NCBI GenBank assembly: GCA_949840955.1
Contig: CATKXV010000002.1
Coordinates: 62,001-126,000 of the forward strand
Direction: 5' to 3'
Length of the DNA stretch: 64,000 nt
From: an uncultured Anaeroplasmataceae bacterium
GTDB taxonomy: Bacteria > Bacillota_I > Bacilli_A > Acholeplasmatales > Anaeroplasmataceae
Shown: in pieces, positions 1 through 64,000 of the stretch
How the letters are laid out: each line of letters opens with the position of its first letter
How positions within the stretch are numbered: position 1 is the stretch's first letter
Notes under the pieces: generated by a model
Databases searched by the model: none
Told to the model about the DNA's origin: nothing
What the model saw: only the letters and a program-made list of their open reading frames with translations
Translations under genes and position numbers: made by a program

Positions 1-2284
1 TAGTCATTAAGGCACGCTCATAGGCTCCTGTTCTTCCTGGGCTTATATATTTTTCATCAGAAGATGCATCAATCCATTCCTCATTTTCTTCTATACGATA
101 TCGTTTTGAATGTGCTACATCAATTAATAGAATTCGATCGTATATCAAACGAAGATTTTTTAATAAATTTTTCATTTGGTCCTTAGAGGTGAAAACAATA
201 TTCGATAAGGATTCCTCCTCTAAAACATCTATTTTAGTTACATTGGAGGTTTGATTTGCTAAGGATGGATCATAATATCGTACACAATGCTTTCCAGCAT
301 TTTTGGCATCATATAATGCTCTATCTGCACAATTTGAAACCACATCATACTCTCTTCCACATATTCTCGTATAAGAAACACCCACACTAACGGAGATCTG
401 CAAATTATTATAAGGCTCTGTTAGTGAATCAAATATACGCTTGATAGTAACGTCTTGCGTTTTATGCTCCTCAAAAAACACTAAAAATTCATCTCCACCC
501 ACACGAGCAATAATATCATTTTTTCTTAAAACACTTCTTAGCTTAGAAGAAATATGCTGAATGACCTCATTTCCAAAATTATGGCCATAGGTATCGTTTA
601 TAATTTTTAAATAATCTAAATCCACCATAAGCATCACAAATTCCTTATCTGAGGTTGCCAAAATTTCTTTAATTTTTGTTTTGGCGGTTCCTGCATTATA
701 AAGAAAGGTCAAGGAATCATGCGTCGCCTGATGCTGAAGCTCCTTTAATACCTTATGCTCATTATTAATATCAATAATCTTACCTATACAGCTCGTTCTT
801 TCTAATGGATCGCCTGTAAATAATGCCCTTCCTGTAACTCGAACCCATCGTTCTTCTCCACCTAATGGAATAACAAGCTCCTTACTAAATGCATAATTTT
901 GAGGCGTTGTTTTCTTTACTAATTCCACAACCTCTTGAAGCTGTTCTTCTCCAAATAGACGAATTAAATTTGGATCTTCTAATGGATTCATAATCAGCTC
1001 ATCCAGTCCAAGCTTTCTTTCGCCAAAATCATAGGTCGTAAGCATTGGTGGATTTAACGTATATTCAAATTGAATTTCATGAGAAAGCTCTGCAAAGAAC
1101 CTTGTTTTAATACGCTCACTCTCTAATAGGGTTAGGGTTCGAGCAGAGGTTGATAATTCATCATCCTGTAGAATTTCATCTGTTACATGCTGCATTGTTT
1201 TATTTGTATCATGAGAAACAGAATTAATCCTTAGCTCCTCTGCGATTTTATCCTTGATTTCATATAAGCATTCTAAAAGTAACGGATTAAATTGGCCACA
1301 TTCCCCATTGGAAATCATCTGTAAAGCAACATCATGGGAATATGCTTTTTTATAGACACGCTCACTTGTTAATGCATCATATACATCCGCAATAGATACA
1401 ATTTGGGCAGCAATTGGAATTTCTTCTCCCTTTAAGCCGTCAGGATACCCCTTTCCATCATATCGCTCGTGATGCCATCTACAAATTTGTCTTGCATATA
1501 CAATTAAATGCTCATCCTGGGGTATAGCTAAATCATTTAGCATCAGAGCTCCAAATTCTGAATGCTTTTTCATGATTTCATATTCCTCTGGAGTAAGCTT
1601 CCCCGGCTTGTTCAATATCTCATCTGGAATCCCTATTTTTCCTATATCATGTAAAGCAGATGCCGTACTTATCAAGGAAATATCCGTTTGACTCAGATTA
1701 TATTGATCCGTTTTTATAACAAGATTTTGTAATAAAAGCTCTGATATGGTTCGGATATGTAAAACGTGAAGTCCACTTTCTCCATTTCTAAATTCAACAA
1801 TATGACTTAAAACTGTAATCATCAAATTGTTCATTTTTTCTCGTTCAAAAATCTGATCAGTAACCATTCGAACTAGCTTTTTTTGTTTACTTACAAGCAT
1901 GAGTGTGTTCATAACACGTCTACGAACTACCCAAACATCAAATGGACGATTGATAAAATCAGTAACACCAAGCTCATAGGCTCTTTCTATACAAGATGGC
2001 GCAGTTTCAGAAGAAATCATAATAACAGGTGTATCCTTAATCCATCCATTTCGATTCATAATTGCCAAAACCTCAAAGCCATCCATTTTTGGCATAACAA
2101 TATCAAGAAGAACTAAATCTATATTCGCTCCAACATTTTGTAGATAGGCCACAGCCTCTACTCCATTTTCAGCCTCTAATACGATATAATCATTTCCAAG
2201 CATATCTGCCAGTAAGGACCGGTTCATCTCTGAGTCATCTGCAATTAAAATTGTCTGTTTAAATTTACGTTCTTTTTCTTTCAT
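1..2284 (-). CDS. Receiver / HD-GYP / PAS / GGDEF signalling protein (3' end outside window)
   Basis: About 761 residues are visible from the ATG at 2284; the C-terminus lies beyond the left edge. Domains in order: a CheY-like receiver (about 9-125, phospho-acceptor Asp in LLDIVMPKMDG near 58), an HD-GYP phosphodiesterase domain (HDIGKIG near 210, HHERYDGKGYPDGL near 280), a PAS-like segment (about 400-490), and a GGDEF domain with an intact GGDEF motif near 592. An RKND sequence five residues before GGDEF matches the RxxD inhibitory site. A further unrecognised segment follows. By family knowledge it could both make and degrade cyclic di-GMP. The start is 11 bases after the hybrid kinase stop at 2296, so the two are probably one operon and a cognate pair. 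The net enzyme activity is inference. Confidence 0.9.
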   Translation of the reverse strand, partial: MKEKERKFKQTILIADDSEMNRSLLADMLGNDYIVLEAENGVEAVAYLQNVGANIDLVLLDIVMPKMDGFEVLAIMNRNGWIKDTPVIMISSETAPSCIERAYELGVTDFINRPFDVWVVRRRVMNTLMLVSKQKKLVRMVTDQIFEREKMNNLMITVLSHIVEFRNGESGLHVLHIRTISELLLQNLVIKTDQYNLSQTDISLISTASALHDIGKIGIPDEILNKPGKLTPEEYEIMKKHSEFGALMLNDLAIPQDEHLIVYARQICRWHHERYDGKGYPDGLKGEEIPIAAQIVSIADVYDALTSERVYKKAYSHDVALQMISNGECGQFNPLLLECLYEIKDKIAEELRINSVSHDTNKTMQHVTDEILQDDELSTSARTLTLLESERIKTRFFAELSHEIQFEYTLNPPMLTTYDFGERKLGLDELIMNPLEDPNLIRLFGEEQLQEVVELVKKTTPQNYAFSKELVIPLGGEERWVRVTGRALFTGDPLERTSCIGKIIDINNEHKVLKELQHQATHDSLTFLYNAGTAKTKIKEILATSDKEFVMLMVDLDYLKIINDTYGHNFGNEVIQHISSKLRSVLRKNDIIARVGGDEFLVFFEEHKTQDVTIKRIFDSLTEPYNNLQISVSVGVSYTRICGREYDVVSNCADRALYDAKNAGKHCVRYYDPSLANQTSNVTKIDVLEEESLSNIVFTSKDQMKNLLKNLRLIYDRILLIDVAHSKRYRIEENEEWIDASSDEKYISPGRTGAYERALMT

Positions 2285-2295
2285 AAAGTACCTAA

Positions 2296-4971
2296 CTACT
2301 TTCTCATATTATAAAACTTCAATATCGTATTTTTCACCATATCTAAATCGATTGGCTTGGATATGTGAGCATTCATACCACATTCAATACATTTTTTCAT
2401 ATCATCAGAAAATGCATCTGCCGTCATAGCAATAATTGGAATATCCTTATCCGGATGATCTAACTTACGAATTTCAATTGTAGCCTCTATACCTGTCATC
2501 ACTGGCATACGAATATCCATTAAAATCACATCATATTCTCCTTGCTTGGAATCCTTTAGCATATCAACGCAAATTTTACCATTTTCAGCTCGGACTAAAG
2601 TAGCACCAGCACTAGATAAAAGCATTTCAGCGATTTCCCAGTTCAAATCATTATCCTCAGCTAATAAAATATGAATTCCATCTAAGGTGCTCTGTTCCTC
2701 CTGAACTTCGGTTTTAGGTTCAGCAGAAGCAATCTTAGCAAATTTCTTTAATCCATAATACAAGGTAGATTTAAATAATGGTTTAGAAATAAAGCCAGTA
2801 ACCCCTGCTTTTCTTGCTTCTTCCTCCATATCTGACCAATCATAGGCAGAAACAAGAAGAATCGGAATTTCATCTCCAAGACTCTTTCGAATTTGACGTG
2901 CTGTTTCAATACCATCTATTCCTGGCAATTTCCAATCTAATAAAATGATATCAAATCGATTTCCTGCTTCGTAAGCTTCAACTGTTTTTTTGACAGCCTC
3001 CTCGCCAGAAAGCGTCCATTCTCCTTGAACACCAATCTCTTTAAGAGAAGCTATCGTTGTAATACAAAGATTTTCATCATCATCAACAACAAGCATCTTC
3101 CAATCAGGTAAAAGCATTTCCTCTTCTATAACATCCACCTTTTCAAGGTCAAGAGCCACATGGAATTCTGTTCCTTTTCCAAGCTCGCTCTTCACTTCTA
3201 TTGACCCCTTCATCGCATCAACGATGTATTTTGTAATGGCCATACCTAATCCTGTTCCTTCAGTCTTATGTACACGTGCACTATCCTCACGAGTAAAGGA
3301 CTCAAAGATTTTTTGCATAAATTCTTCTGTCATACCAATTCCTGTATCAGAAACCATAATATGGTTACGCACATAATTTTCTCCCATTGGAGAAGCTTCT
3401 TGATATAAAGAAACCTCAATTGCACCCTGTTCTGGAGTAAATTTGATTGCGTTAGATAAAAGATTTAAAAGAACCTGATTCAAGCGTACACTATCACAAT
3501 AAACATTCTCTGTAAGAATATCATGGATATACATATCAAATTTTTGTTGCTTGATTTTGATTTGTGGCTGAACCACTGTAGAAATACCATCCAAAACCTC
3601 GCGTAAGGAAACCTGCTCCATATTCAGTGTCATCTTACCACTTTCAATTTTTGACATATCAAGAACATCATTGATCAGACCTAATAAATGCTTACTAGAA
3701 AGCGTAATCTTTTTTAAGCAATTTTGAACCTGCTGACGATTATCAATATTCGCAGTTGCTATAGCTGTCATACCAACAATTGCATTCATTGGGGTTCGAA
3801 TATCATGGCTCATATTAGAAAGGAATTCACTCTTAGCCTTATTGGCATTAATCGCATTTTCACGAGCCTGCTCCAATTGCTGAAGCGTCTTCTTATTATA
3901 ATAGTTATAAATTACAAAGATGATAGTTAAAATAGCCACCATCGTAACTACAGAAACAATCGTCATTGTAACCCATTGATTATTTAAGGTTTTAATGATA
4001 GCATTCATTTCTGAATTGTCTGTGATTAAAACCAGGTACCACTCTGATTTATCTAATTTATTACAGTACATATGAAGATAACGATCTCCCATATGCAATA
4101 TATTAGAATATGGCTCATTCTCCTTCATACTTTCATTTAAATCATCTAAAATGGATTCAATAGAAAAATCATTATCGGAATATTTATCCTTAAACAAAGC
4201 AGATAGACTGTCATACTTCACATCTTCCTCTTGCTTTATTATTAAAGAATTTGTTTCTCCATTTTCTAATTCATCCTTTCGCACAATATAAGCATTTGCA
4301 CTAACCATTGTCTCAGAATCAATATTAAGCATACTAACAAAATCTTTGTTTGGAAGACCAGCAATAAGTGCCATACTTTTTTCGCCCTGAGCCATAGTAT
4401 ATTTATCTGTAGGAACACTAAACATTACAATATCTTCACCATAAACGATTTCATTGGTATTGCCTTCTCTTTGAAGGATTTGTCTTCCAACAGCAATCTT
4501 TTCCTCTCCCTTTAAAATAGAAGTTCTAAAAGGAATTAAATCTGTAACAATAAAATCACGAAGAAAGGAATCCATAATTCTTCCCTCCTCTGGCTTGTCT
4601 AGCAGGTTATCATCATCGATTACATAAAGAAAGCCTAAATATTCAAATCCACGTGCAAGAGCACTTTTTTTCAATTTTTCATTAGCATCAGGCTCATCCG
4701 GATTATAATCATCTGCCAAGGCTTCTACCATTTTAAGTCTTTGCTCTAGTACAACCTCATATCGCTGTGTATATTGGTAGCTAGATTCACTCATCGTTTT
4801 TTCACCAATAAAATCGATGGCAGCTCGCGTCTTGTTTCCCATATATACACCTAAAAAACAAAACATACATACACAAATGATTACACATATGATAATACCA
4901 ATCAGCATAACACGTTGACCTTGAGTTGTAAAAAACCGTTTTTTCGTGATTGTTCTTTCTTTTTGCTCCAT
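2296..4971 (-). CDS. Membrane hybrid sensor histidine kinase with two receiver domains
   Basis: 891 residues. A TM segment near residues 20-45 is followed by an extracytoplasmic sensor region of about 300 residues (Cache-like by layout) and a second TM near 355-380. Then come HisKA with [11 protein letters not shown] near 387, an HATPase with [11 protein letters not shown] and [10 protein letters not shown], and two receivers (DWKLPG near 680 and DIRMPV near 820). An open frame continues upstream to 5043. I chose the ATG at 4971 because GGAGG lies five bases before it, and because the upstream codons overlap a strong promoter whose -35 is at 5038-5043. It is probably co-transcribed with the downstream HD-GYP/GGDEF gene, so phosphorelay into cyclic di-GMP turnover is likely. 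The signal sensed is unknown. Confidence 0.92.
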
Positions 4972-5014
4972 GTCATCCTCCAATACTCCCAACAAGCACC
5001 TATTATCCATATTA

Positions 5015-5043
5015 ATTGTATCAAATCGTGTCGGTAAAGTCAA
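5015..5043 (-). promoter_or_regulatory. Sigma-A-like promoter of the hybrid kinase operon
   Basis: On the minus strand TTGACT (5038-5043) and TACAAT (5015-5020) are separated by exactly 17 bases. Transcription should start near 5008, about 37 bases before the kinase ATG at 4971. This rules out the longer reading frame start at 5043. Confidence 0.8.
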
Positions 5044-5098
5044 CCATTTAGGGGGGCTCTCTCTTTAGAGAGACCTTAGGGATTCTATTTTTTTCAAA

Positions 5099-5129
5099 TG
5101 AAAAGGCATAATACAAAGATATTATGCCA
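5099..5129 (-). terminator. Intrinsic terminator after the one-TM histidine kinase gene
   Basis: Minus-strand stem GGCATAATA / TATTATGCC (5105-5113 with 5120-5128), six-base loop, followed by TTTTC. It lies about 32 bases after the kinase stop at 5161 and closes the RR-ABC-kinase module. Confidence 0.8.
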
Positions 5130-5160
5130 AGTACACTCTGATTTAGATTTTTTTAAAAAT

Positions 5161-6054
5161 TTATAACTGCGATTTAAAATCCATTATAATAATGAGATTC
5201 CCATTTTCTACGGTTGCCTCAATCCTTCCTTGGTTCAATTCAACCAACTGTTTTACAATGGATAGCCCCACACCCCCTATGTTTCTAGCATTTTCTAAGG
5301 TGGTATATCGATCAAAAATTTTACGAACGCTAACCAAATCCAGATTTGGTGCAGGATTAGAAAAAATAATTTTACCCGTTAAAGTTAAAGAAATGGTTAA
5401 AGAGGAAGTCCCATATTTGATTGCATTTATAAGGAGATTGTCTAATATTCTTACTAGCATATTTTTATTTAGGATTCGATATACCTTGATTGGAGGGATA
5501 TGAATGATTGGTTCAATTCCTTTTTCTTTAAACACAGCATAGTAATTTAGAAGCACATTTTCAAGCTCCTGATTCAGACAAATACTTTCAAAGGATATCT
5601 TCTCATGATCTAAATGATATAAATAATCAAAAAGCTGTTCTGTTAAATAGATTAAATCCTCTGTTCTATTTTTAATCACAAGTAAGGATTTTTTTTGCTT
5701 TTGTGTCAATTTTTCTTTTTCCAACAGTTCAACATAGCCAGAAATTGCAGTCAACGGTGTCCTCAAATCATGAGCAACATTGGTTATCGCTCTTTGTATC
5801 TTTTGATTCCCATTCCAATATTGTAATTCCTTTTGTCTGATATCACTTAGGATTTCATTCAATTGCTCAACAAATTGGATAGCAGTTCTATCCTTTGAGG
5901 GAATCGTTAATAATTGATTTGTGTCTGTTTTTTGGATAAGGTCTAATCCCTTAGATAGTTCTTTATAGGATCCCTTTAGCAGCCACAGCTTCAAAAGTAA
6001 AATCACAATAAGAATAAAGCAAAAGCTACAAATACCGATAAACCAATAAAGCAT
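5161..6054 (-). CDS. Short sensor histidine kinase of an ABC-exporter-linked two-component system
   Basis: 297 residues. One N-terminal TM segment (about 3-28) and no extracellular sensor domain, then a linker, HisKA with VAHDLRTPLTAISGY near residue 95, and an HATPase with N-box NLLINAIKYG and GGVGLSI. An open frame begins at a GTG at 6063, but that codon touches the Shine-Dalgarno. The ATG at 6054 lies eight bases after GGAG and is preferred. It is the last gene of a module: response regulator, ATPase, permease, kinase. Kinases with almost no extracytoplasmic domain that sit beside ABC exporters usually respond to cell-envelope-active peptides. That role is inferred from family and context. 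Confidence 0.85.
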   Translation of the reverse strand: MLYWFIGICSFCFILIVILLLKLWLLKGSYKELSKGLDLIQKTDTNQLLTIPSKDRTAIQFVEQLNEILSDIRQKELQYWNGNQKIQRAITNVAHDLRTPLTAISGYVELLEKEKLTQKQKKSLLVIKNRTEDLIYLTEQLFDYLYHLDHEKISFESICLNQELENVLLNYYAVFKEKGIEPIIHIPPIKVYRILNKNMLVRILDNLLINAIKYGTSSLTISLTLTGKIIFSNPAPNLDLVSVRKIFDRYTTLENARNIGGVGLSIVKQLVELNQGRIEATVENGNLIIIMDFKSQL

Positions 6055-6068
6055 GGATACCACTCCTT

Positions 6069-6881
6069 TTATTTTATATCCTTTTTCATAAACACTAGAA
6101 CACCAATAAGGGTGATGATTGTACTACTCAATAGACTTGAAAGAATTAGAATATACTCCTTTAATTCCACTCCAAAAAGAACAGCATAGGTATGGGATGT
6201 TGGAAGAAGATAAAGAAAGCTATACATTATATTTTTTTCCATTGGACTTGGATATTTTGGATTTAGCTCCTTCATTAATTCAAATTCATTAGTTGTAGGA
6301 TTCATCTGCCATATATCAATATACTCTGGAGTTGTAAGTCTTCCCATAAATAGAATGAAAAGAAAAATCAGTCCAAAAGCAAATAGCAAATTCACAATAA
6401 TTGCAATAATACGTCCAGAACATAAGAACGAAATACAGGTAAATAGAGAAACAAAGGTAGCCAGCACAAGCAATTGGGATATAATCCACAAGCATATCGT
6501 TTGCCCTGAAGCCTGTGGAGCTCCAAGAAGAGGAATACCTAAGCACAAAATTACAAGCATATAAATTGCATATAGAATCACAGATAAACTGAAAAAATAT
6601 AACCAATAGGCTAAATATACCTTATATTTTTTATGCCCAATAATAAGCTTATTTCGTAATGTACCCTCATTGAATTCTTTTCCAAGAATGACACTAACCA
6701 AGCATGCAATTCCTATCCCAATAAAACTCATTTGCAACAACATAACATGATCCATTTTATTTTTCATAGAATAGCTGTAAAGAAGAATTCCTAAAGCAAT
6801 GACTAGCATTAAAATAAAGGATCCTAAAATCATCTTATCCTTCTTTGATTGATAGATGAATGCTCTAAATAATCGAATCAT
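6069..6881 (-). CDS. ABC-2 type exporter permease
   Basis: 270 residues with about six hydrophobic segments typical of ABC-2 permeases (near 18-36, 49-66, 97-120, 130-155, 160-180 and 240-262). The start ATG overlaps the stop of the ATPase gene as ATGA (6878-6881), so translation is coupled. The histidine kinase start follows the stop after 14 bases. No own ATPase domain; it should pair with the 6878-7792 product. Size and context resemble the permeases of bacitracin (BcrB) and lantibiotic immunity (LanE/LanG) exporters. Only one permease gene is present, so a homodimer is expected. Substrate unknown. Confidence 0.82.
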   Translation of the reverse strand: MIRLFRAFIYQSKKDKMILGSFILMLVIALGILLYSYSMKNKMDHVMLLQMSFIGIGIACLVSVILGKEFNEGTLRNKLIIGHKKYKVYLAYWLYFFSLSVILYAIYMLVILCLGIPLLGAPQASGQTICLWIISQLLVLATFVSLFTCISFLCSGRIIAIIVNLLFAFGLIFLFILFMGRLTTPEYIDIWQMNPTTNEFELMKELNPKYPSPMEKNIMYSFLYLLPTSHTYAVLFGVELKEYILILSSLLSSTIITLIGVLVFMKKDIK

Positions 6882-7792
6882 AGAGAATCACCCCCAATCA
6901 AATTCATATAATAATTTTCTAGTGTTTCTTCTTTTTCAATAAATTCCTCTATAGCACAGCCTTTTTTATCTAGCTCAAGAATCATAGCTGAAAGATTGCA
7001 TTCTCCATATAGGGTAAAATCAGTGGCATTCTCTACCTCATACGATATATTTTTTTCCTCTACATATTGTACAAATATAGAAGGATTGCTCACTCTTACC
7101 TCTGTTTTCTTTTTCAAAAGCTTATGAAGTACATCATTACTGACCTCTCGAACTATCCTTCCTTGATCTAAAAATCCATAATGCGTAGCTATCTTGGAAA
7201 GCTCATCTAGAAAATGACTGGATAATAATATCGTAATCCCCTTTTCTTGATTTAGCTTTAATATCAATTCTCTAATTTCGATAATTCCTTCTGGATCTAG
7301 TCCGTTGATTGGCTCATCTAAAATTAAGAAATCTGGGTTTGATAGTAACGCAATCGCAATCCCTAAACGCTGTCTCATTCCTAATGAAAAGTTTTTAACC
7401 TTCTTCTTATCTGTATTTTTTAATCCGACAAGCTCTAATAGAGCATATATATTTTTATCGGAAGGATTCCCACAAATTTCATTTTGAAGGATTAAATTAT
7501 CCTTAGCAGATAGATTCATATAAAGTGCTGGAGTCTCAATAATTGCCCCAATTCTACGTCTTGCCAAGGCAATATTTTGCTCTTTATAGGAGCTATCAAA
7601 AAGAATATAATCTCCATTTGTTGGAGATTGCAATCCACAAATAATGCGGATTAGGGTTGTTTTTCCTGCTCCATTTTTGCCAATCAAACCATAAATAGCT
7701 CCTTTTTCAATGGACATTGTTACATCTGTCAAAGCTTTAAATTTATGGTAGCTTTTGGCTAAATGGACGGTTCTTAAAACATATTTCATCAT
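6878..7792 (-). CDS. ABC exporter ATP-binding protein, BcrA/LanF-like
   Basis: 304 residues. Walker A GKNGAGKTT near residue 42, signature LGMRQRLGIA near 143, Walker B FLILDEP near 162. The Q-loop position reads IIETPALY, so it carries Glu where most ABC ATPases have Gln. This E-loop is a known trait of lantibiotic self-protection (LanF) and bacitracin (BcrA) ATPases. The C-terminal 80 residues are the variable tail of this group. The ATG pair at 7792 follows AAGGAG. The four GTTAA repeats at 7853-7891 lie just upstream and suggest control by the neighbouring response regulator. A role in antimicrobial peptide resistance is inference. Confidence 0.87.
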   Translation of the reverse strand: MMKYVLRTVHLAKSYHKFKALTDVTMSIEKGAIYGLIGKNGAGKTTLIRIICGLQSPTNGDYILFDSSYKEQNIALARRRIGAIIETPALYMNLSAKDNLILQNEICGNPSDKNIYALLELVGLKNTDKKKVKNFSLGMRQRLGIAIALLSNPDFLILDEPINGLDPEGIIEIRELILKLNQEKGITILLSSHFLDELSKIATHYGFLDQGRIVREVSNDVLHKLLKKKTEVRVSNPSIFVQYVEEKNISYEVENATDFTLYGECNLSAMILELDKKGCAIEEFIEKEETLENYYMNLIGGDSL

Positions 7793-7852
7793 AATTTCTC
7801 CTTGTTGAATGTTATAGTTGTTTTCTATACTCCTATACTATAACAAAGAAAG

Positions 7853-7891
7853 GTTAAGAAGCTCGTTAAGAAATGGTTAAGAAATGGTTAA
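7853..7891 (-). promoter_or_regulatory. Four GTTAA direct repeats, probable response-regulator binding site before the ABC exporter genes
   Basis: GTTAA (TTAAC on the minus strand) occurs at 7853-7857, 7865-7869, 7876-7880 and 7887-7891, steps of 12, 11 and 11 bases, in the 102-base gap between the regulator stop and the ATPase start. The middle units share a GAAATG spacer. A TATAGT -10-like hexamer follows downstream. Roughly one-helical-turn spacing is the usual arrangement for OmpR-family regulators, as in the 11-base spa-box repeats. Confidence 0.65.
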
Positions 7892-7894
7892 GAT

Positions 7895-8542
7895 TCATTT
7901 CAATTTATACCCAATTCCCCATACAGACTCTATATAATCCTCATTAGAAAATTGTCTTATCTTTTTACGAATATTACTGATATGAACCTTTAAAGAATTT
8001 TCATCACAGTCATTGGTATCATCAAAGATCAAATCTAAAAGCGTAGATTTGGATAGAATTTGATTGGTATGAAATAAAAGCTGCTTCATTATAGAGAATT
8101 CTACTCTGGTTAGTCCAACAGGATTTTCTCCAACATATAGGAAATGCTCCTTTGTATCCAAACGAAGCTCTCTATATTCTAATGTCTTATTTCCCTTTGT
8201 GGCTCTTAGCTGTACGGCAACCCTCTCTACAAATTCTTCATTATGGAAGGGCTTTGTGATATAATCTCTGGCTCCTATATGTAATGTATTGACCTTATCC
8301 TCTACACTGGATTTGGCACTTACAACAAGAATAGGTATATCATTTAATTTTTGTATAAGCTCTTCCCCAGCTAATCCTGGTAGCATTAAATCTAAAATAA
8401 TTAAATCTACGCTTACCTTTTCTAACACCAAAAGAGCTTCTGTTCCAGAATATGCATCATAAATTTTATATGTATTTTCTAATAATTCCTTCATTAAATT
8501 ATGAATATAGATATCATCTTCAACGATGAGGATTGCTTTCAT
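7895..8542 (-). CDS. OmpR/PhoB-family response regulator
   Basis: 215 residues from ATG 8542. Receiver domain with acidic pocket VEDD near residue 8, phospho-acceptor Asp in LIILDLMLPG near 50, and Lys in ITKPF near 100. The C-terminal winged helix-turn-helix spans about 120-213, ending VWGIGYKLK as is standard for the family. A GTG at 8551 is in frame, but the ATG gives the normal N-terminus MKAILIVEDD. It heads the module with the ABC exporter and kinase and probably binds the GTTAA repeats directly after its own stop codon. Confidence 0.9.
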   Translation of the reverse strand: MKAILIVEDDIYIHNLMKELLENTYKIYDAYSGTEALLVLEKVSVDLIILDLMLPGLAGEELIQKLNDIPILVVSAKSSVEDKVNTLHIGARDYITKPFHNEEFVERVAVQLRATKGNKTLEYRELRLDTKEHFLYVGENPVGLTRVEFSIMKQLLFHTNQILSKSTLLDLIFDDTNDCDENSLKVHISNIRKKIRQFSNEDYIESVWGIGYKLK

Positions 8543-8602
8543 ATTTCTCACTGCCTTTTTATATAATATACCTCTTTTTTCTATAAATTAAAAGAGGAAA
8601 GT

Positions 8603-8632
8603 CAAAATAAAAGAGGACAATCTCTGTCCTCC
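8603..8632 (-). terminator. Intrinsic terminator of the rpsF-ssb-rpsR operon
   Basis: Minus-strand stem GAGGACA / TGTCCTC (8625-8631 with 8613-8619), five-base loop, followed by TTTTATTTT. It starts eight bases after the rpsR stop. Confidence 0.85.
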
Positions 8633-8639
8633 AATTAAA

Positions 8640-8885
8640 CTAGTCTTTTACAAATGGTAATAAAGCCATATGACGTGCACGCTTAATAGCAATTGCAAGC
8701 TTTCTTTGATATTTTGCAGATGTTCCCGTAATACGACGTGGTAAAATTTTACCTCTATCTGTTACGAATTTTCTTAATAAATCTACATCCTTAAAATCAA
8801 TATGCTCAATATGGTTTTGTGTAAAATAACAAACCTTTTTACGACCACGACGTTCGCCACGATCTGGTTTACGATTTTGTTGCAT
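8640..8885 (-). CDS. rpsR: 30S ribosomal protein bS18
   Basis: 81 residues, the family's usual size. It contains the conserved core [42 protein letters not shown] in segments (FKDVDLL, LPRRITG, QRKLA), which binds 16S rRNA next to bS6. The N-terminus is rich in Arg/Lys. Third gene of the classic rpsF-ssb-rpsR operon, 21 bases after ssb, with a GGAGG site before its ATG and a terminator immediately behind it. Confidence 0.97.
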
Positions 8886-8906
8886 TATTTTTCCTCCTTT
8901 AAAGTT

Positions 8907-9431
8907 TTAGAATGGTAAATCATCATCAGCCACATCTACATTAAAGCTCTGTGGAGCCTCTGGCTCTGGCTGAGATGGTTGTGGTGCTTGATAGCCCCCA
9001 CCATAGCTAGGGTTATTATACCCTGGATAGCTATTGTTTTGTTGTTGATAATTTTGTGCTGGCTGTTGATAGTTCTGATTTGGCTGATATGCTGTGCCTT
9101 GAGCATTCGGATCTCTTGGCTGCAAATTTTCAACTCGTTCAACAATCACATCGGTTGTATAACGCATTTGATTATCTTGTCCCTGGTAAGAACCTGTTTG
9201 GATTCTTCCTTCGATGGATAATTGGTAGCCCTTTTTAATAAATCTAGACATAAAATCAGCTTGTTGTCCAAAGGCAACACAGCTAATAAAATCGGCTTGA
9301 CTATTGCCGTTAACATCTCTAGCCCCAACACGATTTACTGCAAGAGTAAATCTTAAATTTGACATTCCTGATTGCGTATAACGAATCTCAGGATCCTTGG
9401 TAATTCTACCAATTAATAATACCTTGTTCAT
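8907..9431 (-). CDS. ssb: Single-stranded DNA-binding protein
   Basis: 174 residues. OB-fold over residues 1-105 (MNKVLLIGRITKDPEIRYT at the N-terminus, ADFISCVAFG, GRIQTGSY), then a Gln/Asn/Pro/Gly/Tyr-rich flexible linker (about 110-160) and the acidic tip DDDLPF that recruits partner proteins in replication and repair. Located between rpsF and rpsR as in most Bacillota, 14 bases after rpsF. The low-complexity linker makes long false reading frames in other registers at 8936-9238. Confidence 0.97.
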   Translation of the reverse strand: MNKVLLIGRITKDPEIRYTQSGMSNLRFTLAVNRVGARDVNGNSQADFISCVAFGQQADFMSRFIKKGYQLSIEGRIQTGSYQGQDNQMRYTTDVIVERVENLQPRDPNAQGTAYQPNQNYQQPAQNYQQQNNSYPGYNNPSYGGGYQAPQPSQPEPEAPQSFNVDVADDDLPF

Positions 9432-9445
9432 TGTATTCTCCTATC

Positions 9446-9733
9446 TTATTCGCCTTCTGCAACAACAATATGACGAATAACATTTTCGTTATAGCCTGCG
9501 ATACGAGTAAATTCAGAAATAGCTTTAGGAGTTGCTTCTACAGACATCCATACATAATAACCCTTACGTGAATGTTCAATTTCATAAGCTAATTCTCTTA
9601 AGCCCCATTCCTTACATTCTAAAACCTTAGACTGGTTGTTTGTAAAAATACCATTTACATTGGCAACCTCAGCTTTAATAGCCTCCTGGTCTAAATTCGC
9701 ACGAAGAATATACATAACCTCATACTTTTTCAT
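9446..9733 (-). CDS. rpsF: 30S ribosomal protein bS6
   Basis: 95 residues, standard length. N-terminus MKKYEVMYILR and the later WGLRELAYEIEHSRKGYYVW segment are typical of bS6, which pairs with bS18 on the 30S platform. First gene of the rpsF-ssb-rpsR operon with AAAGGAGG (about 9742-9749) before its ATG, a short structured leader and a strong promoter at 9809-9837. Confidence 0.97.
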   Translation of the reverse strand: MKKYEVMYILRANLDQEAIKAEVANVNGIFTNNQSKVLECKEWGLRELAYEIEHSRKGYYVWMSVEATPKAISEFTRIAGYNENVIRHIVVAEGE

Positions 9734-9802
9734 ATTTTTCTACCTCCTTTTGGACTTTTGGCCTGGCATAGCTTCCAGGCAAGGGCATTTCTTAAAAAAT
9801 GC
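9734..9802 (-). promoter_or_regulatory. Structured 5' leader of rpsF
   Basis: The predicted transcript starts near 9802. It contains a stem GCATTT/AAATGC (9785-9802) and a second stem GCCTGG/CCAGGC (9761-9780, eight-base loop) just before the ribosome binding site. rpsF leaders in many bacteria bind the S6:S18 complex. I could not find the diagnostic CCG trinucleotide of that motif, so autoregulation is only a possibility. Confidence 0.35.
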
Positions 9803-9808
9803 GTGATA

Positions 9809-9837
9809 ATTATAGCACAGATTTTTCTTTTCTTCAA
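9809..9837 (-). promoter_or_regulatory. Strong promoter of rpsF-ssb-rpsR
   Basis: Minus strand TTGAAG (9832-9837), 17-base spacer, TATAAT (9809-9814) preceded by TGC (extended -10). Confidence 0.85.
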
Positions 9838-9877
9838 GATTTAGTTTGAATTTATACTACGTTTTTTCTCATATTTA

Positions 9878-9886
9878 TGATACAAT
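9878..9886 (+). promoter_or_regulatory. Extended -10 of the U32 gene
   Basis: TGA-TACAAT, an extended -10 with no clear -35, 15 bases before the first ATG at 9901. It is divergent from the rpsF promoter about 40 bases away. Confidence 0.45.
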
Positions 9887-9900
9887 GGTAAAGGTGATGT

Positions 9901-12147
9901 ATGATGAGTGAACTTTTAGCTCCCGCAGGCAATTTTGAGGCCTTAATTGCAGCAATTTCAAATGGAGCAGATGCAATATATTTAGGTATGAATCAATTTG
10001 GTGCTAGAGCCTATTCAACTAATTTTGATGAAGAAGCCTTAGTCAAGGCTGTTACCTATGCCCATTTAAGAAATGTAAAAATATATGTAACCCTAAATAC
10101 AATTCTTTTTGAAAATGAGATCCCTCTTTTATATAAAATGGTTGATTTTTTAAATGACGCAAAAATTGATGGGATTATCATACAGGATTTAGCTGTTTTA
10201 GAGTATGTTGTAAAAAAATATCCCAGCATTGAGGCCCATTGCTCTACACAAATGGGAATAGATGATATTGAAGGCTCCCTTCTTTTAAAAAAGCTAGGAG
10301 CAAAAAGAATTGTACTTTCTAGAGAGGTTACAATTGAGGATGTTAAAAAAATCAAACGAGCTGTAAAGCTCCCCATCGAAATCTTTATTCACGGAGCCCT
10401 ATGTGTTTCCTATTCTGGAAACTGCCTAATGTCAGGTCTAATCGGCTATCGTAGTGGAAATCGTGGAAGATGTGTTGGCTCCTGTAGAAAGCCATATATC
10501 CTAGTAGATCATACTACAAACAAGGAATATGAAGCATCCTATCTTCTTTCGATGAAGGATTTAAATACAATAGATCATATCCAGGAGCTAAAGGAAATTG
10601 ATTCCTTAAAAATAGAAGGCCGAATGAAAGAGCCTGCCTATGTTGCAAATGTTGTTTCCGTATATAGAAAAGCACTTGATGGAACGGCTTCTCCTACAGA
10701 AAGACTTAAATTATCCAAAACCTTTCAAAGAACCTACACGAAGGGATACCTCTTCCATGAGGATAAAAAAGAGATTACCAACATTACAAGACCCAATAAT
10801 TTTGGCACCTATATTGGTAAAATTATAAACAAAACCAATTCAGGATATAAAATTGAATTGGTGGATGTCTTAAATCAAAATGATATCATTCGCATTGATC
10901 ATAATCACGAGGATGTAAATTTAACAGTTGTTAAGCTATATGATGAAAAAAATAATCTTATATCTAAAGCAGATACCCATTGCTTTGTTAAGGTTAAAGA
11001 GGATTTATCCATAGGAGATAAGATTTATAAAACAAAGGATTTCCATTTCTATAATGAAGTCGAAAAAAGCTATCCAAAGGAATATAGACGATTTCCTATT
11101 GATCTTATTGTGTCTGCCTATGCTGGTATGCCCTTAACCATCCATGCTACCTGCGAAAACATTCAGGTCAGCTATGAATCAAATACTCTTTTAGAGGCAG
11201 CTATAACAAAACCAACAACAAAAGAAGATTTCATCAATCAATTCCAGCGGTTAAAGGATACTGTTTATGCTTTGCAAAATGTTGAATTTTATAACGATTC
11301 TATTTTTATACCAGCAAAGCTTATGAATGAGGCTAGAAGAAAAATTGTTGAGGAGCTAAACGAAAAAAGAATCTATAGAAGCTATCAAACAAAAGCCATT
11401 CCTACGCCTACTTCTATTACCTATCCAGCTTCTTCTCCTTTACTTGCTGTATATGCAACAACAAAGGAACAGGCACTTGCTGCCAAGGAATGTGGAATCT
11501 CCATCATCTATACAAAGGATAACACCATAAGAAGAAATGAAACAGTCTATCCTAATAAGGACGGTCTTGTATTAGTTGGCGGATATGGTGGGGTCTATTC
11601 CTATGGCTCTACCAATGAAGTAGTTAGTGATTTTTCCTTAAATGTTGTCAACTCTAAGGCGGTTTATGAATTACATTCCTTAGGTGTAAATCGTGTAACC
11701 CTATCCTACGAGCTAAACAAAAAACAAATCCAAGAGCTCATTGATGGTTACTATAAGGCAAATCAAGGTTATCCTAATCTAGAAATGATTGTATACGGAC
11801 ATACACATCTTCTTTTTACTAAATATTGTCCTTTAAAAAGAATGAATCTTTGTGGAACTTGTAAAACACATCAATATAGCCTAAAGGATGAATATGGTCA
11901 GTTTCCTATCCTTTCTCACGAGGATTGTACTACTACACTTTTAAATGGTAAAATACTAAATTTGATTGATGAAATAGACACAATAAATCATATTTCTGTT
12001 TTTCGATTACAATTTACCATAGAAACAAAAGATGAAGCCAAGCAAATCATACAGCAATTTAAAGATAAATTAAACCATGCATCCAATAGAAAAGGATTTA
12101 ATTCATCTACAGATACCAGAGGTCATTTTAATAAAGAAATCTTATAA
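9901..12147 (+). CDS. Peptidase U32 family protein, RlhA-like (23S rRNA hydroxylation type)
   Basis: 748 residues. N-terminal U32 domain beginning ELLAPAGNFEALIAAISNGADAIYLG. The U32 signature is around 165-200 (IHGALCVSYSGNCLMS, then NRGRCVGSCRKPY) with three conserved Cys; a further Cys cluster is in the C-terminal repeat (CPLKRMNLCGTC near 645). A middle segment of about 390-480 resembles the DUF3656 insert. Family knowledge: U32 proteins of this architecture (RlhA) hydroxylate C2501 of 23S rRNA, while shorter relatives act on tRNA; they are not proven proteases here. Two adjacent ATGs follow AAAGGTGATGT. It is a single-gene plus-strand unit ending at a bidirectional terminator. Confidence 0.85.
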   Translation: MMSELLAPAGNFEALIAAISNGADAIYLGMNQFGARAYSTNFDEEALVKAVTYAHLRNVKIYVTLNTILFENEIPLLYKMVDFLNDAKIDGIIIQDLAVLEYVVKKYPSIEAHCSTQMGIDDIEGSLLLKKLGAKRIVLSREVTIEDVKKIKRAVKLPIEIFIHGALCVSYSGNCLMSGLIGYRSGNRGRCVGSCRKPYILVDHTTNKEYEASYLLSMKDLNTIDHIQELKEIDSLKIEGRMKEPAYVANVVSVYRKALDGTASPTERLKLSKTFQRTYTKGYLFHEDKKEITNITRPNNFGTYIGKIINKTNSGYKIELVDVLNQNDIIRIDHNHEDVNLTVVKLYDEKNNLISKADTHCFVKVKEDLSIGDKIYKTKDFHFYNEVEKSYPKEYRRFPIDLIVSAYAGMPLTIHATCENIQVSYESNTLLEAAITKPTTKEDFINQFQRLKDTVYALQNVEFYNDSIFIPAKLMNEARRKIVEELNEKRIYRSYQTKAIPTPTSITYPASSPLLAVYATTKEQALAAKECGISIIYTKDNTIRRNETVYPNKDGLVLVGGYGGVYSYGSTNEVVSDFSLNVVNSKAVYELHSLGVNRVTLSYELNKKQIQELIDGYYKANQGYPNLEMIVYGHTHLLFTKYCPLKRMNLCGTCKTHQYSLKDEYGQFPILSHEDCTTTLLNGKILNLIDEIDTINHISVFRLQFTIETKDEAKQIIQQFKDKLNHASNRKGFNSSTDTRGHFNKEIL

Positions 12148-12165
12148 ATTTAAAAAGGGCGCAAG

Positions 12166-12197
12166 AAAATGGCATAGCTTTTCCTATGCCATTTTTT
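12166..12197. terminator. Bidirectional terminator between the convergent U32 and SDR genes
   Basis: Stem AAAATGGCATAG / CTATGCCATTTT (arms about 12167-12177 and 12184-12195), six-base loop. A run of T follows on plus and the A-rich flank supplies U on minus. It serves both convergent genes. Confidence 0.85.
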
Positions 12198-12209
12198 CTA
12201 TTGAATATT

Positions 12210-13034
12210 TTATTTTATATCTGTGCTAGCAGCAAGGGTGGTCTGTGTTTCATAATCGGCTATTCTTTCTTTTAATCGAGTAATCGTCGTATGTAATGCC
12301 TGACTCCCTAACACCATACGCAGGGGTGCAGGGTTTTTATCTACACTTTCAATGATTCGTTTAGCCATAAGAGCAGGGTCTCCTGGAGCTAGACCATATT
12401 TAGGATTGAGCATATTTAAAAAGCCATGTACATGCTCATATTCTGGCATTAGGCGTGCTACTTTTGCACTACCATAACGGAACTCCGTTCTTGCTCCACC
12501 TGGTTCTACTATCGTTACACCTATATTGTATTTTGAAACTTCCTGTGCTACGGATTCACAAAACCCCTCTATTCCAAATTTAGTGGCATGATACATAGAA
12601 TTGGCAGGATATGCAACCTGACCACCATAGGAGGAAATTTGAATTATTCTTCCTCCGCCCTGCTTCCGCATATAGGATAACGAAGCTTTAATAAGCTGGA
12701 TGCTTCCCGTGAGATTTGTAGCAATAATGTGGTTGATTTGTTCATCAGAGAGCTCTTCTGCTGCACCAAATAAGCCATAGCCCGCATTGGATATAACGAC
12801 ATCAATTTTTCCATGCTTTATAAAGCTTTCCTTTACGACTCTTTGGACTTCAGGACCATTTGCCACATCTAGAATACAGCAATCAAAGGTATCCTTGTAT
12901 TTTTCAATAAAGCAACAAACCTTTGCTGCATCGCGCACTGTTCCAATAACTGTATCCCCTTGCTCTAATAATTGCTTTGTAAGCTCGAATCCAAAGCCTG
13001 AGGAAACGCCTGTAATAAGCCATGTTTTATTCAT
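12210..13034 (-). CDS. Short-chain dehydrogenase/reductase
   Basis: 274 residues from ATG 13034. Rossmann motif TGVSSGFG near residue 7, NAG (VVISNAGYG) near 84, Ser in ISSYGG near 137, catalytic YHATK near 150. A classical NAD(P)H-dependent SDR of oxidoreductase type. The frame is open upstream to 13151, but that extension lies inside the acetyltransferase gene. The ATG at 13034 overlaps the acetyltransferase stop by eight bases, giving the standard N-terminus MNKTWLITGVSSG. Last gene of the LysR-linked oxidoreductase cluster. Substrate unknown. Confidence 0.88.
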   Translation of the reverse strand: MNKTWLITGVSSGFGFELTKQLLEQGDTVIGTVRDAAKVCCFIEKYKDTFDCCILDVANGPEVQRVVKESFIKHGKIDVVISNAGYGLFGAAEELSDEQINHIIATNLTGSIQLIKASLSYMRKQGGGRIIQISSYGGQVAYPANSMYHATKFGIEGFCESVAQEVSKYNIGVTIVEPGGARTEFRYGSAKVARLMPEYEHVHGFLNMLNPKYGLAPGDPALMAKRIIESVDKNPAPLRMVLGSQALHTTITRLKERIADYETQTTLAASTDIK

Positions 13035-13587
13035 ATTTTTTCTCAAACCTTTCTTTGTCAAGCATTTTAATAACCTTTGCTGGATTACCAACTGCCACTG
13101 CATAATCGGGGATATCTTTAGAAACAACAGCTCCTGCACCAATGATTGCATGCTTACCTATTTTTACACCTGGTAATATGGTGGCTCCCGCTCCAATCCA
13201 TACTCCATCATCAATCACAATAGGCTTACAAGGTAAAACCATTCTTTGATATGGATCATGATTATTTGTCAAAAGCTGTACATTTGCAGCGATTTGTACA
13301 TGATCTCCAATGGTAATACCACCTCGTGCCATTGCAAGCAAATTATAATTGATTGAAGTATTTTTTCCTATTTTAAGTTGATCAAGACAAGCTCCATAAA
13401 TTGGGGCATTGATTCTGCTATTTTCTCCTATATTATTTCCAAACAGCTCTTTAACCAATTTCTCATATTCAGCTGTTTCAGGCATAGTATGATTTAATTG
13501 GAAGGCAAGCTGAGAAAGTCTTTTCCAATTTGCACGTTCCTCTTGAGTTGCCTTCGTTAAATCAAATATTTCAAAATCACAATTCAT
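13027..13587 (-). CDS. Maltose/galactoside O-acetyltransferase family protein (left-handed beta-helix)
   Basis: 186 residues. N-terminal helical Mac domain (about 10-60), then hexapeptide repeats, for example ITIGDHVQIAANVQLL and GVWIGAGATILPGVKIGKHAIIGAGAVVSKDIP, and the family ending VGNPAKVIK. Expected to transfer acetyl from acetyl-CoA to a sugar hydroxyl; the catalytic His is probably in LLTNNHDPY. The stop overlaps the SDR start, so the two are translationally coupled. AAGGAT precedes the ATG. Confidence 0.88.
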   Translation of the reverse strand: MNCDFEIFDLTKATQEERANWKRLSQLAFQLNHTMPETAEYEKLVKELFGNNIGENSRINAPIYGACLDQLKIGKNTSINYNLLAMARGGITIGDHVQIAANVQLLTNNHDPYQRMVLPCKPIVIDDGVWIGAGATILPGVKIGKHAIIGAGAVVSKDIPDYAVAVGNPAKVIKMLDKERFEKKYE

Positions 13588-13665
13588 AATTATCCTTTTT
13601 CCCTTCTTAGCTATTCAATATAGGTTGTTTCTCATATATTCCATAAGCTATATTCTATGGTTTGA

Positions 13666-14769
13666 TTATATTCCATTAAAGTACCTTTGTATTTTTTGCA
13701 TTTTTTCTTGTTGCTTTACTTTAAACGGGCAACGTTGATCACAATGCCCACACTGTATACATGCATCAGCTTTCACATAAAGCTTATCGTAGTGATTTGC
13801 AGCCATTGTATCACCCGCAATTGAAAGATCATAGTATTTATTTATAATACCTATATCAATGCCTACAGGGCAAGGCTGACAATGATTGCAGTAAACACAG
13901 TTTCCTATCGCTGATTCGGGTGTAAATTCACCTATGGATGAATAGTCACGTTCTCCATATGAAGATTCTGGATATTTTAATAGTTCAACTAAATCGTTGA
14001 TATTTCTAACCCCTGGAACAACGGCAAGTACAGCAGGACGGTCAAGACAATATTGAATACATTGATTTTTCGAAAGTGCTTGCCGAAAGGGTGAAGTTTT
14101 TTCGGATAAAAGCTGCCCACCATGAAATGGCTTCATAACTGAGATTCCTACTCCTTCTGCTTCACAACGACGCATAAGCTCAGCACGTTCGTTAGTCGTG
14201 CCAATACCGTATTCATCTCCACACTCTAGATCGTATGCAGGATTGACGGAAAACATAAACATATCCATGATTCCTGTATCAAGCAGCTTATGAGCAACTC
14301 TTGGGGTATGGGAAGAAAAGCCGATATGGTGCACAATCCCCTTTGCTTTAAGCTCTTTGACATAATCAAGGATGCCGTTTTTAATAATATCGTCTAAATC
14401 GCTTTCCTCATCGATACAATGCAGAAAGCCAAAATCAACATAATCTGTTCCAAGCATTTCCATTTCCCATTCAAATGTATCCTTGATTTGCTTTAGGTTA
14501 CGTGACCAGCTGTATTCCCCATTAGGCTTATATACCGCACCAAAATGTAACTGAAAGTAAATTTTATCTCGCTGACCTTTGATTGCTCTTCCAAAGGGTT
14601 CATAAACACTTTTTCCTCCTGCACAAAGATCAAAAAAGTTTATTCCATTTGCAATAGCCTGTTCGATTACAGATTGTATTTCATCCTGTGAACAGTTCTG
14701 TATACCACCCATACCAAGTCCAAGGGTGCTTATTCTTTCACTACCCTGTGGTAATTTTCTATACTCCAT
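13666..14769 (-). CDS. Aldo/keto reductase fused to a two-[4Fe-4S] ferredoxin-like tail
   Basis: 367 residues. TIM-barrel aldo/keto reductase over about 1-275 (LGLGMGGI, INFFDLCAGG, VDFGFLHCID). The C-terminal region carries two cluster motifs: CVYCNHCQPCP near 293 and CIQCGHCDQRCP near 339. At the catalytic Lys position of classical enzymes (TKFG) this one reads QLHFG, so Lys appears replaced by His; I believe this is common in this Fe-S subfamily. It may couple reduction to ferredoxin or flavodoxin electrons instead of NADPH alone, which fits the flavodoxins in the same cluster. Substrate unknown. Confidence 0.85.
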   Translation of the reverse strand: MEYRKLPQGSERISTLGLGMGGIQNCSQDEIQSVIEQAIANGINFFDLCAGGKSVYEPFGRAIKGQRDKIYFQLHFGAVYKPNGEYSWSRNLKQIKDTFEWEMEMLGTDYVDFGFLHCIDEESDLDDIIKNGILDYVKELKAKGIVHHIGFSSHTPRVAHKLLDTGIMDMFMFSVNPAYDLECGDEYGIGTTNERAELMRRCEAEGVGISVMKPFHGGQLLSEKTSPFRQALSKNQCIQYCLDRPAVLAVVPGVRNINDLVELLKYPESSYGERDYSSIGEFTPESAIGNCVYCNHCQPCPVGIDIGIINKYYDLSIAGDTMAANHYDKLYVKADACIQCGHCDQRCPFKVKQQEKMQKIQRYFNGI

Positions 14770-14846
14770 TCCTTTTCAAGCTCCTTTACACACTCAATGC
14801 ATTTGGATTCTCGTAGTAGAATCTAAAATAGCATTTTTCTTTATCC

Positions 14847-15251
14847 TTACAAATTATTGTATACCTCATCTGTTACAGCTTCACACCACTCTGTATGTCC
14901 GTTTTCTGCGGGAACTTCTATGGCAAGATGCTGAAACCAACTATCCTTTGAGGCTCCATGCCAATGCTTTACGTTGGCAGGAATATGTACAATATCCCCT
15001 GCTTGTAAGGCACGAGGCTGTTTTCCCCATTCTTGATACCACCCTTTACCTGCGGTAATAAGAAGAAGCTGTCCTCCACCCTTCTCTGCATGATGAATAT
15101 GCCAATAATTACGGCATCCTGGCTCAAATGTAACATTGCCAATCACAACCTGCTCGGTTGAAAGCATATTCAGATAACTCTGACCAATAAAATATTTTTC
15201 AAATGCTTTGTTCTTTTCTCCTACAGAAAACATACTTAGATTTTTATTCAT
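14847..15251 (-). CDS. Small cupin-domain protein
   Basis: 134 residues, one cupin barrel. Metal-binding motif 1 reads YWHIHHAEKGGGQLLLITAG (His, His and Glu ligands) and motif 2 reads GDIVHIPANVKHWHG. Small cupins of this kind occur next to flavodoxin and aldo/keto reductase genes in many Bacillota; they may be dioxygenases, isomerases or sensors. GGAGTAAGAA precedes the ATG. An imperfect inverted repeat lies 34-65 bases upstream. No specific function can be given. Confidence 0.8.
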   Translation of the reverse strand: MNKNLSMFSVGEKNKAFEKYFIGQSYLNMLSTEQVVIGNVTFEPGCRNYWHIHHAEKGGGQLLLITAGKGWYQEWGKQPRALQAGDIVHIPANVKHWHGASKDSWFQHLAIEVPAENGHTEWCEAVTDEVYNNL

Positions 15252-15400
15252 TTCTTACTCCTATTTTTTATATTTTATGTTTTTATTCCCTACAGAGCAT
15301 AAAGCATAGGGGGAATAATCAATATTAGAACTTATTACCAAAAAGGAAGGTAATATATCATAATATTATTTAATGGTTTCCTTATATCTATATAAAATGA

Positions 15401-17179
15401 CTATTTCATAAAGCCATTGGCTCTTAAATAATTTTCAAGTGCGGATATGTTACTTGCAGCAGCATATAATCCATCATGAACCGTTGCTCCTTTTGCACTA
15501 TCACGTACAAACGCCATAGAATTATCATAATAAGATTGTGTGCTGTTGCTTGCTCCTTGGAAGAAGGGATATATATCCATTTCTGCCGACCAAGTGTAAT
15601 GCTCTAGGAATGTACCTATAATCATAGGAGCCGTGTGCCACCAAATCGGAAAGCCTACAAACACAGTGTCATACTTGCTTATATCTATTTTATCATAGGT
15701 TGTTAAAGCAACTTCAGGACGTGCATTTGTATCCGCTTCTTCCTTTGCTCTACCATAGGCGATATCGTTGTAGCTTCCTGTATACGGAATTGCCGCTTCT
15801 ATCTCAACAACATCTCCTCCTGTAATTCTTTCGATGCTCCTTGCCACCGTACTGGTATTTCCCGACCAAGAGAAATAAACAATTAAAATGTGCTTCGCTT
15901 CTTCCCCATCACCATTATCTGGGGTGCTTGGAGCTGTCTGTTCAGGTTTCACAAAGCTGATACCCAATCCAGTTACCCAAGTTACAATTTGCTGTTCTGC
16001 CTCTTGAATATTGTTTCGTGAAATCGATAATCCTTCTCTAACATTTGCATTAGGCTCTATCCTTCGAATCGTAGATATTGTACTAGAAAAGCCACTTCCA
16101 CCATGTGTATTAAACGGAATAATGGTTTTACCAGAAAAATCATAGATATCAAAAAATGTATATAAAATCATCGGCATATCACCCCACCAGTTTGGATAAC
16201 CTATAAATATAGTTTCATACTCGGATAAGTTTTTTATGGTATCCTGAATTGTAGGACGCGCATTTTGAGCCTTTTCTTCACTTGCAAGATCTACAAGTGT
16301 TCTATGGTCTGTAGGATATGGAACTTCAGGTATTATACGAAAAATATCTGCGCCTGACGTATCCTGTATAACATATGCCATATACTGTGTATTCCCAAGG
16401 ACAATACCATCAATAATTACAGTGCTGTTTGCCTCTTCGGTAGTCATATTATTCGGATCAGTCGTTTCAGGCATAGAGAAATAAACCACAAGCGTATTGG
16501 TATTCTCCTTACCTGGTCTGTCATCCTGTGCTGGAGAAAATGCCTCTGATTTTTCAGTTAAATCAAGACTGTTGATCCAAGCTTCAATTGCCTGGTCCGA
16601 ATCACTAGAAAATTTCCTTCCCTCTATAACGGTTGCTCCCTTTGCATTAGAAAGAATATCTGCTGTACTTTCAGAAATTGCACTTCCGCCACTTGTACAG
16701 AAGGTGTAAATCGTTTTGCCATTGAAATCATAATAGTTCAAAAACGATAATACTGCCATAGGTGCAGTATGCCACCAAATCGGAAAGCCGAGAAAAATCG
16801 TATCATATTGCGCCATTACCTCATCTGGTAAATAAACAGAAAGCTCAGGGCGTTCATTTTCTTCCTTCTCTTCCTTTGCCACCTCTGTTGTAGTCGTATA
16901 ATCCGTGGGGTATGATTCTTTCCGCTCTATCTTGAATAGATTTGCATTGGTTAATTCTTGTATTTTTTCTGCTACACTTTTGGTTGTATTTGTCTTAGAA
17001 AAATATGCAACAAGTGTATTGCTTGTCGGTACAAAGGATTCATCCAGAGTTACATTTGATGGACGAATATAATTATTGGATGGGGGATTTAATCCACCTT
17101 CATTCTCATTACAAGCGACGATAAAAAACAAAAGCATAAAACAAAAGCTTGTTGCAATTATAGAAAATACCTTTTTCAT
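15401..17179 (-). CDS. Lipoprotein with three tandem flavodoxin domains
   Basis: 592 residues. Lipoprotein signal peptide with lipobox FIVAC near residue 22, then three flavodoxin-like domains starting near 56 (TLVAYFSKTNTTKSVAEKI), 229 (TLVVYFSMPETT) and 431 (ILIVYFSWSGNTSTVARSI). Each repeats the later signature (IFLGFPIWWHTAPM, IFIGYPNWWGDMPM, VFVGFPIWWHTAPM) and a glycine-rich FMN loop. In domain 2 the FMN phosphate loop is interrupted by about 25 residues before GNTQ. Anchored outside the membrane, it could carry FMN electrons extracellularly. 12 bases after the aldo/keto reductase stop, AAGGAGT before the ATG. Most flavodoxin family members are cytoplasmic single domains. Confidence 0.88.
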   Translation of the reverse strand: MKKVFSIIATSFCFMLLFFIVACNENEGGLNPPSNNYIRPSNVTLDESFVPTSNTLVAYFSKTNTTKSVAEKIQELTNANLFKIERKESYPTDYTTTTEVAKEEKEENERPELSVYLPDEVMAQYDTIFLGFPIWWHTAPMAVLSFLNYYDFNGKTIYTFCTSGGSAISESTADILSNAKGATVIEGRKFSSDSDQAIEAWINSLDLTEKSEAFSPAQDDRPGKENTNTLVVYFSMPETTDPNNMTTEEANSTVIIDGIVLGNTQYMAYVIQDTSGADIFRIIPEVPYPTDHRTLVDLASEEKAQNARPTIQDTIKNLSEYETIFIGYPNWWGDMPMILYTFFDIYDFSGKTIIPFNTHGGSGFSSTISTIRRIEPNANVREGLSISRNNIQEAEQQIVTWVTGLGISFVKPEQTAPSTPDNGDGEEAKHILIVYFSWSGNTSTVARSIERITGGDVVEIEAAIPYTGSYNDIAYGRAKEEADTNARPEVALTTYDKIDISKYDTVFVGFPIWWHTAPMIIGTFLEHYTWSAEMDIYPFFQGASNSTQSYYDNSMAFVRDSAKGATVHDGLYAAASNISALENYLRANGFMK

Positions 17180-17191
17180 GATTTTGACTCC

Positions 17192-18079
17192 TTACCAATT
17201 TTTCTTTTCTTTTTTGTGATCCTTGTTATTTTTGCGTTCCTCGACCATTTTCACAAACCATTCCACCATATTTGGATCAGTATGAGAGAAAAAGGAACTT
17301 TGCTTTTTATCAAGGCTTGCGATGACAGACATATCATCATCAGAAAGTTCAAAATCAAACACATCAAAATTTTCTTGCATTCTTTCGATATGTACAGATT
17401 TGGGAATAACTACGATTCCGCGTTGTAACTCCCAACGCAGTATAACCTGTGCTACCGTCTTATTATATTTCTTTCCGATTGCTGCAATCGTTTCATTCGT
17501 AAATAATCCACCCCTACCTTCACCAAATGGAGCCCAAGCCTCCATGTGCACATCATATTTTTTCATCCACTTCTGTGCTTCTGTTTGTTGATTGTGTGGA
17601 TGTGCTTCTACCTGATTTACCATTGGCTTAATTTTTGCAAAGCTGCAAAGATCAACCATTCTGTCAGGATAAAAATTGGATATGCCAATTGCCTTGAGCT
17701 TTCCATCCTTATATAGTTCTTCCAAAGCACGCCAAGCTCCATAATAATCGGAAAATGGCTGATGCAGCAACATTAGGTCAATATAATCTGTTTTAAGCTT
17801 TCGTAATGATTCATAAACAGATTTCTTAGTTTCCTCATATCCGTAGTGCTCTATCCAAACCTTACTTGTCAAGAAAATCTCTTCACGAGGAATTCCCGAT
17901 TTTGCGATAGCATTTCCTACTTCTTCCTCATTAAAATAGCTTTGTGCCGTATCAATATGACGATATCCTACGTTAAGAGCATTTAGAACACAATGCTCAC
18001 ACTCATCCTTGGATATCTGATATACTCCATATCCAAGTTGGGGCATCCTTACCCCATTTGATAAAATAACATAATACAT
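17192..18079 (-). CDS. Aldo/keto reductase (2,5-diketogluconate reductase-like)
   Basis: 295 residues. Classical tetrad: Asp and Tyr in HIDTAQSYFNEEEVG, Lys in LTSKVW, His in LMLLHQPF. NADPH site near PKSVHIERMQENF. The C-terminus is Lys/Asn-rich (NNKDHKKEKKNW). Cytoplasmic NADPH-dependent carbonyl reductase by family. Second gene of the LysR-linked operon, 20 bases after the flavodoxin gene, AAGGAG before its ATG. The combination of LysR regulator, flavodoxin and such a reductase recalls aldehyde-response loci, but the inducer is unknown. Confidence 0.88.
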   Translation of the reverse strand: MYYVILSNGVRMPQLGYGVYQISKDECEHCVLNALNVGYRHIDTAQSYFNEEEVGNAIAKSGIPREEIFLTSKVWIEHYGYEETKKSVYESLRKLKTDYIDLMLLHQPFSDYYGAWRALEELYKDGKLKAIGISNFYPDRMVDLCSFAKIKPMVNQVEAHPHNQQTEAQKWMKKYDVHMEAWAPFGEGRGGLFTNETIAAIGKKYNKTVAQVILRWELQRGIVVIPKSVHIERMQENFDVFDFELSDDDMSVIASLDKKQSSFFSHTDPNMVEWFVKMVEERKNNKDHKKEKKNW

Positions 18080-18099
18080 ACTTCATTCTCCTTACATTA

Positions 18100-18618
18100 T
18101 TATTTATTGATTATCTTCTTTGCCCAATTTACAACCATACTTTCAGATTGAGCTGCTTCCGCTCCATGAATAGGTAGCCCTTTGCAAATATCTGCCCCCA
18201 CACATATCCTTTGTAAGTCACGCTCACTACTACCCATTCCACTACCCTCATGTGTGCAGAATGGCATGATTTTTTTACCTTCTAAATTGAATTTTTCCAA
18301 AAGTGTAACCATTGCCATAGGCATCGTTCCCCACCAATTTGGAAAACCCACGAATAATACATCGTAGCTTTCTAGGTTTTCGGGATATGCTTGAATTTCT
18401 GGACGTGCGTCAGCCCGAAGTTCTTTCTGTGCTTCATCTATACAAGTGTAGTAATCCTTAGCATAAGGATTTACCGTTTTCACCTCAAATAAATCGCCTC
18501 CTACAGCTTTTTGAATAAACTCAGCTACAATTTCTGTATTTCCCTTTTTCAAATCTTTAATACTCCCATTCCAATAGTTCTGCCCTTTTCTCGAATAGTA
18601 ACAAATTAAATTCGACAT
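18100..18618 (-). CDS. Flavodoxin family protein
   Basis: 172 residues, no signal peptide. A single flavodoxin fold: ICYYSRKGQNY, then an insertion, GNTEIVAEFI (phosphate loop), VLFVGFPNWWGTMPMAM and FCTHEGSGMGSSERDLQ. The N-terminal FMN loop is split by an insertion as in domain 2 of the lipoprotein at 15401-17179, to which it is clearly related. First gene after a promoter with a LysR-type box; AAAGGAGG before the ATG. Likely an FMN electron carrier or quinone/aldehyde-response protein. Confidence 0.87.
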   Translation of the reverse strand: MSNLICYYSRKGQNYWNGSIKDLKKGNTEIVAEFIQKAVGGDLFEVKTVNPYAKDYYTCIDEAQKELRADARPEIQAYPENLESYDVLFVGFPNWWGTMPMAMVTLLEKFNLEGKKIMPFCTHEGSGMGSSERDLQRICVGADICKGLPIHGAEAAQSESMVVNWAKKIINK

Positions 18619-18644
18619 AATAAAGCCTCCTTTATGATGCCTTT

Positions 18645-18673
18645 ATTTTATTCTTTTTTTTCATCAGCATCAA
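18645..18673 (-). promoter_or_regulatory. Promoter of the flavodoxin/aldo-keto reductase operon
   Basis: Minus strand TTGATG (18668-18673), 17-base spacer, TAAAAT (18645-18650), directly upstream of the flavodoxin gene. The LysR-type box at 18695-18709 is centred about 31 bases upstream of the -35 centre, the normal activator position. Confidence 0.65.
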
Positions 18674-18694
18674 TCTCATTTTTAAGGCTTATTG

Positions 18695-18709
18695 ATAAGT
18701 TATACTTAT
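18695..18709. promoter_or_regulatory. LysR-type (T-N11-A) binding box
   Basis: Perfect interrupted palindrome ATAAGT-TAT-ACTTAT between the LysR gene and the flavodoxin promoter. The arrangement matches the T-N11-A consensus of LysR regulators. Confidence 0.6.
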
Positions 18710-18710
18710 G

Positions 18711-18742
18711 AAAAAAAGACGTTCTCTATGAAAACGTCTGTA
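18711..18742 (-). terminator. Intrinsic terminator of the LysR gene
   Basis: Minus-strand stem AGACGTT / AACGTCT, followed by a run of seven T. It lies just after the LysR stop at 18747 and separates the regulator transcript from the flavodoxin operon. Confidence 0.8.
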
Positions 18743-18746
18743 GCAT

Positions 18747-19631
18747 TTATTCAGTAAATTTTTTTCGCAATATGCCAGCAAATTCTTCTATGTAGTAATT
18801 TGAACTTGCTTTTTTCCAAAAAGCACAATATGTTCTTACTATCGGAACGTTATCTGCTCGTCGAACTTCTTTTCTTACCAGTGGATCCCCTACTTTATTC
18901 TTAACGCTTTCCACCAAAAGATACCCCCTCCCACTCATTGCCATAAGTCTAGCATCGTCTAAGCTTTCAACAAACAAAAATTGCTTACCAATACCAAGTG
19001 TATTCTCGTAAAAGTCCTGTTCAATACTCTCTCTGTTTTTAGTAGCTACTAAAATACAGGGATATTTATCAAGCTCCGTAGTCGTAACGACTTCCCTTTT
19101 TGCAATAGGATGTGTTGCAGAAACGTCAATATAAGCAGGGCATTGATTCAGTATATAATTTTCATATTCGTCTGAAAAAGCACGACGTTGGTCATTAAGT
19201 ACAATGTGTACTTTTTTATCTTTCAATGCATGGTATAAATCCTCATGTGTGCCTTTAAAAAAGGTAACCACCACTTCAGGATATTTTTTTGAAAATTCCG
19301 TTATGGCTTGTGGTAGCTCAGTCCCATCATAGCTAGCAAGATATCCAATATTCAAATGCAATTCATCATCTGAGCCAATACGAGTTGTTTCATTTTTCAT
19401 ATTGTCAATATCGTGCATAATAGCTTTACTGCGTTTATAAAAATATTCTCCCGCAGGGGTAAGAATAAACTTACGCCCATCTCGTTTCGTCAGTTTTACT
19501 TCAAGCTCTTCCTCAAGTGCAGCTATTTGCTGGGATATAGCGGATTGTGAAATAAAACATACTTCCGCCGCTTCAGTAAAACTATTCGTTTCTACTATGG
19601 CTAAAAAATATTTGATTTGCCGCAAAAGCAT
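18747..19631 (-). CDS. LysR-family transcriptional regulator
   Basis: 294 residues from ATG 19631, seven bases after GGAGGTG; the open frame upstream to 19652 lacks a ribosome binding site. N-terminal winged helix-turn-helix (LLRQIKYFLAIVETNSFTEAA, SQSAISQQIAALEEELEVKL), then a periplasmic-binding-like effector domain (about 90-290). It is co-directional with, not divergent from, its presumed target operon, from which it is separated by a terminator and the palindromic box. Family regulators sense small molecules; here probably a carbonyl or quinone stress signal, by analogy only. Confidence 0.9.
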   Translation of the reverse strand: MLLRQIKYFLAIVETNSFTEAAEVCFISQSAISQQIAALEEELEVKLTKRDGRKFILTPAGEYFYKRSKAIMHDIDNMKNETTRIGSDDELHLNIGYLASYDGTELPQAITEFSKKYPEVVVTFFKGTHEDLYHALKDKKVHIVLNDQRRAFSDEYENYILNQCPAYIDVSATHPIAKREVVTTTELDKYPCILVATKNRESIEQDFYENTLGIGKQFLFVESLDDARLMAMSGRGYLLVESVKNKVGDPLVRKEVRRADNVPIVRTYCAFWKKASSNYYIEEFAGILRKKFTE

Positions 19632-19658
19632 ATTCACACCTCCGTAAAACATAATTTG

Positions 19659-19687
19659 ATTGTATCATATTTCCAGCATCAAGTCAA
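19659..19687 (-). promoter_or_regulatory. Promoter of the LysR gene
   Basis: Minus strand TTGACT (19682-19687), 17-base spacer, TACAAT (19659-19664), 27 bases before the chosen ATG. Confidence 0.8.
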
Positions 19688-19810
19688 AAGTATTTCCTTT
19701 CAAACTCCTTCGACTTTCCTTTGCTTTCTAGCAGATGTAAATACACTTTAGCTATTTTTAAAACTCTTATATCCTAGTGCCTTTGTGTTATTTTAAAAGC
19801 TTTATAAACT

Positions 19811-21922
19811 TTATCTATCATATAGGATATCAATTGCTTTTTTTCTTGATATATTTATAAAAGGAATCATTACTCCAACGAATGTTATTCCTATAGAAAT
19901 CAAAATGACAACAAAGAAAATCCAATATTTCAGCTGCATAAAGGATAAATCTAAATTATCTAACAAAGTTGCCTTAGCCATCGCCGAATTTATATAGGAA
20001 AATAGAATCGGAGATAAAAGGAAAGTAATAAGAACTGTTATGCTTCCTATGATAAGGTGTTCCATCCAAAAGCTCGTCAAAATCGATGGTTTTCTTATTT
20101 TAATGCTCAATAATACACCAATATTTTTTTTGTTTTTCATTATACTCGAGTTTGCACTATTCAAAATTGTGAAAATAGAAATAATGATAAGGATACCTGC
20201 GATTATAGACAGAAACGGTATAAACCCTTGGAGCATATAATAAATTCTCAAAACAGTATCTGTTAAATCATGTACTGGAAGATAGTTTGAAAGGATTGCT
20301 TGATGAATAAGCTTCTCTGAATAGGCAAGAGTTATCATTCCTAAGGAAGCACTGACTTCAACACTATTACATCCATACTTTGCCAAAAAGTCAAATACTT
20401 CTTCGTCAGATAATACCAAATTTTCATAGGTTACTCCTGTAATTGTATATTCCATAGGAAGCATCTCTTTAGTTTTAATATTCAATACAATGGATTTCCC
20501 AATCGCGTTTTCCAATGTTAAATTATACTGATTCAGCAAATACTTAGGCAGAGCAATCTCTTGTTTTGCTTCTGGCTTTTTCCCTACAATATAGGTAGGT
20601 TCATTTTTTGCAAAAAGAATATGACATGGATTATAAACTTCAACACTTCGTACTTCATAGCTTCCATAGGATAAGGAAATACAATCATTCCATAAATAAT
20701 TCCCTTTTGTTTTTTCAAAGGTATTCTCATTCATAAATAAAATAGATGCTTCCTTTGTATCAGGTAGAATGCCTTTAATGGTTAGCGTAAGAGTACCCAC
20801 ATCAATATCCTGGCCAATGGCATCCTTTGCATGATTTCCAAAGGATGCAGCCAACTTTTCGCTTATATAAATTTCATCTTCCATCATAGTATAATTCGCA
20901 TTTGGCTTGTTTGATTTCCAAATGGAATCCACATAGTACGTTTTATTCTTATATTTATAAGCGAATGTAACATCATCATAGGAGATGATTTCTGGATCTA
21001 GGGTCTGAATATCCTCCTCTGTAACGTCTTCTTTTAAATGCTTTGTTTCCTCGTCAAATGGCTTAAGGTTAATGTAACCTACCTCTTTTTCTTTAAAACT
21101 TTCATAAAATATTTGACTTAATTCCATATTCATAATCGAAAACATGGCTGTTATCATCAATAGGGAAAGAAATAAAAATACAAAAGTCATGACAGATTTA
21201 AATTTATTCCTTTTTATATTATTTAAAGCCATTCGAGCAGAATACTTTAATGGTATACCTTTAGAAGCCATTTTTTTCGGTTCATAAGCTTCATGAGATG
21301 GTATTTGAATATGATTTTCTACAATCATTCCTTTATCTATCACAAGAAAATCCTTAGTATATTGCTGGAGAAGTTCTCTATCATGAGAAATAACAAGGAT
21401 AAGCTTTTCTTGACTATATTCTTTCAATAGCCTGAATATGATTTCCTTATTCTCTTCATCTAGATTAGTTGTAGGCTCATCACATAATATAATATCAGTC
21501 TCCTGCAATAAGGACCTCATAATTTCTACCCTTTGTCGCTCCCCTGCACTCATGGAATGAACTTTTTCATTTTTGTACTCATATAAATCAAATTTTTTAA
21601 GCATACTATCCAAATCGGTTTCACTTGTATTAGGGCAAGCAATGATAAGGTTTGCTGCAACTGTCATTTCCTCTAAAAGCTTACTTTCTTGAAAGACAAT
21701 GGCAGTGTAATTATACAGATGTAAAGCTTCTTTTCCGTTAAATACAATTTTCCCCTTGGTAAATTTATCTACTCCAGCAATACAATTGAAAAGTGTTGTT
21801 TTTCCACAGCCACTTTTCCCATAAATTCCTACAAGCCCTTTGGTTGGAAAAGAAACATTCACATCCTTTATTCCTATATGCCCATTAGGATATATTTTTT
21901 GACAATTCCTTAATTCAATCAT
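19811..21922 (-). CDS. ABC transporter with fused ATPase and FtsX-like permease (MacB type)
   Basis: 703 residues. N-terminal ATPase: Walker A GKSGCGKTT near 35, signature MSAGERQRVE near 125, Walker B IILCDEPTTNLD near 145, H-loop ISHDRE. The permease has TM1 near 240-265, a large extracytoplasmic domain of about 300 residues, and three TM helices near 575-600, 625-650 and 670-695. This four-TM layout is that of MacB/FtsX exporters, which work as homodimers on envelope substrates by mechanotransmission. The signature reads MSAGE where LSGGE is usual. Single-gene unit: no adaptor protein or two-component system directly beside it. Substrate unknown. Confidence 0.88.
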   Translation of the reverse strand: MIELRNCQKIYPNGHIGIKDVNVSFPTKGLVGIYGKSGCGKTTLFNCIAGVDKFTKGKIVFNGKEALHLYNYTAIVFQESKLLEEMTVAANLIIACPNTSETDLDSMLKKFDLYEYKNEKVHSMSAGERQRVEIMRSLLQETDIILCDEPTTNLDEENKEIIFRLLKEYSQEKLILVISHDRELLQQYTKDFLVIDKGMIVENHIQIPSHEAYEPKKMASKGIPLKYSARMALNNIKRNKFKSVMTFVFLFLSLLMITAMFSIMNMELSQIFYESFKEKEVGYINLKPFDEETKHLKEDVTEEDIQTLDPEIISYDDVTFAYKYKNKTYYVDSIWKSNKPNANYTMMEDEIYISEKLAASFGNHAKDAIGQDIDVGTLTLTIKGILPDTKEASILFMNENTFEKTKGNYLWNDCISLSYGSYEVRSVEVYNPCHILFAKNEPTYIVGKKPEAKQEIALPKYLLNQYNLTLENAIGKSIVLNIKTKEMLPMEYTITGVTYENLVLSDEEVFDFLAKYGCNSVEVSASLGMITLAYSEKLIHQAILSNYLPVHDLTDTVLRIYYMLQGFIPFLSIIAGILIIISIFTILNSANSSIMKNKKNIGVLLSIKIRKPSILTSFWMEHLIIGSITVLITFLLSPILFSYINSAMAKATLLDNLDLSFMQLKYWIFFVVILISIGITFVGVMIPFINISRKKAIDILYDR

Positions 21923-22131
21923 TATTTTACCCTCCTGTTGTTATTATAGTATCGTATAATCCGCCATAATACAAGAAACCCATAATTGAATTTATTCAAC
22001 TACAGGTTGAGTCTTCTTGGACAAGTCTTTTTTAGATGAAAATTTCTTATGTCTTTCTCCTTTTCGTTCTAAAATAAAAATATGCAACATATACTATATT
22101 GTAGTAGTACGCATTAAATTTGGAGGAAAAT
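21923..22131. other. Divergent intergenic region with a palindrome and a weak plus-strand promoter
   Basis: The 209 bases hold a 14-base palindrome TTGAAT-TT-ATTCAA (21986-21999), a possible operator. On plus there is a weak promoter TTCTAA (22067-22072)-17-TATACT (22090-22095) for the dehydrogenase gene. On minus a TATAAT-like element lies just before the ABC gene. GGAGG at 22122-22126 serves the ATG at 22132. Confidence 0.4.
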
Positions 22132-23160
22132 ATGAGAAAAATAAAAGTAGTACAATATGGCTGTGGAAAGATGGCAAAATACATCGTACGCTATCTCTAT
22201 GAAAAAGGGGCTGAAATTGTAGGAGCAATAGACATTAATCCTGAGCTTGTTGGACAAGATGTTGGAGATTTTGCAGAGCTTGGAATAAAAACAGGAATCA
22301 AGATTAGTGATAATGCCGATTTGGTTTTGGATTCCTGTGCAGCAGATGTCGCAATTCTTACTCTTTTTAGCTTTATGAATGAAATATATGATGCAAGCAG
22401 AAAATGTCTAGCTAGAGGAATCAATGTAATCACAACCTGTGAAGAGGCAATATATCCTTGGACTACTGCTGCAAAATATGCCAATGAATTAGATCTTCTA
22501 GCAAAAGAAAATGGCTGTACAATGACAGGTTCTGGAATGCAGGATATTTTTTGGATTCAAATGGTTGGTCTTGTATGTGCAGGAACTCATAAAATTCAAA
22601 AAATAAAGGGCTCCTATAGCTACAATGTAGAGGATTATGGAATAGCACTTGCAAAGGCACATGGATGTGGGCTGTCTGTAGAAGAATTTGAAAAAACACT
22701 AGCTCATCCAACAGAAATCATTCCTTCTTATGCTTGGAATGCATCAGAGGCAATTGTTTCTAAATTAGGACTTACCATTCAATCCATAGAACAAAAAAAT
22801 GTTCCTTATACGATAGCTACCGATTTATATAGTAAAACCCTAGGTCAATCCATCCCAAAAGGGAATTGTATTGGAATGAGTGCAGTAGTTACAATCCATA
22901 CCCATCAAGGCATTATCATTGAGGAAGAAACCATTGGAAAGATCTATGGTAAGGATGATGGAGATCTATGTGATTGGGAAATAACGGGGGAGCCGAATGT
23001 GAAATTTAGGGTGGAAAAGCCTTTTACAGTAGAGCATACCTGTGCTACCATAGTAAACCGAATTCCAAGTCTTCTTCTTGCTGAGGCTGGATTGGTTTCC
23101 TGTGAAAATTTAGATGAAATTTCCTATTTAACCTATCCTTTATCCTTTTACACCGAATAA
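22132..23160 (+). CDS. DapB-fold dehydrogenase, 2,4-diaminopentanoate dehydrogenase-like
   Basis: 342 residues. N-terminal NAD(P) site [18 protein letters not shown], DapB-like fold, and C-terminal [13 protein letters not shown], a segment typical of 2,4-diaminopentanoate dehydrogenases of the ornithine fermentation pathway. A TTG at 22120 is in frame, but the ATG at 22132 has GGAGG five bases before it. The usual pathway partners (ornithine aminomutase, thiolase-like OrtA/B) are not in the window, so its substrate may differ; homologues exist outside that pathway. Single-gene unit with a bidirectional terminator. Confidence 0.75.
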
Positions 23161-23166
23161 ATCACA

Positions 23167-23208
23167 TAAAAAATGGGCAATGAAATTTAATTTCACTACC
23201 CATTTTTT
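23167..23208. terminator. Bidirectional terminator between the dehydrogenase and helicase genes
   Basis: Long stem AAAAAATGGG...CCCATTTTTT (outer arms about 23168-23177 and 23199-23208) with inner pairing TGAAATT/AATTTCA. A run of T is present on both strands. It separates two convergent genes. Confidence 0.88.
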
Positions 23209-23222
23209 CTTTCCCTTTGAGC

Positions 23223-26200
23223 TTAGCTATATAAGCAATCCTGCTTTTCGATGATCTGACCATCTAATTTTAAATAAATCAACGCTTCCTCTAATCTTTC
23301 TATAGCACGTTCACTCATACGATTATAGCCTAAAAGACTGATGAGCTTTTTAAAACAGCCCTCCTTAGTAATTCCATTACTTTTTCTAACAATCTTATAA
23401 ATTCCATCCTTTAGCTCTAATGGATGAATCTGTTCAATACTTCTGCTGCTTGGAATACGTAGGGGAATTTCAGTAATTGGAGATAAAGATAAGAAATCCT
23501 TATCCCGATAAATCCTCATTTCCTCTAGATCCTTTTCAAAATATTCCTTGACCAATGTGGTTACTTTTGTCCTTCCATACATAAAGCAGATTCGCTTTAA
23601 AAGGTAATCCATATGAATTGGTCCTTCTTCAGATAGAATATATTCAATGACAGCCCTAGGGCTTTTTTGATTATACAGCTTGTGGATCTGTTCTTCTGAA
23701 ATCATAGGATAGCTATCAAATTCATCCTCAATGCTTTCCTCAATTTCTACCAAGAAATCCCGCTTCATCTGGGGCTGCTCCTCCAAACTCGTTTGATTCC
23801 TCAAAAAATGAAGGATTCTTTCCTGTTCTATTTTTTCATTCATTACCCATTGAGTTGAAAATACTCTTATAAATTTCCAACCCAATCTAGAAAGCAATCG
23901 CTCCTGTAAAGCATTCGCATCACTACAATTTCCAATTTGATAGGAGCTTCCATCTAGCATAATTGCAGCCTGATATTCTTGAGTTGTCTTATCTATTACA
24001 GCAATATCTATTTTAAATGCAGATGTTCCAATATTGGTTTCTATGATAAAACCATTTTTCTTTAAAAAATTTGCGATAGAGCTGATCACCCCATCCGTTG
24101 ACATCGGATTGGTTTTTCTTGGGTAGGATGCCTGCTCTGCATATTCTAAATATCGCTTTAATGTTGCAACTCCCACAGATTCTGTTTGATCAAGCTTAAT
24201 ATCTGAGGAACGAATAGAGCTAACAACGCAAAGATTTTCTTTAGCTCTTGTAATAGCCACATTGAGCCTACGTTCTCCTCCAACAGAATTTAATGGTCCA
24301 AAGCGTTGATAAAACTTATGCTCCTTTGTATATCCAAAGCAAATACTAAAGAGAATAACATCACGCTCATCTCCCTGTACGGATTCTAAATTCTTAACAA
24401 AAAAGGGCTCTCTTCCTTCTTTTGTAAAAAAGGCTCTGTTTTCTGGATTATGATCCAGTCGTTCTTCAATTAAATCCATAATTAAATCCGCCTGTGTATT
24501 AGAAAATGCAACAACACCTAAGGACTTATCTGGATAAGTAGCAGCATGCTGAAACACCAAATCTACAACATATTTTGCCTCAGTCAGATTGGTTCTTGCC
24601 TTTACCTCATAGGTTCCCATTACAAAATGAAAGTCAATTCCAAAGCCAGGCTGATGCTTTTTCGCCTGTGGAATGGTAATCAATCGATCATCATAGAATT
24701 CCTGATTTGAAAATTGTATGAGCTCCTCACTTTTACTACGATAATGGTAATTTAATCTTTTTGTAGAAAAAACTGTACTTCCCTTATCTAAAATAGATTC
24801 CATATCATTTTCGTAGTCATCCTCATCCTCTATCATACTAGAAAAGAAGCTAGAAGGTGGCATTTGCTTACTATCTCCTATGATGATACATTGTCTTGCT
24901 CTATAGATTGCTCCTAAGGCATCCCATGCAAAAACCTGAGATGCTTCATCAAATATAACGGTATCAAATAAATTTAGTTCACTATTTAAATAGGTTGAAA
25001 CAGATAAAGGACTCATTAAAAAGACAGGCTTGATTTCTAGGATTAAATCAAATATTTCTTCTAATAAAAGTCTTATCGGCTTCTGCTTTCTATTTTTATT
25101 ATATTCCTTTACTAAAACAGAAAATTTCGTTCCAAGCATAATACTTTCATCTGGTCTTTGATTGGATAGCTTAGAAATAATAAAGGCCTTATTGGCTTCT
25201 AAATGTGTTTGATCTAGCATCTTAAAGTCCTCTACAATCGATTCAATTCCTAATCCAGCAAATTGCTGAAATATAGGCTCATGCTCTAGCTCATAAAGAA
25301 TATTAGCCTGCCAAAAGGAAGCCTCATAAATTAGACTAAGCTTCTTCATATTCAGCCTTTGCTCAATTGCCTGATCCAATAAAGGAATCACCTGATATTC
25401 TTCTAATTCCTTTAAAATGGAAAGCCTTTGTGTATGAGCATCTAGCAAATCAATGGAATCCACCATATCCTTAAGCTTTAGCATCAATTCATCTATATTT
25501 CCATCAATCAAATGAAGTATCTCAGCATCAAAATGCTTCATATACTCCTGTATAGAAAAAGAGCTAATCCTTTTAAATTGAATGACAATATCCATCAGAC
25601 TTTTTTTCAAGGCTCCATAGCTTTCCTTTGTTAAATCCAATGAAAAAGGTAAATCCTTTAAGCTAATCGCATCCTGATATAAAACATCCAATTCAAAGCT
25701 ACGGAAATCCTGTGGTAATACTTTTTTTATTTTTTGGAGGGATGCTAGGTTTTTCTTATATTCAATAGCCTCCTTGAGCTTTAAAAGAATATCCTTGTCC
25801 TTCATTTTGAGCTTTGTGTATATTGATAAATCCTTTTTTGCTCGATGATAGTTCATAGATAGCCATTTGAATTTCTTTTGGCATAGCTCTTCAAATGCAT
25901 TGGTAAATTCATTTAAAGATTCCATTTTCAATATTTTTAAATCAAAAAACTGATTCAAGGTTGAACTTGCGATATAGCTGCTTCGTTTTCTATAGATTTC
26001 AATTCTTTTACATAAAAGCTCTCTTTTTTCCTTATTCAAATACTCGGGTAAAAAAGAATTTAATTGGATAAGGGAATCCAAATGGGGTATAGCCTCAATG
26101 ATATCCTTATAGCTTTCTAATTGAAATGGTAAAAGCTTCATTATAGCATTTTTTAAATTGGAAAGCTCCTTATAAAAAGTATATAATTTTTCTAAATCCT

Positions 26201-27647
26201 GTTTAGCTTCAAATTTTAGATAGCTAAAATCCTTTGAAATAAATCCATAAAAGGGTCCCTTATGATAATCATAGCCTAAGGAGCTAGATAGCTTTGCATA
26301 TAAATCCAATTGAGAGCATACCTGCTCTAAAGTAGAAACAGATAAGGCTTCAATGTTTTGGATTGGGTAAAGAAAATCCGTTCGTTCTACTTTTAGATAG
26401 GAAGAATAAATTTCATACATGCTTTTGCTAACACGTTTTATAGGCTGATGAAGCTTTGTCCGATATTCCTCTAATATGGAACTTAAATATGCATATTTTC
26501 TAGATAAATCTTCTGCATCATGCTGAATATCATATTTTGGAAGAATCGCTGTTTTATATAATTCATCGATAAATTCCTTTTTATTTGCTTTATGAGAATG
26601 TAATTCAACAGCAAAGCTATCTAAGCCTGCTCTTCTTAAATTTTCATAAACAACATTTAACGCTGCCTGCTTTTCGGAAACAAATAAAACCTTTTTCCCA
26701 TTTCCTATTAAGGAGGCTATCATATTGGTTATGGTTTGGCTTTTTCCAGTACCAGGAGGTCCTTGTAAAACAAAGGATCTTCCCTTTACAGCATAATCAA
26801 TAGCCTCTAGCTGTGACTGATCTGCATCCACCACAGGATAAATCGGAAGATTATCCTCTTCTATAGGCTCTGTAGTAGTTTCTCCTAGCAAATTTCTTAT
26901 ATTGCCATTTTCTAGTACAATATTTGCATGATTTCTTAAATCATTAAACATATTCATTTTTAAAAAGGAATAAATACCTATGGACATGGTATTCAAAAGC
27001 CTAAGCCCGTGCTCTGACAATGTACTGGATACTAAGCTCAAGTATTCTTGTAATACATATACCGCTTCATCATAATCAGGTAAATCGATTTTATATTCTT
27101 CCTTTAATAAATATTTCAGCGTTGGATTCAATATAATTTCATCCTCAGCCTCTTTAAGCTTAAAGCTTCCCTGCTCATATGACAAATCGATTGGAATTAA
27201 TAATAAAGGAGCTAAATAGCTTTCGTTTTTTTCGCTATATTCCACCATACAAAATGTCATATATAATGTATTTATACCCTTTTCTAGCAGCGTGTTTTTA
27301 TATTCTCTTAAGAGAATTTTTAAAACCTTATTCAAAGAAATCCCTTTTTTATAGCAAAGCAAATCATTAGGTCTTAATAAATTTTTTGTTATATCCCTTA
27401 CCTTACCAATAGAATATTCCTCTACTGAGTCTCCTGTAGCATCAATGGTCTTTTGATATTTTTGTAGCACAGAATCTAAGGAAAAAATAGAAAGCACTAT
27501 TCCTGAGGTTACTTTATCAAAAATAGTATCCATAGCCTCATTATGAATCTCAATACTACGATATCCCGTCTGTTTATAATTAATTAATCGATTTCTTTTT
27601 CCCAAATCTAATAAATGTAAGCTGATATCCTTTAACCTTTGTTCCAC
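23223..27647 (-). CDS. DUF4011-type superfamily 1 helicase with Vsr-like nuclease domain and DUF3320 tail
   Basis: 1474 residues. The DUF4011-like N-terminus contains LDLGKRNRLINYKQTG. SF1 helicase motifs: Walker A QGPPGTGKSQT near 299, Walker B VIFDEASQV near 900, GDSKQMPPSSFF, HYRS, VQGDERDVILFS and NVAITRAKENL. Then a REase_MTES_1575/Vsr-like domain near 1220-1290 (SAFKIDIAV ... AIMLDGSSY ... LGWKFIRVFST) and a DUF3320-like end (ILSEEGPIHMDYLLKRI). In the nuclease motif the usual Glu of IE(C/L)DG is Met, so it may be inactive. Start: GTG at 27647, preceded by AGGTGGTGA. Relatives occur in housekeeping and in defence contexts; here it is not near recognisable defence genes. Confidence 0.85.
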   Translation of the reverse strand: MEQRLKDISLHLLDLGKRNRLINYKQTGYRSIEIHNEAMDTIFDKVTSGIVLSIFSLDSVLQKYQKTIDATGDSVEEYSIGKVRDITKNLLRPNDLLCYKKGISLNKVLKILLREYKNTLLEKGINTLYMTFCMVEYSEKNESYLAPLLLIPIDLSYEQGSFKLKEAEDEIILNPTLKYLLKEEYKIDLPDYDEAVYVLQEYLSLVSSTLSEHGLRLLNTMSIGIYSFLKMNMFNDLRNHANIVLENGNIRNLLGETTTEPIEEDNLPIYPVVDADQSQLEAIDYAVKGRSFVLQGPPGTGKSQTITNMIASLIGNGKKVLFVSEKQAALNVVYENLRRAGLDSFAVELHSHKANKKEFIDELYKTAILPKYDIQHDAEDLSRKYAYLSSILEEYRTKLHQPIKRVSKSMYEIYSSYLKVERTDFLYPIQNIEALSVSTLEQVCSQLDLYAKLSSSLGYDYHKGPFYGFISKDFSYLKFEAKQDLEKLYTFYKELSNLKNAIMKLLPFQLESYKDIIEAIPHLDSLIQLNSFLPEYLNKEKRELLCKRIEIYRKRSSYIASSTLNQFFDLKILKMESLNEFTNAFEELCQKKFKWLSMNYHRAKKDLSIYTKLKMKDKDILLKLKEAIEYKKNLASLQKIKKVLPQDFRSFELDVLYQDAISLKDLPFSLDLTKESYGALKKSLMDIVIQFKRISSFSIQEYMKHFDAEILHLIDGNIDELMLKLKDMVDSIDLLDAHTQRLSILKELEEYQVIPLLDQAIEQRLNMKKLSLIYEASFWQANILYELEHEPIFQQFAGLGIESIVEDFKMLDQTHLEANKAFIISKLSNQRPDESIMLGTKFSVLVKEYNKNRKQKPIRLLLEEIFDLILEIKPVFLMSPLSVSTYLNSELNLFDTVIFDEASQVFAWDALGAIYRARQCIIIGDSKQMPPSSFFSSMIEDEDDYENDMESILDKGSTVFSTKRLNYHYRSKSEELIQFSNQEFYDDRLITIPQAKKHQPGFGIDFHFVMGTYEVKARTNLTEAKYVVDLVFQHAATYPDKSLGVVAFSNTQADLIMDLIEERLDHNPENRAFFTKEGREPFFVKNLESVQGDERDVILFSICFGYTKEHKFYQRFGPLNSVGGERRLNVAITRAKENLCVVSSIRSSDIKLDQTESVGVATLKRYLEYAEQASYPRKTNPMSTDGVISSIANFLKKNGFIIETNIGTSAFKIDIAVIDKTTQEYQAAIMLDGSSYQIGNCSDANALQERLLSRLGWKFIRVFSTQWVMNEKIEQERILHFLRNQTSLEEQPQMKRDFLVEIEESIEDEFDSYPMISEEQIHKLYNQKSPRAVIEYILSEEGPIHMDYLLKRICFMYGRTKVTTLVKEYFEKDLEEMRIYRDKDFLSLSPITEIPLRIPSSRSIEQIHPLELKDGIYKIVRKSNGITKEGCFKKLISLLGYNRMSERAIERLEEALIYLKLDGQIIEKQDCLYS

Positions 27648-27699
27648 AAAAATCACCACCTATTTTTTATTATACCATTATCTACTCAATTTTAAAGAA

Positions 27700-27736
27700 A
27701 AATAAAAGAGAATGGTTCAATTTTCCATTTCTCTTC
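27700..27736 (-). terminator. Intrinsic terminator after the DegV gene
   Basis: Minus-strand imperfect stem AGAGAAATGG / CCATTCTCT (about 27725-27734 with 27706-27715) followed by TTTTATTTTT, just after the DegV stop at 27750. Confidence 0.75.
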
Positions 27737-27749
27737 CATATTATAATTC

Positions 27750-28595
27750 CTATGGATTCACCATATATAATATTCCAATTGTCCCTTGTCCACAATGAGA
27801 TGAGATTACACATCCTGCAACCGTACAAAGAATAGGTGTATCCCCTAAAAATTTAGATATCTCTGCTTTAATATAATCACAATAATCAAATGCCAAAGAA
27901 TGGGTAATTAAAACAACATCTCTATCTAATCTTGGCAAATCATTTTTAAGCTGTTCTATCATTACATCTAATGCAATTTTCATTTTTCCATGAGGCTTTT
28001 TTGCTACATGCATTTTACCATCTCTAACAGCTATAATTGGCTTTATTTTTAAAAGAGTTCCAAATATCTTGGCTAAGCTTGAGCATCTACCACCCTTATA
28101 TAAATAGTCCATACGCTCTATTGCAAATTGAGATAAAACTCTTTTATTATCCTGCTCTAAAGCCTCTGCAATTTCCTTTGCAGATTTCCCTTCATCTCTA
28201 TATTTACACGCTTTTAAAACAAGAAGCCCTATTCCAGTAGAAAGATTCATAGAATCAACAACAAAAATTTTTTCTTCATTGACCTCTTTAGCGGCAAGTA
28301 CTGCATTTTCATAGGTTCTAGACATTTGCTTAGATATGCCTGTAAAGATGATTTCATCACCCAAATCCACATATTTTTGAAAAACATCTACAAAGCTTTG
28401 GAAAGGAATTGCAGCCGTTTTGGGTAGCTCATTTTTTTCCTCTACCAGCTTATATAGCTCAGGTGTTGTAATGTCTATGCCATCCTTAAAGGATGAATCG
28501 GAAAAATTAACATAAAGAGGTAATACCTCAATATTATGCTGTGCAATCGTTTCTTGATCTAAATCATTTGTGGAATCTGTAATAATATGAATCAT
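27750..28595 (-). CDS. DegV family fatty-acid-binding protein
   Basis: 281 residues, full length. N-terminus MIHIITDSTNDL with the family's lipid-contacting DST/DSx motif, PFQSFVDVF near 60, FTGISKQMSRTYENA near 85 and GTIGILYMV at the end. DegV proteins (FakB in the fatty acid kinase system) bind a fatty acyl chain for phosphorylation by FakA. No fakA is visible here. Single-gene unit between two terminators. Confidence 0.92.
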   Translation of the reverse strand: MIHIITDSTNDLDQETIAQHNIEVLPLYVNFSDSSFKDGIDITTPELYKLVEEKNELPKTAAIPFQSFVDVFQKYVDLGDEIIFTGISKQMSRTYENAVLAAKEVNEEKIFVVDSMNLSTGIGLLVLKACKYRDEGKSAKEIAEALEQDNKRVLSQFAIERMDYLYKGGRCSSLAKIFGTLLKIKPIIAVRDGKMHVAKKPHGKMKIALDVMIEQLKNDLPRLDRDVVLITHSLAFDYCDYIKAEISKFLGDTPILCTVAGCVISSHCGQGTIGILYMVNP

Positions 28596-28682
28596 ATAAA
28601 TACCTCTCTGTATACTTATATTGTACCATATTTTATGAATTTTTCTATACTTATTTTAGTGATATGTTATTCATTTTAAAAG

Positions 28683-28708
28683 AAAAACCATCCGATTTCG
28701 GATGGCAC
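28683..28708 (-). terminator. Intrinsic terminator after the ClpC-like gene
   Basis: Minus-strand stem CCATCCGA-AA-TCGGATGG (28688-28705) followed by TTTTTCTTTT, starting within five bases of the stop codon. Confidence 0.88.
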
Positions 28709-28709
28709 T

Positions 28710-30635
28710 TTATAGCCAATTATCTAAAATATCTTCCTTATGAATTTGGTATTTTCCCTTATGATTTTGCTTTGTAAATTCATAAAGATATTGATTTACT
28801 CTTTTTTTATTGTCTGAGGTTATATCAAAATCAAAGGAGATTTCATAGTTCAATCTAGAAAGTGCTTTTTCATAAAGGTAATTTAAATTTGAACTTGTAT
28901 TCATATAATTGGAAATTTCCTCATCAAAAAAGGAATCCTCTTCTATAATCTTATCCTGAAAGCCTATAAATTTTTTATCCTGTAGGCCTTCCACAATAAC
29001 AATAACATGGTTCAATTGAACTAGTCTAGATTTTTGATCTGTGTAAAATCCATTTTTGATACAATTATAAAGAAAGGAGCTAATATTTCCACTTGCCTCG
29101 TGAAAATTTTTCAAAACAAGAATAGAGCTTGGATAGGCTAAAATATGCTTGGATAAAATCCCCTCATCCTCATAGCCAATATACCCTGGAGGTGCTCCTA
29201 TCAGGCTGGTTAGCATAAAGGAGTCCTTATAGCCACTCAAATCAAGGCTCAAAACCGCTTCATGACCGATATTGAATATTTCCTTACAATCTGTAACCAA
29301 ATCCTCTAAGCCCTCTTTTATGCCCTGATATTTCAATTTTAATAGAGGCTGCTCATCTAACAAATGATTGGAATACAGCCATTTATATTTTTCTAAGCAA
29401 GGATAATGAAGGGTATAGGAATCTTTCATTATTTTATTTCCTAAATAGGTTTGAATGGTTAAATCAACATCATCCTTATTCACTTCTTTTTTATGTAAAA
29501 TGGAAGCGGATGCAAGCATATCATCCAAAATATCAATACATTTATCGGGTCTAAATTTATTGATAATTGACTGGTTGGATTCCTTTACCAAATATTTTAA
29601 AACCTCATCATTAATCGTAACCTGATGATATTTTTCATAATTCGGACGTATTCCAAATAAAATATCTTCTGTTTCCTGTACCGTTGGTTCACTTACAAAA
29701 ACCGTTTGGAATCTTCTTGATAAGGCCTTATCCTTTTCTATCGTCTTATGATATTCCTCTAAGGTTGTAGCCCCAATCAGCTTGATTCCATTTCGAGCTA
29801 AAAGCGGCTTCAGCATATTGGCAACATCCAAATTTCCATCCGTAGTAGCCGCACCAATAATTGTATGGATTTCATCAATGAAAATAATCACATTTTTTCT
29901 ACTACCAATTTCTTTTATAAATTTATCAAAGCGTTCCTCAAAATCTCCACGATACCTTGTTCCAGCAAGCATTGAGGTTAAATTGAGTGCTAATATAGAA
30001 ACATCCGATTTTTCCTGAACAAGCTTTTGAGCATAGCCTTCAACAATAGCTGTTTTCCCTACACCTGCGTTTCCAATTAAAAGTGGGTTGTTTTTATACT
30101 TTCGATGTAAAATAACATCCAAGCGTCTTAAATATTCACTTCGATCTACAAAGGTATCTAGCTCTTCATTTTTAGCCTCTTTCGTGATATTTCTAACAAA
30201 TGATATTTCATTCGTATCCTGATGATCAAAATCATAAATGTCCCTTACATCCTCAATAAGCTCCTCAATACTTAAATCAAGTGCCTCTAATATAGAACAA
30301 GCAATCGTGTTTTTATTCATTAAAACAGCCATAAAAAGATGCTCTTCTGATATTAAATTATCCCCTGAAAGAAGCTTTGCTTGATGTAAAATAGCTTCTA
30401 AGGAAGAATTATATTCTCCAACATCCTTCCGAAGGATAAAAATATCCTTTGTTTTTTCCTCTATTTCTTCTTTGGTAATATCATATTCATCTAACAGAAA
30501 ATGGCATAAGCTATCCTCGGTTTCATACATCGATAAAATTAAAAATTCACTACCCATTGTTTTTACATTGTTTTGCAAGGAATACTTCTTCACTAAATCA
30601 AATACCTGTTTCGCTCTAGCATTTAATTCATCCAT
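28710..30635 (-). CDS. ClpC/ClpA-like AAA+ unfoldase with a degenerate second ATPase domain
   Basis: 641 residues; ClpC proteins are usually about 800. Clp_N double repeat at 1-145. D1 is intact: Walker A GNAGVGKTA near 190, pore loop GTRYRGDFEERF, Walker B IIFIDEIHT near 255, and sensor/Arg-finger region LIGATTLEEYHK...LSRRF. No large middle domain. D2 lacks the Walker A segment altogether and its Walker B is SILVLKNFHEA where DEIEKA is expected, yet it keeps the substrate pore loop PPGYIGY near 480 and an IGF tripeptide (KKFIGFQDK near 556) where ClpP-docking loops sit. So it probably hydrolyses ATP only in D1. GGAGGGG precedes the ATG. Confidence 0.87.
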   Translation of the reverse strand: MDELNARAKQVFDLVKKYSLQNNVKTMGSEFLILSMYETEDSLCHFLLDEYDITKEEIEEKTKDIFILRKDVGEYNSSLEAILHQAKLLSGDNLISEEHLFMAVLMNKNTIACSILEALDLSIEELIEDVRDIYDFDHQDTNEISFVRNITKEAKNEELDTFVDRSEYLRRLDVILHRKYKNNPLLIGNAGVGKTAIVEGYAQKLVQEKSDVSILALNLTSMLAGTRYRGDFEERFDKFIKEIGSRKNVIIFIDEIHTIIGAATTDGNLDVANMLKPLLARNGIKLIGATTLEEYHKTIEKDKALSRRFQTVFVSEPTVQETEDILFGIRPNYEKYHQVTINDEVLKYLVKESNQSIINKFRPDKCIDILDDMLASASILHKKEVNKDDVDLTIQTYLGNKIMKDSYTLHYPCLEKYKWLYSNHLLDEQPLLKLKYQGIKEGLEDLVTDCKEIFNIGHEAVLSLDLSGYKDSFMLTSLIGAPPGYIGYEDEGILSKHILAYPSSILVLKNFHEASGNISSFLYNCIKNGFYTDQKSRLVQLNHVIVIVEGLQDKKFIGFQDKIIEEDSFFDEEISNYMNTSSNLNYLYEKALSRLNYEISFDFDITSDNKKRVNQYLYEFTKQNHKGKYQIHKEDILDNWL

Positions 30636-30875
30636 GGTTACCCCTCCTCATTGATTTATTATATGCGATAAAATCCTTTTACATACGCTTGATTTTTTAC
30701 AATCGTATTAAATCAAAAAGTATCGACATAGTATTCCATTTTACTAATAGAGGCTATTCCCTTGCATAAAGAAGAAAAGACTTTCTTCCTGTTCTAGATG
30801 TAACGATAGTTTCGTTTAAAAAAACAATAACCACAAAATAAGTATTGTAAAGGCAGAAAGACGGGATTTAACATT
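30636..30875. other. Intergenic region upstream of the ClpC-like gene
   Basis: 240 bases. The minus strand has TATAAT at 30658-30663 (no good -35) and GGAGGGG before the ClpC-like ATG. I see an AACGA-N5-TCGTT inverted repeat near 30799-30813 and a weak GAAGAAA/TTTCTTC hairpin near 30766-30788 that might end the upstream lipoprotein transcript. No CtsR or CIRCE heat-shock operator was recognised. Confidence 0.35.
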
Positions 30876-31568
30876 TTAAACATTTTTAAAATTCCATTCT
30901 ATTGTAATGAGGGAACCCTTATCTGTTTTTCCAGATAAAGTTAAGGAAAGCATTTGATATCCATTCAAATAACTAAAAAAAGCATTTGCTGTTAAATCGG
31001 TTATATCTAAGACCAAATAAGGTGTGTTGATTACATAGTGATACTCTTCCTCAAATTGAATTTGACTTTCAGCACTAGGAGCTAATGCATGACTTTCCTT
31101 AAAGGTATATTCCTTGATTTGACTCATATCTAGGTTCAAAGAATGAAATTCCTCAATGGCATATTGCTTATAAAATGCATTATACTCCATGGGTTTTTCT
31201 TCTGTTTTGGTATCTAATGTTCTACTCCGAAAGGTTTGAGTGTCTAAAAAATACTCATACCAATGTGTTTTTTTATCTTCAATGAAATTACTTTTCAAAT
31301 AAATGGCAGCATGGAATCTCTGCTCATCCATTGTAAAGTTTGTAAAGCAGAAATTATAAGAAAAGATCTCTTGGGAATTTTCATCTGTAATTTCCCAGCT
31401 TATTGATGTTTTTGGTGTAACACTGGGTATACTATGCTGATACTCCTCTACTGCTTTTTCTATATCTGTAATTTGCTTAATAAAATCCTTTTTATTTACT
31501 TTTTGTGAACATGAGACACATATAAATAAAGTAAATAAGAAAATTAAAAATAAGATTGGCTTTTTCAT
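30876..31568 (-). CDS. Hypothetical lipoprotein
   Basis: 230 residues from ATG 31568, chosen because GGAGGG lies nine bases upstream and it begins the signal peptide MKKPILFLIFLFTLFICVSC with lipobox CVSC. No domain recognised; the mature part is mixed polar and aromatic and looks like a beta-rich LolA/LppX-like or DUF-type shell (W and Y spaced in strands), but this is only an impression. Own promoter at 31609-31638. The frame upstream to 31628 overlaps that promoter and is not coding. Confidence 0.75.
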   Translation of the reverse strand: MKKPILFLIFLFTLFICVSCSQKVNKKDFIKQITDIEKAVEEYQHSIPSVTPKTSISWEITDENSQEIFSYNFCFTNFTMDEQRFHAAIYLKSNFIEDKKTHWYEYFLDTQTFRSRTLDTKTEEKPMEYNAFYKQYAIEEFHSLNLDMSQIKEYTFKESHALAPSAESQIQFEEEYHYVINTPYLVLDITDLTANAFFSYLNGYQMLSLTLSGKTDKGSLITIEWNFKNV

Positions 31569-31608
31569 AAAATTGAACCCTCCATAGAAGCGTAAGGCTG
31601 ATAAGAAA

Positions 31609-31638
31609 ATTATATAATAAAATCTCAATTAAAGTCAA
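31609..31638 (-). promoter_or_regulatory. Promoter of the hypothetical lipoprotein gene
   Basis: Minus strand TTGACT (31633-31638), 18-base spacer, TATAAT (31609-31614). Confidence 0.75.
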
Positions 31639-31689
31639 TATCATAGGCTTTCCTTAAATATGAATCGATTATGATTTCATTTAAAAATT

Positions 31690-31732
31690 AAAAAGCAAAT
31701 GCTTCAATTTATATCTTAGGCATTTGCTTTTT
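31690..31732 (-). terminator. Terminator closing the carbohydrate operon
   Basis: Stem AAAAAGCAAATGC / GCATTTGCTTTTT (31690-31702 with 31720-31732), 17-base loop. The 3' arm ends in a T run on the minus strand. It lies seven bases after the nagA stop. Confidence 0.85.
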
Positions 31733-31738
31733 ATATGA

Positions 31739-32920
31739 CTATTTTTTATATTTAATTTCACCATTAACCAAAACTTGCTTCACATCTATTGCTTCATCAA
31801 ATAAAATAATATCGGCTTTTTTCCCTGTTTCAATGGAACCTATTTCATGATCCAAATGAAGGAGCCTTGCTGGATTTAAGGTCATCATTTTAATCGCTTC
31901 ATGGATTGGAGTTCCAATTTTCAGCATCGTTCTTATCAGCTGATCAGCACAAGCAACTGATCCAGCAAAGCTAGACATATCTGGCATAAAGCCTACATTA
32001 TTCTTAATTAGAACCTGATGATGATCCTCAGGATTCCCTAGATAAAATAGACCATCTCCAAATCCTGCTGCACTCATGGAATCGGTGACTAATATAATTT
32101 TATCATATCCCTTATTTTTAATCATTAATTTTAATAAGGTGTCTGGAAGATGATGTCCGTCAGCAATAGCCTCTAAATATAAATCATCCTCTAGATAAGC
32201 TGCTTCATTAATTCCAGGATGACGATAGCAGTTGATTCGAACAATGCTTGAGGTCATTGAATACATATGAGTTACTGATCTAAAACCATGGACTACTGCA
32301 TTATGAACATGAAAATCCTCTGCACTAGAATGCCCTATAGAAGCGTTAATTCCTCTTTTAAAAAGCTCATCTCCAAGCTCATAAGCCCCTTCTAGCTCTG
32401 GAGCAATTGTCCATCTAAGGATATTAGAAGAGCTATCTAATATTCGCATGTACTCTTCTTTTTGAGGATTCTTTATATATTGAGAAGGAATAGCCCCCTT
32501 TTGGGCTAAGGATAAATAGGGTCCTTCTAAATGTACACCTAAGAGCCTTACTGGAATATCCTTATGATTTTTAATTTGCTCAAATTGCTTTAAAAAATGA
32601 AGGGTATAATCAAAATCAGAGGCAACCGTTGTCGGAACAATTGAGGTTGCACCATGCTGCATATGCATTGTAGTTGCTGCTTTAAAGGCCTCTACTGTCC
32701 CAACCATATAATCATAACCATTTCCTCCATGGGTATGGATATCAATCAATCCTGGAGATACATAAAGTCCTTCAGCATCAATTATTTCACAATTTTCCTT
32801 AATTTCTCCAATTTGTACAATTTTACCATCCTCAATAAGAATATCGGCTTGTTTCACACAATTGGTGAAGATTACATTTCCATTTTTGATTAAAATCTTT
32901 TTCATACATATCACTCTCAT
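31739..32920 (-). CDS. nagA: N-acetylglucosamine-6-phosphate deacetylase
   Basis: 393 residues. Amidohydrolase fold with DIHTHGGNGYD near 65, metal Glu in GVHLEGPYLS, His in ASIGHSSAEDF and SVTHMYS, and catalytic Asp in VTDSMSAAG. It converts GlcNAc-6-phosphate to glucosamine-6-phosphate and acetate in the cytoplasm. Last gene of the operon; with NagB it channels N-acetylhexosamine into glycolysis. Two starts are possible: ATG 32920 (AAGGAT five bases upstream) and ATG 32905 (MKKILIKNGN, the more typical N-terminus, behind GAGAGTGA). No GlcNAc kinase or PTS gene is visible, so the source of the 6-phosphate is open. Confidence 0.93.
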   Translation of the reverse strand: MRVICMKKILIKNGNVIFTNCVKQADILIEDGKIVQIGEIKENCEIIDAEGLYVSPGLIDIHTHGGNGYDYMVGTVEAFKAATTMHMQHGATSIVPTTVASDFDYTLHFLKQFEQIKNHKDIPVRLLGVHLEGPYLSLAQKGAIPSQYIKNPQKEEYMRILDSSSNILRWTIAPELEGAYELGDELFKRGINASIGHSSAEDFHVHNAVVHGFRSVTHMYSMTSSIVRINCYRHPGINEAAYLEDDLYLEAIADGHHLPDTLLKLMIKNKGYDKIILVTDSMSAAGFGDGLFYLGNPEDHHQVLIKNNVGFMPDMSSFAGSVACADQLIRTMLKIGTPIHEAIKMMTLNPARLLHLDHEIGSIETGKKADIILFDEAIDVKQVLVNGEIKYKK

Positions 32921-32929
32921 TTCTAATCC

Positions 32930-33727
32930 TTATACGTAAGGATTGTTTTCTGGATCACGATAAACGCGTAATCCATCATTTAAATTCCGTATATCCGAAA
33001 AAAGTTCAGCTGACATTTCAAAATTATCAGTGAAATTGGTTTTTATTCTATTCACACTTTTGGACTTAACCAAAGGAATAATTCCCTTTTTTAGAGCCCA
33101 TGAAAGAATTAAATTAGCCACGGTTGTATGATGCTTTTGAGCAAGAACTTTGAGGGTTTCATTTTCAAAAACCAATCCCTTAGCAAACAATCCATAGCCT
33201 ATCACCTCAATATGGTTGGCTCTACAATATTCTATAAAGACCTCCTGCTGCAAAAATGGATGAACCTCAATTTGGCAGAACATTGGAGGTATTTTAGCAT
33301 CCTTTAAAAGCTTATCTAAATAATATAATGTAATATTGCAAACCCCTATAGCCTTACAATATCCATTTTCATAAAGATATTCCATCCCTCGCCAGGTATC
33401 TAATAAATCCTCATATGTCCTTGGCATCCAATGAATAAAATAAATATCCAGATAGGATAATCCCAAGCGCTTGAGACTTTCCTTACATTCCTCTATGGTT
33501 TCCTTATAGCCCTTTCTTTTTGCAAAAAGCTTTGTACTAACAAAAATAGACTCTCTACTTATACCACTATCTTCTATCGCCTTGCCTACTTCTCTTTCAT
33601 TTTCATATACTGAGGCAGTATCAACGAGTCTATATCCTGTTGTTAAAGCACTAGAAACACACGTATAGGTGTCGGCCCCTTCCAAAAGGAAGGTTCCGAT
33701 ACCTATGAATTTTTTTTGATTTTTCAT
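32930..33727 (-). CDS. Aldo/keto reductase of the carbohydrate operon
   Basis: 265 residues from ATG 33727. Tetrad residues visible: Asp and Tyr in RLVDTASVYENEREVG, Lys in VSTKLF, His in IYFIHWM; cofactor site PLVKSKSVNRIKTNF. The start overlaps the stop of the upstream beta-helix gene as ATGA; the upstream frame to 33754 is inside that gene. In the middle of a sugar operon it may reduce a uronate or keto-sugar released by the lyases. That is inference from position only. Confidence 0.85.
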   Translation of the reverse strand: MKNQKKFIGIGTFLLEGADTYTCVSSALTTGYRLVDTASVYENEREVGKAIEDSGISRESIFVSTKLFAKRKGYKETIEECKESLKRLGLSYLDIYFIHWMPRTYEDLLDTWRGMEYLYENGYCKAIGVCNITLYYLDKLLKDAKIPPMFCQIEVHPFLQQEVFIEYCRANHIEVIGYGLFAKGLVFENETLKVLAQKHHTTVANLILSWALKKGIIPLVKSKSVNRIKTNFTDNFEMSAELFSDIRNLNDGLRVYRDPENNPYV

Positions 33728-35940
33728 TCGTTTGCAAATATGATGCAAGGCCAAATAGATTCTGCATTACCAATCATATTTCGTACACTAGAATATGCAG
33801 CATCCATAGTTTCATTTGTCATAATAATTGTAAAATTATTGGATTTTAAAGTGTTTTTCATATAATCTGTTATATCTATATAATATGTTAAGAAGGATTC
33901 ATTCACAGCTACACATTCAAAATCTGTAATTAGGACACATTCTTGATTTGGATCATAAATCTTTGCTTCATATGGATAAGAGGAGATTGGATATTCTCCT
34001 GTTGGATCCCAGCTTAATGCTGGGTTGTTGGTTGGATTATTGATATAAGGTGCATTTCCCCATGTCAATTCTCCTGCTTCCCATTTCAAATCCTCTTTTG
34101 CCCAGAAAAAGAAATGCTGCTTTGCACTCTTTGAGGTTGTCGTGATTCGAATATATACCTTTGAGGAGGAGTCAAGTAAGGAACGGTCAATGGTATATTC
34201 CTCAAAAATACAACGATTGAATAATGGTTCATCATGAGAGCCTTTAAAATAATAATACCCTGTAGGATTAATGGTGCTTTCATAATTCCCTCGATTGATA
34301 TTTCCTTCCTGAGTAGGATAAACTACTGTTCCTTCTACAGGATCAAAATAATTTGATTTTGGAGGTAATACAAAGGAATCCTTATCTGATACTATCGCAT
34401 TTGTACAATTTTCAAACTGATTATTTTTGATTTTGGTACCTTCCTTATAGGTCTCAAAATACATAGCAGTTTTAACATTTTTGATGGTATTGCTTTGAAT
34501 ATCAAGAGCATAAACTCCAACGGAAGGATCATTCCAAACATAGGAATAGAATGCAGAAATTCCTGTACTATCTCCACCAGCATTGGAAACCTCATTATTT
34601 CGAATGGTGGTATTTGGACCATATGTAATACGAATTCCAGTAGATCCATCCTTTAAATTCTTAAATACATTATTATAAATTTGAGTATCTGGTGTACCAT
34701 AGGATACCTGAATCCCTCCTAAGGCATTATCAATTTCATTTCCATAAATGATATTTCCTGGTCCTGTTGCATCATGGGTTGAGCCTGGATTTCCTAAACC
34801 AATTCCTGTCTTTGCAACATTAGATACCTTATTTTTCACAATAACATTTAAAAATTCATCCTCACCATGCAAATCTAAAGGCTCATCCTGACATCCATCA
34901 ATTGTATTGTTGTATACCAAATTATTATGGGTAACATAGGATAAAATAATCGCATGACGTAAATAAGGTCCCTTCAATGTATTGTTTGCAATATAATTAT
35001 ATCTAGAGTCTGTTGTAGAGCCTATCATACTGAAGCTTTCAAAGCCATTTCCACTAAGCTGAATACCATATCCTGCACCGCTTCCACCTAAATCTGTAGC
35101 ATCAGAAATTTCACAATCAATAACACTACAATCCTGAGTTTTCTTAAGGAGTACGGCATTTTCCTGGAAATAGGAAATCTTACAATTCTTAATAACAACA
35201 TTTTGAGTACTTTCAATAGGATCCGTATTCATAACTGCAATTTGCGTATTTGGCGCATATTGATTTCCTTCTGGATTGTTTTTACTTGTGCTTAAATCTG
35301 TTGGCATCTTATCCTCAGGAACCTCAGCAGTAAAGGTTAAATCACTAATGGTTACATTAGAGGCATTCATAACTGCTAAAGCTGCTGTAGATTTATTTAA
35401 ATTGTTTTCTGCTGAAAACTTGGATACGAGAACCGTAGATTCAGCCCCTGATCCCTTTATATTTACACCACTTGTATATAAATAAATATGGGCAAAATAA
35501 GGACTACTTAGGGTATTGGAGGTGAAATAATATCGACCTGCTGGAAAATAAATGGTATCTCCTTCAGTAGCAGAGGCAATCGCTTGTCTAACTGCATTCG
35601 TATTATCAAATTCCTCATCATTGGCTTTAGCACCAAACATAAGAACATTTATTCTATTTCCAGAGGCTTCATTTTCCTTTGGAAGCTCATGAATGCTTCC
35701 ATCGGTATTATAAAAGCCTGGCTTGATATAATCCTTATTATGCTCCCAATCGCCTTTATACTCATAATTGAGTCCATCCGTATAATTCGGATCTAAGGAT
35801 GCATCAATTCGTATATCTTGATCCACGTCATTTGTTCCATTATCATCTAATGTACCCTTATCCTGAGGCTTTTCCTTTGTACAGGAAACAAGGGTAACCA
35901 CCGACAATAAACATAAAAATACACTTGCTAATCGTTTCAT
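33724..35940 (-). CDS. Surface lipoprotein: right-handed beta-helix (pectate-lyase-like) plus C-terminal beta-sandwich module
   Basis: 738 residues. Lipoprotein signal peptide with lipobox LVSC near residue 20, a short linker, then a Pectate_lyase_3-type entry segment (INVLMFGAKAND near 100, TIYFPAGRYYF near 135), and Asn-rich beta-helix rungs to about 560 (NVTISDLTF, NVVIKNCKIS, NIIYGNEID, TTIRNNEVSN). The last 180 residues resemble the DNRLRE/CBM96-type sandwich (KVYIRITT, ELTWGNAPY, DITDYMK). Likely a surface polysaccharide lyase, epimerase or hydrolase; the catalytic residues cannot be named. Paralogue of 35957-37510, 16 bases downstream of it. Confidence 0.82.
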   Translation of the reverse strand: MKRLASVFLCLLSVVTLVSCTKEKPQDKGTLDDNGTNDVDQDIRIDASLDPNYTDGLNYEYKGDWEHNKDYIKPGFYNTDGSIHELPKENEASGNRINVLMFGAKANDEEFDNTNAVRQAIASATEGDTIYFPAGRYYFTSNTLSSPYFAHIYLYTSGVNIKGSGAESTVLVSKFSAENNLNKSTAALAVMNASNVTISDLTFTAEVPEDKMPTDLSTSKNNPEGNQYAPNTQIAVMNTDPIESTQNVVIKNCKISYFQENAVLLKKTQDCSVIDCEISDATDLGGSGAGYGIQLSGNGFESFSMIGSTTDSRYNYIANNTLKGPYLRHAIILSYVTHNNLVYNNTIDGCQDEPLDLHGEDEFLNVIVKNKVSNVAKTGIGLGNPGSTHDATGPGNIIYGNEIDNALGGIQVSYGTPDTQIYNNVFKNLKDGSTGIRITYGPNTTIRNNEVSNAGGDSTGISAFYSYVWNDPSVGVYALDIQSNTIKNVKTAMYFETYKEGTKIKNNQFENCTNAIVSDKDSFVLPPKSNYFDPVEGTVVYPTQEGNINRGNYESTINPTGYYYFKGSHDEPLFNRCIFEEYTIDRSLLDSSSKVYIRITTTSKSAKQHFFFWAKEDLKWEAGELTWGNAPYINNPTNNPALSWDPTGEYPISSYPYEAKIYDPNQECVLITDFECVAVNESFLTYYIDITDYMKNTLKSNNFTIIMTNETMDAAYSSVRNMIGNAESIWPCIIFANE

Positions 35941-35956
35941 TCTTTCATTCCTTTCT

Positions 35957-37510
35957 TTATTTTATTTTGTTATTCTCTTGATGCGTATTCGGTCCATTAT
36001 TGATATAAATCCCTGTTGTACACGCTTCAATTGTATTTTTAATTACCTGAGTATACTGAGTTCCTCTTGTAATGGTTATACCATACTTACATTCGATAAA
36101 GGTATTTTCGTATACCACATTTCCATAACCACTTTCATCATGGCTTGACCCTGTATTTCCAAGACCTAAGCCTGCGCCTCTTCTAGAGCCCTTGGCATAG
36201 TTTTGAATAAAGAAATTCAAAAACTCATCTTGTCCATGAACATCAAAGGCATCATCTGCTGAATCTGTAACCCTGTTATTATAAAATAAATTATTGTGGG
36301 TAACATAGGACAAAATAATACCATGACGTATATAAGGGCCTACTACCGTTACATTTTCTATAACGTTATAGCAAGAATCTAGATTTGTATCAACATACTT
36401 AAAATATTCATGCCCATAGCCTCTAATTTCAATACCATAGCCAGCGCCTCCGCCCCCTAAATCAGTTGCTTTTGTAATGATGGAATCCTTGATTTTACAA
36501 TCTCTGGTACAATAAAGTCTTATTCCATCATATTGAAAATACTCCACATATACATCCTCTATCAAAATGTTTTTTGCTATAGTGGCAAGCGTGTTGTTAT
36601 ATACAACAATCCCAAAGGCAGGGGCATATTGGTTTCCTTCTGGATTATTTATCCCTGTATTGTTTATATCCTTGGGCAGGCAGGAATCATCAGTATTTGC
36701 CGAAAAGCCTAAGGAGGATATCGTAGCATCAGACATATTTCCACACACGACTGTTGCCGTTTTTTTGCCAATGGCCTTATCGACATACTCTTTATTCTTA
36801 AAATTAGAAACCAAAATGGATTCGTTTTTCCCTTCACCCTTGAAATGAATCCCCGCCTTTAGCTGGATATGAGCATAATATGGAGATGTACAGCTGGCTG
36901 ATGAAAAATAATATTTGCCTTTGGGTACATAGACTTCATCCCCATAGCTTGCAGCAGCTATCGCATTTTGAAAGGGTAGCATGTTATCAAAGGATGGGTC
37001 ATCTGCCTTTGCTCCAAAGAGCTTTACATTTATTTTTTTGCCTGTAGATGGTAATACGGTAAACTCCTCATGCTTAGAGCCATCCTTATTATATAACCCA
37101 GCATAGAGATACCCCTTTGAATAGGGATATTGTTCTGCAATCTCTTCCTTCATTTGAAATTGATATCCTAAAGCGTGGTTTATATCCTCTGGGAGTCCCT
37201 TTACTATGATAGAAAATTCTTTATTTCTTTTTTCATTTTCTAAGGATAAGCTTGCTGTAAGAAGAATCGTTTCATCCTGTTTTCCCCTGGTTATTTTTCC
37301 CAATGTGGATAGAATTTCCTCATCACTAGAGGTCCACTGGATTTCAACCTCATGTAAGCCTATTTCTGGTAAAACCAAATCCTCTTCTACCATTTCTGGA
37401 AGTACAAGATTCTCATAGGCCTCATCTAGCATTTGCTGGATGGGATTTGCCTTGGATGTACAGCCAGCTACCAGAAAAAGAGCTAAAATCAGAAAAAGTA
37501 ATTTTTTCAT
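35957..37510 (-). CDS. Surface lipoprotein: atrophied Ig domain plus right-handed beta-helix
   Basis: 517 residues. Lipobox LVAGC near residue 17. An Ig-like domain of the atrophied bacterial Ig type spans about 35-110 (EIQWTSSDEEIL, GKITRGKQDETILLTASL), then a beta-helix (INVKLFGAKADD, EVYVPKGKYYF, NILIEDVYVEYF, NVVYENTF, NNGPNTHQENNKIK). The helix half is closely related to 33724-35940, sharing GFSANTDD/LTFTAE, ATDLGGGGAGYGI and YVTHNNL blocks, but this protein ends without the C-terminal sandwich. Probably one of a pair of cooperating surface enzymes or glycan-binding proteins. Confidence 0.8.
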   Translation of the reverse strand: MKKLLFLILALFLVAGCTSKANPIQQMLDEAYENLVLPEMVEEDLVLPEIGLHEVEIQWTSSDEEILSTLGKITRGKQDETILLTASLSLENEKRNKEFSIIVKGLPEDINHALGYQFQMKEEIAEQYPYSKGYLYAGLYNKDGSKHEEFTVLPSTGKKINVKLFGAKADDPSFDNMLPFQNAIAAASYGDEVYVPKGKYYFSSASCTSPYYAHIQLKAGIHFKGEGKNESILVSNFKNKEYVDKAIGKKTATVVCGNMSDATISSLGFSANTDDSCLPKDINNTGINNPEGNQYAPAFGIVVYNNTLATIAKNILIEDVYVEYFQYDGIRLYCTRDCKIKDSIITKATDLGGGGAGYGIEIRGYGHEYFKYVDTNLDSCYNVIENVTVVGPYIRHGIILSYVTHNNLFYNNRVTDSADDAFDVHGQDEFLNFFIQNYAKGSRRGAGLGLGNTGSSHDESGYGNVVYENTFIECKYGITITRGTQYTQVIKNTIEACTTGIYINNGPNTHQENNKIK

Positions 37511-37513
37511 AGA

Positions 37514-39499
37514 TTATTTTTTCGTTCGATTATAGGCAGAACGATAGATTTCAATATACTCGTCTATATTGGCATCCTCATAAGCCTTTTTAATATCCGC
37601 AACGGATTTAACACTGTTTTTATCTGATCTGATATAAAGATAGATCATACTGATTTGATCATCTCCAATGGATAAAGTAGATAATCTTGCAGATTCCTGT
37701 CGAGTTAAGGAATAGCACGGTGCAGATAGCTCTAATAATTTCGATGGCTTATTATATCCAAGCGTTAATACACCACATTCCTCATATAGATTATAGCCCT
37801 CCTGTGCTTCCTTCGTCATATTTTGATATTCAAAGCCAATATCGGCTTTATATCCAATCGCCATACGAATTCCCATAAATTGTTGTCCAAAGGTTGCCAC
37901 ATCTCCATTGGTATAAATTTTAGATTGCTCTAAAAGCCATGAGGATAGTGTTGGAACCTTATCGCCACTAGGAAGTGTGTATAAATTATCAAAGTCTGCC
38001 ATTACGCCTGGAATTCCAAAATTCTGTACATTGCTACCAAAATCTGTAAAGAAGAAATTCATAAGCTCTAAAGCCTTTTCTAAGGCCTTTCCTGTTGTAT
38101 TCTTAGAAACAGCCCAGCCATCAATCATAACCGTTCTAGGGATTTCAATGTAATGGTAAAATTGATCATCATGCATTCCTTCTAGCTTCGTAACAGGTGG
38201 AAGCATCGCTTTAACAACACCCGTAGGAGAGCTTGCAGCCGTTGATGGAATAAAATCAAAGGTCATAAAGCCTAATTGCTTAACCGTTGATACTCCACTT
38301 GAATTAACACTTAAATCAGAAGAATAGAAAATGGAACGGAAATCGGCACTATTGTTTGTATCATCATAATCTGAATTGATAAGCCCTTCACTAAAAATTT
38401 GCTTCAAATAATCAAAGGCCTCATAAACCTCATCCTGATAAAAGCTATATTGTAGTGTGTCATTTTCATCAACAAACCATAGACCTGTATAGGTGTTGGT
38501 TCCATATACTCTTGTTCCACCAAAATAATTGATTAGCTTAAAAATTTCTGCTCTTTGATTCTTTGTTCTAAAGAAAAATGGAACAATCTCACAGCTTCCT
38601 GTTTGTCCTGTTGTAAGCTTAAATAAAGTGTTCGGATGAAGCTTCATCACACGCCATAGGGCTACAAGCTCATCCATATCATATAGAGCTGTTTCATTTA
38701 AGAAAAGATCACTTCTTTTCTTTAAATCAGGGTAGGTTTCATCAATATAACGAATAAGAGTTTGTCTTGCAACCTCCCCAGTAAGATTCCCTGATACAGC
38801 TGCTTGATTTTGAAGCTCTACTACATTGGTACTCTTTCGTGCCTTAGCTCCCTTCCAATAGCCAGCATAGGCTACCTGTAAGCTTTCTGTTTCTGGTAAA
38901 ACTTCATTAGAATCTAATAAAGCCTCAATCCAGTTGTTTCTTCCATAAAAAACCTTAGAAAATTCATCAAGCTCAGCCACATAAGGAATATTATAAATTC
39001 CACCATCATAGGCTGTAAGCTGCTGCTTAATTAATGGATATTCATCTAAATATTTCATGAAGTCAGGAAGCTGCTCCTTATAATCAAGCAAATTCACAAG
39101 CTTTCCTCTTGCTCCATACTCCATAAAGGTTTCAGCAACATTTCCTCCATAAATATCAGCATCCTCAAAGTTGGTTGCTGCTGCAATTTGAATCATATTT
39201 GCTGCTGTTTGACCCTGAACTGTTACATCCTTGATGTTGATATTCAAATGATTTCCAATATAATTCCAAGCAGGTTTAATTTGTCCATTGGTATAAATTG
39301 AACCATCTGGAAGTGTGATTGGAGTTCCTGTGTTATAGGTCAATGTCTTTAAGGCATTTCCTGTTGCAAAATTTATTTTCAATTCTGTTTTACTTGTATC
39401 ATCGGGTAAATTGGGATCCACAGGAATATTTTTTCTACAGCCACTGAAGGTAAATAGAGCAATTCCTGCTAAGCATACTCCTAAAATTTTTTTGTACAT
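37514..39499 (-). CDS. Large extracellular solute-binding lipoprotein of the sugar ABC transporter
   Basis: 661 residues. Lipobox TFSGC near residue 20. It belongs by size and layout to the large LplA/YtcQ-type binding proteins that work with LplB/YtcP permeases; residues such as FYGRNNWIEALLDSNEVLPET and the C-terminal domain support this. It presumably captures oligosaccharides and feeds the permeases at 45469-47310. Unusually, it is encoded about 6 kb downstream of the permeases, between nagB and the beta-helix genes. Four bases after the nagB stop region. Confidence 0.85.
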   Translation of the reverse strand: MYKKILGVCLAGIALFTFSGCRKNIPVDPNLPDDTSKTELKINFATGNALKTLTYNTGTPITLPDGSIYTNGQIKPAWNYIGNHLNINIKDVTVQGQTAANMIQIAAATNFEDADIYGGNVAETFMEYGARGKLVNLLDYKEQLPDFMKYLDEYPLIKQQLTAYDGGIYNIPYVAELDEFSKVFYGRNNWIEALLDSNEVLPETESLQVAYAGYWKGAKARKSTNVVELQNQAAVSGNLTGEVARQTLIRYIDETYPDLKKRSDLFLNETALYDMDELVALWRVMKLHPNTLFKLTTGQTGSCEIVPFFFRTKNQRAEIFKLINYFGGTRVYGTNTYTGLWFVDENDTLQYSFYQDEVYEAFDYLKQIFSEGLINSDYDDTNNSADFRSIFYSSDLSVNSSGVSTVKQLGFMTFDFIPSTAASSPTGVVKAMLPPVTKLEGMHDDQFYHYIEIPRTVMIDGWAVSKNTTGKALEKALELMNFFFTDFGSNVQNFGIPGVMADFDNLYTLPSGDKVPTLSSWLLEQSKIYTNGDVATFGQQFMGIRMAIGYKADIGFEYQNMTKEAQEGYNLYEECGVLTLGYNKPSKLLELSAPCYSLTRQESARLSTLSIGDDQISMIYLYIRSDKNSVKSVADIKKAYEDANIDEYIEIYRSAYNRTKK

Positions 39500-39502
39500 C
39501 CT

Positions 39503-40270
39503 TTACTCCTCCTTAACTAATGAATAAGAATCCTCATCAATATATAGCTCTGAATCTTTACAGGTTCTTAATATACTTGCAGGACAATTCGGTGAAATTT
39601 CTTTTAATAGTGTATTATATATTGCATATTTTTTTGTTGGTCCCGGAACAACAGCAACCTTATTTTTACAAGCAAGTAGAGGTGGAATGGTTATGGTTAA
39701 AGCCTGCTTAGGTACTAAATCTAAGTGGCTAAAACAGCCATCATTTACCTGTTGATTTCGACACATATCATCCAATTCGACAATTTTCACTGTCAAAGGA
39801 TCATTAAAATCACAAAAGGCTGGGTCATTAAAGGCCAAATGTCCATTTTCACCTATACCTAAGATTACCAAATCAATTGGCTTTTCATTTAAAAGCTTAG
39901 TATATAACGCCAAATCCTCTTCTACTGTTGGGGTTGTCCCACCAAAAGGATACCAATGTCCCATAGAAACGTGATTTACAAGTCGATCCTCTAAAAACTT
40001 TGTAAAGCTCTGAGGTGCATTTTTATCAATTCCTACATATTCATCCATATGAAAGCCCGTTACTTTTGACCAATCAATATCGGCATCTTTAAGATAGGCA
40101 AGCATCTCATTTTGAGATGGTGCACTAGCAAAGATAACTCGAGCCTCCCCATTTTCCTTGATTGCATTTTGAATGAGCTGCTCAATTCTTTTTCCTGAGG
40201 CGATTCCCATTTCATTTCTTGTTTTGCTGATGTGAACCTCTAGCTCACCATATTTTTTAATTTTTTCCAT
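39503..40270 (-). CDS. nagB: Glucosamine-6-phosphate deaminase
   Basis: 255 residues from ATG 40270. It retains family motifs: VTGFHMDEYVG (catalytic Asp) near 70, and LGIGENGHLAFNDPAF (catalytic Asp/His/Glu) near 130. It converts glucosamine-6-phosphate to fructose-6-phosphate and ammonia. AAGGAG lies nine bases upstream; another ATG at 40276 is too close to it. The start overlaps the upstream lyase gene by 14 bases. With NagA it forms the amino-sugar end of this operon's pathway. Confidence 0.92.
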   Translation of the reverse strand: MEKIKKYGELEVHISKTRNEMGIASGKRIEQLIQNAIKENGEARVIFASAPSQNEMLAYLKDADIDWSKVTGFHMDEYVGIDKNAPQSFTKFLEDRLVNHVSMGHWYPFGGTTPTVEEDLALYTKLLNEKPIDLVILGIGENGHLAFNDPAFCDFNDPLTVKIVELDDMCRNQQVNDGCFSHLDLVPKQALTITIPPLLACKNKVAVVPGPTKKYAIYNTLLKEISPNCPASILRTCKDSELYIDEDSYSLVKEE

Positions 40271-41402
40271 CTTCATTTTCTCCTTCAAATAATTTTTCCA
40301 GTAAGATATATCCCCAATGCATCGGGGTTTTTTCAAAAAGAATTTCTGTTTTTTTATGCAATATTTTTGAAAACAAATATAAGATATAATATCCTCTATA
40401 TGGATCAAATTTCTTAATCTGCATATGCTCCCATGTATTGTGCTGATAATGAGGCATCACATAGGTATATGCTCGAAGTAAAGCAGCATTATCCTTAAAG
40501 TCATAGCCCTGTTCTACGAGTAAGCAAGCACTTTCCAATAGCATTTTCAAGCCCATAGTGGTATAGCTTTTGGTTTTCGTACGGACAAGCTCTAAGGGTA
40601 GCATTCCATCCTCATTAATTTGAAATTCCATACGCTGAATTAGCTTAGTATAATAGAGATCTACTATGTCCTTTTCTTCCTCAATAAATTCTGAGATATT
40701 TAAAATTAACAAATCATATAGAGAACCTTGATTGTTGAGTCTTTCTCCTTCTATTCTTCCTTGATTTGAGGTCAATAGCCACTTTAAAAATTCCTGATGC
40801 CAATGCTTCATACCCAAATAGAACTCCTCAGGTAATAGATTCTCCTGATGAAGTATTTTTAATAGCTGTAATGCATAAGCATAGCTTGCAGCATAGTCTA
40901 TGATTCCACCAGGCTCTCCGTCATTTACTCCTGGAATGCACTGGGCATATCTCAAATTTGGATTCATTTTTGTTTTCTCATCTAAAAACCAAAATGAATT
41001 GTATTTTATGATGCAGTCCATGTACTTCTTTTCTTTTGTAAAATAATAAAGTAATGCACTTACATAGGTTATATAAGCTAAAACTCTTAAGGATTCCTTA
41101 TCCCCATGAAGTGCCTCAGGATTATCAATTCCATCTCTTTCTACATAGGGAAGCCCATCTGGAGTATTCGGATTCGGCCAGTGATATATAGAACAGGACA
41201 TATAGTCGTGTATATCCTTACTTGGTGCACAATGCTTTTTTTCTGTTACACTATGCAATCCAAAGGATATGCCCTCCTCTAAAAGCTGATCGAGTTGCTC
41301 GATATCTACTGACTTTATTCTTTTTTTGATTTGTTCTAAATCCTTTTTTTGAAATAAATATAAATTATTGACAATTTCATCAAAGTATTCTTCTATTCTC
41401 AT
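40257..41402 (-). CDS. Alginate-lyase-family (PF05426-like) protein, paralogue 1, cytoplasmic
   Basis: 381 residues, no signal peptide. It matches the alginate-lyase (alpha/alpha toroid) pattern: SIYHWPNPNTPDGLPYVERDG near 65, MNPNLRYAQCIPG near 140, and LELVRTKTKSYTTM near 285 with the Arg and the catalytic Tyr spacing of A1-III lyases. At the Asn-His dyad it reads LNNQGSLYD, so the His is replaced by Gln. Starts immediately after the stop of paralogue 2. Expected to beta-eliminate or bind uronate oligosaccharides after import; activity uncertain because of the His change. Confidence 0.72.
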   Translation of the reverse strand: MRIEEYFDEIVNNLYLFQKKDLEQIKKRIKSVDIEQLDQLLEEGISFGLHSVTEKKHCAPSKDIHDYMSCSIYHWPNPNTPDGLPYVERDGIDNPEALHGDKESLRVLAYITYVSALLYYFTKEKKYMDCIIKYNSFWFLDEKTKMNPNLRYAQCIPGVNDGEPGGIIDYAASYAYALQLLKILHQENLLPEEFYLGMKHWHQEFLKWLLTSNQGRIEGERLNNQGSLYDLLILNISEFIEEEKDIVDLYYTKLIQRMEFQINEDGMLPLELVRTKTKSYTTMGLKMLLESACLLVEQGYDFKDNAALLRAYTYVMPHYQHNTWEHMQIKKFDPYRGYYILYLFSKILHKKTEILFEKTPMHWGYILLEKLFEGENEDGKN

Positions 41403-42512
41403 TTACCCTCCATAAACATCTGCTAATAAAATATATTGTAATGTATTAGACTGTCTCATATTAAAGCCCTTTACTCCAAAATACTTTTTCGCAATGTAGT
41501 AAAAATAGTTGTCATATTCCTCAGTAAAGGGAACTCTTTGTGGATATGGCCAGGCTTGAATTGAATTATGCTCGCTATAGTATTGAACTGCTGTCTTTAA
41601 TAGGGGATACTTTAAATCCAAACAAAGAATTTTTCCTATTTCTATAAAAAGCTTTAAATTCATAAAATAATAGCTTCTAGAATTTACTCTTCTTGTTTCT
41701 AAGGGCATATCCCCATTTTCTAAAATTTGCTGTTTCATACGGTCAGCATAGCGACTTTTAATCGATATCATCATATAAAAATCATCTACAAAAACAGAAA
41801 TAATTAATAAAAGATAGTCATATACAAGAGCATGATTGTTTGTACATTCCCTCATTTCCTTACCAAAGGGAGATTCAATCAACCAAACCTCAAATTGTCT
41901 TAGCCAACCACCAAGCTTCAAGCAAAGCTCATACTCTAGTAGCCCTTGTCCCTTAAGACACTGCAATACAGCCAGAGCATATCCAAAGGTAACACCAAAA
42001 TCGATAATTCCCCCTCGCTGTCCCTCATTGATACCAGGCATAGCCTGCCCATGATTTAAATTTGGATTCATTCTCGTTTCTTTATCAATAAAGAAGGTAT
42101 ATAGGTGTCTTTTTAAGCGTGTATAATATTTCTTTTCTCTTGTAATATAATACAAAATTCCTAAGTAATATACGGCATATGCCATTTTTCTTAAGGCTAG
42201 CTTATCTCCTTCAAGATGCTTCGGATTTTGATAGCCATCTCTTTTAATATAGGGTAGCCCATCCTCTGTATCAGGGTTTGGCCAGCTATAAATAGAAAAG
42301 GATTCATAATCATGCTTATCCTGAACCAATACCAAATTCTTTTTATAGGTTACACTTTGATAAGGAATTTGCATTGCCTCCTCTGCCAATTTCTTTAACT
42401 GCTCTAAATGCTCTGTGCTGATTTTTCTTTTAATTTCTCTCAGTTCATCTTCTCCAAAGGCATATAAAGCATTCACCGGCTCCTTCATATATTCCTCAAA
42501 GGTCACTTGCAT
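41403..42512 (-). CDS. Alginate-lyase-family (PF05426-like) protein, paralogue 2, cytoplasmic
   Basis: 369 residues, no signal peptide. Same blocks as paralogue 1 (SIYSWPNPDTEDGLPYIKRDG, MNPNLNHGQAMPG). Here the dyad is intact (CTNNHALVYD near 225) and LETRRVNSRSYYFM near 285 supplies Arg and Tyr. It thus keeps the residues used by A1-III alginate lyases. Start overlaps the upstream membrane gene by 17 bases, GGAAGG close to the ATG. Likely substrates are imported uronic-acid-containing oligosaccharides; alginate itself is not implied by the family name. Confidence 0.74.
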   Translation of the reverse strand: MQVTFEEYMKEPVNALYAFGEDELREIKRKISTEHLEQLKKLAEEAMQIPYQSVTYKKNLVLVQDKHDYESFSIYSWPNPDTEDGLPYIKRDGYQNPKHLEGDKLALRKMAYAVYYLGILYYITREKKYYTRLKRHLYTFFIDKETRMNPNLNHGQAMPGINEGQRGGIIDFGVTFGYALAVLQCLKGQGLLEYELCLKLGGWLRQFEVWLIESPFGKEMRECTNNHALVYDYLLLIISVFVDDFYMMISIKSRYADRMKQQILENGDMPLETRRVNSRSYYFMNLKLFIEIGKILCLDLKYPLLKTAVQYYSEHNSIQAWPYPQRVPFTEEYDNYFYYIAKKYFGVKGFNMRQSNTLQYILLADVYGG

Positions 42513-42984
42513 CGCTCCTTCCCTGTAATAAATTCAGCATGAATTTATATTTAATAAAATAAAATATATAATAAACAAAAGTATAAAGAAAGGCATATCC
42601 AAATGGCTCTACAGGAAAAGGAACAGAGGATGGATCTAATCCTCCTATATGGATAATCAGGCGATTGATTCCCTCATAGATTCCAATCACAAGAACAACA
42701 GTTAGAAAAACCTCTATGAAGGCATATACCCACATTTTAATTCTTTGAAAGGATTTCAATTCACTATATTTTTTATGTAAATTCAGTCTTGTCTTAAACA
42801 TGGCTTTAATTATCGTATTGGTAAGTAACAAATCACATATAAAATGGGCTAAGGGTAGTAATAGCAATAGATCTAAAAAATCATTCGCTACACGACTTCC
42901 CCATAAAACAAGATAACATACTAATCCTGAAAACCAAAGTCGAATGAATAAAGCCTTAATCTCTTCCTTGATTGGAATGTCCAT
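42496..42984 (-). CDS. Small membrane protein of the carbohydrate operon (A)
   Basis: 162 residues from ATG 42984 (GGAG eight bases upstream). Four predicted TM helices: about 14-32, 38-55, 90-112, 132-152. No family recognised. It overlaps both neighbours (29 bases upstream, 17 bases downstream), so it is tightly coupled to the transporter and the lyases. Possible accessory component of the ABC importer or of the surface enzymes; no function can be assigned. Confidence 0.7.
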   Translation of the reverse strand: MDIPIKEEIKALFIRLWFSGLVCYLVLWGSRVANDFLDLLLLLPLAHFICDLLLTNTIIKAMFKTRLNLHKKYSELKSFQRIKMWVYAFIEVFLTVVLVIGIYEGINRLIIHIGGLDPSSVPFPVEPFGYAFLYTFVYYIFYFIKYKFMLNLLQGRSDASDL

Positions 42985-43468
42985 TTGCTCTTCTCCTTCG
43001 TATAACGATTTCTGCAATGAACAAACCTATTTCTAAAAAGCTTAATACCAAAGCAAAGATAATAAAATTTATAGAATCATCAATCGCATAAACAATTTTT
43101 ATAGCATCCTCATAGGAATATCCACCATTTAAAGCCGTTTGATAATATACATCTCCTTGCATTAAAACAATATAGGTTATCATGGTTGCAATTGTAATTA
43201 TGAATAAAATTACGGAAAAAATAGAATACTTCCTTTTTTCCTTTAACCGCATAAGACTCACAGCAACTAAGATTAAACCAATCTGATTAATAAAGGTAAA
43301 AATAGCAACAGTTGAGGAAACCTTGTACGCTGCCTCATTATGAATCCTACCAAAGGCTACCTGACATAACGCATTTACCATAGCCAAAAATACCATAATC
43401 TTTTGTAAGGTAAATCCTTCCTTATTGTAAATAATCGTAGAGAATTTGTGCTTAAGAACGCTCATCAT
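42956..43468 (-). CDS. Small membrane protein of the carbohydrate operon (B)
   Basis: 170 residues from ATG 43468 (AGAGGTGAT upstream). Four predicted TM helices: about 19-38, 48-75, 82-108 and 130-160, ending in a basic tail RRRRANGHSNQGRD. Not recognised. Starts inside the end of the ATPase gene (17-base overlap). Confidence 0.7.
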   Translation of the reverse strand: MMSVLKHKFSTIIYNKEGFTLQKIMVFLAMVNALCQVAFGRIHNEAAYKVSSTVAIFTFINQIGLILVAVSLMRLKEKRKYSIFSVILFIITIATMITYIVLMQGDVYYQTALNGGYSYEDAIKIVYAIDDSINFIIFALVLSFLEIGLFIAEIVIRRRRANGHSNQGRD

Positions 43469-44531
43469 GATGATCACCTCTGATAGCCTTTGATGTTTCT
43501 ACATCAAAAAGTATGATTTTAGATAAATTCATTTTTACCTTACATTCTTCCATTTCTAAGACATCTTCCTTTGTATTGATAGCAACGGTTGTTTCGCCTA
43601 AGAAGCCATGAACTATCGATTTTGCTCCAAGATACTCTACATAATCTATTTTGACATGAAAATCCTCATTTTCCTGAACAATAGATAGATTTTCAGAACG
43701 AATTCCTAAAAGCACATTGGGGTTAGAAATTTTCTTATACTCTGGCAAATGGATTTGAAAATACTCATTTTGGAAGCATCCGTTTTCAAGTACACCTGGA
43801 ATTAAATTAATTTGTGGTGTTCCTAAAAAGGTTGCCGCAAAAAGTGTCTCAGGATGATTATAAACATAATTCGGAGCCCCAACCTGTTCTATCACACCAT
43901 GATTCATCAATACAATTTTTGTTGCCATCGTCATAGCCTCAACCTGATCATGGCTTACATAGATTACAGTTTGATTGTATTTTCTCCATAATTCTATAAT
44001 CTCAACACGCATATCTCCTCTAAGCTTTGCATCTAGATTGGATAATGGCTCATCCATTAAAAATAGTTTAGCCTCACGTGCAATGGTTCTTCCTAGTGCT
44101 ACACGCTGTCTTTGTCCACCAGAAAGCTGAGTTGGCTTACGCTTTAGCTGATCATCGCTGATTTCGACAATTTTAGAAGCATTCATAACCTTTTCATGAA
44201 TCACTCTACGATTCTTTTTTCGAACCAATAGAGAAAAGCCAATATTGTCATATACACTCATATGTGGATATAAGGCATAATTTTGAAATACCATTGCAAT
44301 ATCTCTGTCCTTTGGAGAAAGCTGATTTATTTTTTTATCCTCTAAAATCATCTCTCCTTCGGTTATAGCCTCTAGTCCTGAAATCATTCGAAGCATCGTT
44401 GATTTCCCACAGCCTGATGGACCAACAATTACAACAAAGTCATGCTCATCCACCTCTAGATTAAAATCCTTAACTGCACAAAAGCCATTGGGATATACCT
44501 TGTCCACATGTTTGATTGATAAATAAGACAT
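43452..44531 (-). CDS. Sugar ABC importer ATP-binding protein (MsmX/UgpC type)
   Basis: 359 residues. Walker A GPSGCGKST near 38, Q-loop MVFQNYALYPHM, signature LSGGQRQRVALGR near 135, Walker B LFLMDEPLSNLDAKLR near 158, H-loop YVSHDQVEAM. A C-terminal regulatory OB-like domain (about 235-355) is typical of MalK/MsmX ATPases. It powers the two permeases at 45469-47310. In many Bacillota MsmX is unlinked and shared; here a dedicated copy is in the operon. GAGGGGG precedes the ATG. Confidence 0.92.
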   Translation of the reverse strand: MSYLSIKHVDKVYPNGFCAVKDFNLEVDEHDFVVIVGPSGCGKSTMLRMISGLEAITEGEMILEDKKINQLSPKDRDIAMVFQNYALYPHMSVYDNIGFSLLVRKKNRRVIHEKVMNASKIVEISDDQLKRKPTQLSGGQRQRVALGRTIAREAKLFLMDEPLSNLDAKLRGDMRVEIIELWRKYNQTVIYVSHDQVEAMTMATKIVLMNHGVIEQVGAPNYVYNHPETLFAATFLGTPQINLIPGVLENGCFQNEYFQIHLPEYKKISNPNVLLGIRSENLSIVQENEDFHVKIDYVEYLGAKSIVHGFLGETTVAINTKEDVLEMEECKVKMNLSKIILFDVETSKAIRGDHHDERS

Positions 44532-44532
44532 T

Positions 44533-44949
44533 TTATACCCCCTCTTTCTTTATAAATTTTGCTCGAAAGATACTTTTCAGCAAGCTCGATACTCCTGTAT
44601 AAATCGCAAGGAGTCCCGTTATAACATATAAAATGATATTAAAAACTGTATTGGTATGCTCGGGTAAAAAAGCCAAATGAACCAGCTGAAATATACCCAC
44701 TCCAATAACAACATAAGACCATTCCTTATGATATTTTTTAATTTGCTCAGCTGCTAAAAACATAACCAATGTTAATACGATATTAAAAATATCAAATATA
44801 AAAATCCGTATTGTATATTCCATAAGTGAGGTTGAACGTATGGTTAGAACTGTATTGAGAATGATGAAAAGCATCATCCAAAAGAAATCAATTGCATTTG
44901 GCTTAAATATCGTAATTTCTTGATCAATATAATCTTTTTTTCTAAGCAT
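44533..44949 (-). CDS. Small membrane protein of the carbohydrate operon (C)
   Basis: 138 residues from ATG 44949, behind GAGGTGAGG. Four predicted TM helices: about 18-35, 42-66, 72-92, 102-124. A charged N-terminus (MLRKKDYIDQEI). Overlaps the upstream gene by eight bases; one base separates it from the ATPase start. No family recognised. Confidence 0.7.
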   Translation of the reverse strand: MLRKKDYIDQEITIFKPNAIDFFWMMLFIILNTVLTIRSTSLMEYTIRIFIFDIFNIVLTLVMFLAAEQIKKYHKEWSYVVIGVGIFQLVHLAFLPEHTNTVFNIILYVITGLLAIYTGVSSLLKSIFRAKFIKKEGV

Positions 44950-45469
44950 GCGCCTCACCTCTTCCCTTGATGTATTTCCAAAAGCCAAAGCTATAAACCA
45001 CAATAGATAGAATATTCACTATAGCCAAACCAATAGAGCTAAAGCCTAGAAATATTGGGAAAAACATATTTCCTTTAAATCCTTCTAATTTGGATAAGCC
45101 TGTATAATCATAAGAGCTATAAAAGCCAGTTATATCCTGCATACGAACCATAATGATGATTCCAAAAACAATACCAACAAGCAAAATGCTTAGGAATATT
45201 GGAAAGGTTATCAGCGTTGGATAATATTTTTTTGGCTTTAATATCCATCCAATGACAAACAGAATCACAAGGATAATAGAAAAGATGAAAATCATCTGGT
45301 TATATTCCTGAAGCTCTGTTGTATAAAAGCTTACAAGCTCTTCATTCCCATAAAGGTATGTATTGTAATATGAGGTTGAAAAGACAATTGTTGCTACAAA
45401 TAATAGAAAGGTAAAAACCGTAAATACGATAAAGCTATATTTTTGAAGATTTAAAACACTGAATTTCAT
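44942..45469 (-). CDS. Small membrane protein of the carbohydrate operon (D)
   Basis: 175 residues. Four predicted TM helices: about 10-32, 54-72, 78-100 and 138-160. The start ATG shares one base with the permease stop (TAATG), so it is coupled to the permease gene. No family recognised. Confidence 0.7.
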   Translation of the reverse strand: MKFSVLNLQKYSFIVFTVFTFLLFVATIVFSTSYYNTYLYGNEELVSFYTTELQEYNQMIFIFSIILVILFVIGWILKPKKYYPTLITFPIFLSILLVGIVFGIIIMVRMQDITGFYSSYDYTGLSKLEGFKGNMFFPIFLGFSSIGLAIVNILSIVVYSFGFWKYIKGRGEAHA

Positions 45470-46353
45470 TAGCCCTTTACACCTCCTACAGTTACACCCT
45501 TTTCAAAATACTTTGAAATATATGGATAAATAATTAAAATAGGAATGATGGAGCAAATTAATATAGCATATACATAGGATTGTGCTGCAAAGGTAACATT
45601 CGATGGCATAGAGCTTACTAGACTTTCATAACCGTCAATTAAGGTTCTCATATAAACCTGTAATGGGGAATCAATCTGATCCTTAACAAGCATCATATTC
45701 CAAAAATAACCATTCCATCGAGCCGTTGCATAAAATAAGGTTACTGTAGCAACTGCGGATTTGGACATAGGTAAATAGATTCTTGTAAAAATCTGTACCT
45801 CACTTGCTCCATCCATTCTTGCGGCCTCTTCTATTTCAGATGGGATGGATTCAAAATAGGATCTTAATAGAATTACGTTGTATGCCGTTGCACCAAAAGC
45901 AATAATCATACCCCATTTTGAAGATAATCCAAAGGCCTTAAATACGTTCGTATAATTTAAATAGGTTGGTACAATACCCGCAGAAAACCACATGGTAAAC
46001 ACAATTACAAAATTAAATTGCTTTCTAAAAAGTAATCTTCTTTTTGATAGAGCATACGCTCCTACACTAGAAATAAACATACTCCATATTGTACCAAATA
46101 ACGTATAAAATATCGTATTAGAATAGGCTACCCAAAAGGAATTATCATTATAAAGCTTCTTATAGGTATCAAATTGTATATCCACTGGGAACAGAGTTAC
46201 CAATCCAGACTCATAAGCTAGCTTTCCACTAATTGAAGCTGAAAAGGCATATACAATCGGATATAAGGCAATAATTGCCAAGCATGTAGTTAAGAGATAG
46301 GAGATAATTTTAAATATAATTTCTCCTCGATTTAAACGTCCCATTTTTATCAC
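45469..46353 (-). CDS. Sugar ABC importer permease (YtcP/MalG type)
   Basis: 294 residues, six predicted TM helices. The EAA loop reads EAARMDGASEVQIFTRIYLP near 190, the ATPase-docking motif of carbohydrate importers. Ends with the usual FEKGVTVGGVKG. Starts directly at the stop of the LplB-type permease. Confidence 0.92.
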   Translation of the reverse strand: MIKMGRLNRGEIIFKIISYLLTTCLAIIALYPIVYAFSASISGKLAYESGLVTLFPVDIQFDTYKKLYNDNSFWVAYSNTIFYTLFGTIWSMFISSVGAYALSKRRLLFRKQFNFVIVFTMWFSAGIVPTYLNYTNVFKAFGLSSKWGMIIAFGATAYNVILLRSYFESIPSEIEEAARMDGASEVQIFTRIYLPMSKSAVATVTLFYATARWNGYFWNMMLVKDQIDSPLQVYMRTLIDGYESLVSSMPSNVTFAAQSYVYAILICSIIPILIIYPYISKYFEKGVTVGGVKG

Positions 46354-47310
46354 CTACCATAATGAAGTATTGCTAACCTTACGACCAATAAAATTAGCGC
46401 CAATAACTAAAACAAAGCCTAACACTGCATTAAACATACCCGAAGCTGTTCCTAGGGATGTATTCCCATTTTCTACTCCCATACGATATACAAAGGAGGA
46501 AATAACATCGGCTGTTTCATATGTTTTTGTGTTATATAGTAATATAATTCTTTCGTATCCTACATTTAGCATTCTACCAATTTTCATAATGAGCATTACT
46601 GTTATCATAGGTGCGATAGATGGCAAAGTAACGTATCGAACTTCCTGAAGCTTACTTCCTCCATCCACCTTAAGTGCCTCATACATCACAGGAGATACCC
46701 CCATAACAGCAGCAAAATAAACAATACTACTATAGCCACTTTCCTTCCATAATCCGGTTATGATATATAGGGGCTTAAAATATTCGGGTGAATCTAAAAT
46801 TTTCACATCCTTAGGAATAACTTTTAAAACATAAAGTAAATTTGCTATTACACCCGTAGATGTTGTTGATTTATATACTAGAAAAATAACCAATCCTGTA
46901 ATGGTTACCTCACTAATAAAATGAGGTAAATAGGATGCCGTTTGTACAATCTTTCGATAAATATTATTTCCTATTTCACTAAAAAGAATCGCTAGTATAA
47001 TAGGAAACGGAAATCCAAATACTAAATTGTAAATACTAATTTGAAAGGTATTCCTAAATGCTCTCCAAAATTGGCTTCCATAATTTCCAAACATTAAATC
47101 ATAAAACTTAGATGCTCCAATAAAATCAGAGCCCATAATCCCCTTTGATGGATCATAATCCTTAAAGGCCAGCAGCAATCCACCCATAGGAAGATACTGA
47201 AAAATAATATACCAAAGAATTAATATACCGATGAATATATAAAGGACATAATCCTGCTTCAGCTTTCTTAATACTACTCCGACCTCTTGTCGTTCTCTGA
47301 AACCTTCCAT
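46354..47310 (-). CDS. Sugar ABC importer permease (LplB/MalF type)
   Basis: 318 residues, six predicted TM helices. N-terminal ILWYIIFQYLPMGGLLLAFKDYDPSKGI is typical of LplB permeases; the EAA loop reads YEALKVDGGSKLQEVRYVTLP. GGAGG lies seven bases before ATG 47310, which overlaps the upstream membrane gene by 37 bases. Pairs with the YtcP-type permease and MsmX-type ATPase. LplB/YtcP systems in Bacillota often import large uronate or pectin-derived oligosaccharides. Confidence 0.92.
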   Translation of the reverse strand: MEGFRERQEVGVVLRKLKQDYVLYIFIGILILWYIIFQYLPMGGLLLAFKDYDPSKGIMGSDFIGASKFYDLMFGNYGSQFWRAFRNTFQISIYNLVFGFPFPIILAILFSEIGNNIYRKIVQTASYLPHFISEVTITGLVIFLVYKSTTSTGVIANLLYVLKVIPKDVKILDSPEYFKPLYIITGLWKESGYSSIVYFAAVMGVSPVMYEALKVDGGSKLQEVRYVTLPSIAPMITVMLIMKIGRMLNVGYERIILLYNTKTYETADVISSFVYRMGVENGNTSLGTASGMFNAVLGFVLVIGANFIGRKVSNTSLW

Positions 47311-47882
47311 TCCTCATCCTCCTCTTCTTGAATCATTTTTAAATGCTGTTTCACATTTACAATTAAATTATCTATAGACCTTAGTAGCAGTACCAAAATT
47401 GTACTAATGACTATAGAATATATTTCCCGATTAAAAATATAAAATACAAAATTCCCTAAAAAATTATAATCTCCAACAAAAAGTAAGGACACCCCTTCTC
47501 CTAATCCTATGCATACATAGGTTAATAATAAAAGGAGGATTAAAAGAAGGGGATTCTTCCTTATATTTCCTTTCCACTTCGTTAAAATAAGAGGAATCAA
47601 GAAAATAAATAACGCACATCCAATATTTGCAGCTAAGGTGATCTTCACTTCCGTATGGAATACATAAATTTGGATCAAACTCAATATCCCTTGGGATATG
47701 ATATAGGGAACAATACCCAAATAGTTCCAACGTACTAATGTGATGAATAAAATCAATGTAGTGAAGGAAAAATAAAATTGAAAGGATTTATTTGAGAAAA
47801 CAAATAAAGAAACCAATGATGAAAAGACCATTAATATGAAAAATATAAATAAATCCAGTCTTCGATACATTTCAAATTTCAC
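47274..47882 (-). CDS. Membrane protein, first gene of the carbohydrate operon (E)
   Basis: 202 residues from a GTG at 47882 (GAGGTGAT just before); an ATG at 47870 is a possible alternative. About six hydrophobic segments (near 10-28, 33-50, 55-75, 80-98, 110-128, 150-178) and an acidic/basic C-terminus (EEEDEEWKVSENDKRSE). Not recognised, and not similar by eye to membrane proteins A-D. First gene after the 24-base operator-like element. Confidence 0.7.
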   Translation of the reverse strand: MKFEMYRRLDLFIFFILMVFSSLVSLFVFSNKSFQFYFSFTTLILFITLVRWNYLGIVPYIISQGILSLIQIYVFHTEVKITLAANIGCALFIFLIPLILTKWKGNIRKNPLLLILLLLLTYVCIGLGEGVSLLFVGDYNFLGNFVFYIFNREIYSIVISTILVLLLRSIDNLIVNVKQHLKMIQEEEDEEWKVSENDKRSE

Positions 47883-47894
47883 CTTATCACCTCT

Positions 47895-47918
47895 TCGTTC
47901 GCTATCAGAAACGACGTT
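47895..47918. promoter_or_regulatory. Operator-like palindromic element upstream of the carbohydrate operon
   Basis: Plus strand TCGTTC (47895-47900), eight bases, AAACGA (47909-47914), CGTT. 20 of 24 positions are identical to 51624-51647 upstream of the Ig-repeat lipoprotein gene. It sits 13 bases before the GTG of the first operon gene, downstream of where the promoter must be. Best candidate regulator: the adjacent IclR-family protein. Confidence 0.6.
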
Positions 47919-47931
47919 CTTACATAATCTT

Positions 47932-47966
47932 TTAAGAAAAACTAATGATACTTCTTCATTAGTTTA
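47932..47966 (-). terminator. Terminator of the IclR gene, in front of the carbohydrate operon
   Basis: Minus-strand stem AAACTAATGA / TCATTAGTTT (47956-47965 with 47939-47948), seven-base loop, then TTCTT. Read-through or attenuation into the operon is possible because no strong separate promoter was found between it and 47918. Confidence 0.7.
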
Positions 47967-47974
47967 ATTTAATG

Positions 47975-48715
47975 CTAATTCACTAAATATTTACTTTTCT
48001 TAGTTATAGTATTTGCAGCTTCTACAACTTTTTTCGCAGTATTTTCAATATCCACCTCTTCATATAGAGATGAAACACTAATTGCATAATTGGTTTTTCC
48101 ATTGACATCAAATATTGGAGCTGATACACAAACCATATAATCCTTAATTTCCCGGTTATCTACTGCGTATCCATTTTTTCTAACTTCTTCTAAATTTTTT
48201 CTTAAATCATTCGTATTTAAAATCGTCTTATCTGTAAACTTTTTAAATTGTATCTTGCTGAAATCAAACTCTTCTGTCCGATGAGCAAGCATTGCTTTTC
48301 CTAAAGCTGTACAGAATAAATCGGCTCTCGTATTTACGCTACAATGGTTTAGAATTGCTGTTGATGGCTGATATTTAAAAACGTATAAAACCTCATCATT
48401 ATCATATTTCCCCATAAAGACCGTTTTGGATAGAGTATCTCCTAGCTTTTTTAATATCGGTGTTGCAATATCAATAATATTATTATCCTTGATATATTGG
48501 TAGCCAATATCATAGGTTTTAGGACCTAGTGCAAAGGTTTTTAATTTTTCATTTTTTATCTCTAACATTTCACAGTCAATTAAAGTATATATAATATCAA
48601 ATGCTGATGATTTAGGTATGGATAGATCATGCATTACATCTGAGATACGAAAGCCCTCCAAATGATTCGCTGCATACTCTAATATTTCCACACTTCGTTT
48701 TATCATTTTGTTCAT
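47975..48715 (-). CDS. IclR-family transcriptional regulator
   Basis: 246 residues. N-terminal winged helix-turn-helix (RSVEILEYAANH, ISDVMHDLSIPKSSAFDIIYTL), then the IclR effector domain (YQPSTAIL, TRADLFCTALGKAMLAH near 120, VSAPIFDVNGKTNYAISVS). Family regulators sense small carboxylates or sugar acids, often as repressors, and dimers bind 15-20 base palindromes. It sits between the Ig-repeat lipoprotein gene and the carbohydrate operon; both targets carry the shared palindrome. GGGAGGG precedes the ATG; an extended -10 (TGTTATAAT) lies about 45-60 bases upstream. Confidence 0.9.
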   Translation of the reverse strand: MNKMIKRSVEILEYAANHLEGFRISDVMHDLSIPKSSAFDIIYTLIDCEMLEIKNEKLKTFALGPKTYDIGYQYIKDNNIIDIATPILKKLGDTLSKTVFMGKYDNDEVLYVFKYQPSTAILNHCSVNTRADLFCTALGKAMLAHRTEEFDFSKIQFKKFTDKTILNTNDLRKNLEEVRKNGYAVDNREIKDYMVCVSAPIFDVNGKTNYAISVSSLYEEVDIENTAKKVVEAANTITKKSKYLVN

Positions 48716-48831
48716 AAATAGCCCTCCCTCGATTCATTTTAAGAAAATCTTTTTTCGTCATATATTTAGTATTATAACATAAATTAAAGCGTTATGAAAT
48801 GATAAAATTGTCAGAATTTGTATTTCTTAAA

Positions 48832-51597
48832 TTATTCAACGACAACCTCATAGGTTTGAATTGTTACTTCCTTAAATTTAACCTCAACCACCTTTGTTCC
48901 TGCTGAGCTCATATCAGGAGCTGTAACAGTAAACTCATTTGCTTCAAGTGTATATGTATTTCCATCTGCACATTTTACACTTACCTTTAATCCGTCATAA
49001 GTGAATTCTTCATTTGCTTGGAAGGATTTCTTAACTTCATTCGTATCTAAAACAAGCTCCTCAACAATAGAGTTGACTCTTCCATAGCTTAAATTCATAC
49101 CACGGATGAAGGTTTGCTGAGTAAACCAGAAATAATAGGTTTGATTTGCTTCTACTGTAAAATTAACCTCAACATATGCTCCATCTCCAGCCAATTCATG
49201 CTTAGCCACATAGGTGCTACCATCTGATGCATCAGGCATAGTTAAGCTATTTAATAGGAATATTGTTGTGGCTGCCTTGGAGGTACAATAGAATGTAAAC
49301 ACACCATTTTTATTCGGTGTAACAGATATATACCGATCTGCTCCAGCAGCTCCTCCAGTTACTCCACCTGTTTTAAACACACCTGTATAGGTATATCCAC
49401 CATATTCATAGGTTTCTTTAATTCTTTCATATTGTAACGCTTTATTGATGGCTTCAATATGAATTACATCAAAATCACCCTTACTTCCAGCAGCAATATT
49501 ACCATTTGCTGGGGTAGAATCATTTACTTCAATACCAAGGGCTTTTAATATATCCGTAGCATTGATATAAACGGTATCATCCTTTACATACCAGTCCACC
49601 TGTTGAACTTCGATTTCAATATCACAGAAGAATATATCCCAATTGGCTTGTACCACTGTATCTGTAGCCTGTAATACGGTCTTATTAAAGGTTACCTCAG
49701 TTAAATCTGTAATTTCCTTTGGATCCTGTCCATCATATACGATTTCTAGCACAAGTCCTGTTGGATCAAAGGCTTCTCCTGATTTATATGAGGTCTTTGC
49801 TGGTAAATTCTTTACCCGAATTCCCGTTATAGGATTTGCCTTTATTGTGATAGGAAGCACCGTCTCAAAGTCTTTCCAGGAAATCGTGATTTCATCATCC
49901 ACGGCAAGATTTTCTAGCTTTGATATGGTATATCCTTCAATCGCATATTTAATATCTCCAGCAACTGCCATAACTACTAGACCTTCAACCTCAAGATTTT
50001 CTCCTGCAAAGTATACATTCTTGGTAGGTAATGTTGTTACCTCTATACCTGTTAATTCATGAACTGTAATCTCATATGTCTTTTCTATCATATCCTGATA
50101 TTTTACTGTAACAGTCTTTGTTCCTGCTGTAGACATGTCTGGTCCAATTACCTCATACTGACTAGCCTTAAGCTCTGCTGATTGATTGTTAAAGGTAACT
50201 GTAGCAACTAGTCCGTCTGCCGTAAAGGCTTGTCCAACCGCAAAATCCTTACATACTAAGGCTGTATCTAGCTCAAAGCTATCTACCTCATAATACGTAG
50301 GATTATAAACTAAAGCTATTCCTTTAAGGAATGCATTGGCTGTAGAGGTAATATAATAGGTTTCACCTACATATACTGGAATACTATATTCCTGATCAAT
50401 ATCCAATTCAATCACTTGCTTTGCATCCTCTGGTAAAGTCGTTTCATCGTAACGATCATAGATTAAAAGAGAAGATTGAGCACTAGATGGTCTAGAAGCA
50501 AATAAATTTAATATTCCATTTTCTGTTGGAGTGATAATAAGATATCTTCCTTCTGGTGAAGTTGCTCCTCCAAACTTAATCATACCATTAAATTGATGAT
50601 CAAATGCATGGAATTGTTTGTTTGGATCATCAATACCCTCATGCTGCATAACTCTTCCTGCTGAAGCTACAATTTGAATATCCCCAAAGGTAGAGGTTCC
50701 AAGAATACGATTCCCATCAATTTGCTCAAGACTAGATAATTGGTCAACTACTGCCTTTGCATCTATATAGGTTGTTGGCTTTTGATTCGGTACTCCATAA
50801 TGTGCAACCTTTGTTACTGAAATTGGAACTCTAACTTCAATTCCCAGGTATGAAACTGTCGTAGAATCCTTTGCATTATATAAGATTTCACGGTTATACT
50901 TGATATTAGAATCTACCAAATCATATTTACCATTATTATAGGACACCTTCAAAACTAAGCCTGTTGGATCAAAAACCTCATAATTCTTATAAACTGTCTT
51001 GGTAGGCATAGATTCAATTTCTACTGTAACGATTTCCTTAGCAACAACTGTAAGTGAACCGAAAACCTCTAAATCACCATAGGTAACACTAAACATCTCT
51101 AGTCCTAAAGGTAAATCTCCATTAGGCATTACAAGATAATCTGTAATTTCCTTTTTCGTTCCATTGCTTAATGTTCCTTCAATAACCATACCTGTCTTAT
51201 CGAATTTTTCTCCTTCGATGTAGGTAAGCTTTGTAGGCTGAACCTTAATCTCAATGCTTACCACCTCTTCTTGCTTTGGAGCTTCCTTCCACTTCGCATA
51301 GAGGGTAACCTTTTCATTTACTTCCTTAGTAAAATCAAACTCTGTACCTGTAGTACAAGCCTCCGTTGTATACCATCCTTCAAAGGTATACCCCTTACGT
51401 GTAGGATCAGTAGGCTTAGAAACTTTGCCTCCCTTATCTATTTCTACTGATGCAATACTATTTCCTCCTAATGTATTAAAGATAACTTCTACCTTTTCTG
51501 TTTCCACAACAGGAGGTTTCTTCTCTGTATCATCTTTACAGCTTGTAACTGTAAAAATACAAAGAATACTAAAAATCAAGAAAAGAAATTTTTTCAT
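48832..51597 (-). CDS. Large surface lipoprotein with InlB B-repeat, Ig-like domains and two glycan-binding-like modules
   Basis: 921 residues from ATG 51597 (AGAGGTG upstream). Lipobox FTVTSC near residue 20. Residues about 33-105 form an InlB B/Listeria-Bacteroides repeat (KVSKPTDPTRKGYTFEGWYTT). At least five Ig-like units follow (PTKLTY..GEKFDKTG, PTKTVYKNYEVFDPTG, PTKNVYFAGENLEVEG, PAKTSYKSGEAFDPTG and two of KEF-type ending STAGTKTVTV/SSAGTKVVEV). Two longer modules of about 150 residues (about 310-460 and 680-830) resemble each other (GRYLIITPTENGILNLF; DRYISVTPNKNGVFTFY). Probably holds polysaccharide at the cell surface; sandwich modules of unknown family. The frame upstream to 51750 is promoter sequence. 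Confidence 0.82.
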   Translation of the reverse strand: MKKFLFLIFSILCIFTVTSCKDDTEKKPPVVETEKVEVIFNTLGGNSIASVEIDKGGKVSKPTDPTRKGYTFEGWYTTEACTTGTEFDFTKEVNEKVTLYAKWKEAPKQEEVVSIEIKVQPTKLTYIEGEKFDKTGMVIEGTLSNGTKKEITDYLVMPNGDLPLGLEMFSVTYGDLEVFGSLTVVAKEIVTVEIESMPTKTVYKNYEVFDPTGLVLKVSYNNGKYDLVDSNIKYNREILYNAKDSTTVSYLGIEVRVPISVTKVAHYGVPNQKPTTYIDAKAVVDQLSSLEQIDGNRILGTSTFGDIQIVASAGRVMQHEGIDDPNKQFHAFDHQFNGMIKFGGATSPEGRYLIITPTENGILNLFASRPSSAQSSLLIYDRYDETTLPEDAKQVIELDIDQEYSIPVYVGETYYITSTANAFLKGIALVYNPTYYEVDSFELDTALVCKDFAVGQAFTADGLVATVTFNNQSAELKASQYEVIGPDMSTAGTKTVTVKYQDMIEKTYEITVHELTGIEVTTLPTKNVYFAGENLEVEGLVVMAVAGDIKYAIEGYTISKLENLAVDDEITISWKDFETVLPITIKANPITGIRVKNLPAKTSYKSGEAFDPTGLVLEIVYDGQDPKEITDLTEVTFNKTVLQATDTVVQANWDIFFCDIEIEVQQVDWYVKDDTVYINATDILKALGIEVNDSTPANGNIAAGSKGDFDVIHIEAINKALQYERIKETYEYGGYTYTGVFKTGGVTGGAAGADRYISVTPNKNGVFTFYCTSKAATTIFLLNSLTMPDASDGSTYVAKHELAGDGAYVEVNFTVEANQTYYFWFTQQTFIRGMNLSYGRVNSIVEELVLDTNEVKKSFQANEEFTYDGLKVSVKCADGNTYTLEANEFTVTAPDMSSAGTKVVEVKFKEVTIQTYEVVVE

Positions 51598-51623
51598 TTT
51601 TTGCACCTCTGCTTTCGTTTTTG

Positions 51624-51647
51624 TCGTTCGCGACCAAGAACGACGTT
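51624..51647. promoter_or_regulatory. Second copy of the operator-like palindrome, upstream of the Ig-repeat lipoprotein gene
   Basis: TCGTTC (51624-51629), N8, GAACGA (51638-51643), CGTT. Perfect TCGTTC/GAACGA inverted repeat. It lies 27 bases before the lipoprotein ATG and just downstream of its -10. Confidence 0.65.
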
Positions 51648-51662
51648 TTTCTTTTCGTACAT

Positions 51663-51691
51663 AGTATAACTGAAAACGCTTGTAAAGTAAA
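51663..51691 (-). promoter_or_regulatory. Promoter of the Ig-repeat lipoprotein gene with a cre-like (CcpA) site in the spacer
   Basis: Minus strand TTTACT (51686-51691), 17-base spacer, TATACT (51663-51668). The spacer contains TTACAAGCGTTTTCA (51671-51685), which differs from the catabolite-repression consensus WTGNAARCGNWWWCA at one position. Confidence 0.6.
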
Positions 51692-51721
51692 GGGATTTTC
51701 GAAAAAATTGTAGAATTTTGA

Positions 51722-51755
51722 TAAAAGAAAAGGATAGTTTCAAGCACCATCCTTC
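51722..51755 (-). terminator. Terminator after the PAP2 gene
   Basis: Minus-strand stem AAGGAT / ATCCTT (51749-51754 with 51730-51735), 13-base loop, followed by TTCTTTT. Moderate strength. Confidence 0.6.
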
Positions 51756-51774
51756 TGTTTTACCAATATTTGGT

Positions 51775-52476
51775 TTATTCTTTTTTATTTTTGCTATCTG
51801 ATATTTTAGAAAATAATCCTTCTGTCATAAACTCATATCGCTCACATATTTTATAAAATAGCATAGCCAAACAGGATACCATAATACCAACACTTACTCC
51901 AGCCAAGACATCTGTTAAGTAATGAACACCTAAAATCAACCTTGAAAGCATAACTAACGGAATAATAAGGGAACAAGCACTATAGATTGTAATTTTCAAT
52001 TGCTTCGATATCCTTTTAGAATGATAGGTTAGATACATTAAAAACGGATATAAAAATCCTACAGCCGTCGAATGACCTGAAGGAAAGCTCGTAGAATCCT
52101 CTGACATCCATCTTAAGTCTGCAAAGGGTCTTTCTCTCATGTATATTTCCTTTAACCCGACATTTAATATAACAGCCAAAAGAATTCCTAAAGATATTGA
52201 GATGGCTCTATAATCACATTTTGTCAAAAGGATAACAATAAAAATGATAATGGCTATGATATATAAATTCCCAAATTCCGTAATCAATCTAAAAAACCAA
52301 TATCCAAATCCATATTTTTCTCCCCTTATTTTATAACAAAAATCACGCATTGCAGCATCGATTGGAAGGGGTGTATCCAAGTTATAATATATAACGATAG
52401 AAAGTGTAATGAAGGTAATCGCACAAATGATGATACCCACAACTTTAACAATATATCTCCAATTCCATTTATTCAT
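51775..52476 (-). CDS. PAP2-family membrane phosphatase
   Basis: 233 residues from ATG 52476. Six TM helices and the three phosphatase motifs: KEIYMRERP, PSGHSTA, and SRLILGVHYLTD. Likely acts on lipid pyrophosphates or phosphatidate at the outer membrane face. The start overlaps the previous gene's stop by eight bases; the open frame to 52506 is within that gene. Confidence 0.9.
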   Translation of the reverse strand: MNKWNWRYIVKVVGIIICAITFITLSIVIYYNLDTPLPIDAAMRDFCYKIRGEKYGFGYWFFRLITEFGNLYIIAIIIFIVILLTKCDYRAISISLGILLAVILNVGLKEIYMRERPFADLRWMSEDSTSFPSGHSTAVGFLYPFLMYLTYHSKRISKQLKITIYSACSLIIPLVMLSRLILGVHYLTDVLAGVSVGIMVSCLAMLFYKICERYEFMTEGLFSKISDSKNKKE

Positions 52477-52804
52477 AACGCACCAAATTAAAATAAACCT
52501 TTCCATTACTGATATAGTAGGTAAAATAATCTACCAAATTATTCACCAGCATAAGCTCATGCCCCTCGGCATCTCCTTGGCCAATAAGCTCCCATCCATA
52601 TACCTCAAACTCATGCTGTCTTTTTCTTTTAAAAATTTCATCTAGCTCAGCCAATAGCTCTTCTTCTATCACCTTACAAACAAATAAAATGGAAACCCTA
52701 CGATTCGTTTTAGAAACCTTAATGCTTAAATCCTCAACATTTGCCTCTAAAAGATACAAGCTAAACTCTTCAATAACTCTACATACCTTTTGATTTTCGA
52801 CCAT
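52469..52804 (-). CDS. Conserved hypothetical protein between DUF1576 and PAP2 genes
   Basis: 111 residues from ATG 52804, eight bases after GGAG. No signal peptide or TM helix. Small alpha/beta protein with a Glu/Lys-rich first half and a C-terminal GHELMLVNNLVDYFTYYISNGKV. Not recognised. It overlaps the DUF1576 gene end by 26 bases and is coupled to PAP2, suggesting a joint membrane role. Confidence 0.7.
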   Translation of the reverse strand: MVENQKVCRVIEEFSLYLLEANVEDLSIKVSKTNRRVSILFVCKVIEEELLAELDEIFKRKRQHEFEVYGWELIGQGDAEGHELMLVNNLVDYFTYYISNGKVYFNLVRYE

Positions 52805-54110
52805 GCTTTCTTCTCCTTTTTGGGAATATTTTTTCTGCCAAGACAGTAATGAGTGCTCCTTCAAAACCAGCACTCAAGCCATTATTATATAAATCAAAGC
52901 CACCTTGAAATGAAATCACGATAGGTGTGAAAATAATATGAAGTGCTCCAATGATAAGTCCATAAATAATGCCATATCTACCTGCAATAGGAGCTAGTCC
53001 AGAAGCAAAAACAAACATCATCGCGTGGCTTACCGTTAGAGTATAATCCTGTTGTATTGCCATACTAACCAAAATGGCAAGTCCAGATCCTATCCATACA
53101 GGAAGTACATTTCTCAAGTGTAGACCATATCCTGTAAAGCCCATAGCTGCAAGAGTACTTCCAAAAACAACACCATTTAGATTGACTCTAAAAATAAGAA
53201 ATATCACGAGTACCAATAAACCAATAATACCAAAGTTTAAAAACACAGCATCATTTCCAAATTCCCCGCCATAATCACTAATCAAGCGTCCATTCGTTTT
53301 TAGAATTCCTAAATATCGCTTATGAACCTTATGGTCATGCAAATAGGCAAGGAGGATATAAAAAATGGATAGTAGGAATAAAAGATAATAAAACACATTG
53401 TGATTTGCTGTATCATATAATTTGACTGATTCCACATTCAGTCCACTAAACTTAAATATGGCATAAAAGAACGCAGATAATATGCCTAAGGCAAAGCCTG
53501 TATTATATAGATTATACCCCTCATGAAAAACAATGGTATGAGAGGCAAAGGTAGGGATAATAAATCCAACAGCTATTCCACAGACTATGCCTAAGGGAAT
53601 GGATATTCCCAAATGTAGAGAAAATCCAAACATAGTATAGCTTACAAGTGGTGAGATTCCTGTAGAAAAAAGAATCGTTATAATAAAGGTTTTAAAGGGC
53701 ATTTTCTTAAAAAGAGAATAGAAATAAATACCTAAATAGATGGGAATTGTATTCCAAAGGTTTTTTCCAAAAAAGGAAAATCCTGCAATCATAATGAGTC
53801 CTGAAAAAATAGGTCCATTCATTTTTATTCTTAATGCCTGTATAAAGATCAAATTGCATAACAGAATGGTTGCAACATTAAAGAAGGTAGCTCCTAAGCC
53901 TGCAATATAAATATAATCCGTTACGAGAATCGAAGGAGATTTCATAATCTCATAATATCCCTGGAACACTTGTTCTACTGGATGAAATATAAATCCCTTT
54001 CCATCGATTGCTCCTAGGATAGGCTCTATAAAAAAAGATAAGAGGAAAAATGCAAATACCATAACCTCTAGATAGTAATGGTCGTGTAAATAATGTATTA
54101 CCTTTCGCAT
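52779..54110 (-). CDS. DUF1576 multi-pass membrane protein
   Basis: 443 residues with about 11-12 TM segments in two similar halves (VFHEGYNLYNTGFALGI and SFQGGFDLYNNGLSAGF mark the repeat). These match my recollection of DUF1576, a conserved Bacillota membrane family of unknown function. A minus-strand extended -10 (TGCTATAAT; hexamer 54133-54138) lies about 25 bases before the ATG. First of a three-gene unit with 52469-52804 and PAP2. Confidence 0.75.
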   Translation of the reverse strand: MRKVIHYLHDHYYLEVMVFAFFLLSFFIEPILGAIDGKGFIFHPVEQVFQGYYEIMKSPSILVTDYIYIAGLGATFFNVATILLCNLIFIQALRIKMNGPIFSGLIMIAGFSFFGKNLWNTIPIYLGIYFYSLFKKMPFKTFIITILFSTGISPLVSYTMFGFSLHLGISIPLGIVCGIAVGFIIPTFASHTIVFHEGYNLYNTGFALGILSAFFYAIFKFSGLNVESVKLYDTANHNVFYYLLFLLSIFYILLAYLHDHKVHKRYLGILKTNGRLISDYGGEFGNDAVFLNFGIIGLLVLVIFLIFRVNLNGVVFGSTLAAMGFTGYGLHLRNVLPVWIGSGLAILVSMAIQQDYTLTVSHAMMFVFASGLAPIAGRYGIIYGLIIGALHIIFTPIVISFQGGFDLYNNGLSAGFEGALITVLAEKIFPKRRRKHGRKSKGM

Positions 54111-54158
54111 TGTATCACCTCACTTATCTAGTATTATAGCATTTATTCCCTCTGATTA

Positions 54159-54713
54159 CTACTTTAAATTTATTTTATAAAGTAAGACCTTAGCCCCACC
54201 GATATAGGTTTTAATTTCTTGAAAACCATAATGACAATAAAAGCCATACCCTCTAGTTCTTCGATTTTCTGTTACACAATATAAATAGGATTTTTGATAT
54301 GCATGAAGATGATACTTCATTGCATCTAATAATTGCCTCCCAAGCCCTTGATGCTGATATTCCTCTTTTATATTCATATGAAATCCACCACTATATTCTT
54401 TATCTAGGGATTGACTTATTCTAAGACAAGCTTTAGAAAATAGCCCATAAATCCAATGCTTCTTTTGGATTTTAGGAATCCATTTCTTCTTCATTTGACA
54501 AGAATATAAGGCGGAATTTAAGGAGACCACAATATATCCCACAACTGTCCCCTTATCCTCTGCAACAAATACATGCTCCGGCTCTGAATCAAGATAGTAT
54601 TCTAAAAACATCCAGCAGGTAACCTGAGTTTGGTGTCCCCGCTTTGCCGTCTTTTTACAGATTTCACATACACTCGAATAATCCCTTTCCTTATACTTCC
54701 TTATTTCTATCAA
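54159..54713 (-). CDS. GNAT-family N-acetyltransferase
   Basis: 184 residues starting with TTG at 54713, chosen because GGAGTGATG lies upstream; the ATG at 54731 has no ribosome binding site and lies inside uppP. GNAT fold: VFVAEDKGTVVGYIVVS (strands 3-4), NIKEEYQHQGLGRQLLDAM (acetyl-CoA loop R/QxxGxG/A variant), and GFYCHYGFQEIKTY at the end. Overlaps the uppP stop by four bases. Substrate unknown. Confidence 0.85.
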   Translation of the reverse strand: MIEIRKYKERDYSSVCEICKKTAKRGHQTQVTCWMFLEYYLDSEPEHVFVAEDKGTVVGYIVVSLNSALYSCQMKKKWIPKIQKKHWIYGLFSKACLRISQSLDKEYSGGFHMNIKEEYQHQGLGRQLLDAMKYHLHAYQKSYLYCVTENRRTRGYGFYCHYGFQEIKTYIGGAKVLLYKINLK

Positions 54714-55591
54714 ATAGACATCACTCCACATAAAAATAAAATAAGTAATACAATTCCTAAGGCTATTCTATATACTCCAAAGGATTTAAAGTCATGCTTC
54801 TTAATAAAGCTCATTAAAAATTTAATGATAAACATAGATACCGCAAAGGCAACAATGGCTCCTACAAAAAGAAGGGCTATATCACTAGAAGAAATGGAAT
54901 CAGCCTTCAATATATACTTCATTCCCTTAAGTAAAGATGCACCAAACATTACAGGAATAGATAGGAAGAAAGAAAATTCACAAGCCACCTCTCGATTACA
55001 TAAAATAAGCATTGCACCTAAAATGGTTACACCACTTCGAGATGTACCTGGTATTAAAGCAAGAAGCTGAAAGCAGCCAATGATAAGGGCTGTTCTGAAG
55101 GTTAGCTGGCCTACATCCGTAACCTTAAAGGTTCTTCTTTTATTCCATATTTCCATAGCTATAAATAAAACACCATATAAAATGAGGGTTATTGCTACAG
55201 TTAAGGAGTTATAGAACACAGAATCTAGCCAATCATCTAAAACCAGTCCAATGATAGCCGCAGGCAAGCAGGCAACCAAAACCTTTGCCCATAATAACCA
55301 TATGCTTTTCTTTTCTTCCTTGCTTTTTTCCCTAGTTGGGTCCTTTAATGATTTCCCACCAAAAGGGTTTAATTTATTAAAGAAACAAACCACTACTGCA
55401 AGAATAGCTCCCAATTGGATGGCAACTAAAAAGAAATCCCAAAAGGCCTTTCCACCTTCAAATATGGTTTGAACTCCTAAAAATTCTTCTAATAAAATCA
55501 TATGTCCTGTACTACTGATAGGAAGCCATTCTGTAATACCCTCTACAATACCGAACACTATGATTTTTAATATATTGAATAATTCTTCCAT
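54710..55591 (-). CDS. uppP: Undecaprenyl-diphosphatase (BacA/UppP)
   Basis: 293 residues, about eight TM segments. Signature EGITEWLPISSTGHMIL near 17 and PGTSRSGVTI near 195. It recycles the undecaprenyl carrier lipid for wall synthesis, and its dosage affects bacitracin resistance. One base after the pepF stop, in the asnA-tsaD-pepF-uppP unit. Confidence 0.95.
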   Translation of the reverse strand: MEELFNILKIIVFGIVEGITEWLPISSTGHMILLEEFLGVQTIFEGGKAFWDFFLVAIQLGAILAVVVCFFNKLNPFGGKSLKDPTREKSKEEKKSIWLLWAKVLVACLPAAIIGLVLDDWLDSVFYNSLTVAITLILYGVLFIAMEIWNKRRTFKVTDVGQLTFRTALIIGCFQLLALIPGTSRSGVTILGAMLILCNREVACEFSFFLSIPVMFGASLLKGMKYILKADSISSSDIALLFVGAIVAFAVSMFIIKFLMSFIKKHDFKSFGVYRIALGIVLLILFLCGVMSI

Positions 55592-55592
55592 A

Positions 55593-57281
55593 TTACACCT
55601 CTAGACTCTTAAGAACCTCTTCAATTTGAGGCATAATTTCTTTTAAACTCCCCTCTTCAAAAGGATTTTTAAGTCCTACCTCCTTTAATAAGGAAACAAA
55701 GGATAGGGAGCCCCCTAGTTTACATAAATCATAATATTTTTTAAACGCCTGCTCATGGTTTTTTCTATCTAGTAAAAGAAATTGAAAGGCACACACTTGA
55801 GCCAGCGTATAATCTATGTAATAAAATGCCTCAGAGAAAATATGGCTCTGACGATGCCAATAATTTCCTTCTTCATAATAGGAAATATGATCATAATTTT
55901 TCCAAGGTGTATACTTTTTCTCTAGCTCACGCCATTTCCTTTTTCGCATTTGGGGAGTTGCATTTGGATTTTCATAAACATAATGCTGGAATTCATCGAC
56001 ACATACACCATAAGGTATAAACGTAATTGACTCACTTAAATGCTTAAACCGATACTTTTTTGAATCCGTTTCAAAAAAGAAATCCATATAAGGATAGGCA
56101 AAGAATTCCATACTCATCGAATGTATTTCGCATGCCTCTAGGGTTGGCCAGTAAACATCAGAAACGGGTAAAAGCTTTGATGCAGTATATACCTCAAAGG
56201 CATGCCCAGCCTCGTGGGTTAAAACATCAACGTCCCCCATTGTTCCATTGAAATTTGAAAAAATAAATGGTGCCTTATACGCATCAATCAGCGTACAATA
56301 TCCGCCACCAGCCTTTCCAGGCTTTGTTTCCAAATCCATCAAATCATGCTCCACCATAAAATCAAAGAATTCTTTTGTCTCCTTAGACAGCGCAGAATAA
56401 AAGGCCTTAGCCCCTTCTACAAGTTCATCCTTACTTTTGCCATGATTTGGATTTCCATCTGAATAAAAAATTGGAATATCATATGATTTAAAATCAGAAA
56501 CACCAATTCGCTTAGCTTGATTTTCAATTATTGTTTTAGCAATAGGAACTACAAATTCTACAACCTGCTTTCGATAGCCTGCAACATCCTTACTGTTATA
56601 ATCACTTCTTCCCAAGCGATAATATCCAAAATCAACATAATTCTCATAGCCCATTTTCTTTGCCATTTTTGTACGAACCTGGACTAGCTTGTCATAAATG
56701 GAATCTACTTTTTCCTCTATGGATTCCATAAATTCAACCTTTTTCAGCTCAGCAGCCTTTCTTACTGCTCTATCGGGATGATTCGCATATACCGTCATTT
56801 GACTCAAATTATTAATTTTTCCATCAAATTCAATTTTAGCTGAGGCCATAAGCTTAGAATATTCTGTAACAAGCTTGGCTTCCTCTGTCAATTCCTCTAG
56901 GATGGCAGAATCAAAGCTTTTTAATTGAATTTCAGTTATAGTAAAAAATTGCTTCGTATATGCTTCCTCTAATTCTTTTCTATAAGGTAATTTTACTAAT
57001 ACTTTATAATATTCATTTATTGCATTAACATATTTCGGACTATTCTCATCAAAGAAATTTTGTTCCTCTTCATAAAATGCATCGGTAGTATCTATGCTAT
57101 TCCGTACAGCACAAAGGGTTGCCATTGTTGCAAAATGTACTCCAATTTCATTTACCTGATCCAAAATAGGCTTAGCTTCCTGAAAGGTGCTTGCTTGCCT
57201 TAAATCTGAGGTTAGCTTTTGAAGCTGTTTTTCTATCTTTTCTATATCCGGTCTTTCATACGTAAAATCATTAAATTTCAT
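55593..57281 (-). CDS. M3 family oligoendopeptidase (PepF-like)
   Basis: 562 residues. Zinc motif [10 protein letters not shown] near 355, with the second-ligand Glu in [17 protein letters not shown]. An N-terminal helical domain is typical of M3B peptidases. It degrades peptides of roughly 7-17 residues in the cytoplasm. The start overlaps the tsaD stop by 11 bases. Confidence 0.93.
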
Positions 57282-58281
57282 ATAGTTCCTCCAAATCTAG
57301 GGATGCATAAGCATTTAAGCTTAAGTCATCCACTTTTTTATATTTTTGATATTGATAATATCCAGCTGCTGCAATCATAGCAGCATTATCGGTACAGTAT
57401 TTTATGGATGGTATACAAATTTCAAAGCCAGGGTTTTCCTCCATAAATCTTTCCTTTAGGCCTTTATTGGCAGAAACACCTCCAGCAACAATAATTTGCT
57501 TTACTCCACGTTCCTTAGCTAACCGAAAGGTTTTATTCACTAGCACTTCACTTACAGAAGCCTGAAAGGACGCGCATAGGTTTTTAAAATCTATTGTTTC
57601 TCCTCTTTGATTTGCATTGTGGACAAGATTGATTACAGCACTTTTCAAGCCAGAAAAGGAAAAATTATAGGAGCCCTCCTCTAAATACACTCTAGGAAGA
57701 TGATAGGTATCCTCTCCCTCATGGGCAAGCCGATCTACATGTGGTCCTCCTGGATAAGGAAGTCCAACGACTCGTGCCACCTTGTCATAGGCCTCTCCTA
57801 CTGCATCATCTAAGGTTTCACCAACCACCTCAAAGCTGAAATGATCCTTCATATAAATAAGCTCTGTATTTCCACCAGAAACTAGTAAAGCAACAGCCGG
57901 AAATTTCATTTCATGCTCTATAGCATTTGCATAGATATGCCCTGCCAAATGATGAACTCCTATTATAGGCTTTTTATAAAGCAAAGCAAAGGTCTTAGCT
58001 GCATTCACACCAACAAGTAAGGATCCAATTAATCCTGGACCCATGGTTACCGCAACCAAATCAATATCCTCAGGCTGAATATGAGCTTGCTTTAAAGCCT
58101 CCTCAAAAATCATTGAAACCTGATAAACATGATTTCTGGATGCAACCTCTGGAACAACTCCTCCAAATTTTTGATGAATATCAATCTGTGAATGGATTGC
58201 ATTGGATAATACCTCATGCCCATCTCTTACAATGGAAACAGAAGTTTCATCACAGCTACTTTCTACTCCTAATACTAGCAT
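57271..58281 (-). CDS. tsaD: tRNA N6-threonylcarbamoyladenosine transferase
   Basis: 336 residues, full length. N-terminus [17 protein letters not shown], metal-binding [10 protein letters not shown] near 112, [20 protein letters not shown] and [13 protein letters not shown]. It makes t6A37 of ANN-decoding tRNAs with TsaB/TsaE. Sixteen bases after asnA. Confidence 0.97.
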
Positions 58282-58297
58282 TTCATTGACCTCTTTT

Positions 58298-59305
58298 CTA
58301 TAATAGATGTATGTTTTTTTCTGCTAATGCTTCTAAATCCTCTTTCGGCCAAAGAGAGGCTTGAACCTCTCCAATATGAACCTTCTTTAAAAAGAACATA
58401 CACAGCCTAGACTGCCCTATCCCTCCACCTATAGTATAAGGCAATTGATTATGAAGTATGTCTAACACATACGGATTTTTCAGTTTATACATTTCTTGCT
58501 TATAGCATAATTGTTCAAAAATACTTTTTTCATCTACACGAATTCCCATAGAGGATAGCTCTAAGGCTATATCTAGCTCCTCATAATAGACAAGGATATC
58601 TCCATTAAGGCTCCAGTCATCATAATCTGCGGCACGGCCATCATGTGGAAGATGATTGCTTAAGGGTAATCCAATTTGCATTAAGAAGACTGCCCTTCTT
58701 TCCCTGCATATTTCCTTTTCTCTATCCATAGGAGAAAGATCAGGATATCTTTCTTCTAATTCTTTTGTAGTAATAAAGGAAATATCCTTAGGTAATACAG
58801 GATGAATATTGGTATATCTATTGCATACCTCTTCTTCTGTAATTTTTAAAACATCATAAATCTTCAATACTACATTTTTTAAATATTCTATCGTTCTTTC
58901 TTCTTTTGTAATGATCTTTTCCCAGTCCCATTGATCAACATAAGCAGAATGTAGGCTATCTAATACCTCATCCTTACGAATCGCATTCATATCGGTGTAT
59001 AAACCCGTTTCTTCTTTGAATTTATATTTCGCTAAAGCATTTCTTTTCCATTTCGCAAGACTTTGAACAATTTCAGCATCCTCTTTGATATTGGATATAG
59101 AAAAGCTGATTCTTTTTTCAACTCCATTTAGCTCGTCATTTAAGCCTGAAGATGGCAAAACAAAAAGAGGTGCTGAAACACGAATCAAGGATAGCGCCTT
59201 AGCCAATTCCTTTTCAAAGGTATCCTTAACAAATTTAATTGCTATTTCTGTTTCTATCAAATTAAGTTTTGGTATATAATTATCAACTAAAAATAATCTT
59301 TTCAT
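58298..59305 (-). CDS. asnA: Aspartate-ammonia ligase (asparagine synthetase A)
   Basis: 335 residues from ATG 59305 behind GAGGG; the open frame to 59353 has no ribosome binding site. Class II synthetase-like fold: LSFSISN-type entry ([12 protein letters not shown]), [35 protein letters not shown], and [16 protein letters not shown]. Makes asparagine from aspartate and ammonia with ATP. Heads the unit asnA-tsaD-pepF-uppP-GNAT. Confidence 0.96.
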
Positions 59306-59370
59306 ATTTATCCCTCGAGTTTTAATTATATCACACTCTTCCTTCTTTTTCATTAAAAAGGAATATAAAA

Positions 59371-59424
59371 AAGAAAAAAGAACTAAAAAGCTTTTTATTT
59401 TAAAAATCGTTTCTTAGTTCCTTT
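59371..59424 (-). terminator. Terminator after the fucose-isomerase-like gene
   Basis: Minus-strand stem GAACTAA / TTAGTTC (59414-59420 with 59380-59386) with a long A/T loop, then TTTTTT. It lies just after the 59432 stop. Confidence 0.7.
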
Positions 59425-59431
59425 TTTATTT

Positions 59432-60634
59432 TTATACCTCTTTATTTAGAAGAGTCTTCATAAACTTATCTATTAATTCCTCATAATCTCCATACATAAT
59501 GATATGATGATTACCACAAGGATGCTTTAATAGTTCTTTTACATCCTTACTCAGACGAACATTAATTTGTGTTCTACATAAATTAGATTCCTTAAGATTG
59601 TTCATCAAAATCCCTTTTGAAACAAAATAATGCTTTAAATCGGAGGACATACGGAATATCGTAATATTTCCTGTTTTCATTTCCCCCTTTATAGCAACCC
59701 CAATACCACTTTCAAAATGTGTATTAAAATTATAGTTTTCCTGAATCATATCTAGAGGTATTGTACAATGAGCAAATACGATACTATTATGATCAACATC
59801 AATGCGGGATGGATTTGCCTGAAATGATGAATTTCCTGTCAGTAATTTCGTAATATACATACTAATCATAGCCATAATATCACCTTCACAGGTTCCAATG
59901 ACACCTTCTTCATTTAGTTTTGCAAGTGCTAGGCAGCCTGTGGCCTTTAGGGATGTCAATAAATCAAAGCAGCGGATGGTTGCTCCCTTTAATTGATATT
60001 CCTTGCTGATTTCCTTCAATGCATCATAAATTTGAACAGAAGCATTCATATCCTCTGTATTATATTCTGGAAATTCCTTTAAAGATATGGAGGTAAAATG
60101 GGGACTTTTAGCTTTATTTTCGATTCGATTTAATGGAATATCAACCAATTCAATACCTAAGACATCTTTTACCCTTTGATAGTCAGGAACAGATGAAATT
60201 AGCCAATCTGAAGGTTTCCCAATGACACCTAGCTTTGCTGATTTTAATTCCTTCTTTGCTTTCTCCATAACAGCAAGCTCTTTAATTCTATTCACAATAT
60301 AGGATAAATTTCCATGAAGGATTTCTCCTTGCTTGTTGTTTTGATTCAAATAGGTTAAAATCTCTAATGAAGCTGCAAGACTATTATTTCCACCATTGGT
60401 TAAGATATAATATGGTTCCTTTAAGACCTTGAGATTTTCTAAAAATAAGCCTTCAGAGCCTCCCGTTTGAACAAAGATCAGCTTTAAATCACAATCATAA
60501 TCTGTTAAATCAACTAAATTCAATTTAGTTTCCAAGCCTTCTTCTATAGCAGTAATAAATTCCTTAATCTCTGTATCAAATTCAGCAGAATGCTGTAAAC
60601 GAGATTTCAATGTAGATAATTTAATGTGTAACAT
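59432..60634 (-). CDS. L-fucose/L-arabinose isomerase-like protein
   Basis: 400 residues, shorter than L-fucose isomerase (about 590). N-terminal ligand segment IFVQTGGSEGLFL; middle KLGVIGKPSDWLI; a C-terminal metal-type region with GVIGTCEGDIMAMISMYI near 245 and VDHNSIVFAHCTIPLDM. It resembles the short fucose-isomerase-like family whose reactions are not well known. An extended -10 (TGGTATAAT) lies near 60690-60700 and its own terminator follows, so it is a single-gene unit. Confidence 0.72.
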   Translation of the reverse strand: MLHIKLSTLKSRLQHSAEFDTEIKEFITAIEEGLETKLNLVDLTDYDCDLKLIFVQTGGSEGLFLENLKVLKEPYYILTNGGNNSLAASLEILTYLNQNNKQGEILHGNLSYIVNRIKELAVMEKAKKELKSAKLGVIGKPSDWLISSVPDYQRVKDVLGIELVDIPLNRIENKAKSPHFTSISLKEFPEYNTEDMNASVQIYDALKEISKEYQLKGATIRCFDLLTSLKATGCLALAKLNEEGVIGTCEGDIMAMISMYITKLLTGNSSFQANPSRIDVDHNSIVFAHCTIPLDMIQENYNFNTHFESGIGVAIKGEMKTGNITIFRMSSDLKHYFVSKGILMNNLKESNLCRTQINVRLSKDVKELLKHPCGNHHIIMYGDYEELIDKFMKTLLNKEV

Positions 60635-60712
60635 ATGGATACATCCTTTCTATTTTCTTTTCTCATGCTTTATATTTCTTATATTAATTATACCATTATT
60701 TTACAAAAGAAA

Positions 60713-61918
60713 CTATACTTCATTTTCAAAACAAGGGATTTCTTTTTCCAACAATTTTGAATAAGAAAAATCCATAAGTGCTGCCCCAAAAGGTGCTGTT
60801 ATTACAATAGAAAGGACAGCTGCTGTTAAAACTAAAATCCCACAAGATAAGCCTTCACTTAAAGCGATTCCTCCTATAGAGGCCTGAACTGTGGCCTTGG
60901 GTAAATACGATAAAACAACAAACAACTTCTCCTTCCATGGAAATTTCGTTGCAATAAGACAAAGAAAAACACCAAGCATTCTAAAGCAAAGTGCAATTAA
61001 AATAATACCTAGCAAAATAGCACCTTCTACTGAAAAAGCGTAATGGATATCTGTAGCACATCCTACAAGAGTGAATAAAATAATTTCAAAAAAACTCCAT
61101 AAGGAGGTATAGTTCTTTTGAATTTTCGTAGCTTCTTCTTTATCCTTCTTTAAAAGGATAATACTAAAAACAATAATAGCTAAAAGTGCGGATATAGAAA
61201 TATACGGTTTAGCAAATTCCTCTAACGCAAGTAATCCAAAGGATAAAGCCAGCATGAGTATAGTTTTTGTTATCACGCTCCATTTTAGCTTTTTAAAAAG
61301 AAAAAATAAGATAAAGCCAACAAGCATTCCTAATATCAATCCCAAAATAATGCTTGTAGGAATTTGTAATGCCATATTAATATCTATATTTTGATTTGAT
61401 ACAATTCCTTTAAAGCAATAAAATAAAATGATAACAAATATATCATCACAAGAGGCTCCTGCCATAATTAGTTCTGGTATATGATGACTTCTACCATACC
61501 CTTTTTCTTTTAAGCGAATCATCCTTGGCACAACCACTGCTGGAGAAACTGCTGCCAAAACACTTCCCAATAGCATTGCCTCTATATAGCTTATATTTAA
61601 TAGTAGTGGTGCAAAAATAACAACTCCTATTATTTCAAAGCACGCTGGAAGGAAACACATTAAAATTGCAGGTCTTCCAATTTGTTTCAATGTTTTAAAA
61701 TCCAAAGATAAGCCTGAGCGAGTTAAAATGATAACAAGAGCTATTTGCCTTAGATACGAGGATAGACTTAGTAGGGAATCATCAATAATATTTAAAACTG
61801 AAGGGCCAAATAAAATACCAACAAATAAATACCAAATCAATTTTGGTAGCTTTATTTTTTCAAAAATATAGCCACCCATAATTCCTAAAAACAAGATTAA
61901 AAATAAACTAAAAAACAT
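60713..61918 (-). CDS. Cation/proton antiporter (CPA family) under fluoride riboswitch control
   Basis: 401 residues from ATG 61918, about seven bases after AAAGGAGT; about 12 TM helices. Characteristic segments: KLPKLIWYLFVGILFGPSVL, VLAAVSPAVVVPRM and the ion-site pair IMAGASCDDIFVIILFY. By family a Na+/H+ (or anion-coupled) exchanger. The fluoride riboswitch directly upstream, with a terminator, makes a fluoride-toxicity role likely; CPA antiporters are an established minority class of fluoride riboswitch targets alongside CrcB and CLC-F. The open frame to 62017 is riboswitch RNA, not protein. Confidence 0.85.
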   Translation of the reverse strand: MFFSLFLILFLGIMGGYIFEKIKLPKLIWYLFVGILFGPSVLNIIDDSLLSLSSYLRQIALVIILTRSGLSLDFKTLKQIGRPAILMCFLPACFEIIGVVIFAPLLLNISYIEAMLLGSVLAAVSPAVVVPRMIRLKEKGYGRSHHIPELIMAGASCDDIFVIILFYCFKGIVSNQNIDINMALQIPTSIILGLILGMLVGFILFFLFKKLKWSVITKTILMLALSFGLLALEEFAKPYISISALLAIIVFSIILLKKDKEEATKIQKNYTSLWSFFEIILFTLVGCATDIHYAFSVEGAILLGIILIALCFRMLGVFLCLIATKFPWKEKLFVVLSYLPKATVQASIGGIALSEGLSCGILVLTAAVLSIVITAPFGAALMDFSYSKLLEKEIPCFENEV

Positions 61919-61938
61919 AGAACATACTCCTTTCCAAC

Positions 61939-61987
61939 AAAAAAAGCTAATGAAGTCCATAATTAAAAAACTATAGACGTCATCAGC
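61939..61987 (-). terminator. Riboswitch expression-platform terminator
   Basis: Minus-strand arms beginning AGCTGATGA (from 61987) and ending TTCATTAGCT, 15 paired positions with one mismatch and some wobble, followed by seven T (61939-61945). The 5' arm reuses the conserved 3' end of the aptamer, so ligand binding and termination exclude each other. Confidence 0.85.
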
Positions 61988-62036
61988 TTTACAAAGCGGT
62001 TTTGTGTAATAACACAAGGGAGAACATCATTCCCTT
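61971..62036 (-). ncRNA. Fluoride riboswitch (crcB motif) aptamer
   Basis: Minus strand matches the crcB consensus: AAGGGAATGATGTTCTCCC, a small hairpin TTGTG...CACAA, AACCGC, a short loop, and GCTGATGAC followed by TCTATAG. Conserved blocks are the GATG/AATG start, GTTC, the CC pairing, AACCGC and GCTGATGA(C). Followed by a mutually exclusive terminator and the antiporter gene; classical OFF-without-fluoride design. Confidence 0.9.
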
Positions 62037-62042
62037 ATTTAT

Positions 62043-62070
62043 ATTATAGCAGAGTCATCATAAAAGTCAA
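62043..62070 (-). promoter_or_regulatory. Promoter of the riboswitch-antiporter transcript
   Basis: Minus strand TTGACT (62065-62070), 16-base spacer, TATAAT (62043-62048) with TGC before it. Transcription starts a few bases before the aptamer. Confidence 0.85.
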
Positions 62071-62170
62071 ATTGTTTCCATAAAAAAGATAGCTTCTTCT
62101 GTTATAAAAGTAAATTCCTCTAAAAAAATAACAGATAAGAATTTAGCTTTTTAAAATATGTAACAGTTAA

Positions 62171-63181
62171 TTAGTTTTTAAAATATATAACTTCTTTATT
62201 ATTAAATATTAATTCTATATCTTTTTTATGTCTTAATTTTCTAAATGAATATTTAGAATGCTTCATCTTTTTAAAATATCCAAACAAACGAATAAAAGAG
62301 AAAAAGAAATGCTTATGTTTATATTGGACAAATATAGAATCCTTGTCCTCTACAAATTCTATTAATGATACTAACAAGTCTTGTTCTTCTATATCGTAAT
62401 AAAATTTATCATTTATATATGTTTTATTTCCTACATTCTTAATTATAAAATCATTATGAATTTTTAAAGTGATTTCAAAATCGTTAATAGACACCTTTCC
62501 TCTTAACAACTCATTTTCTTCAAAGCATTTAAAATATTCCTTCATATCAAAACTTATATTTATTCTTTTAGCAATTTCGTTACACTGTTTCGTAGAAAGT
62601 GCTTTATCAAATTGTTTTTGGAATACTTCTTGAATATATTTTCCTTTTACAAAGTTTGCTTTTTGATTTTTTATTTTTTTAGCAATCATTATTGACTCTT
62701 GGAGATATTCATCATTAGGACAATGCATTAATAATAATTCCATTGGATCTACTACATCAATACCATGTTTAATTATTTGAACTTTTTCATCGAATGTAAA
62801 ATGACGATAATTTATATATGCATATTTCATAGTAATTGGGCCAAATGTTATTAGGAAATAATCATCTACTATATTTTCCAAAGGAAATTTCTCTTTTGAA
62901 CAAGTTTTAATTTTAACACCATTTATTTCTTTTTCCATTTCTTCTTCCATATTACCAATTGCTATATACGCACAATTAAAATATTCAATCTTATTATCTT
63001 TCTTATGATGAAAAGACATTAATTCATATGGCTTTAATGGATTAATCCCAAACGCTCTTAAATAATTACAGATATCCGTTTGCTCAGCGTTAATATGCTT
63101 AACAAAATATCTACAATCTCCACAATTGCAAGGAATATATATATTATAGTATTCCATTGTTTTCTTAATATTAATCTTCAT
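62171..63181 (-). CDS. Hypothetical protein with a Cys-rich N-terminus
   Basis: 336 residues, no signal peptide or TM helix. N-terminus contains CNCGDCRYF (residues 18-26), then GINPLKPYELMSFHH and a basic C-terminal third (RKLRHKKDIELIFNNKEVIYFKN). Not recognised with confidence; the N-terminal half vaguely recalls proteins encoded beside polymorphic toxins. Directly abuts the downstream end of 63182-63889 (stop and start touch), so they are one unit. The pair looks more A+T rich than the neighbouring genes. Confidence 0.65.
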   Translation of the reverse strand: MKINIKKTMEYYNIYIPCNCGDCRYFVKHINAEQTDICNYLRAFGINPLKPYELMSFHHKKDNKIEYFNCAYIAIGNMEEEMEKEINGVKIKTCSKEKFPLENIVDDYFLITFGPITMKYAYINYRHFTFDEKVQIIKHGIDVVDPMELLLMHCPNDEYLQESIMIAKKIKNQKANFVKGKYIQEVFQKQFDKALSTKQCNEIAKRINISFDMKEYFKCFEENELLRGKVSINDFEITLKIHNDFIIKNVGNKTYINDKFYYDIEEQDLLVSLIEFVEDKDSIFVQYKHKHFFFSFIRLFGYFKKMKHSKYSFRKLRHKKDIELIFNNKEVIYFKN

Positions 63182-63889
63182 TCAGTCATCCTCTTCTGTA
63201 TAGTTTTTATATTTAGAAACAACAAATTTCCAAAAAGCCGACTTACAAATAATTTTATTAACTGATACATTTCCTTGTTCATCACAAAACATTGCATTAA
63301 ATACAAACAATAATTTGTTATTTATGATTTCTATATTGGAGTCTGCAAAAAAACCATATTTCTTATCTGACGGATAATTCAATTCAATTTCTTCTATATC
63401 ACTAACCTTTAATAGTATATGGCATCCCCATGTGGTATTAAAGTCAACAATTTTATATTCATTATAATTTTCTACTTTGGAAATATAGGCATCATGAAAA
63501 TCAATTGCTACATTTTTTAAGTTCTCTATATCTTCTATGGTTTTCACTTCATTCCATTCATGAATAATAAGATTCTCATATAGTTGTTTTGTAGTATTTA
63601 TACTTTGCAGGGAAAATTTATTTTTTGTAAAAATATTAAGATGTTCAATCTCCCTAATAATCCAATCAAAACCAATCCACTTTTTTGATTGGATCCAATC
63701 TTTAGACTCTTTTAGAATATAAAATGCTCTTTTAGAATAATTATTACTTGATTGCCACATTTTGTCCATTTTGATAGAATGATGAATTGGATCATAGTAT
63801 ATAACCTTCGTTTTCCAACCTGCATATTTTACTGCTAATAAAACAGTATAATAAGATTCATAGTTCTTTTTATTGACATATACAAGCAT
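63182..63889 (-). CDS. Hypothetical protein, possibly an immunity-type protein
   Basis: 235 residues from ATG 63889 (GGAG eight bases upstream); the frame to 63913 lacks a ribosome binding site. Notable segment VAIDFHDAYISKV ... FNTTWGCHILLKVSDIEEIEL, a pattern I associate with immunity-like DUF proteins, but no family is certain. No TM helix. First gene of a two-gene unit with 62171-63181. No toxin gene is in the window; it could lie beyond the right edge. Confidence 0.6.
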   Translation of the reverse strand: MLVYVNKKNYESYYTVLLAVKYAGWKTKVIYYDPIHHSIKMDKMWQSSNNYSKRAFYILKESKDWIQSKKWIGFDWIIREIEHLNIFTKNKFSLQSINTTKQLYENLIIHEWNEVKTIEDIENLKNVAIDFHDAYISKVENYNEYKIVDFNTTWGCHILLKVSDIEEIELNYPSDKKYGFFADSNIEIINNKLLFVFNAMFCDEQGNVSVNKIICKSAFWKFVVSKYKNYTEEDD

Positions 63890-64000
63890 AATTTCAACTC
63901 CAATCACATTCATATTTTACTAGTTTTAAATTATCTATTCTTTTTGTACAATACCATTTAGATTTTCATAACTACTCGCGACTAGACTTTCACTAGTAAA

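Follow-up and report, generated by a model that had tools for sequence, protein, structure and literature searches.

A predicted extracytosolic lipoprotein combining three flavodoxin domains of separate lineage, one with a diverged flavinylation loop

In the Flavodoxin_4 family, ApbE flavinylates members that have a loop inserted after strand 1 and before helix 1; the flavin is attached within this loop, at an [S/T]GA[S/T]-like motif, as shown in the available part of a 2024 report (PMC11334425). The rationale offered in that part is that extracytosolic flavodoxins are flavinylated so that the flavin is not lost outside the cell. It also shows that a DUF4405 protein binds haem b, and describes apbE–DUF4405 clusters as often containing a flavinylated Flavodoxin_4 protein. 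The archaeal "extracellular flavodoxin-like domain" of PMC5898192 is, in the accessible portion of that paper, a GldG-like fold assignment and not Flavodoxin_4. Exported Flavodoxin_4 relatives are already known; a three-part mix with an apparently altered covalent-flavin domain is unusual, and in the open-access literature, as far as its text is accessible, we found no exported bacterial protein named as carrying several flavodoxin domains. Here we describe such a candidate, encoded in the window (the whole 64,000-nucleotide stretch that was analysed, C2:62001-126000), and compare it with domains from 78 related loci.

The triple-lipoprotein gene (Table 1) starts with ATG, and the GGAG ending 8 bases upstream is its ribosome-binding site. 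Read from the sequence, the protein begins with MKKVFSIIATSFCFMLLFFIVAC, the next residue being N; by eye, the N-terminus shows a short basic n-region, a hydrophobic stretch and an IVAC lipobox that ends in Cys23. A Pfam scan places PF12682 on three stretches of the protein (whole-protein E 4.8e-82). Scanned singly, the domains return E values of 1.4e-30 (D1), 3.2e-28 (D2) and 1.4e-24 (D3), and when cut apart they score 106.2, 98.6 and 86.8 bits, so far over the cut-off of 24 that a chance match is not an issue. The same type of scan gave no match to an FMN_bind domain in the protein at E 0.001. The original prediction of three flavodoxin domains in one exported lipoprotein is therefore upheld by the PF12682 matches, the lipobox and the models, that is, at the level of sequence and structure prediction.

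Table 1. Features of the triple-lipoprotein gene and its neighbours (positions are those of the window).
Feature	Position	Strand	Basis and remarks
Triple Flavodoxin_4 lipoprotein	15401..17179	(-)	592 aa; ORF call, Pfam, AlphaFold2
Signal peptide, residues 1-23, lipobox IVAC, lipidated Cys23 (predicted)	17111..17179	(-)	Sequence reading
Domain D1, residues 55-204, plain Flavodoxin_4	16568..17017	(-)	Pfam, alignment
Domain D2, residues about 226-408, Flavodoxin_4 with strand 1/helix 1 insertion	15956..16504	(-)	Profiles, AlphaFold
D2 insertion, residues 236-261	16397..16474	(-)	Ser252 codon 16424-16426; alignments
Domain D3, residues 429-587, Flavodoxin_4, alternative third loop FFQGAS	15419..15895	(-)	Pfam, fold match, alignment
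LysR-type regulator, upstream of the cluster	18747..19652	(-)	Pfam
Flavodoxin_4, no signal; insertion of another kind (SRKGQNYWNG), no serine motif	18100..18618	(-)	Pfam, alignment
Aldo/keto reductase, ordinary, no signal; 12 bases upstream of the triple gene	17192..18079	(-)	Pfam
Cupin protein	14847..15251	(-)	Resembles (R)-mandelonitrile lyase, below its cut-off
Aldo/keto reductase with C-terminal 4Fe-4S domain, no signal	13666..14769	(-)	Pfam

AlphaFold2 modelled the full protein from an alignment of 37 proteins with a mean pLDDT of 86.8, and segments of at least three residues below pLDDT 50 occur only at residues 23-28, 209-218 and 411-423, after the signal peptide and in the two linkers. 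The pTM of 0.44 implies that the arrangement of D1, D2 and D3 is not fixed; as modelled, the protein consists of three rigid units joined by loose linkers. The best VIA-align matches of the full model all fall on D3 (4ICI, Z 20.8; 4J8P, Z 20.5; 3KLB, Z 20.1), which aligns with the FMN complex 3KLB over 154 residues at an rmsd of 2.3. Modelled alone from 73 sequences, D2 reached a pLDDT of 92.9 and a pTM of 0.90 and matched the same three structures (Z 20.9, 20.5 and 20.3, respectively), again with 154 residues aligned to 3KLB (rmsd 2.4). D1 has a sequence match to 4J8P. Only D2 passes the PRK06934 model (NF005389, cut-off 172 bits), alone scoring 197.2; D1 (105.8) and D3 (63) fall short.

In flavodoxins, FMN is held by three loops: the phosphate loop, a P-x-W-W loop and a third loop. 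We read these loops in an alignment of 207 Flavodoxin_4 domains. The phosphate loop and P-x-W-W are present in all three domains of the triple protein, and D1 and D2 additionally carry TSGGS and THGGS, respectively; in full, D1 reads YFSKTNTT, FPIWW and CTSGGS, and D2 reads YFS...GNT (the phosphate loop being split by the insertion), YPNWW and NTHGGS. D3 has YFSWSGNT and FPIWW, with FFQGASNST as its third loop in place of TSGGS. This Q-[GS]-A-S form recurs in 14 other domains of the alignment, from L009 (twice), L026, L040, L041, L052, L073 (twice), L074, L076, L077, L078, L081 and L085. Since the altered loop is shared in this way, we rejected the idea of a decayed D3 and regard the domain as a variant. 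Three FMN sites, as first proposed, are thus plausible from the loop sequences: D1 and D2 have all three loops, and D3 keeps the first two and departs from expectation in the third, in a way shared by its kin.

D2 differs from D1 and D3 in bearing an insertion, and this insertion sits at the strand 1/helix 1 place where canonical relatives are flavinylated. The model shows this loop as ordered (pLDDT block means 90-92), and Ser252 aligns with the flavinylation-motif Ser of those relatives, the D2 motif having diverged to EEANST; an [S/T]GA[S/T]-like motif is absent from the insertion, which reads EANS there. On this motif we rejected canonical flavinylation for D1, D2 and D3 alike. An upstream Asp also forms part of the flavinylation motif. 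A domain counted as canonical if position −6 was Asp or Asn and position −1 was Ala or Thr (in most cases D....[SG]AS), a definition looser than the published [S/T]GA[S/T]; one Enterococcus florum domain (L067) was classed as non-canonical by alignment column, and L059 was counted in the canonical set by hand, its canonical domain being cut and lying outside the alignment. The 207 aligned domains then divide into 109 without an insertion, 54 with a diverged, D2-type loop, 35 with the canonical motif and 9 with another insertion. Canonical domains have Asp at −6 in 34 of 35 cases, Ala at −1 in 34 and Ser in all 35. Every one of the 54 D2-type domains keeps the motif Ser, with Asn, Gln or Asp at −1 and never Ala; at −6 they have Thr, Ser or Asn in 47 rows and never Asp, the other 7 rows having a shorter loop and a gap. 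The Ser is also one of 11 invariant columns in a second alignment, A3 (73/73 rows). By the simple hydrophobicity rule that we used for export calls across domains, 47 of 53 D2-type and 103 of 128 other non-canonical domains, a set slightly different from the 207, are predicted to be exported.

To place the three domains, we built a tree of 120 domains with the insertion columns left out. D1 groups with L018 and L040 (99, starred) and D3 with L076 (99, starred), in separate starred clades, and D2 has its place among the domains with an insertion. Tandem duplication, with D1, D2 and D3 as one clade, was rejected (AU p 1.88e-8). Because the three domains lie apart in the tree, the triple protein is best read, on these alignments, as three old paralogs that became fused. 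A single clade of D2-type and canonical domains was not rejected (AU p 0.66); in the free tree the two types are not cleanly parted, and one canonical domain (L027) sits inside the D2 type.

How unusual is this architecture? Among 60 genomes (the own genome and 59 relatives), a match along the whole triple protein was found in the own genome only. The earlier description of the architecture as unusual is partly right: three flavodoxin domains in one frame occur in 7 of the 78 related loci (L009, L064, L068, L075, L080, L082 and L084), five of them with three complete domains, the third domain being cut in L075 and L080, and one of the complete triples, L009, has the window's domain types and order (plain-D2-plain). 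The four Ruminococcus triples (L064, L068, L082 and L084) are canonical-plain-canonical, with the motif in domains 1 and 3; apbE adjoins two of them, L064 and L068. The same domain types are distributed differently in L040, where D2 stands as a lipoprotein by itself and a second lipoprotein has BspA-type leucine-rich repeats (PF13306, E 3.6e-28) between domains of the D1 and D3 types; a same-genus genome (G005) has two 1,300-base stretches identical to L040. Flavodoxin domains flank or follow BspA-type repeats in the lipoproteins L040:8215-10059, L041:4996-6981 and L052:6688-8007, the repeats having been Pfam-scanned in L040 and L041 and recognised by similarity in L052. Close kin thus appear, as judged from sequence, to keep export signals and to add surface-type repeats.

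The serine of D2 invites an alternative, that D2 is covalently flavinylated on Ser252 by an ApbE of its own genome, which would give the protein one fixed and two exchangeable flavins. Its retention throughout the D2-type and canonical domains, the ordered loop and the compatibility of the two types with one clade agree with this idea, as does the presence of two ApbE matches in the own genome, at C9:48515-49324 (L117) and, more weakly, at C2:276174-276938 (L118). Both matches lie outside the window, which itself contains no apbE. The weaker match belongs to a second ApbE-like lipoprotein, at L118:1315-2349 (C2; 62 bits), which adjoins an apparent glycosyltransferase gene recognised by eye. 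The own genome also encodes an exported Flavodoxin_4 paralog with the motif DAEASAS, fused to a cyclophilin-like domain (L008:13396-14436, C1), which, going by that motif, the cell's ApbE is likely to act on.

Against a covalent D2 stand the lack of Asp at −6 and of Ala at −1 in its type and the distribution of apbE. An apbE-like gene lies beside 5 of 21 canonical loci vs 0 of 45 loci with the D2 type and no canonical domain (Fisher p 0.0023, relatedness ignored); three of the five are from Ruminococcus, so that the loci are not independent, and as 39 of the 78 related loci are shorter than 12 kb, many being ended by contig ends, absent-neighbour counts are lower bounds. In one of the five, L051, a D2-type domain stands beside a canonical one. 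Anywhere in the genome, apbE was matched in 19 of 21 canonical vs 33 of 45 D2-only cases, so that mere presence fails to tell the two classes apart (Fisher p 0.19 and 0.12, on almost identical counts) and co-location alone does so. The 12 of 45 D2-only genomes without an apbE match include Enterococcus alishanensis ALS3 (3.7 Mb); among the remainder are many MAGs, which may lack part of the genome. Given the diverged motif, the absence of an adjacent apbE and these 12 genomes, D2 probably holds FMN non-covalently, in a loop shared with the flavinylated kind, or has it attached by a non-standard rule; we consider covalent attachment to Ser252 by an ApbE of the cell unlikely.

On the minus strand, the gene order is LysR regulator, signal-less flavodoxin, aldo/keto reductase, triple lipoprotein, cupin, 4Fe-4S aldo/keto reductase, acetyltransferase and short-chain dehydrogenase. 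The reductase next to the triple gene resembles the 2,5-didehydrogluconate reductase DkgA, below that model's cut-off. A hairpin of 10 pairs followed by a T run, terminator-like, lies just after the LysR gene (18717-18739, minus strand) and would, if it acts as such, part LysR from the flavodoxin–reductase–lipoprotein unit; terminator-like sites in the region number 7 vs 4.5 expected (sd 2.5), which is near chance, and promoter-like sites occur at the chance rate (28 vs 29.2 expected). The flavodoxin and the 4Fe-4S aldo/keto reductase named in the original prediction are indeed in the cluster, and neither has an N-terminal export signal. The electron transfer between cytoplasm and surface that it drew from them is not supported: the Pfam scan of the eight cluster proteins recognised no transmembrane redox family, and the own genome has 0 matches to DUF4405. 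A DUF4405 cytochrome as membrane partner of the triple protein was rejected on the same count. Our search of the own genome for flavin-linked membrane systems covered ApbE, FMN_bind and DUF4405. By eye, this genome also shows an Rnf-like operon; its FMN_bind subunit, which carries the sequence DVTAGAT, is borderline (22.6 vs a cut-off of 22 in one search, 21.3 in another), and the operon is a candidate electron donor for the triple protein. A wall-less cell was considered, since a same-genus MAG is assigned to Anaeroplasmataceae (Mollicutes); six Mur-ligase middle-domain matches, some of them maybe folate enzymes, argue against it.

Among the 78 related loci, aldo/keto reductases occur in 50, LysR regulators in 32 and DUF4405-like proteins in 18; from these neighbourhoods the LysR–reductase–flavodoxin grouping appears to recur, in families that are common in general. 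It is these counts that lend some weight to a narrower form of our preferred explanation (below), with which it overlaps: an exported reductase of small molecules (a quinone, an aldehyde or another electrophile), with the signal-less reductases and flavodoxin acting inside the cell under LysR control. In its favour, too, is a 607-aa lipoprotein of the own genome in which Flavodoxin_4, a cyclophilin-like domain and an aldo/keto reductase are joined (L008:3571-5394, C1), together with flavodoxin–reductase lipoproteins in four same-genus loci (L092, L094, L096 and L110). Fused reductases of this type keep Asp, Tyr, Lys and His, which we take to be the aldo/keto reductase active site. In the window's own aldo/keto reductase, IPKS..R is presumably the NADP-binding stretch; it reads IPGS..H in all five fused reductases, and since the pattern is missing in 53 of 95 other reductases, these are a poor control. 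That both aldo/keto reductases and LysR regulators are common families weakens the argument from neighbours, and we hold this narrower form as possible but doubtful. The adjacent aldo/keto reductase having no signal, the operon may instead serve a cytosolic pathway, with the exported protein linked to it only through regulation.

The reading that we favour, with modest confidence, is that of a lipid-anchored extracytosolic protein whose three FMN flavodoxin modules on tethers form a multi-centre electron relay or reductase. The lipid would fix the protein to the outside of the cell membrane; each module would take up FMN, be reduced by a donor that is either soluble or in the membrane, and pass the electrons on to small acceptors or partner proteins. 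Computation supports the export signal, the three folds, the FMN-site loops and the grouping of D2 with motif-bearing domains. The FMN would be bound mainly non-covalently, D1 and D3 being without the loop and D2 without the motif, and electrons would flow through it. The risk that non-covalent FMN is lost outside the cell, which is the reason for flavinylation given in the available part of PMC11334425, counts against such a relay, and among the neighbours of the triple gene we recognised neither an electron donor nor an acceptor. The surface electron wire of the original prediction is possible, and PMC11334425, in the part available, makes the same comparison for multi-FMN_bind proteins; the AlphaFold model gives the modules no fixed spacing.

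Exported domains, as predicted, on flexible linkers, with no redox partner recognised in the cluster, would also suit a flavin scavenger or buffer, in which the modules capture extracellular FMN or riboflavin and have no electron-transfer role. Kin near DUF4405-like cytochromes (18 of 78 loci) fit redox use, as do canonical kin that are flavinylated according to the accessible text of PMC11334425, and we regard pure scavenging as improbable. A bolder extension of the relay is that extracytosolic flavin carriers include a second class, the D2-type domains, whose loop Ser holds FMN without the ApbE motif, either non-covalently through a remodelled phosphate loop or through an unrecognised attachment rule, and which, strung together with two further lineages, would make a multi-flavin surface relay of flavodoxins rather than of cytochromes or FMN_bind domains; we offer it as speculation with a small chance of being right. 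Many Flavodoxin_4 domains look exported yet lack the flavinylation motif, whose 2024 rationale, in the part of PMC11334425 available, is flavin retention outside the cell. Two questions follow: by what means exported domains without the motif retain FMN, and whether electrons could travel along a cell surface through strings of such domains.

Taken together, the locus can be set against several known systems. With the ApbE-flavinylated Flavodoxin_4 proteins of Anaerocolumna xylanovorans and Desulfosporosinus lacus, as presented in the available part of PMC11334425 (mSystems 2024), the triple protein shares the fold and predicted export, and through D2 only the strand 1/helix 1 loop with its conserved Ser. 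Unlike them, it has three domains, with D1 and D3 loopless and D2 without the motif, in a window without apbE and a genome without a DUF4405 match. NCBIfam PRK06934, the profile that D2 satisfies, is a single-domain model of 221 positions. The Bacteroides flavoproteins 3KLB (an FMN complex), 4ICI and 4J8P resemble D2 and D3 in fold (Z about 20) and also show sequence similarity; they differ in being single unfused domains of 156-162 residues, and 3KLB, according to the same part of PMC11334425, has no insertion where D2 has one. Three flavodoxin domains in one protein are also found in the algal oxidoreductase Vocar.0018s0107, which, as far as the accessible text of PMC10617192 describes it, differs in being eukaryotic, of PF00258 and fused to a reductase with an FAD domain. 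In general plan, a likeness is seen to the multi-flavinylated FMN_bind proteins of PMC11334425, which share the "multiheme-like" idea of several extracytosolic flavin domains arranged as beads on a string with little contact; the triple protein departs from these in its flavodoxin fold, in having no covalent motif and in drawing its beads from three mixed lineages.

Follow-up and report, generated by a model that had tools for sequence, protein, structure and literature searches.

A ClpC-type unfoldase with a catalytically dead D2 module, probably a one-motor partner of ClpP in Anaeroplasmataceae and related families

As listed in Table 1, the stretch of DNA analysed here (the window; 64,000 nucleotides), which derives from an uncultured Anaeroplasmataceae bacterium with a 2.1 Mb draft genome that is 97% complete, carries a gene for a 641-residue ClpC-type Hsp100 protein, and reading of the sequence showed an intact frame with an ATG start. 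Its neighbours are a DegV gene and a gene for a 250-residue hypothetical protein, and in line with the initial annotation, no clpP, mcsA, mcsB or ctsR lies adjacent to it. The DegV gene is often kept next to the D2-dead gene within the genus, yet DegV is probably not part of the machine. No convincing CIRCE or CtsR sites were found upstream of the gene. Elsewhere in the window, positions 23223-27659 encode a 1478-residue fusion of DUF4011, a superfamily-1 helicase, an MTES_1575 nuclease and DUF3320, whose domain layout is that of a stand-alone protein of the defence type, and positions 33724-47310 encode a pectate-lyase-like protein, two proteins of the alginate-lyase family and the two permeases and the ATPase of an ABC sugar transporter, likely a polysaccharide-use locus, which is unexpected in an Anaeroplasma relative.

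Table 1. Features of the D2-dead gene and its downstream neighbour, in window coordinates
Feature	Position	Strand	Basis
D2-dead ClpC-type Hsp100 unfoldase, 641 aa	28710..30635	-	ORF, translation, Pfam, 37-module alignment
Ribosome-binding site GAGGAGGGG, 5 bases before ATG	30641..30649	-	Direct sequence reading
N-terminal domain, aa 1-140 (Clp_N match aa 90-132)	30216..30635	-	Pfam, AlphaFold
D1 AAA+ module, aa 145-393, complete	29457..30203	-	Motifs invariant in 37/37
D1 Walker A GNAGVGKT, aa 188-195	30051..30074	-	Motif reading, alignment
D1 pore loop TRYRG, aa 226-230	29946..29960	-	Y228, R229 and G230 invariant
D1 Walker B FIDE, aa 252-255	29871..29882	-	Invariant in 37/37
D1 arginine fingers RRF, aa 307-309	29709..29717	-	Invariant in 37/37
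Catalytically dead D2 module, aa 396-641	28713..29450	-	AF2, Foldseek, dN/dS
Eroded P-loop, beta1-turn-alpha1 without GxxxxGK[ST], aa 432-454	29274..29342	-	Motif absent in 37/37; secondary structure
D2 pore loop GYIGY, aa 484-488	29172..29186	-	G484, Y485 and G487 invariant in 37/37
Walker B remnant, aa 505-510, acidic DE replaced by KN	29106..29123	-	DE in 0/37; N510 in at least 90%
Predicted ClpP-docking loop KKFIGFQDK (IGF), aa 554-562	28950..28976	-	G558 invariant in 37/37; aligned with ClpC loop
DegV-family (fatty-acid-binding) gene, directly downstream, same strand	27750..28595	-	

Pfam searches matched the protein to Clp_N, AAA, AAA_lid_9 (the Clp lid) and part of AAA_2, the Clp_N match (PF02861) comprising one repeat and scoring over the gathering score with an E value of 2e-8. 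Scores against the curated NCBIfam equivalog models of ClpA (336.8 bits versus a cut-off of 993) and ClpB (343.2 bits versus 1232) were far under the cut-offs, and among solved structures the nearest relative was ClpC. The D1 module has all motifs expected of a complete ATPase (GNAGVGKT, TRYRG, FIDE and RRF), as the initial annotation had stated. The D2 module contains no GxxxxGK[ST] sequence, thus no Walker A, and its Walker B position reads LVLKNFHEA, with KN where DE is expected. The GAR sensor 2 and the FLNR arginine motif are absent from the D2 of the members that were checked by motif, and the reduction of the D2 small subdomain, from which GAR has gone, might make the D2 ring weaker. 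When the protein was aligned to Staphylococcus aureus ClpC using phmmer, GYIGY fell on the D2 pore loop and KKFIGF on QRFAGF, the ClpP-docking loop, in agreement with the earlier observation that both elements survive. The stretch between D1 and D2 measures 78 residues compared to 161 in S. aureus ClpC, and judging from this comparison the 83 missing residues are the M-domain and the IGQ segment.

The initial annotation had assumed that the ATPase core of D2 was deleted. The loss of the motifs was confirmed, but the fold is kept: in the AlphaFold prediction the large subdomain of D2 still has its beta-strands and helices, with a beta1-turn-alpha1 at the P-loop position, modelling of D2 alone with AF2 gave a pLDDT of 81.9, and a Foldseek search with D2 alone returned the D2 modules of ClpA and ClpC in ClpP complexes as top matches (E 1e-13). 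The D2 Walker motifs have been erased through substitution and the loss of a few residues. The IGF loop is flexible in the predicted structure (pLDDT <50), as would be expected of a free docking loop.

An orthologue with the same D2 loss was present in nine of the ten other genomes of the host genus, the tenth being 72% complete, and in eight further genomes of the family outside the genus, with identities of 58-83% in the genus and near genera, and 37-43% in distant genera. A class-wide sample of 395 genomes yielded more members, of 640-690 residues, in four families (f7, f9, f12 and f19). In the alignment, five families of the class were represented by 37 complete D2 modules, 18 from the host family and 19 more distant; the member from genome G244, whose D1 Walker A was masked, was left out of this count. 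The D1 catalytic motifs were invariant in all 37, and D1 is the best conserved part of the protein. Both D2 Walker motifs were absent in every module, so that the loss first read in a single translation extends across five families. In the D2 pore loop, residues G484, Y485 and G487 were likewise invariant, as was G558 in the IGF loop, and nearly all members have [IVLMA]G[FYL] at the aligned docking position. Within the host family, pairs gave a dN/dS of 0.03-0.08 over D2 residues 396-560, which indicates purifying selection there, and one pair at greater distance gave 0.13; thus the dead domain has some function.

In a maximum-likelihood tree based on D1 only, all D2-dead proteins formed one clade (98 bootstrap / 91 SH-aLRT), and the nearest relatives that keep a D2 Walker A, from families f11, f14, f17 and f26, fell outside it. 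In two f17 proteins, L183 (genome G483) and L186 (genome G448), the D2 Walker A persists, but the Walker B is degraded and the pore loop of D2 has disappeared; here D2 may be decaying independently, along a second route. Two near-identical relatives from f9 (L172:1489-3414 and L167:1462-3468) diverge sharply in the last 80 residues, with a dN/dS of 0.8, suggesting either a frameshift or a free C-terminal tail.

The gene neighbourhood differs between the host and its relatives. In all 16 other family genomes with enough upstream sequence, hflX is the divergent upstream neighbour, and the same arrangement occurs in members of f9 and f19, bringing it to three families (loci L073-L089, L161, L164, L167, L169 and L171), whereas the host genome has lost it. 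HflX is a ribosome-splitting GTPase linked to heat stress, and its adjacent, divergent gene suggests a stress-proteostasis setting.

The initial annotation regarded KKFIGFQDK as a possible ClpP dock, a suggestion that gained weight from the invariant IGF glycine and from the distribution of ClpP itself. In the host genome, a housekeeping ClpP (ClpP1; L007, G000:C3:83799-84329) is encoded, and its Ser-His-Asp triad is intact. Among 100 genomes of the order, housekeeping ClpP was found in all 18 with the D2-dead gene and in 2 of the 82 without it (Fisher p = 6e-18, a figure that counts genomes as independent and is inflated by their relatedness). The exceptions were G042, in which housekeeping ClpP is accompanied by a fragmentary copy of the D2-dead gene, and G057, where it occurs together with ClpX and a ClpB and without the D2-dead gene. 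When plotted onto a ClpB tree of the family, the gene and ClpP each change about five times, and they agree in four of four well-supported independent contrasts, a number for which the sign test has a floor of p = 0.125. The D2-dead gene and clpP lie on different contigs of the host genome, so their co-occurrence does not reflect one joint deletion. In the families f7, f9, f12 and f19, ClpP was found in 33 of 34 genomes.

Other ClpP-like proteins were also detected. Four genomes without the gene (G002, G041, G046 and G050) have only a second ClpP type, which lacks the YDIYSRL N-terminus. One such protein, at G000:C7:54308-54805 (L111:9282-9842), has an intact triad and adjoins a VirD4/TraG coupling protein, with a similar context in G050; the best PHROG matches of this type are head maturation proteases, and it may be carried by integrative conjugative elements. 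In genus g4, which belongs to the host family, a divergent ClpP directly follows its own 744-residue two-motor Clp ATPase and is itself followed by a 403-residue protein (L090:3920-6740 in G013, and six other g4 genomes, all without housekeeping ClpP), apparently a separate ClpAP-like operon. Genomes G039, G047, G054 and G089 gave only partial or weak ClpP matches.

Which other unfoldases could serve ClpP was assessed in draft genomes, most of the 18 family genomes with the gene being 91-99% complete. None of these 18 contained a ClpX match over the cut-off, and ClpX was therefore rejected as the ClpP partner in the host family; the weak matches covered short ranges and lay in frames whose lengths fit other AAA proteins, and one partial match came from G050, which does not carry the D2-dead gene. 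The small domain that ClpX, ClpB, ClpC and ClpE carry in D2 was also sought in the same 18 genomes, and only ClpB matched, apart from one match under the cut-off in a 779-residue frame of G016. A second, normal ClpC was not found in the host genome, the other Hsp100s being a ClpB of 701 residues (L005:3596-5701) and a 610-residue AAA_2 protein. The latter has a live Hsp100-type AAA_2 domain, and its gene sits in an unrelated operon (L006:1205-7890; G000:C2:21200-27900) that may be a conflict or defence module and also encodes two large unknown proteins, a protein resembling DEDDh exonucleases and an NrdG-like radical-SAM/4Fe-4S activating protein. None of the 41 genomes tested for MecA contained it. 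In f7, f9, f12 and f19, 31 of 34 genomes had ClpX, the three misses being 71-87% complete. Since the host has ClpP and no normal ClpC, ClpE, ClpA or ClpX, the case for a single-motor Clp is stronger than the initial annotation had supposed.

With an intact D1, a dead D2, a retained grip and dock, co-occurrence with ClpP and no alternative unfoldases, the sequences make it probable that the protein is a D1-powered, ClpC-derived hexameric ClpP unfoldase with a non-hydrolysing D2 collar. The partnership with ClpP is strongly indicated by these data, and they point to a general rather than a specialised partner. In such a machine, assembled as a hexamer, the D1 ring alone would burn ATP and thread the chain by the usual hand-over-hand cycle, and the D2 ring, unable to bind or hydrolyse ATP normally, would form a passive collar that aligns the channel. 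The tyrosines of GYxGY would offer a passive grip on the threaded chain, and D2, fixed under D1, would dock on ClpP via the IGF loops. Both the M-domain and the adaptor MecA have been lost. In Anaeroplasmataceae, so has ClpX, and because other ClpA, ClpC and ClpE proteins are absent as well, the D2-dead protein would be the only evident ATPase partner of ClpP, there driving general proteolysis; in the other four families it would work alongside ClpX. As ClpX and ClpP are present in those four families, the simplest history is that a ClpX-bearing ancestor underwent a single decay of D2 and the M-domain, and that the Anaeroplasma line later lost ClpX, so that its ClpP was left with a one-motor unfoldase.

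Several other explanations were considered. Along with its proposal of a single-motor Clp, the initial annotation had named two findings that would speak against it, a sequencing or assembly deletion and orthologues with a full D2. The former is ruled out because the same loss occurs in the independent assemblies of the 18 family members and the 19 distant members, and no full-D2 orthologue was found inside the D2-dead clade, so the single-motor reading has held. A pseudogene, frameshift or assembly artefact could be suspected from a few distant members (G426, G268 and G250) that have no C-terminal tail, but the open frames of around 640 residues in many separate assemblies, the low dN/dS and the single ancient origin reduce its probability to almost nil. 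It is also quite improbable that D2 still binds nucleotide via an unusual site and adds force: asparagine N510 occupies the position of the Walker B glutamate in at least 90% of the modules and the fold is retained according to Foldseek, but GxxxxGK[ST], an acidic Walker B, GAR and FLNR are all missing from the members checked by motif.

Pseudo-enzymes often become regulators, and with its dead D2 the protein might be a regulatory cap, acting as a brake or gate on ClpP with little unfolding. However, the ATPase motifs, arginine fingers and pore loop of D1 are all invariant, and without ClpX, ClpC, ClpE or ClpA in the family genomes such a cap would leave ClpP with no motor, which makes this a very unlikely role as well. 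Somewhat less remote, although still unlikely, is a ClpP-independent chaperone or disaggregase, with D1 remodelling proteins and a vestigial IGF loop. The strong conservation of D1 would fit this, and ClpB-like single-ring chaperones exist, such as human CLPB/SKD3, which retains the other ring. Against it, the IGF glycine is invariant over five families, the gene tracks ClpP1 through the family, and the cell already has a ClpB. Nor does the protein fit the pattern of a ClpB disaggregase, its D2 being dead and an IGF loop being present.

Compared to known systems, the proposed one-motor unfoldase is closest, by both sequence and fold, to ClpC of Bacillus and Staphylococcus (MecA-ClpCP), with which it shares Clp_N, D1, the D2 fold, the D2 pore loop and an IGF-type ClpP loop. 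It differs from ClpC in lacking the D2 Walker A, Walker B and sensor 2, the M-domain and the IGQ segment, and in occurring in genomes without MecA. With the ClpB of the same genome it shares D1 (47% identity), whereas ClpB has two live ATPase sites and an M-domain, and no IGF loop. Double-ring AAA+ proteins with one inactive ring are known from Pex1/Pex6 and NSF, in which the other ring carries the ATPase work. There too, one ring does the work and the other is structural, but these proteins belong to another AAA+ clade, have a different ring inactive or weak, and are not partners of ClpP. E. coli ClpA (ClpAP) is likewise a double-ring ClpP unfoldase without M-domain, whose D1 recognises and threads substrates. 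Judging from the motifs, only D1 should be able to hydrolyse ATP in the D2-dead protein, and since D2 is the principal motor of ClpA and D1 an auxiliary or backup (PMC9663308), this arrangement would be the reverse of the ClpA rule. For the same reason, a machine driven by D1 alone might lack the force to unfold stable proteins and be restricted to less stable ones, a limitation that might suit small genomes. No matching description turned up in the open-access papers searched, among them those on ClpM and degenerate Hsp100s, a weak sign of novelty given that their coverage is incomplete.

It appears that nature made a D2 knockout once, long ago, and the result has been kept under selection in five families. 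With these proteins one can ask how much a single ring is able to unfold, what a pore loop adds without hydrolysis, and whether ClpP can be gated by nothing more than a collar. We lean towards the broader view that a one-motor Clp drives ClpP throughout an ancient branch of the class and that all ClpP proteolysis in Anaeroplasmataceae would be powered by D1, with D2 as a collar, although with less confidence than in the proposed function of the protein itself. If true, D1, an auxiliary motor elsewhere, has become sufficient for regulated proteolysis, and for Anaeroplasma-type gut bacteria the likely sole engine of ClpP proteolysis has been identified.
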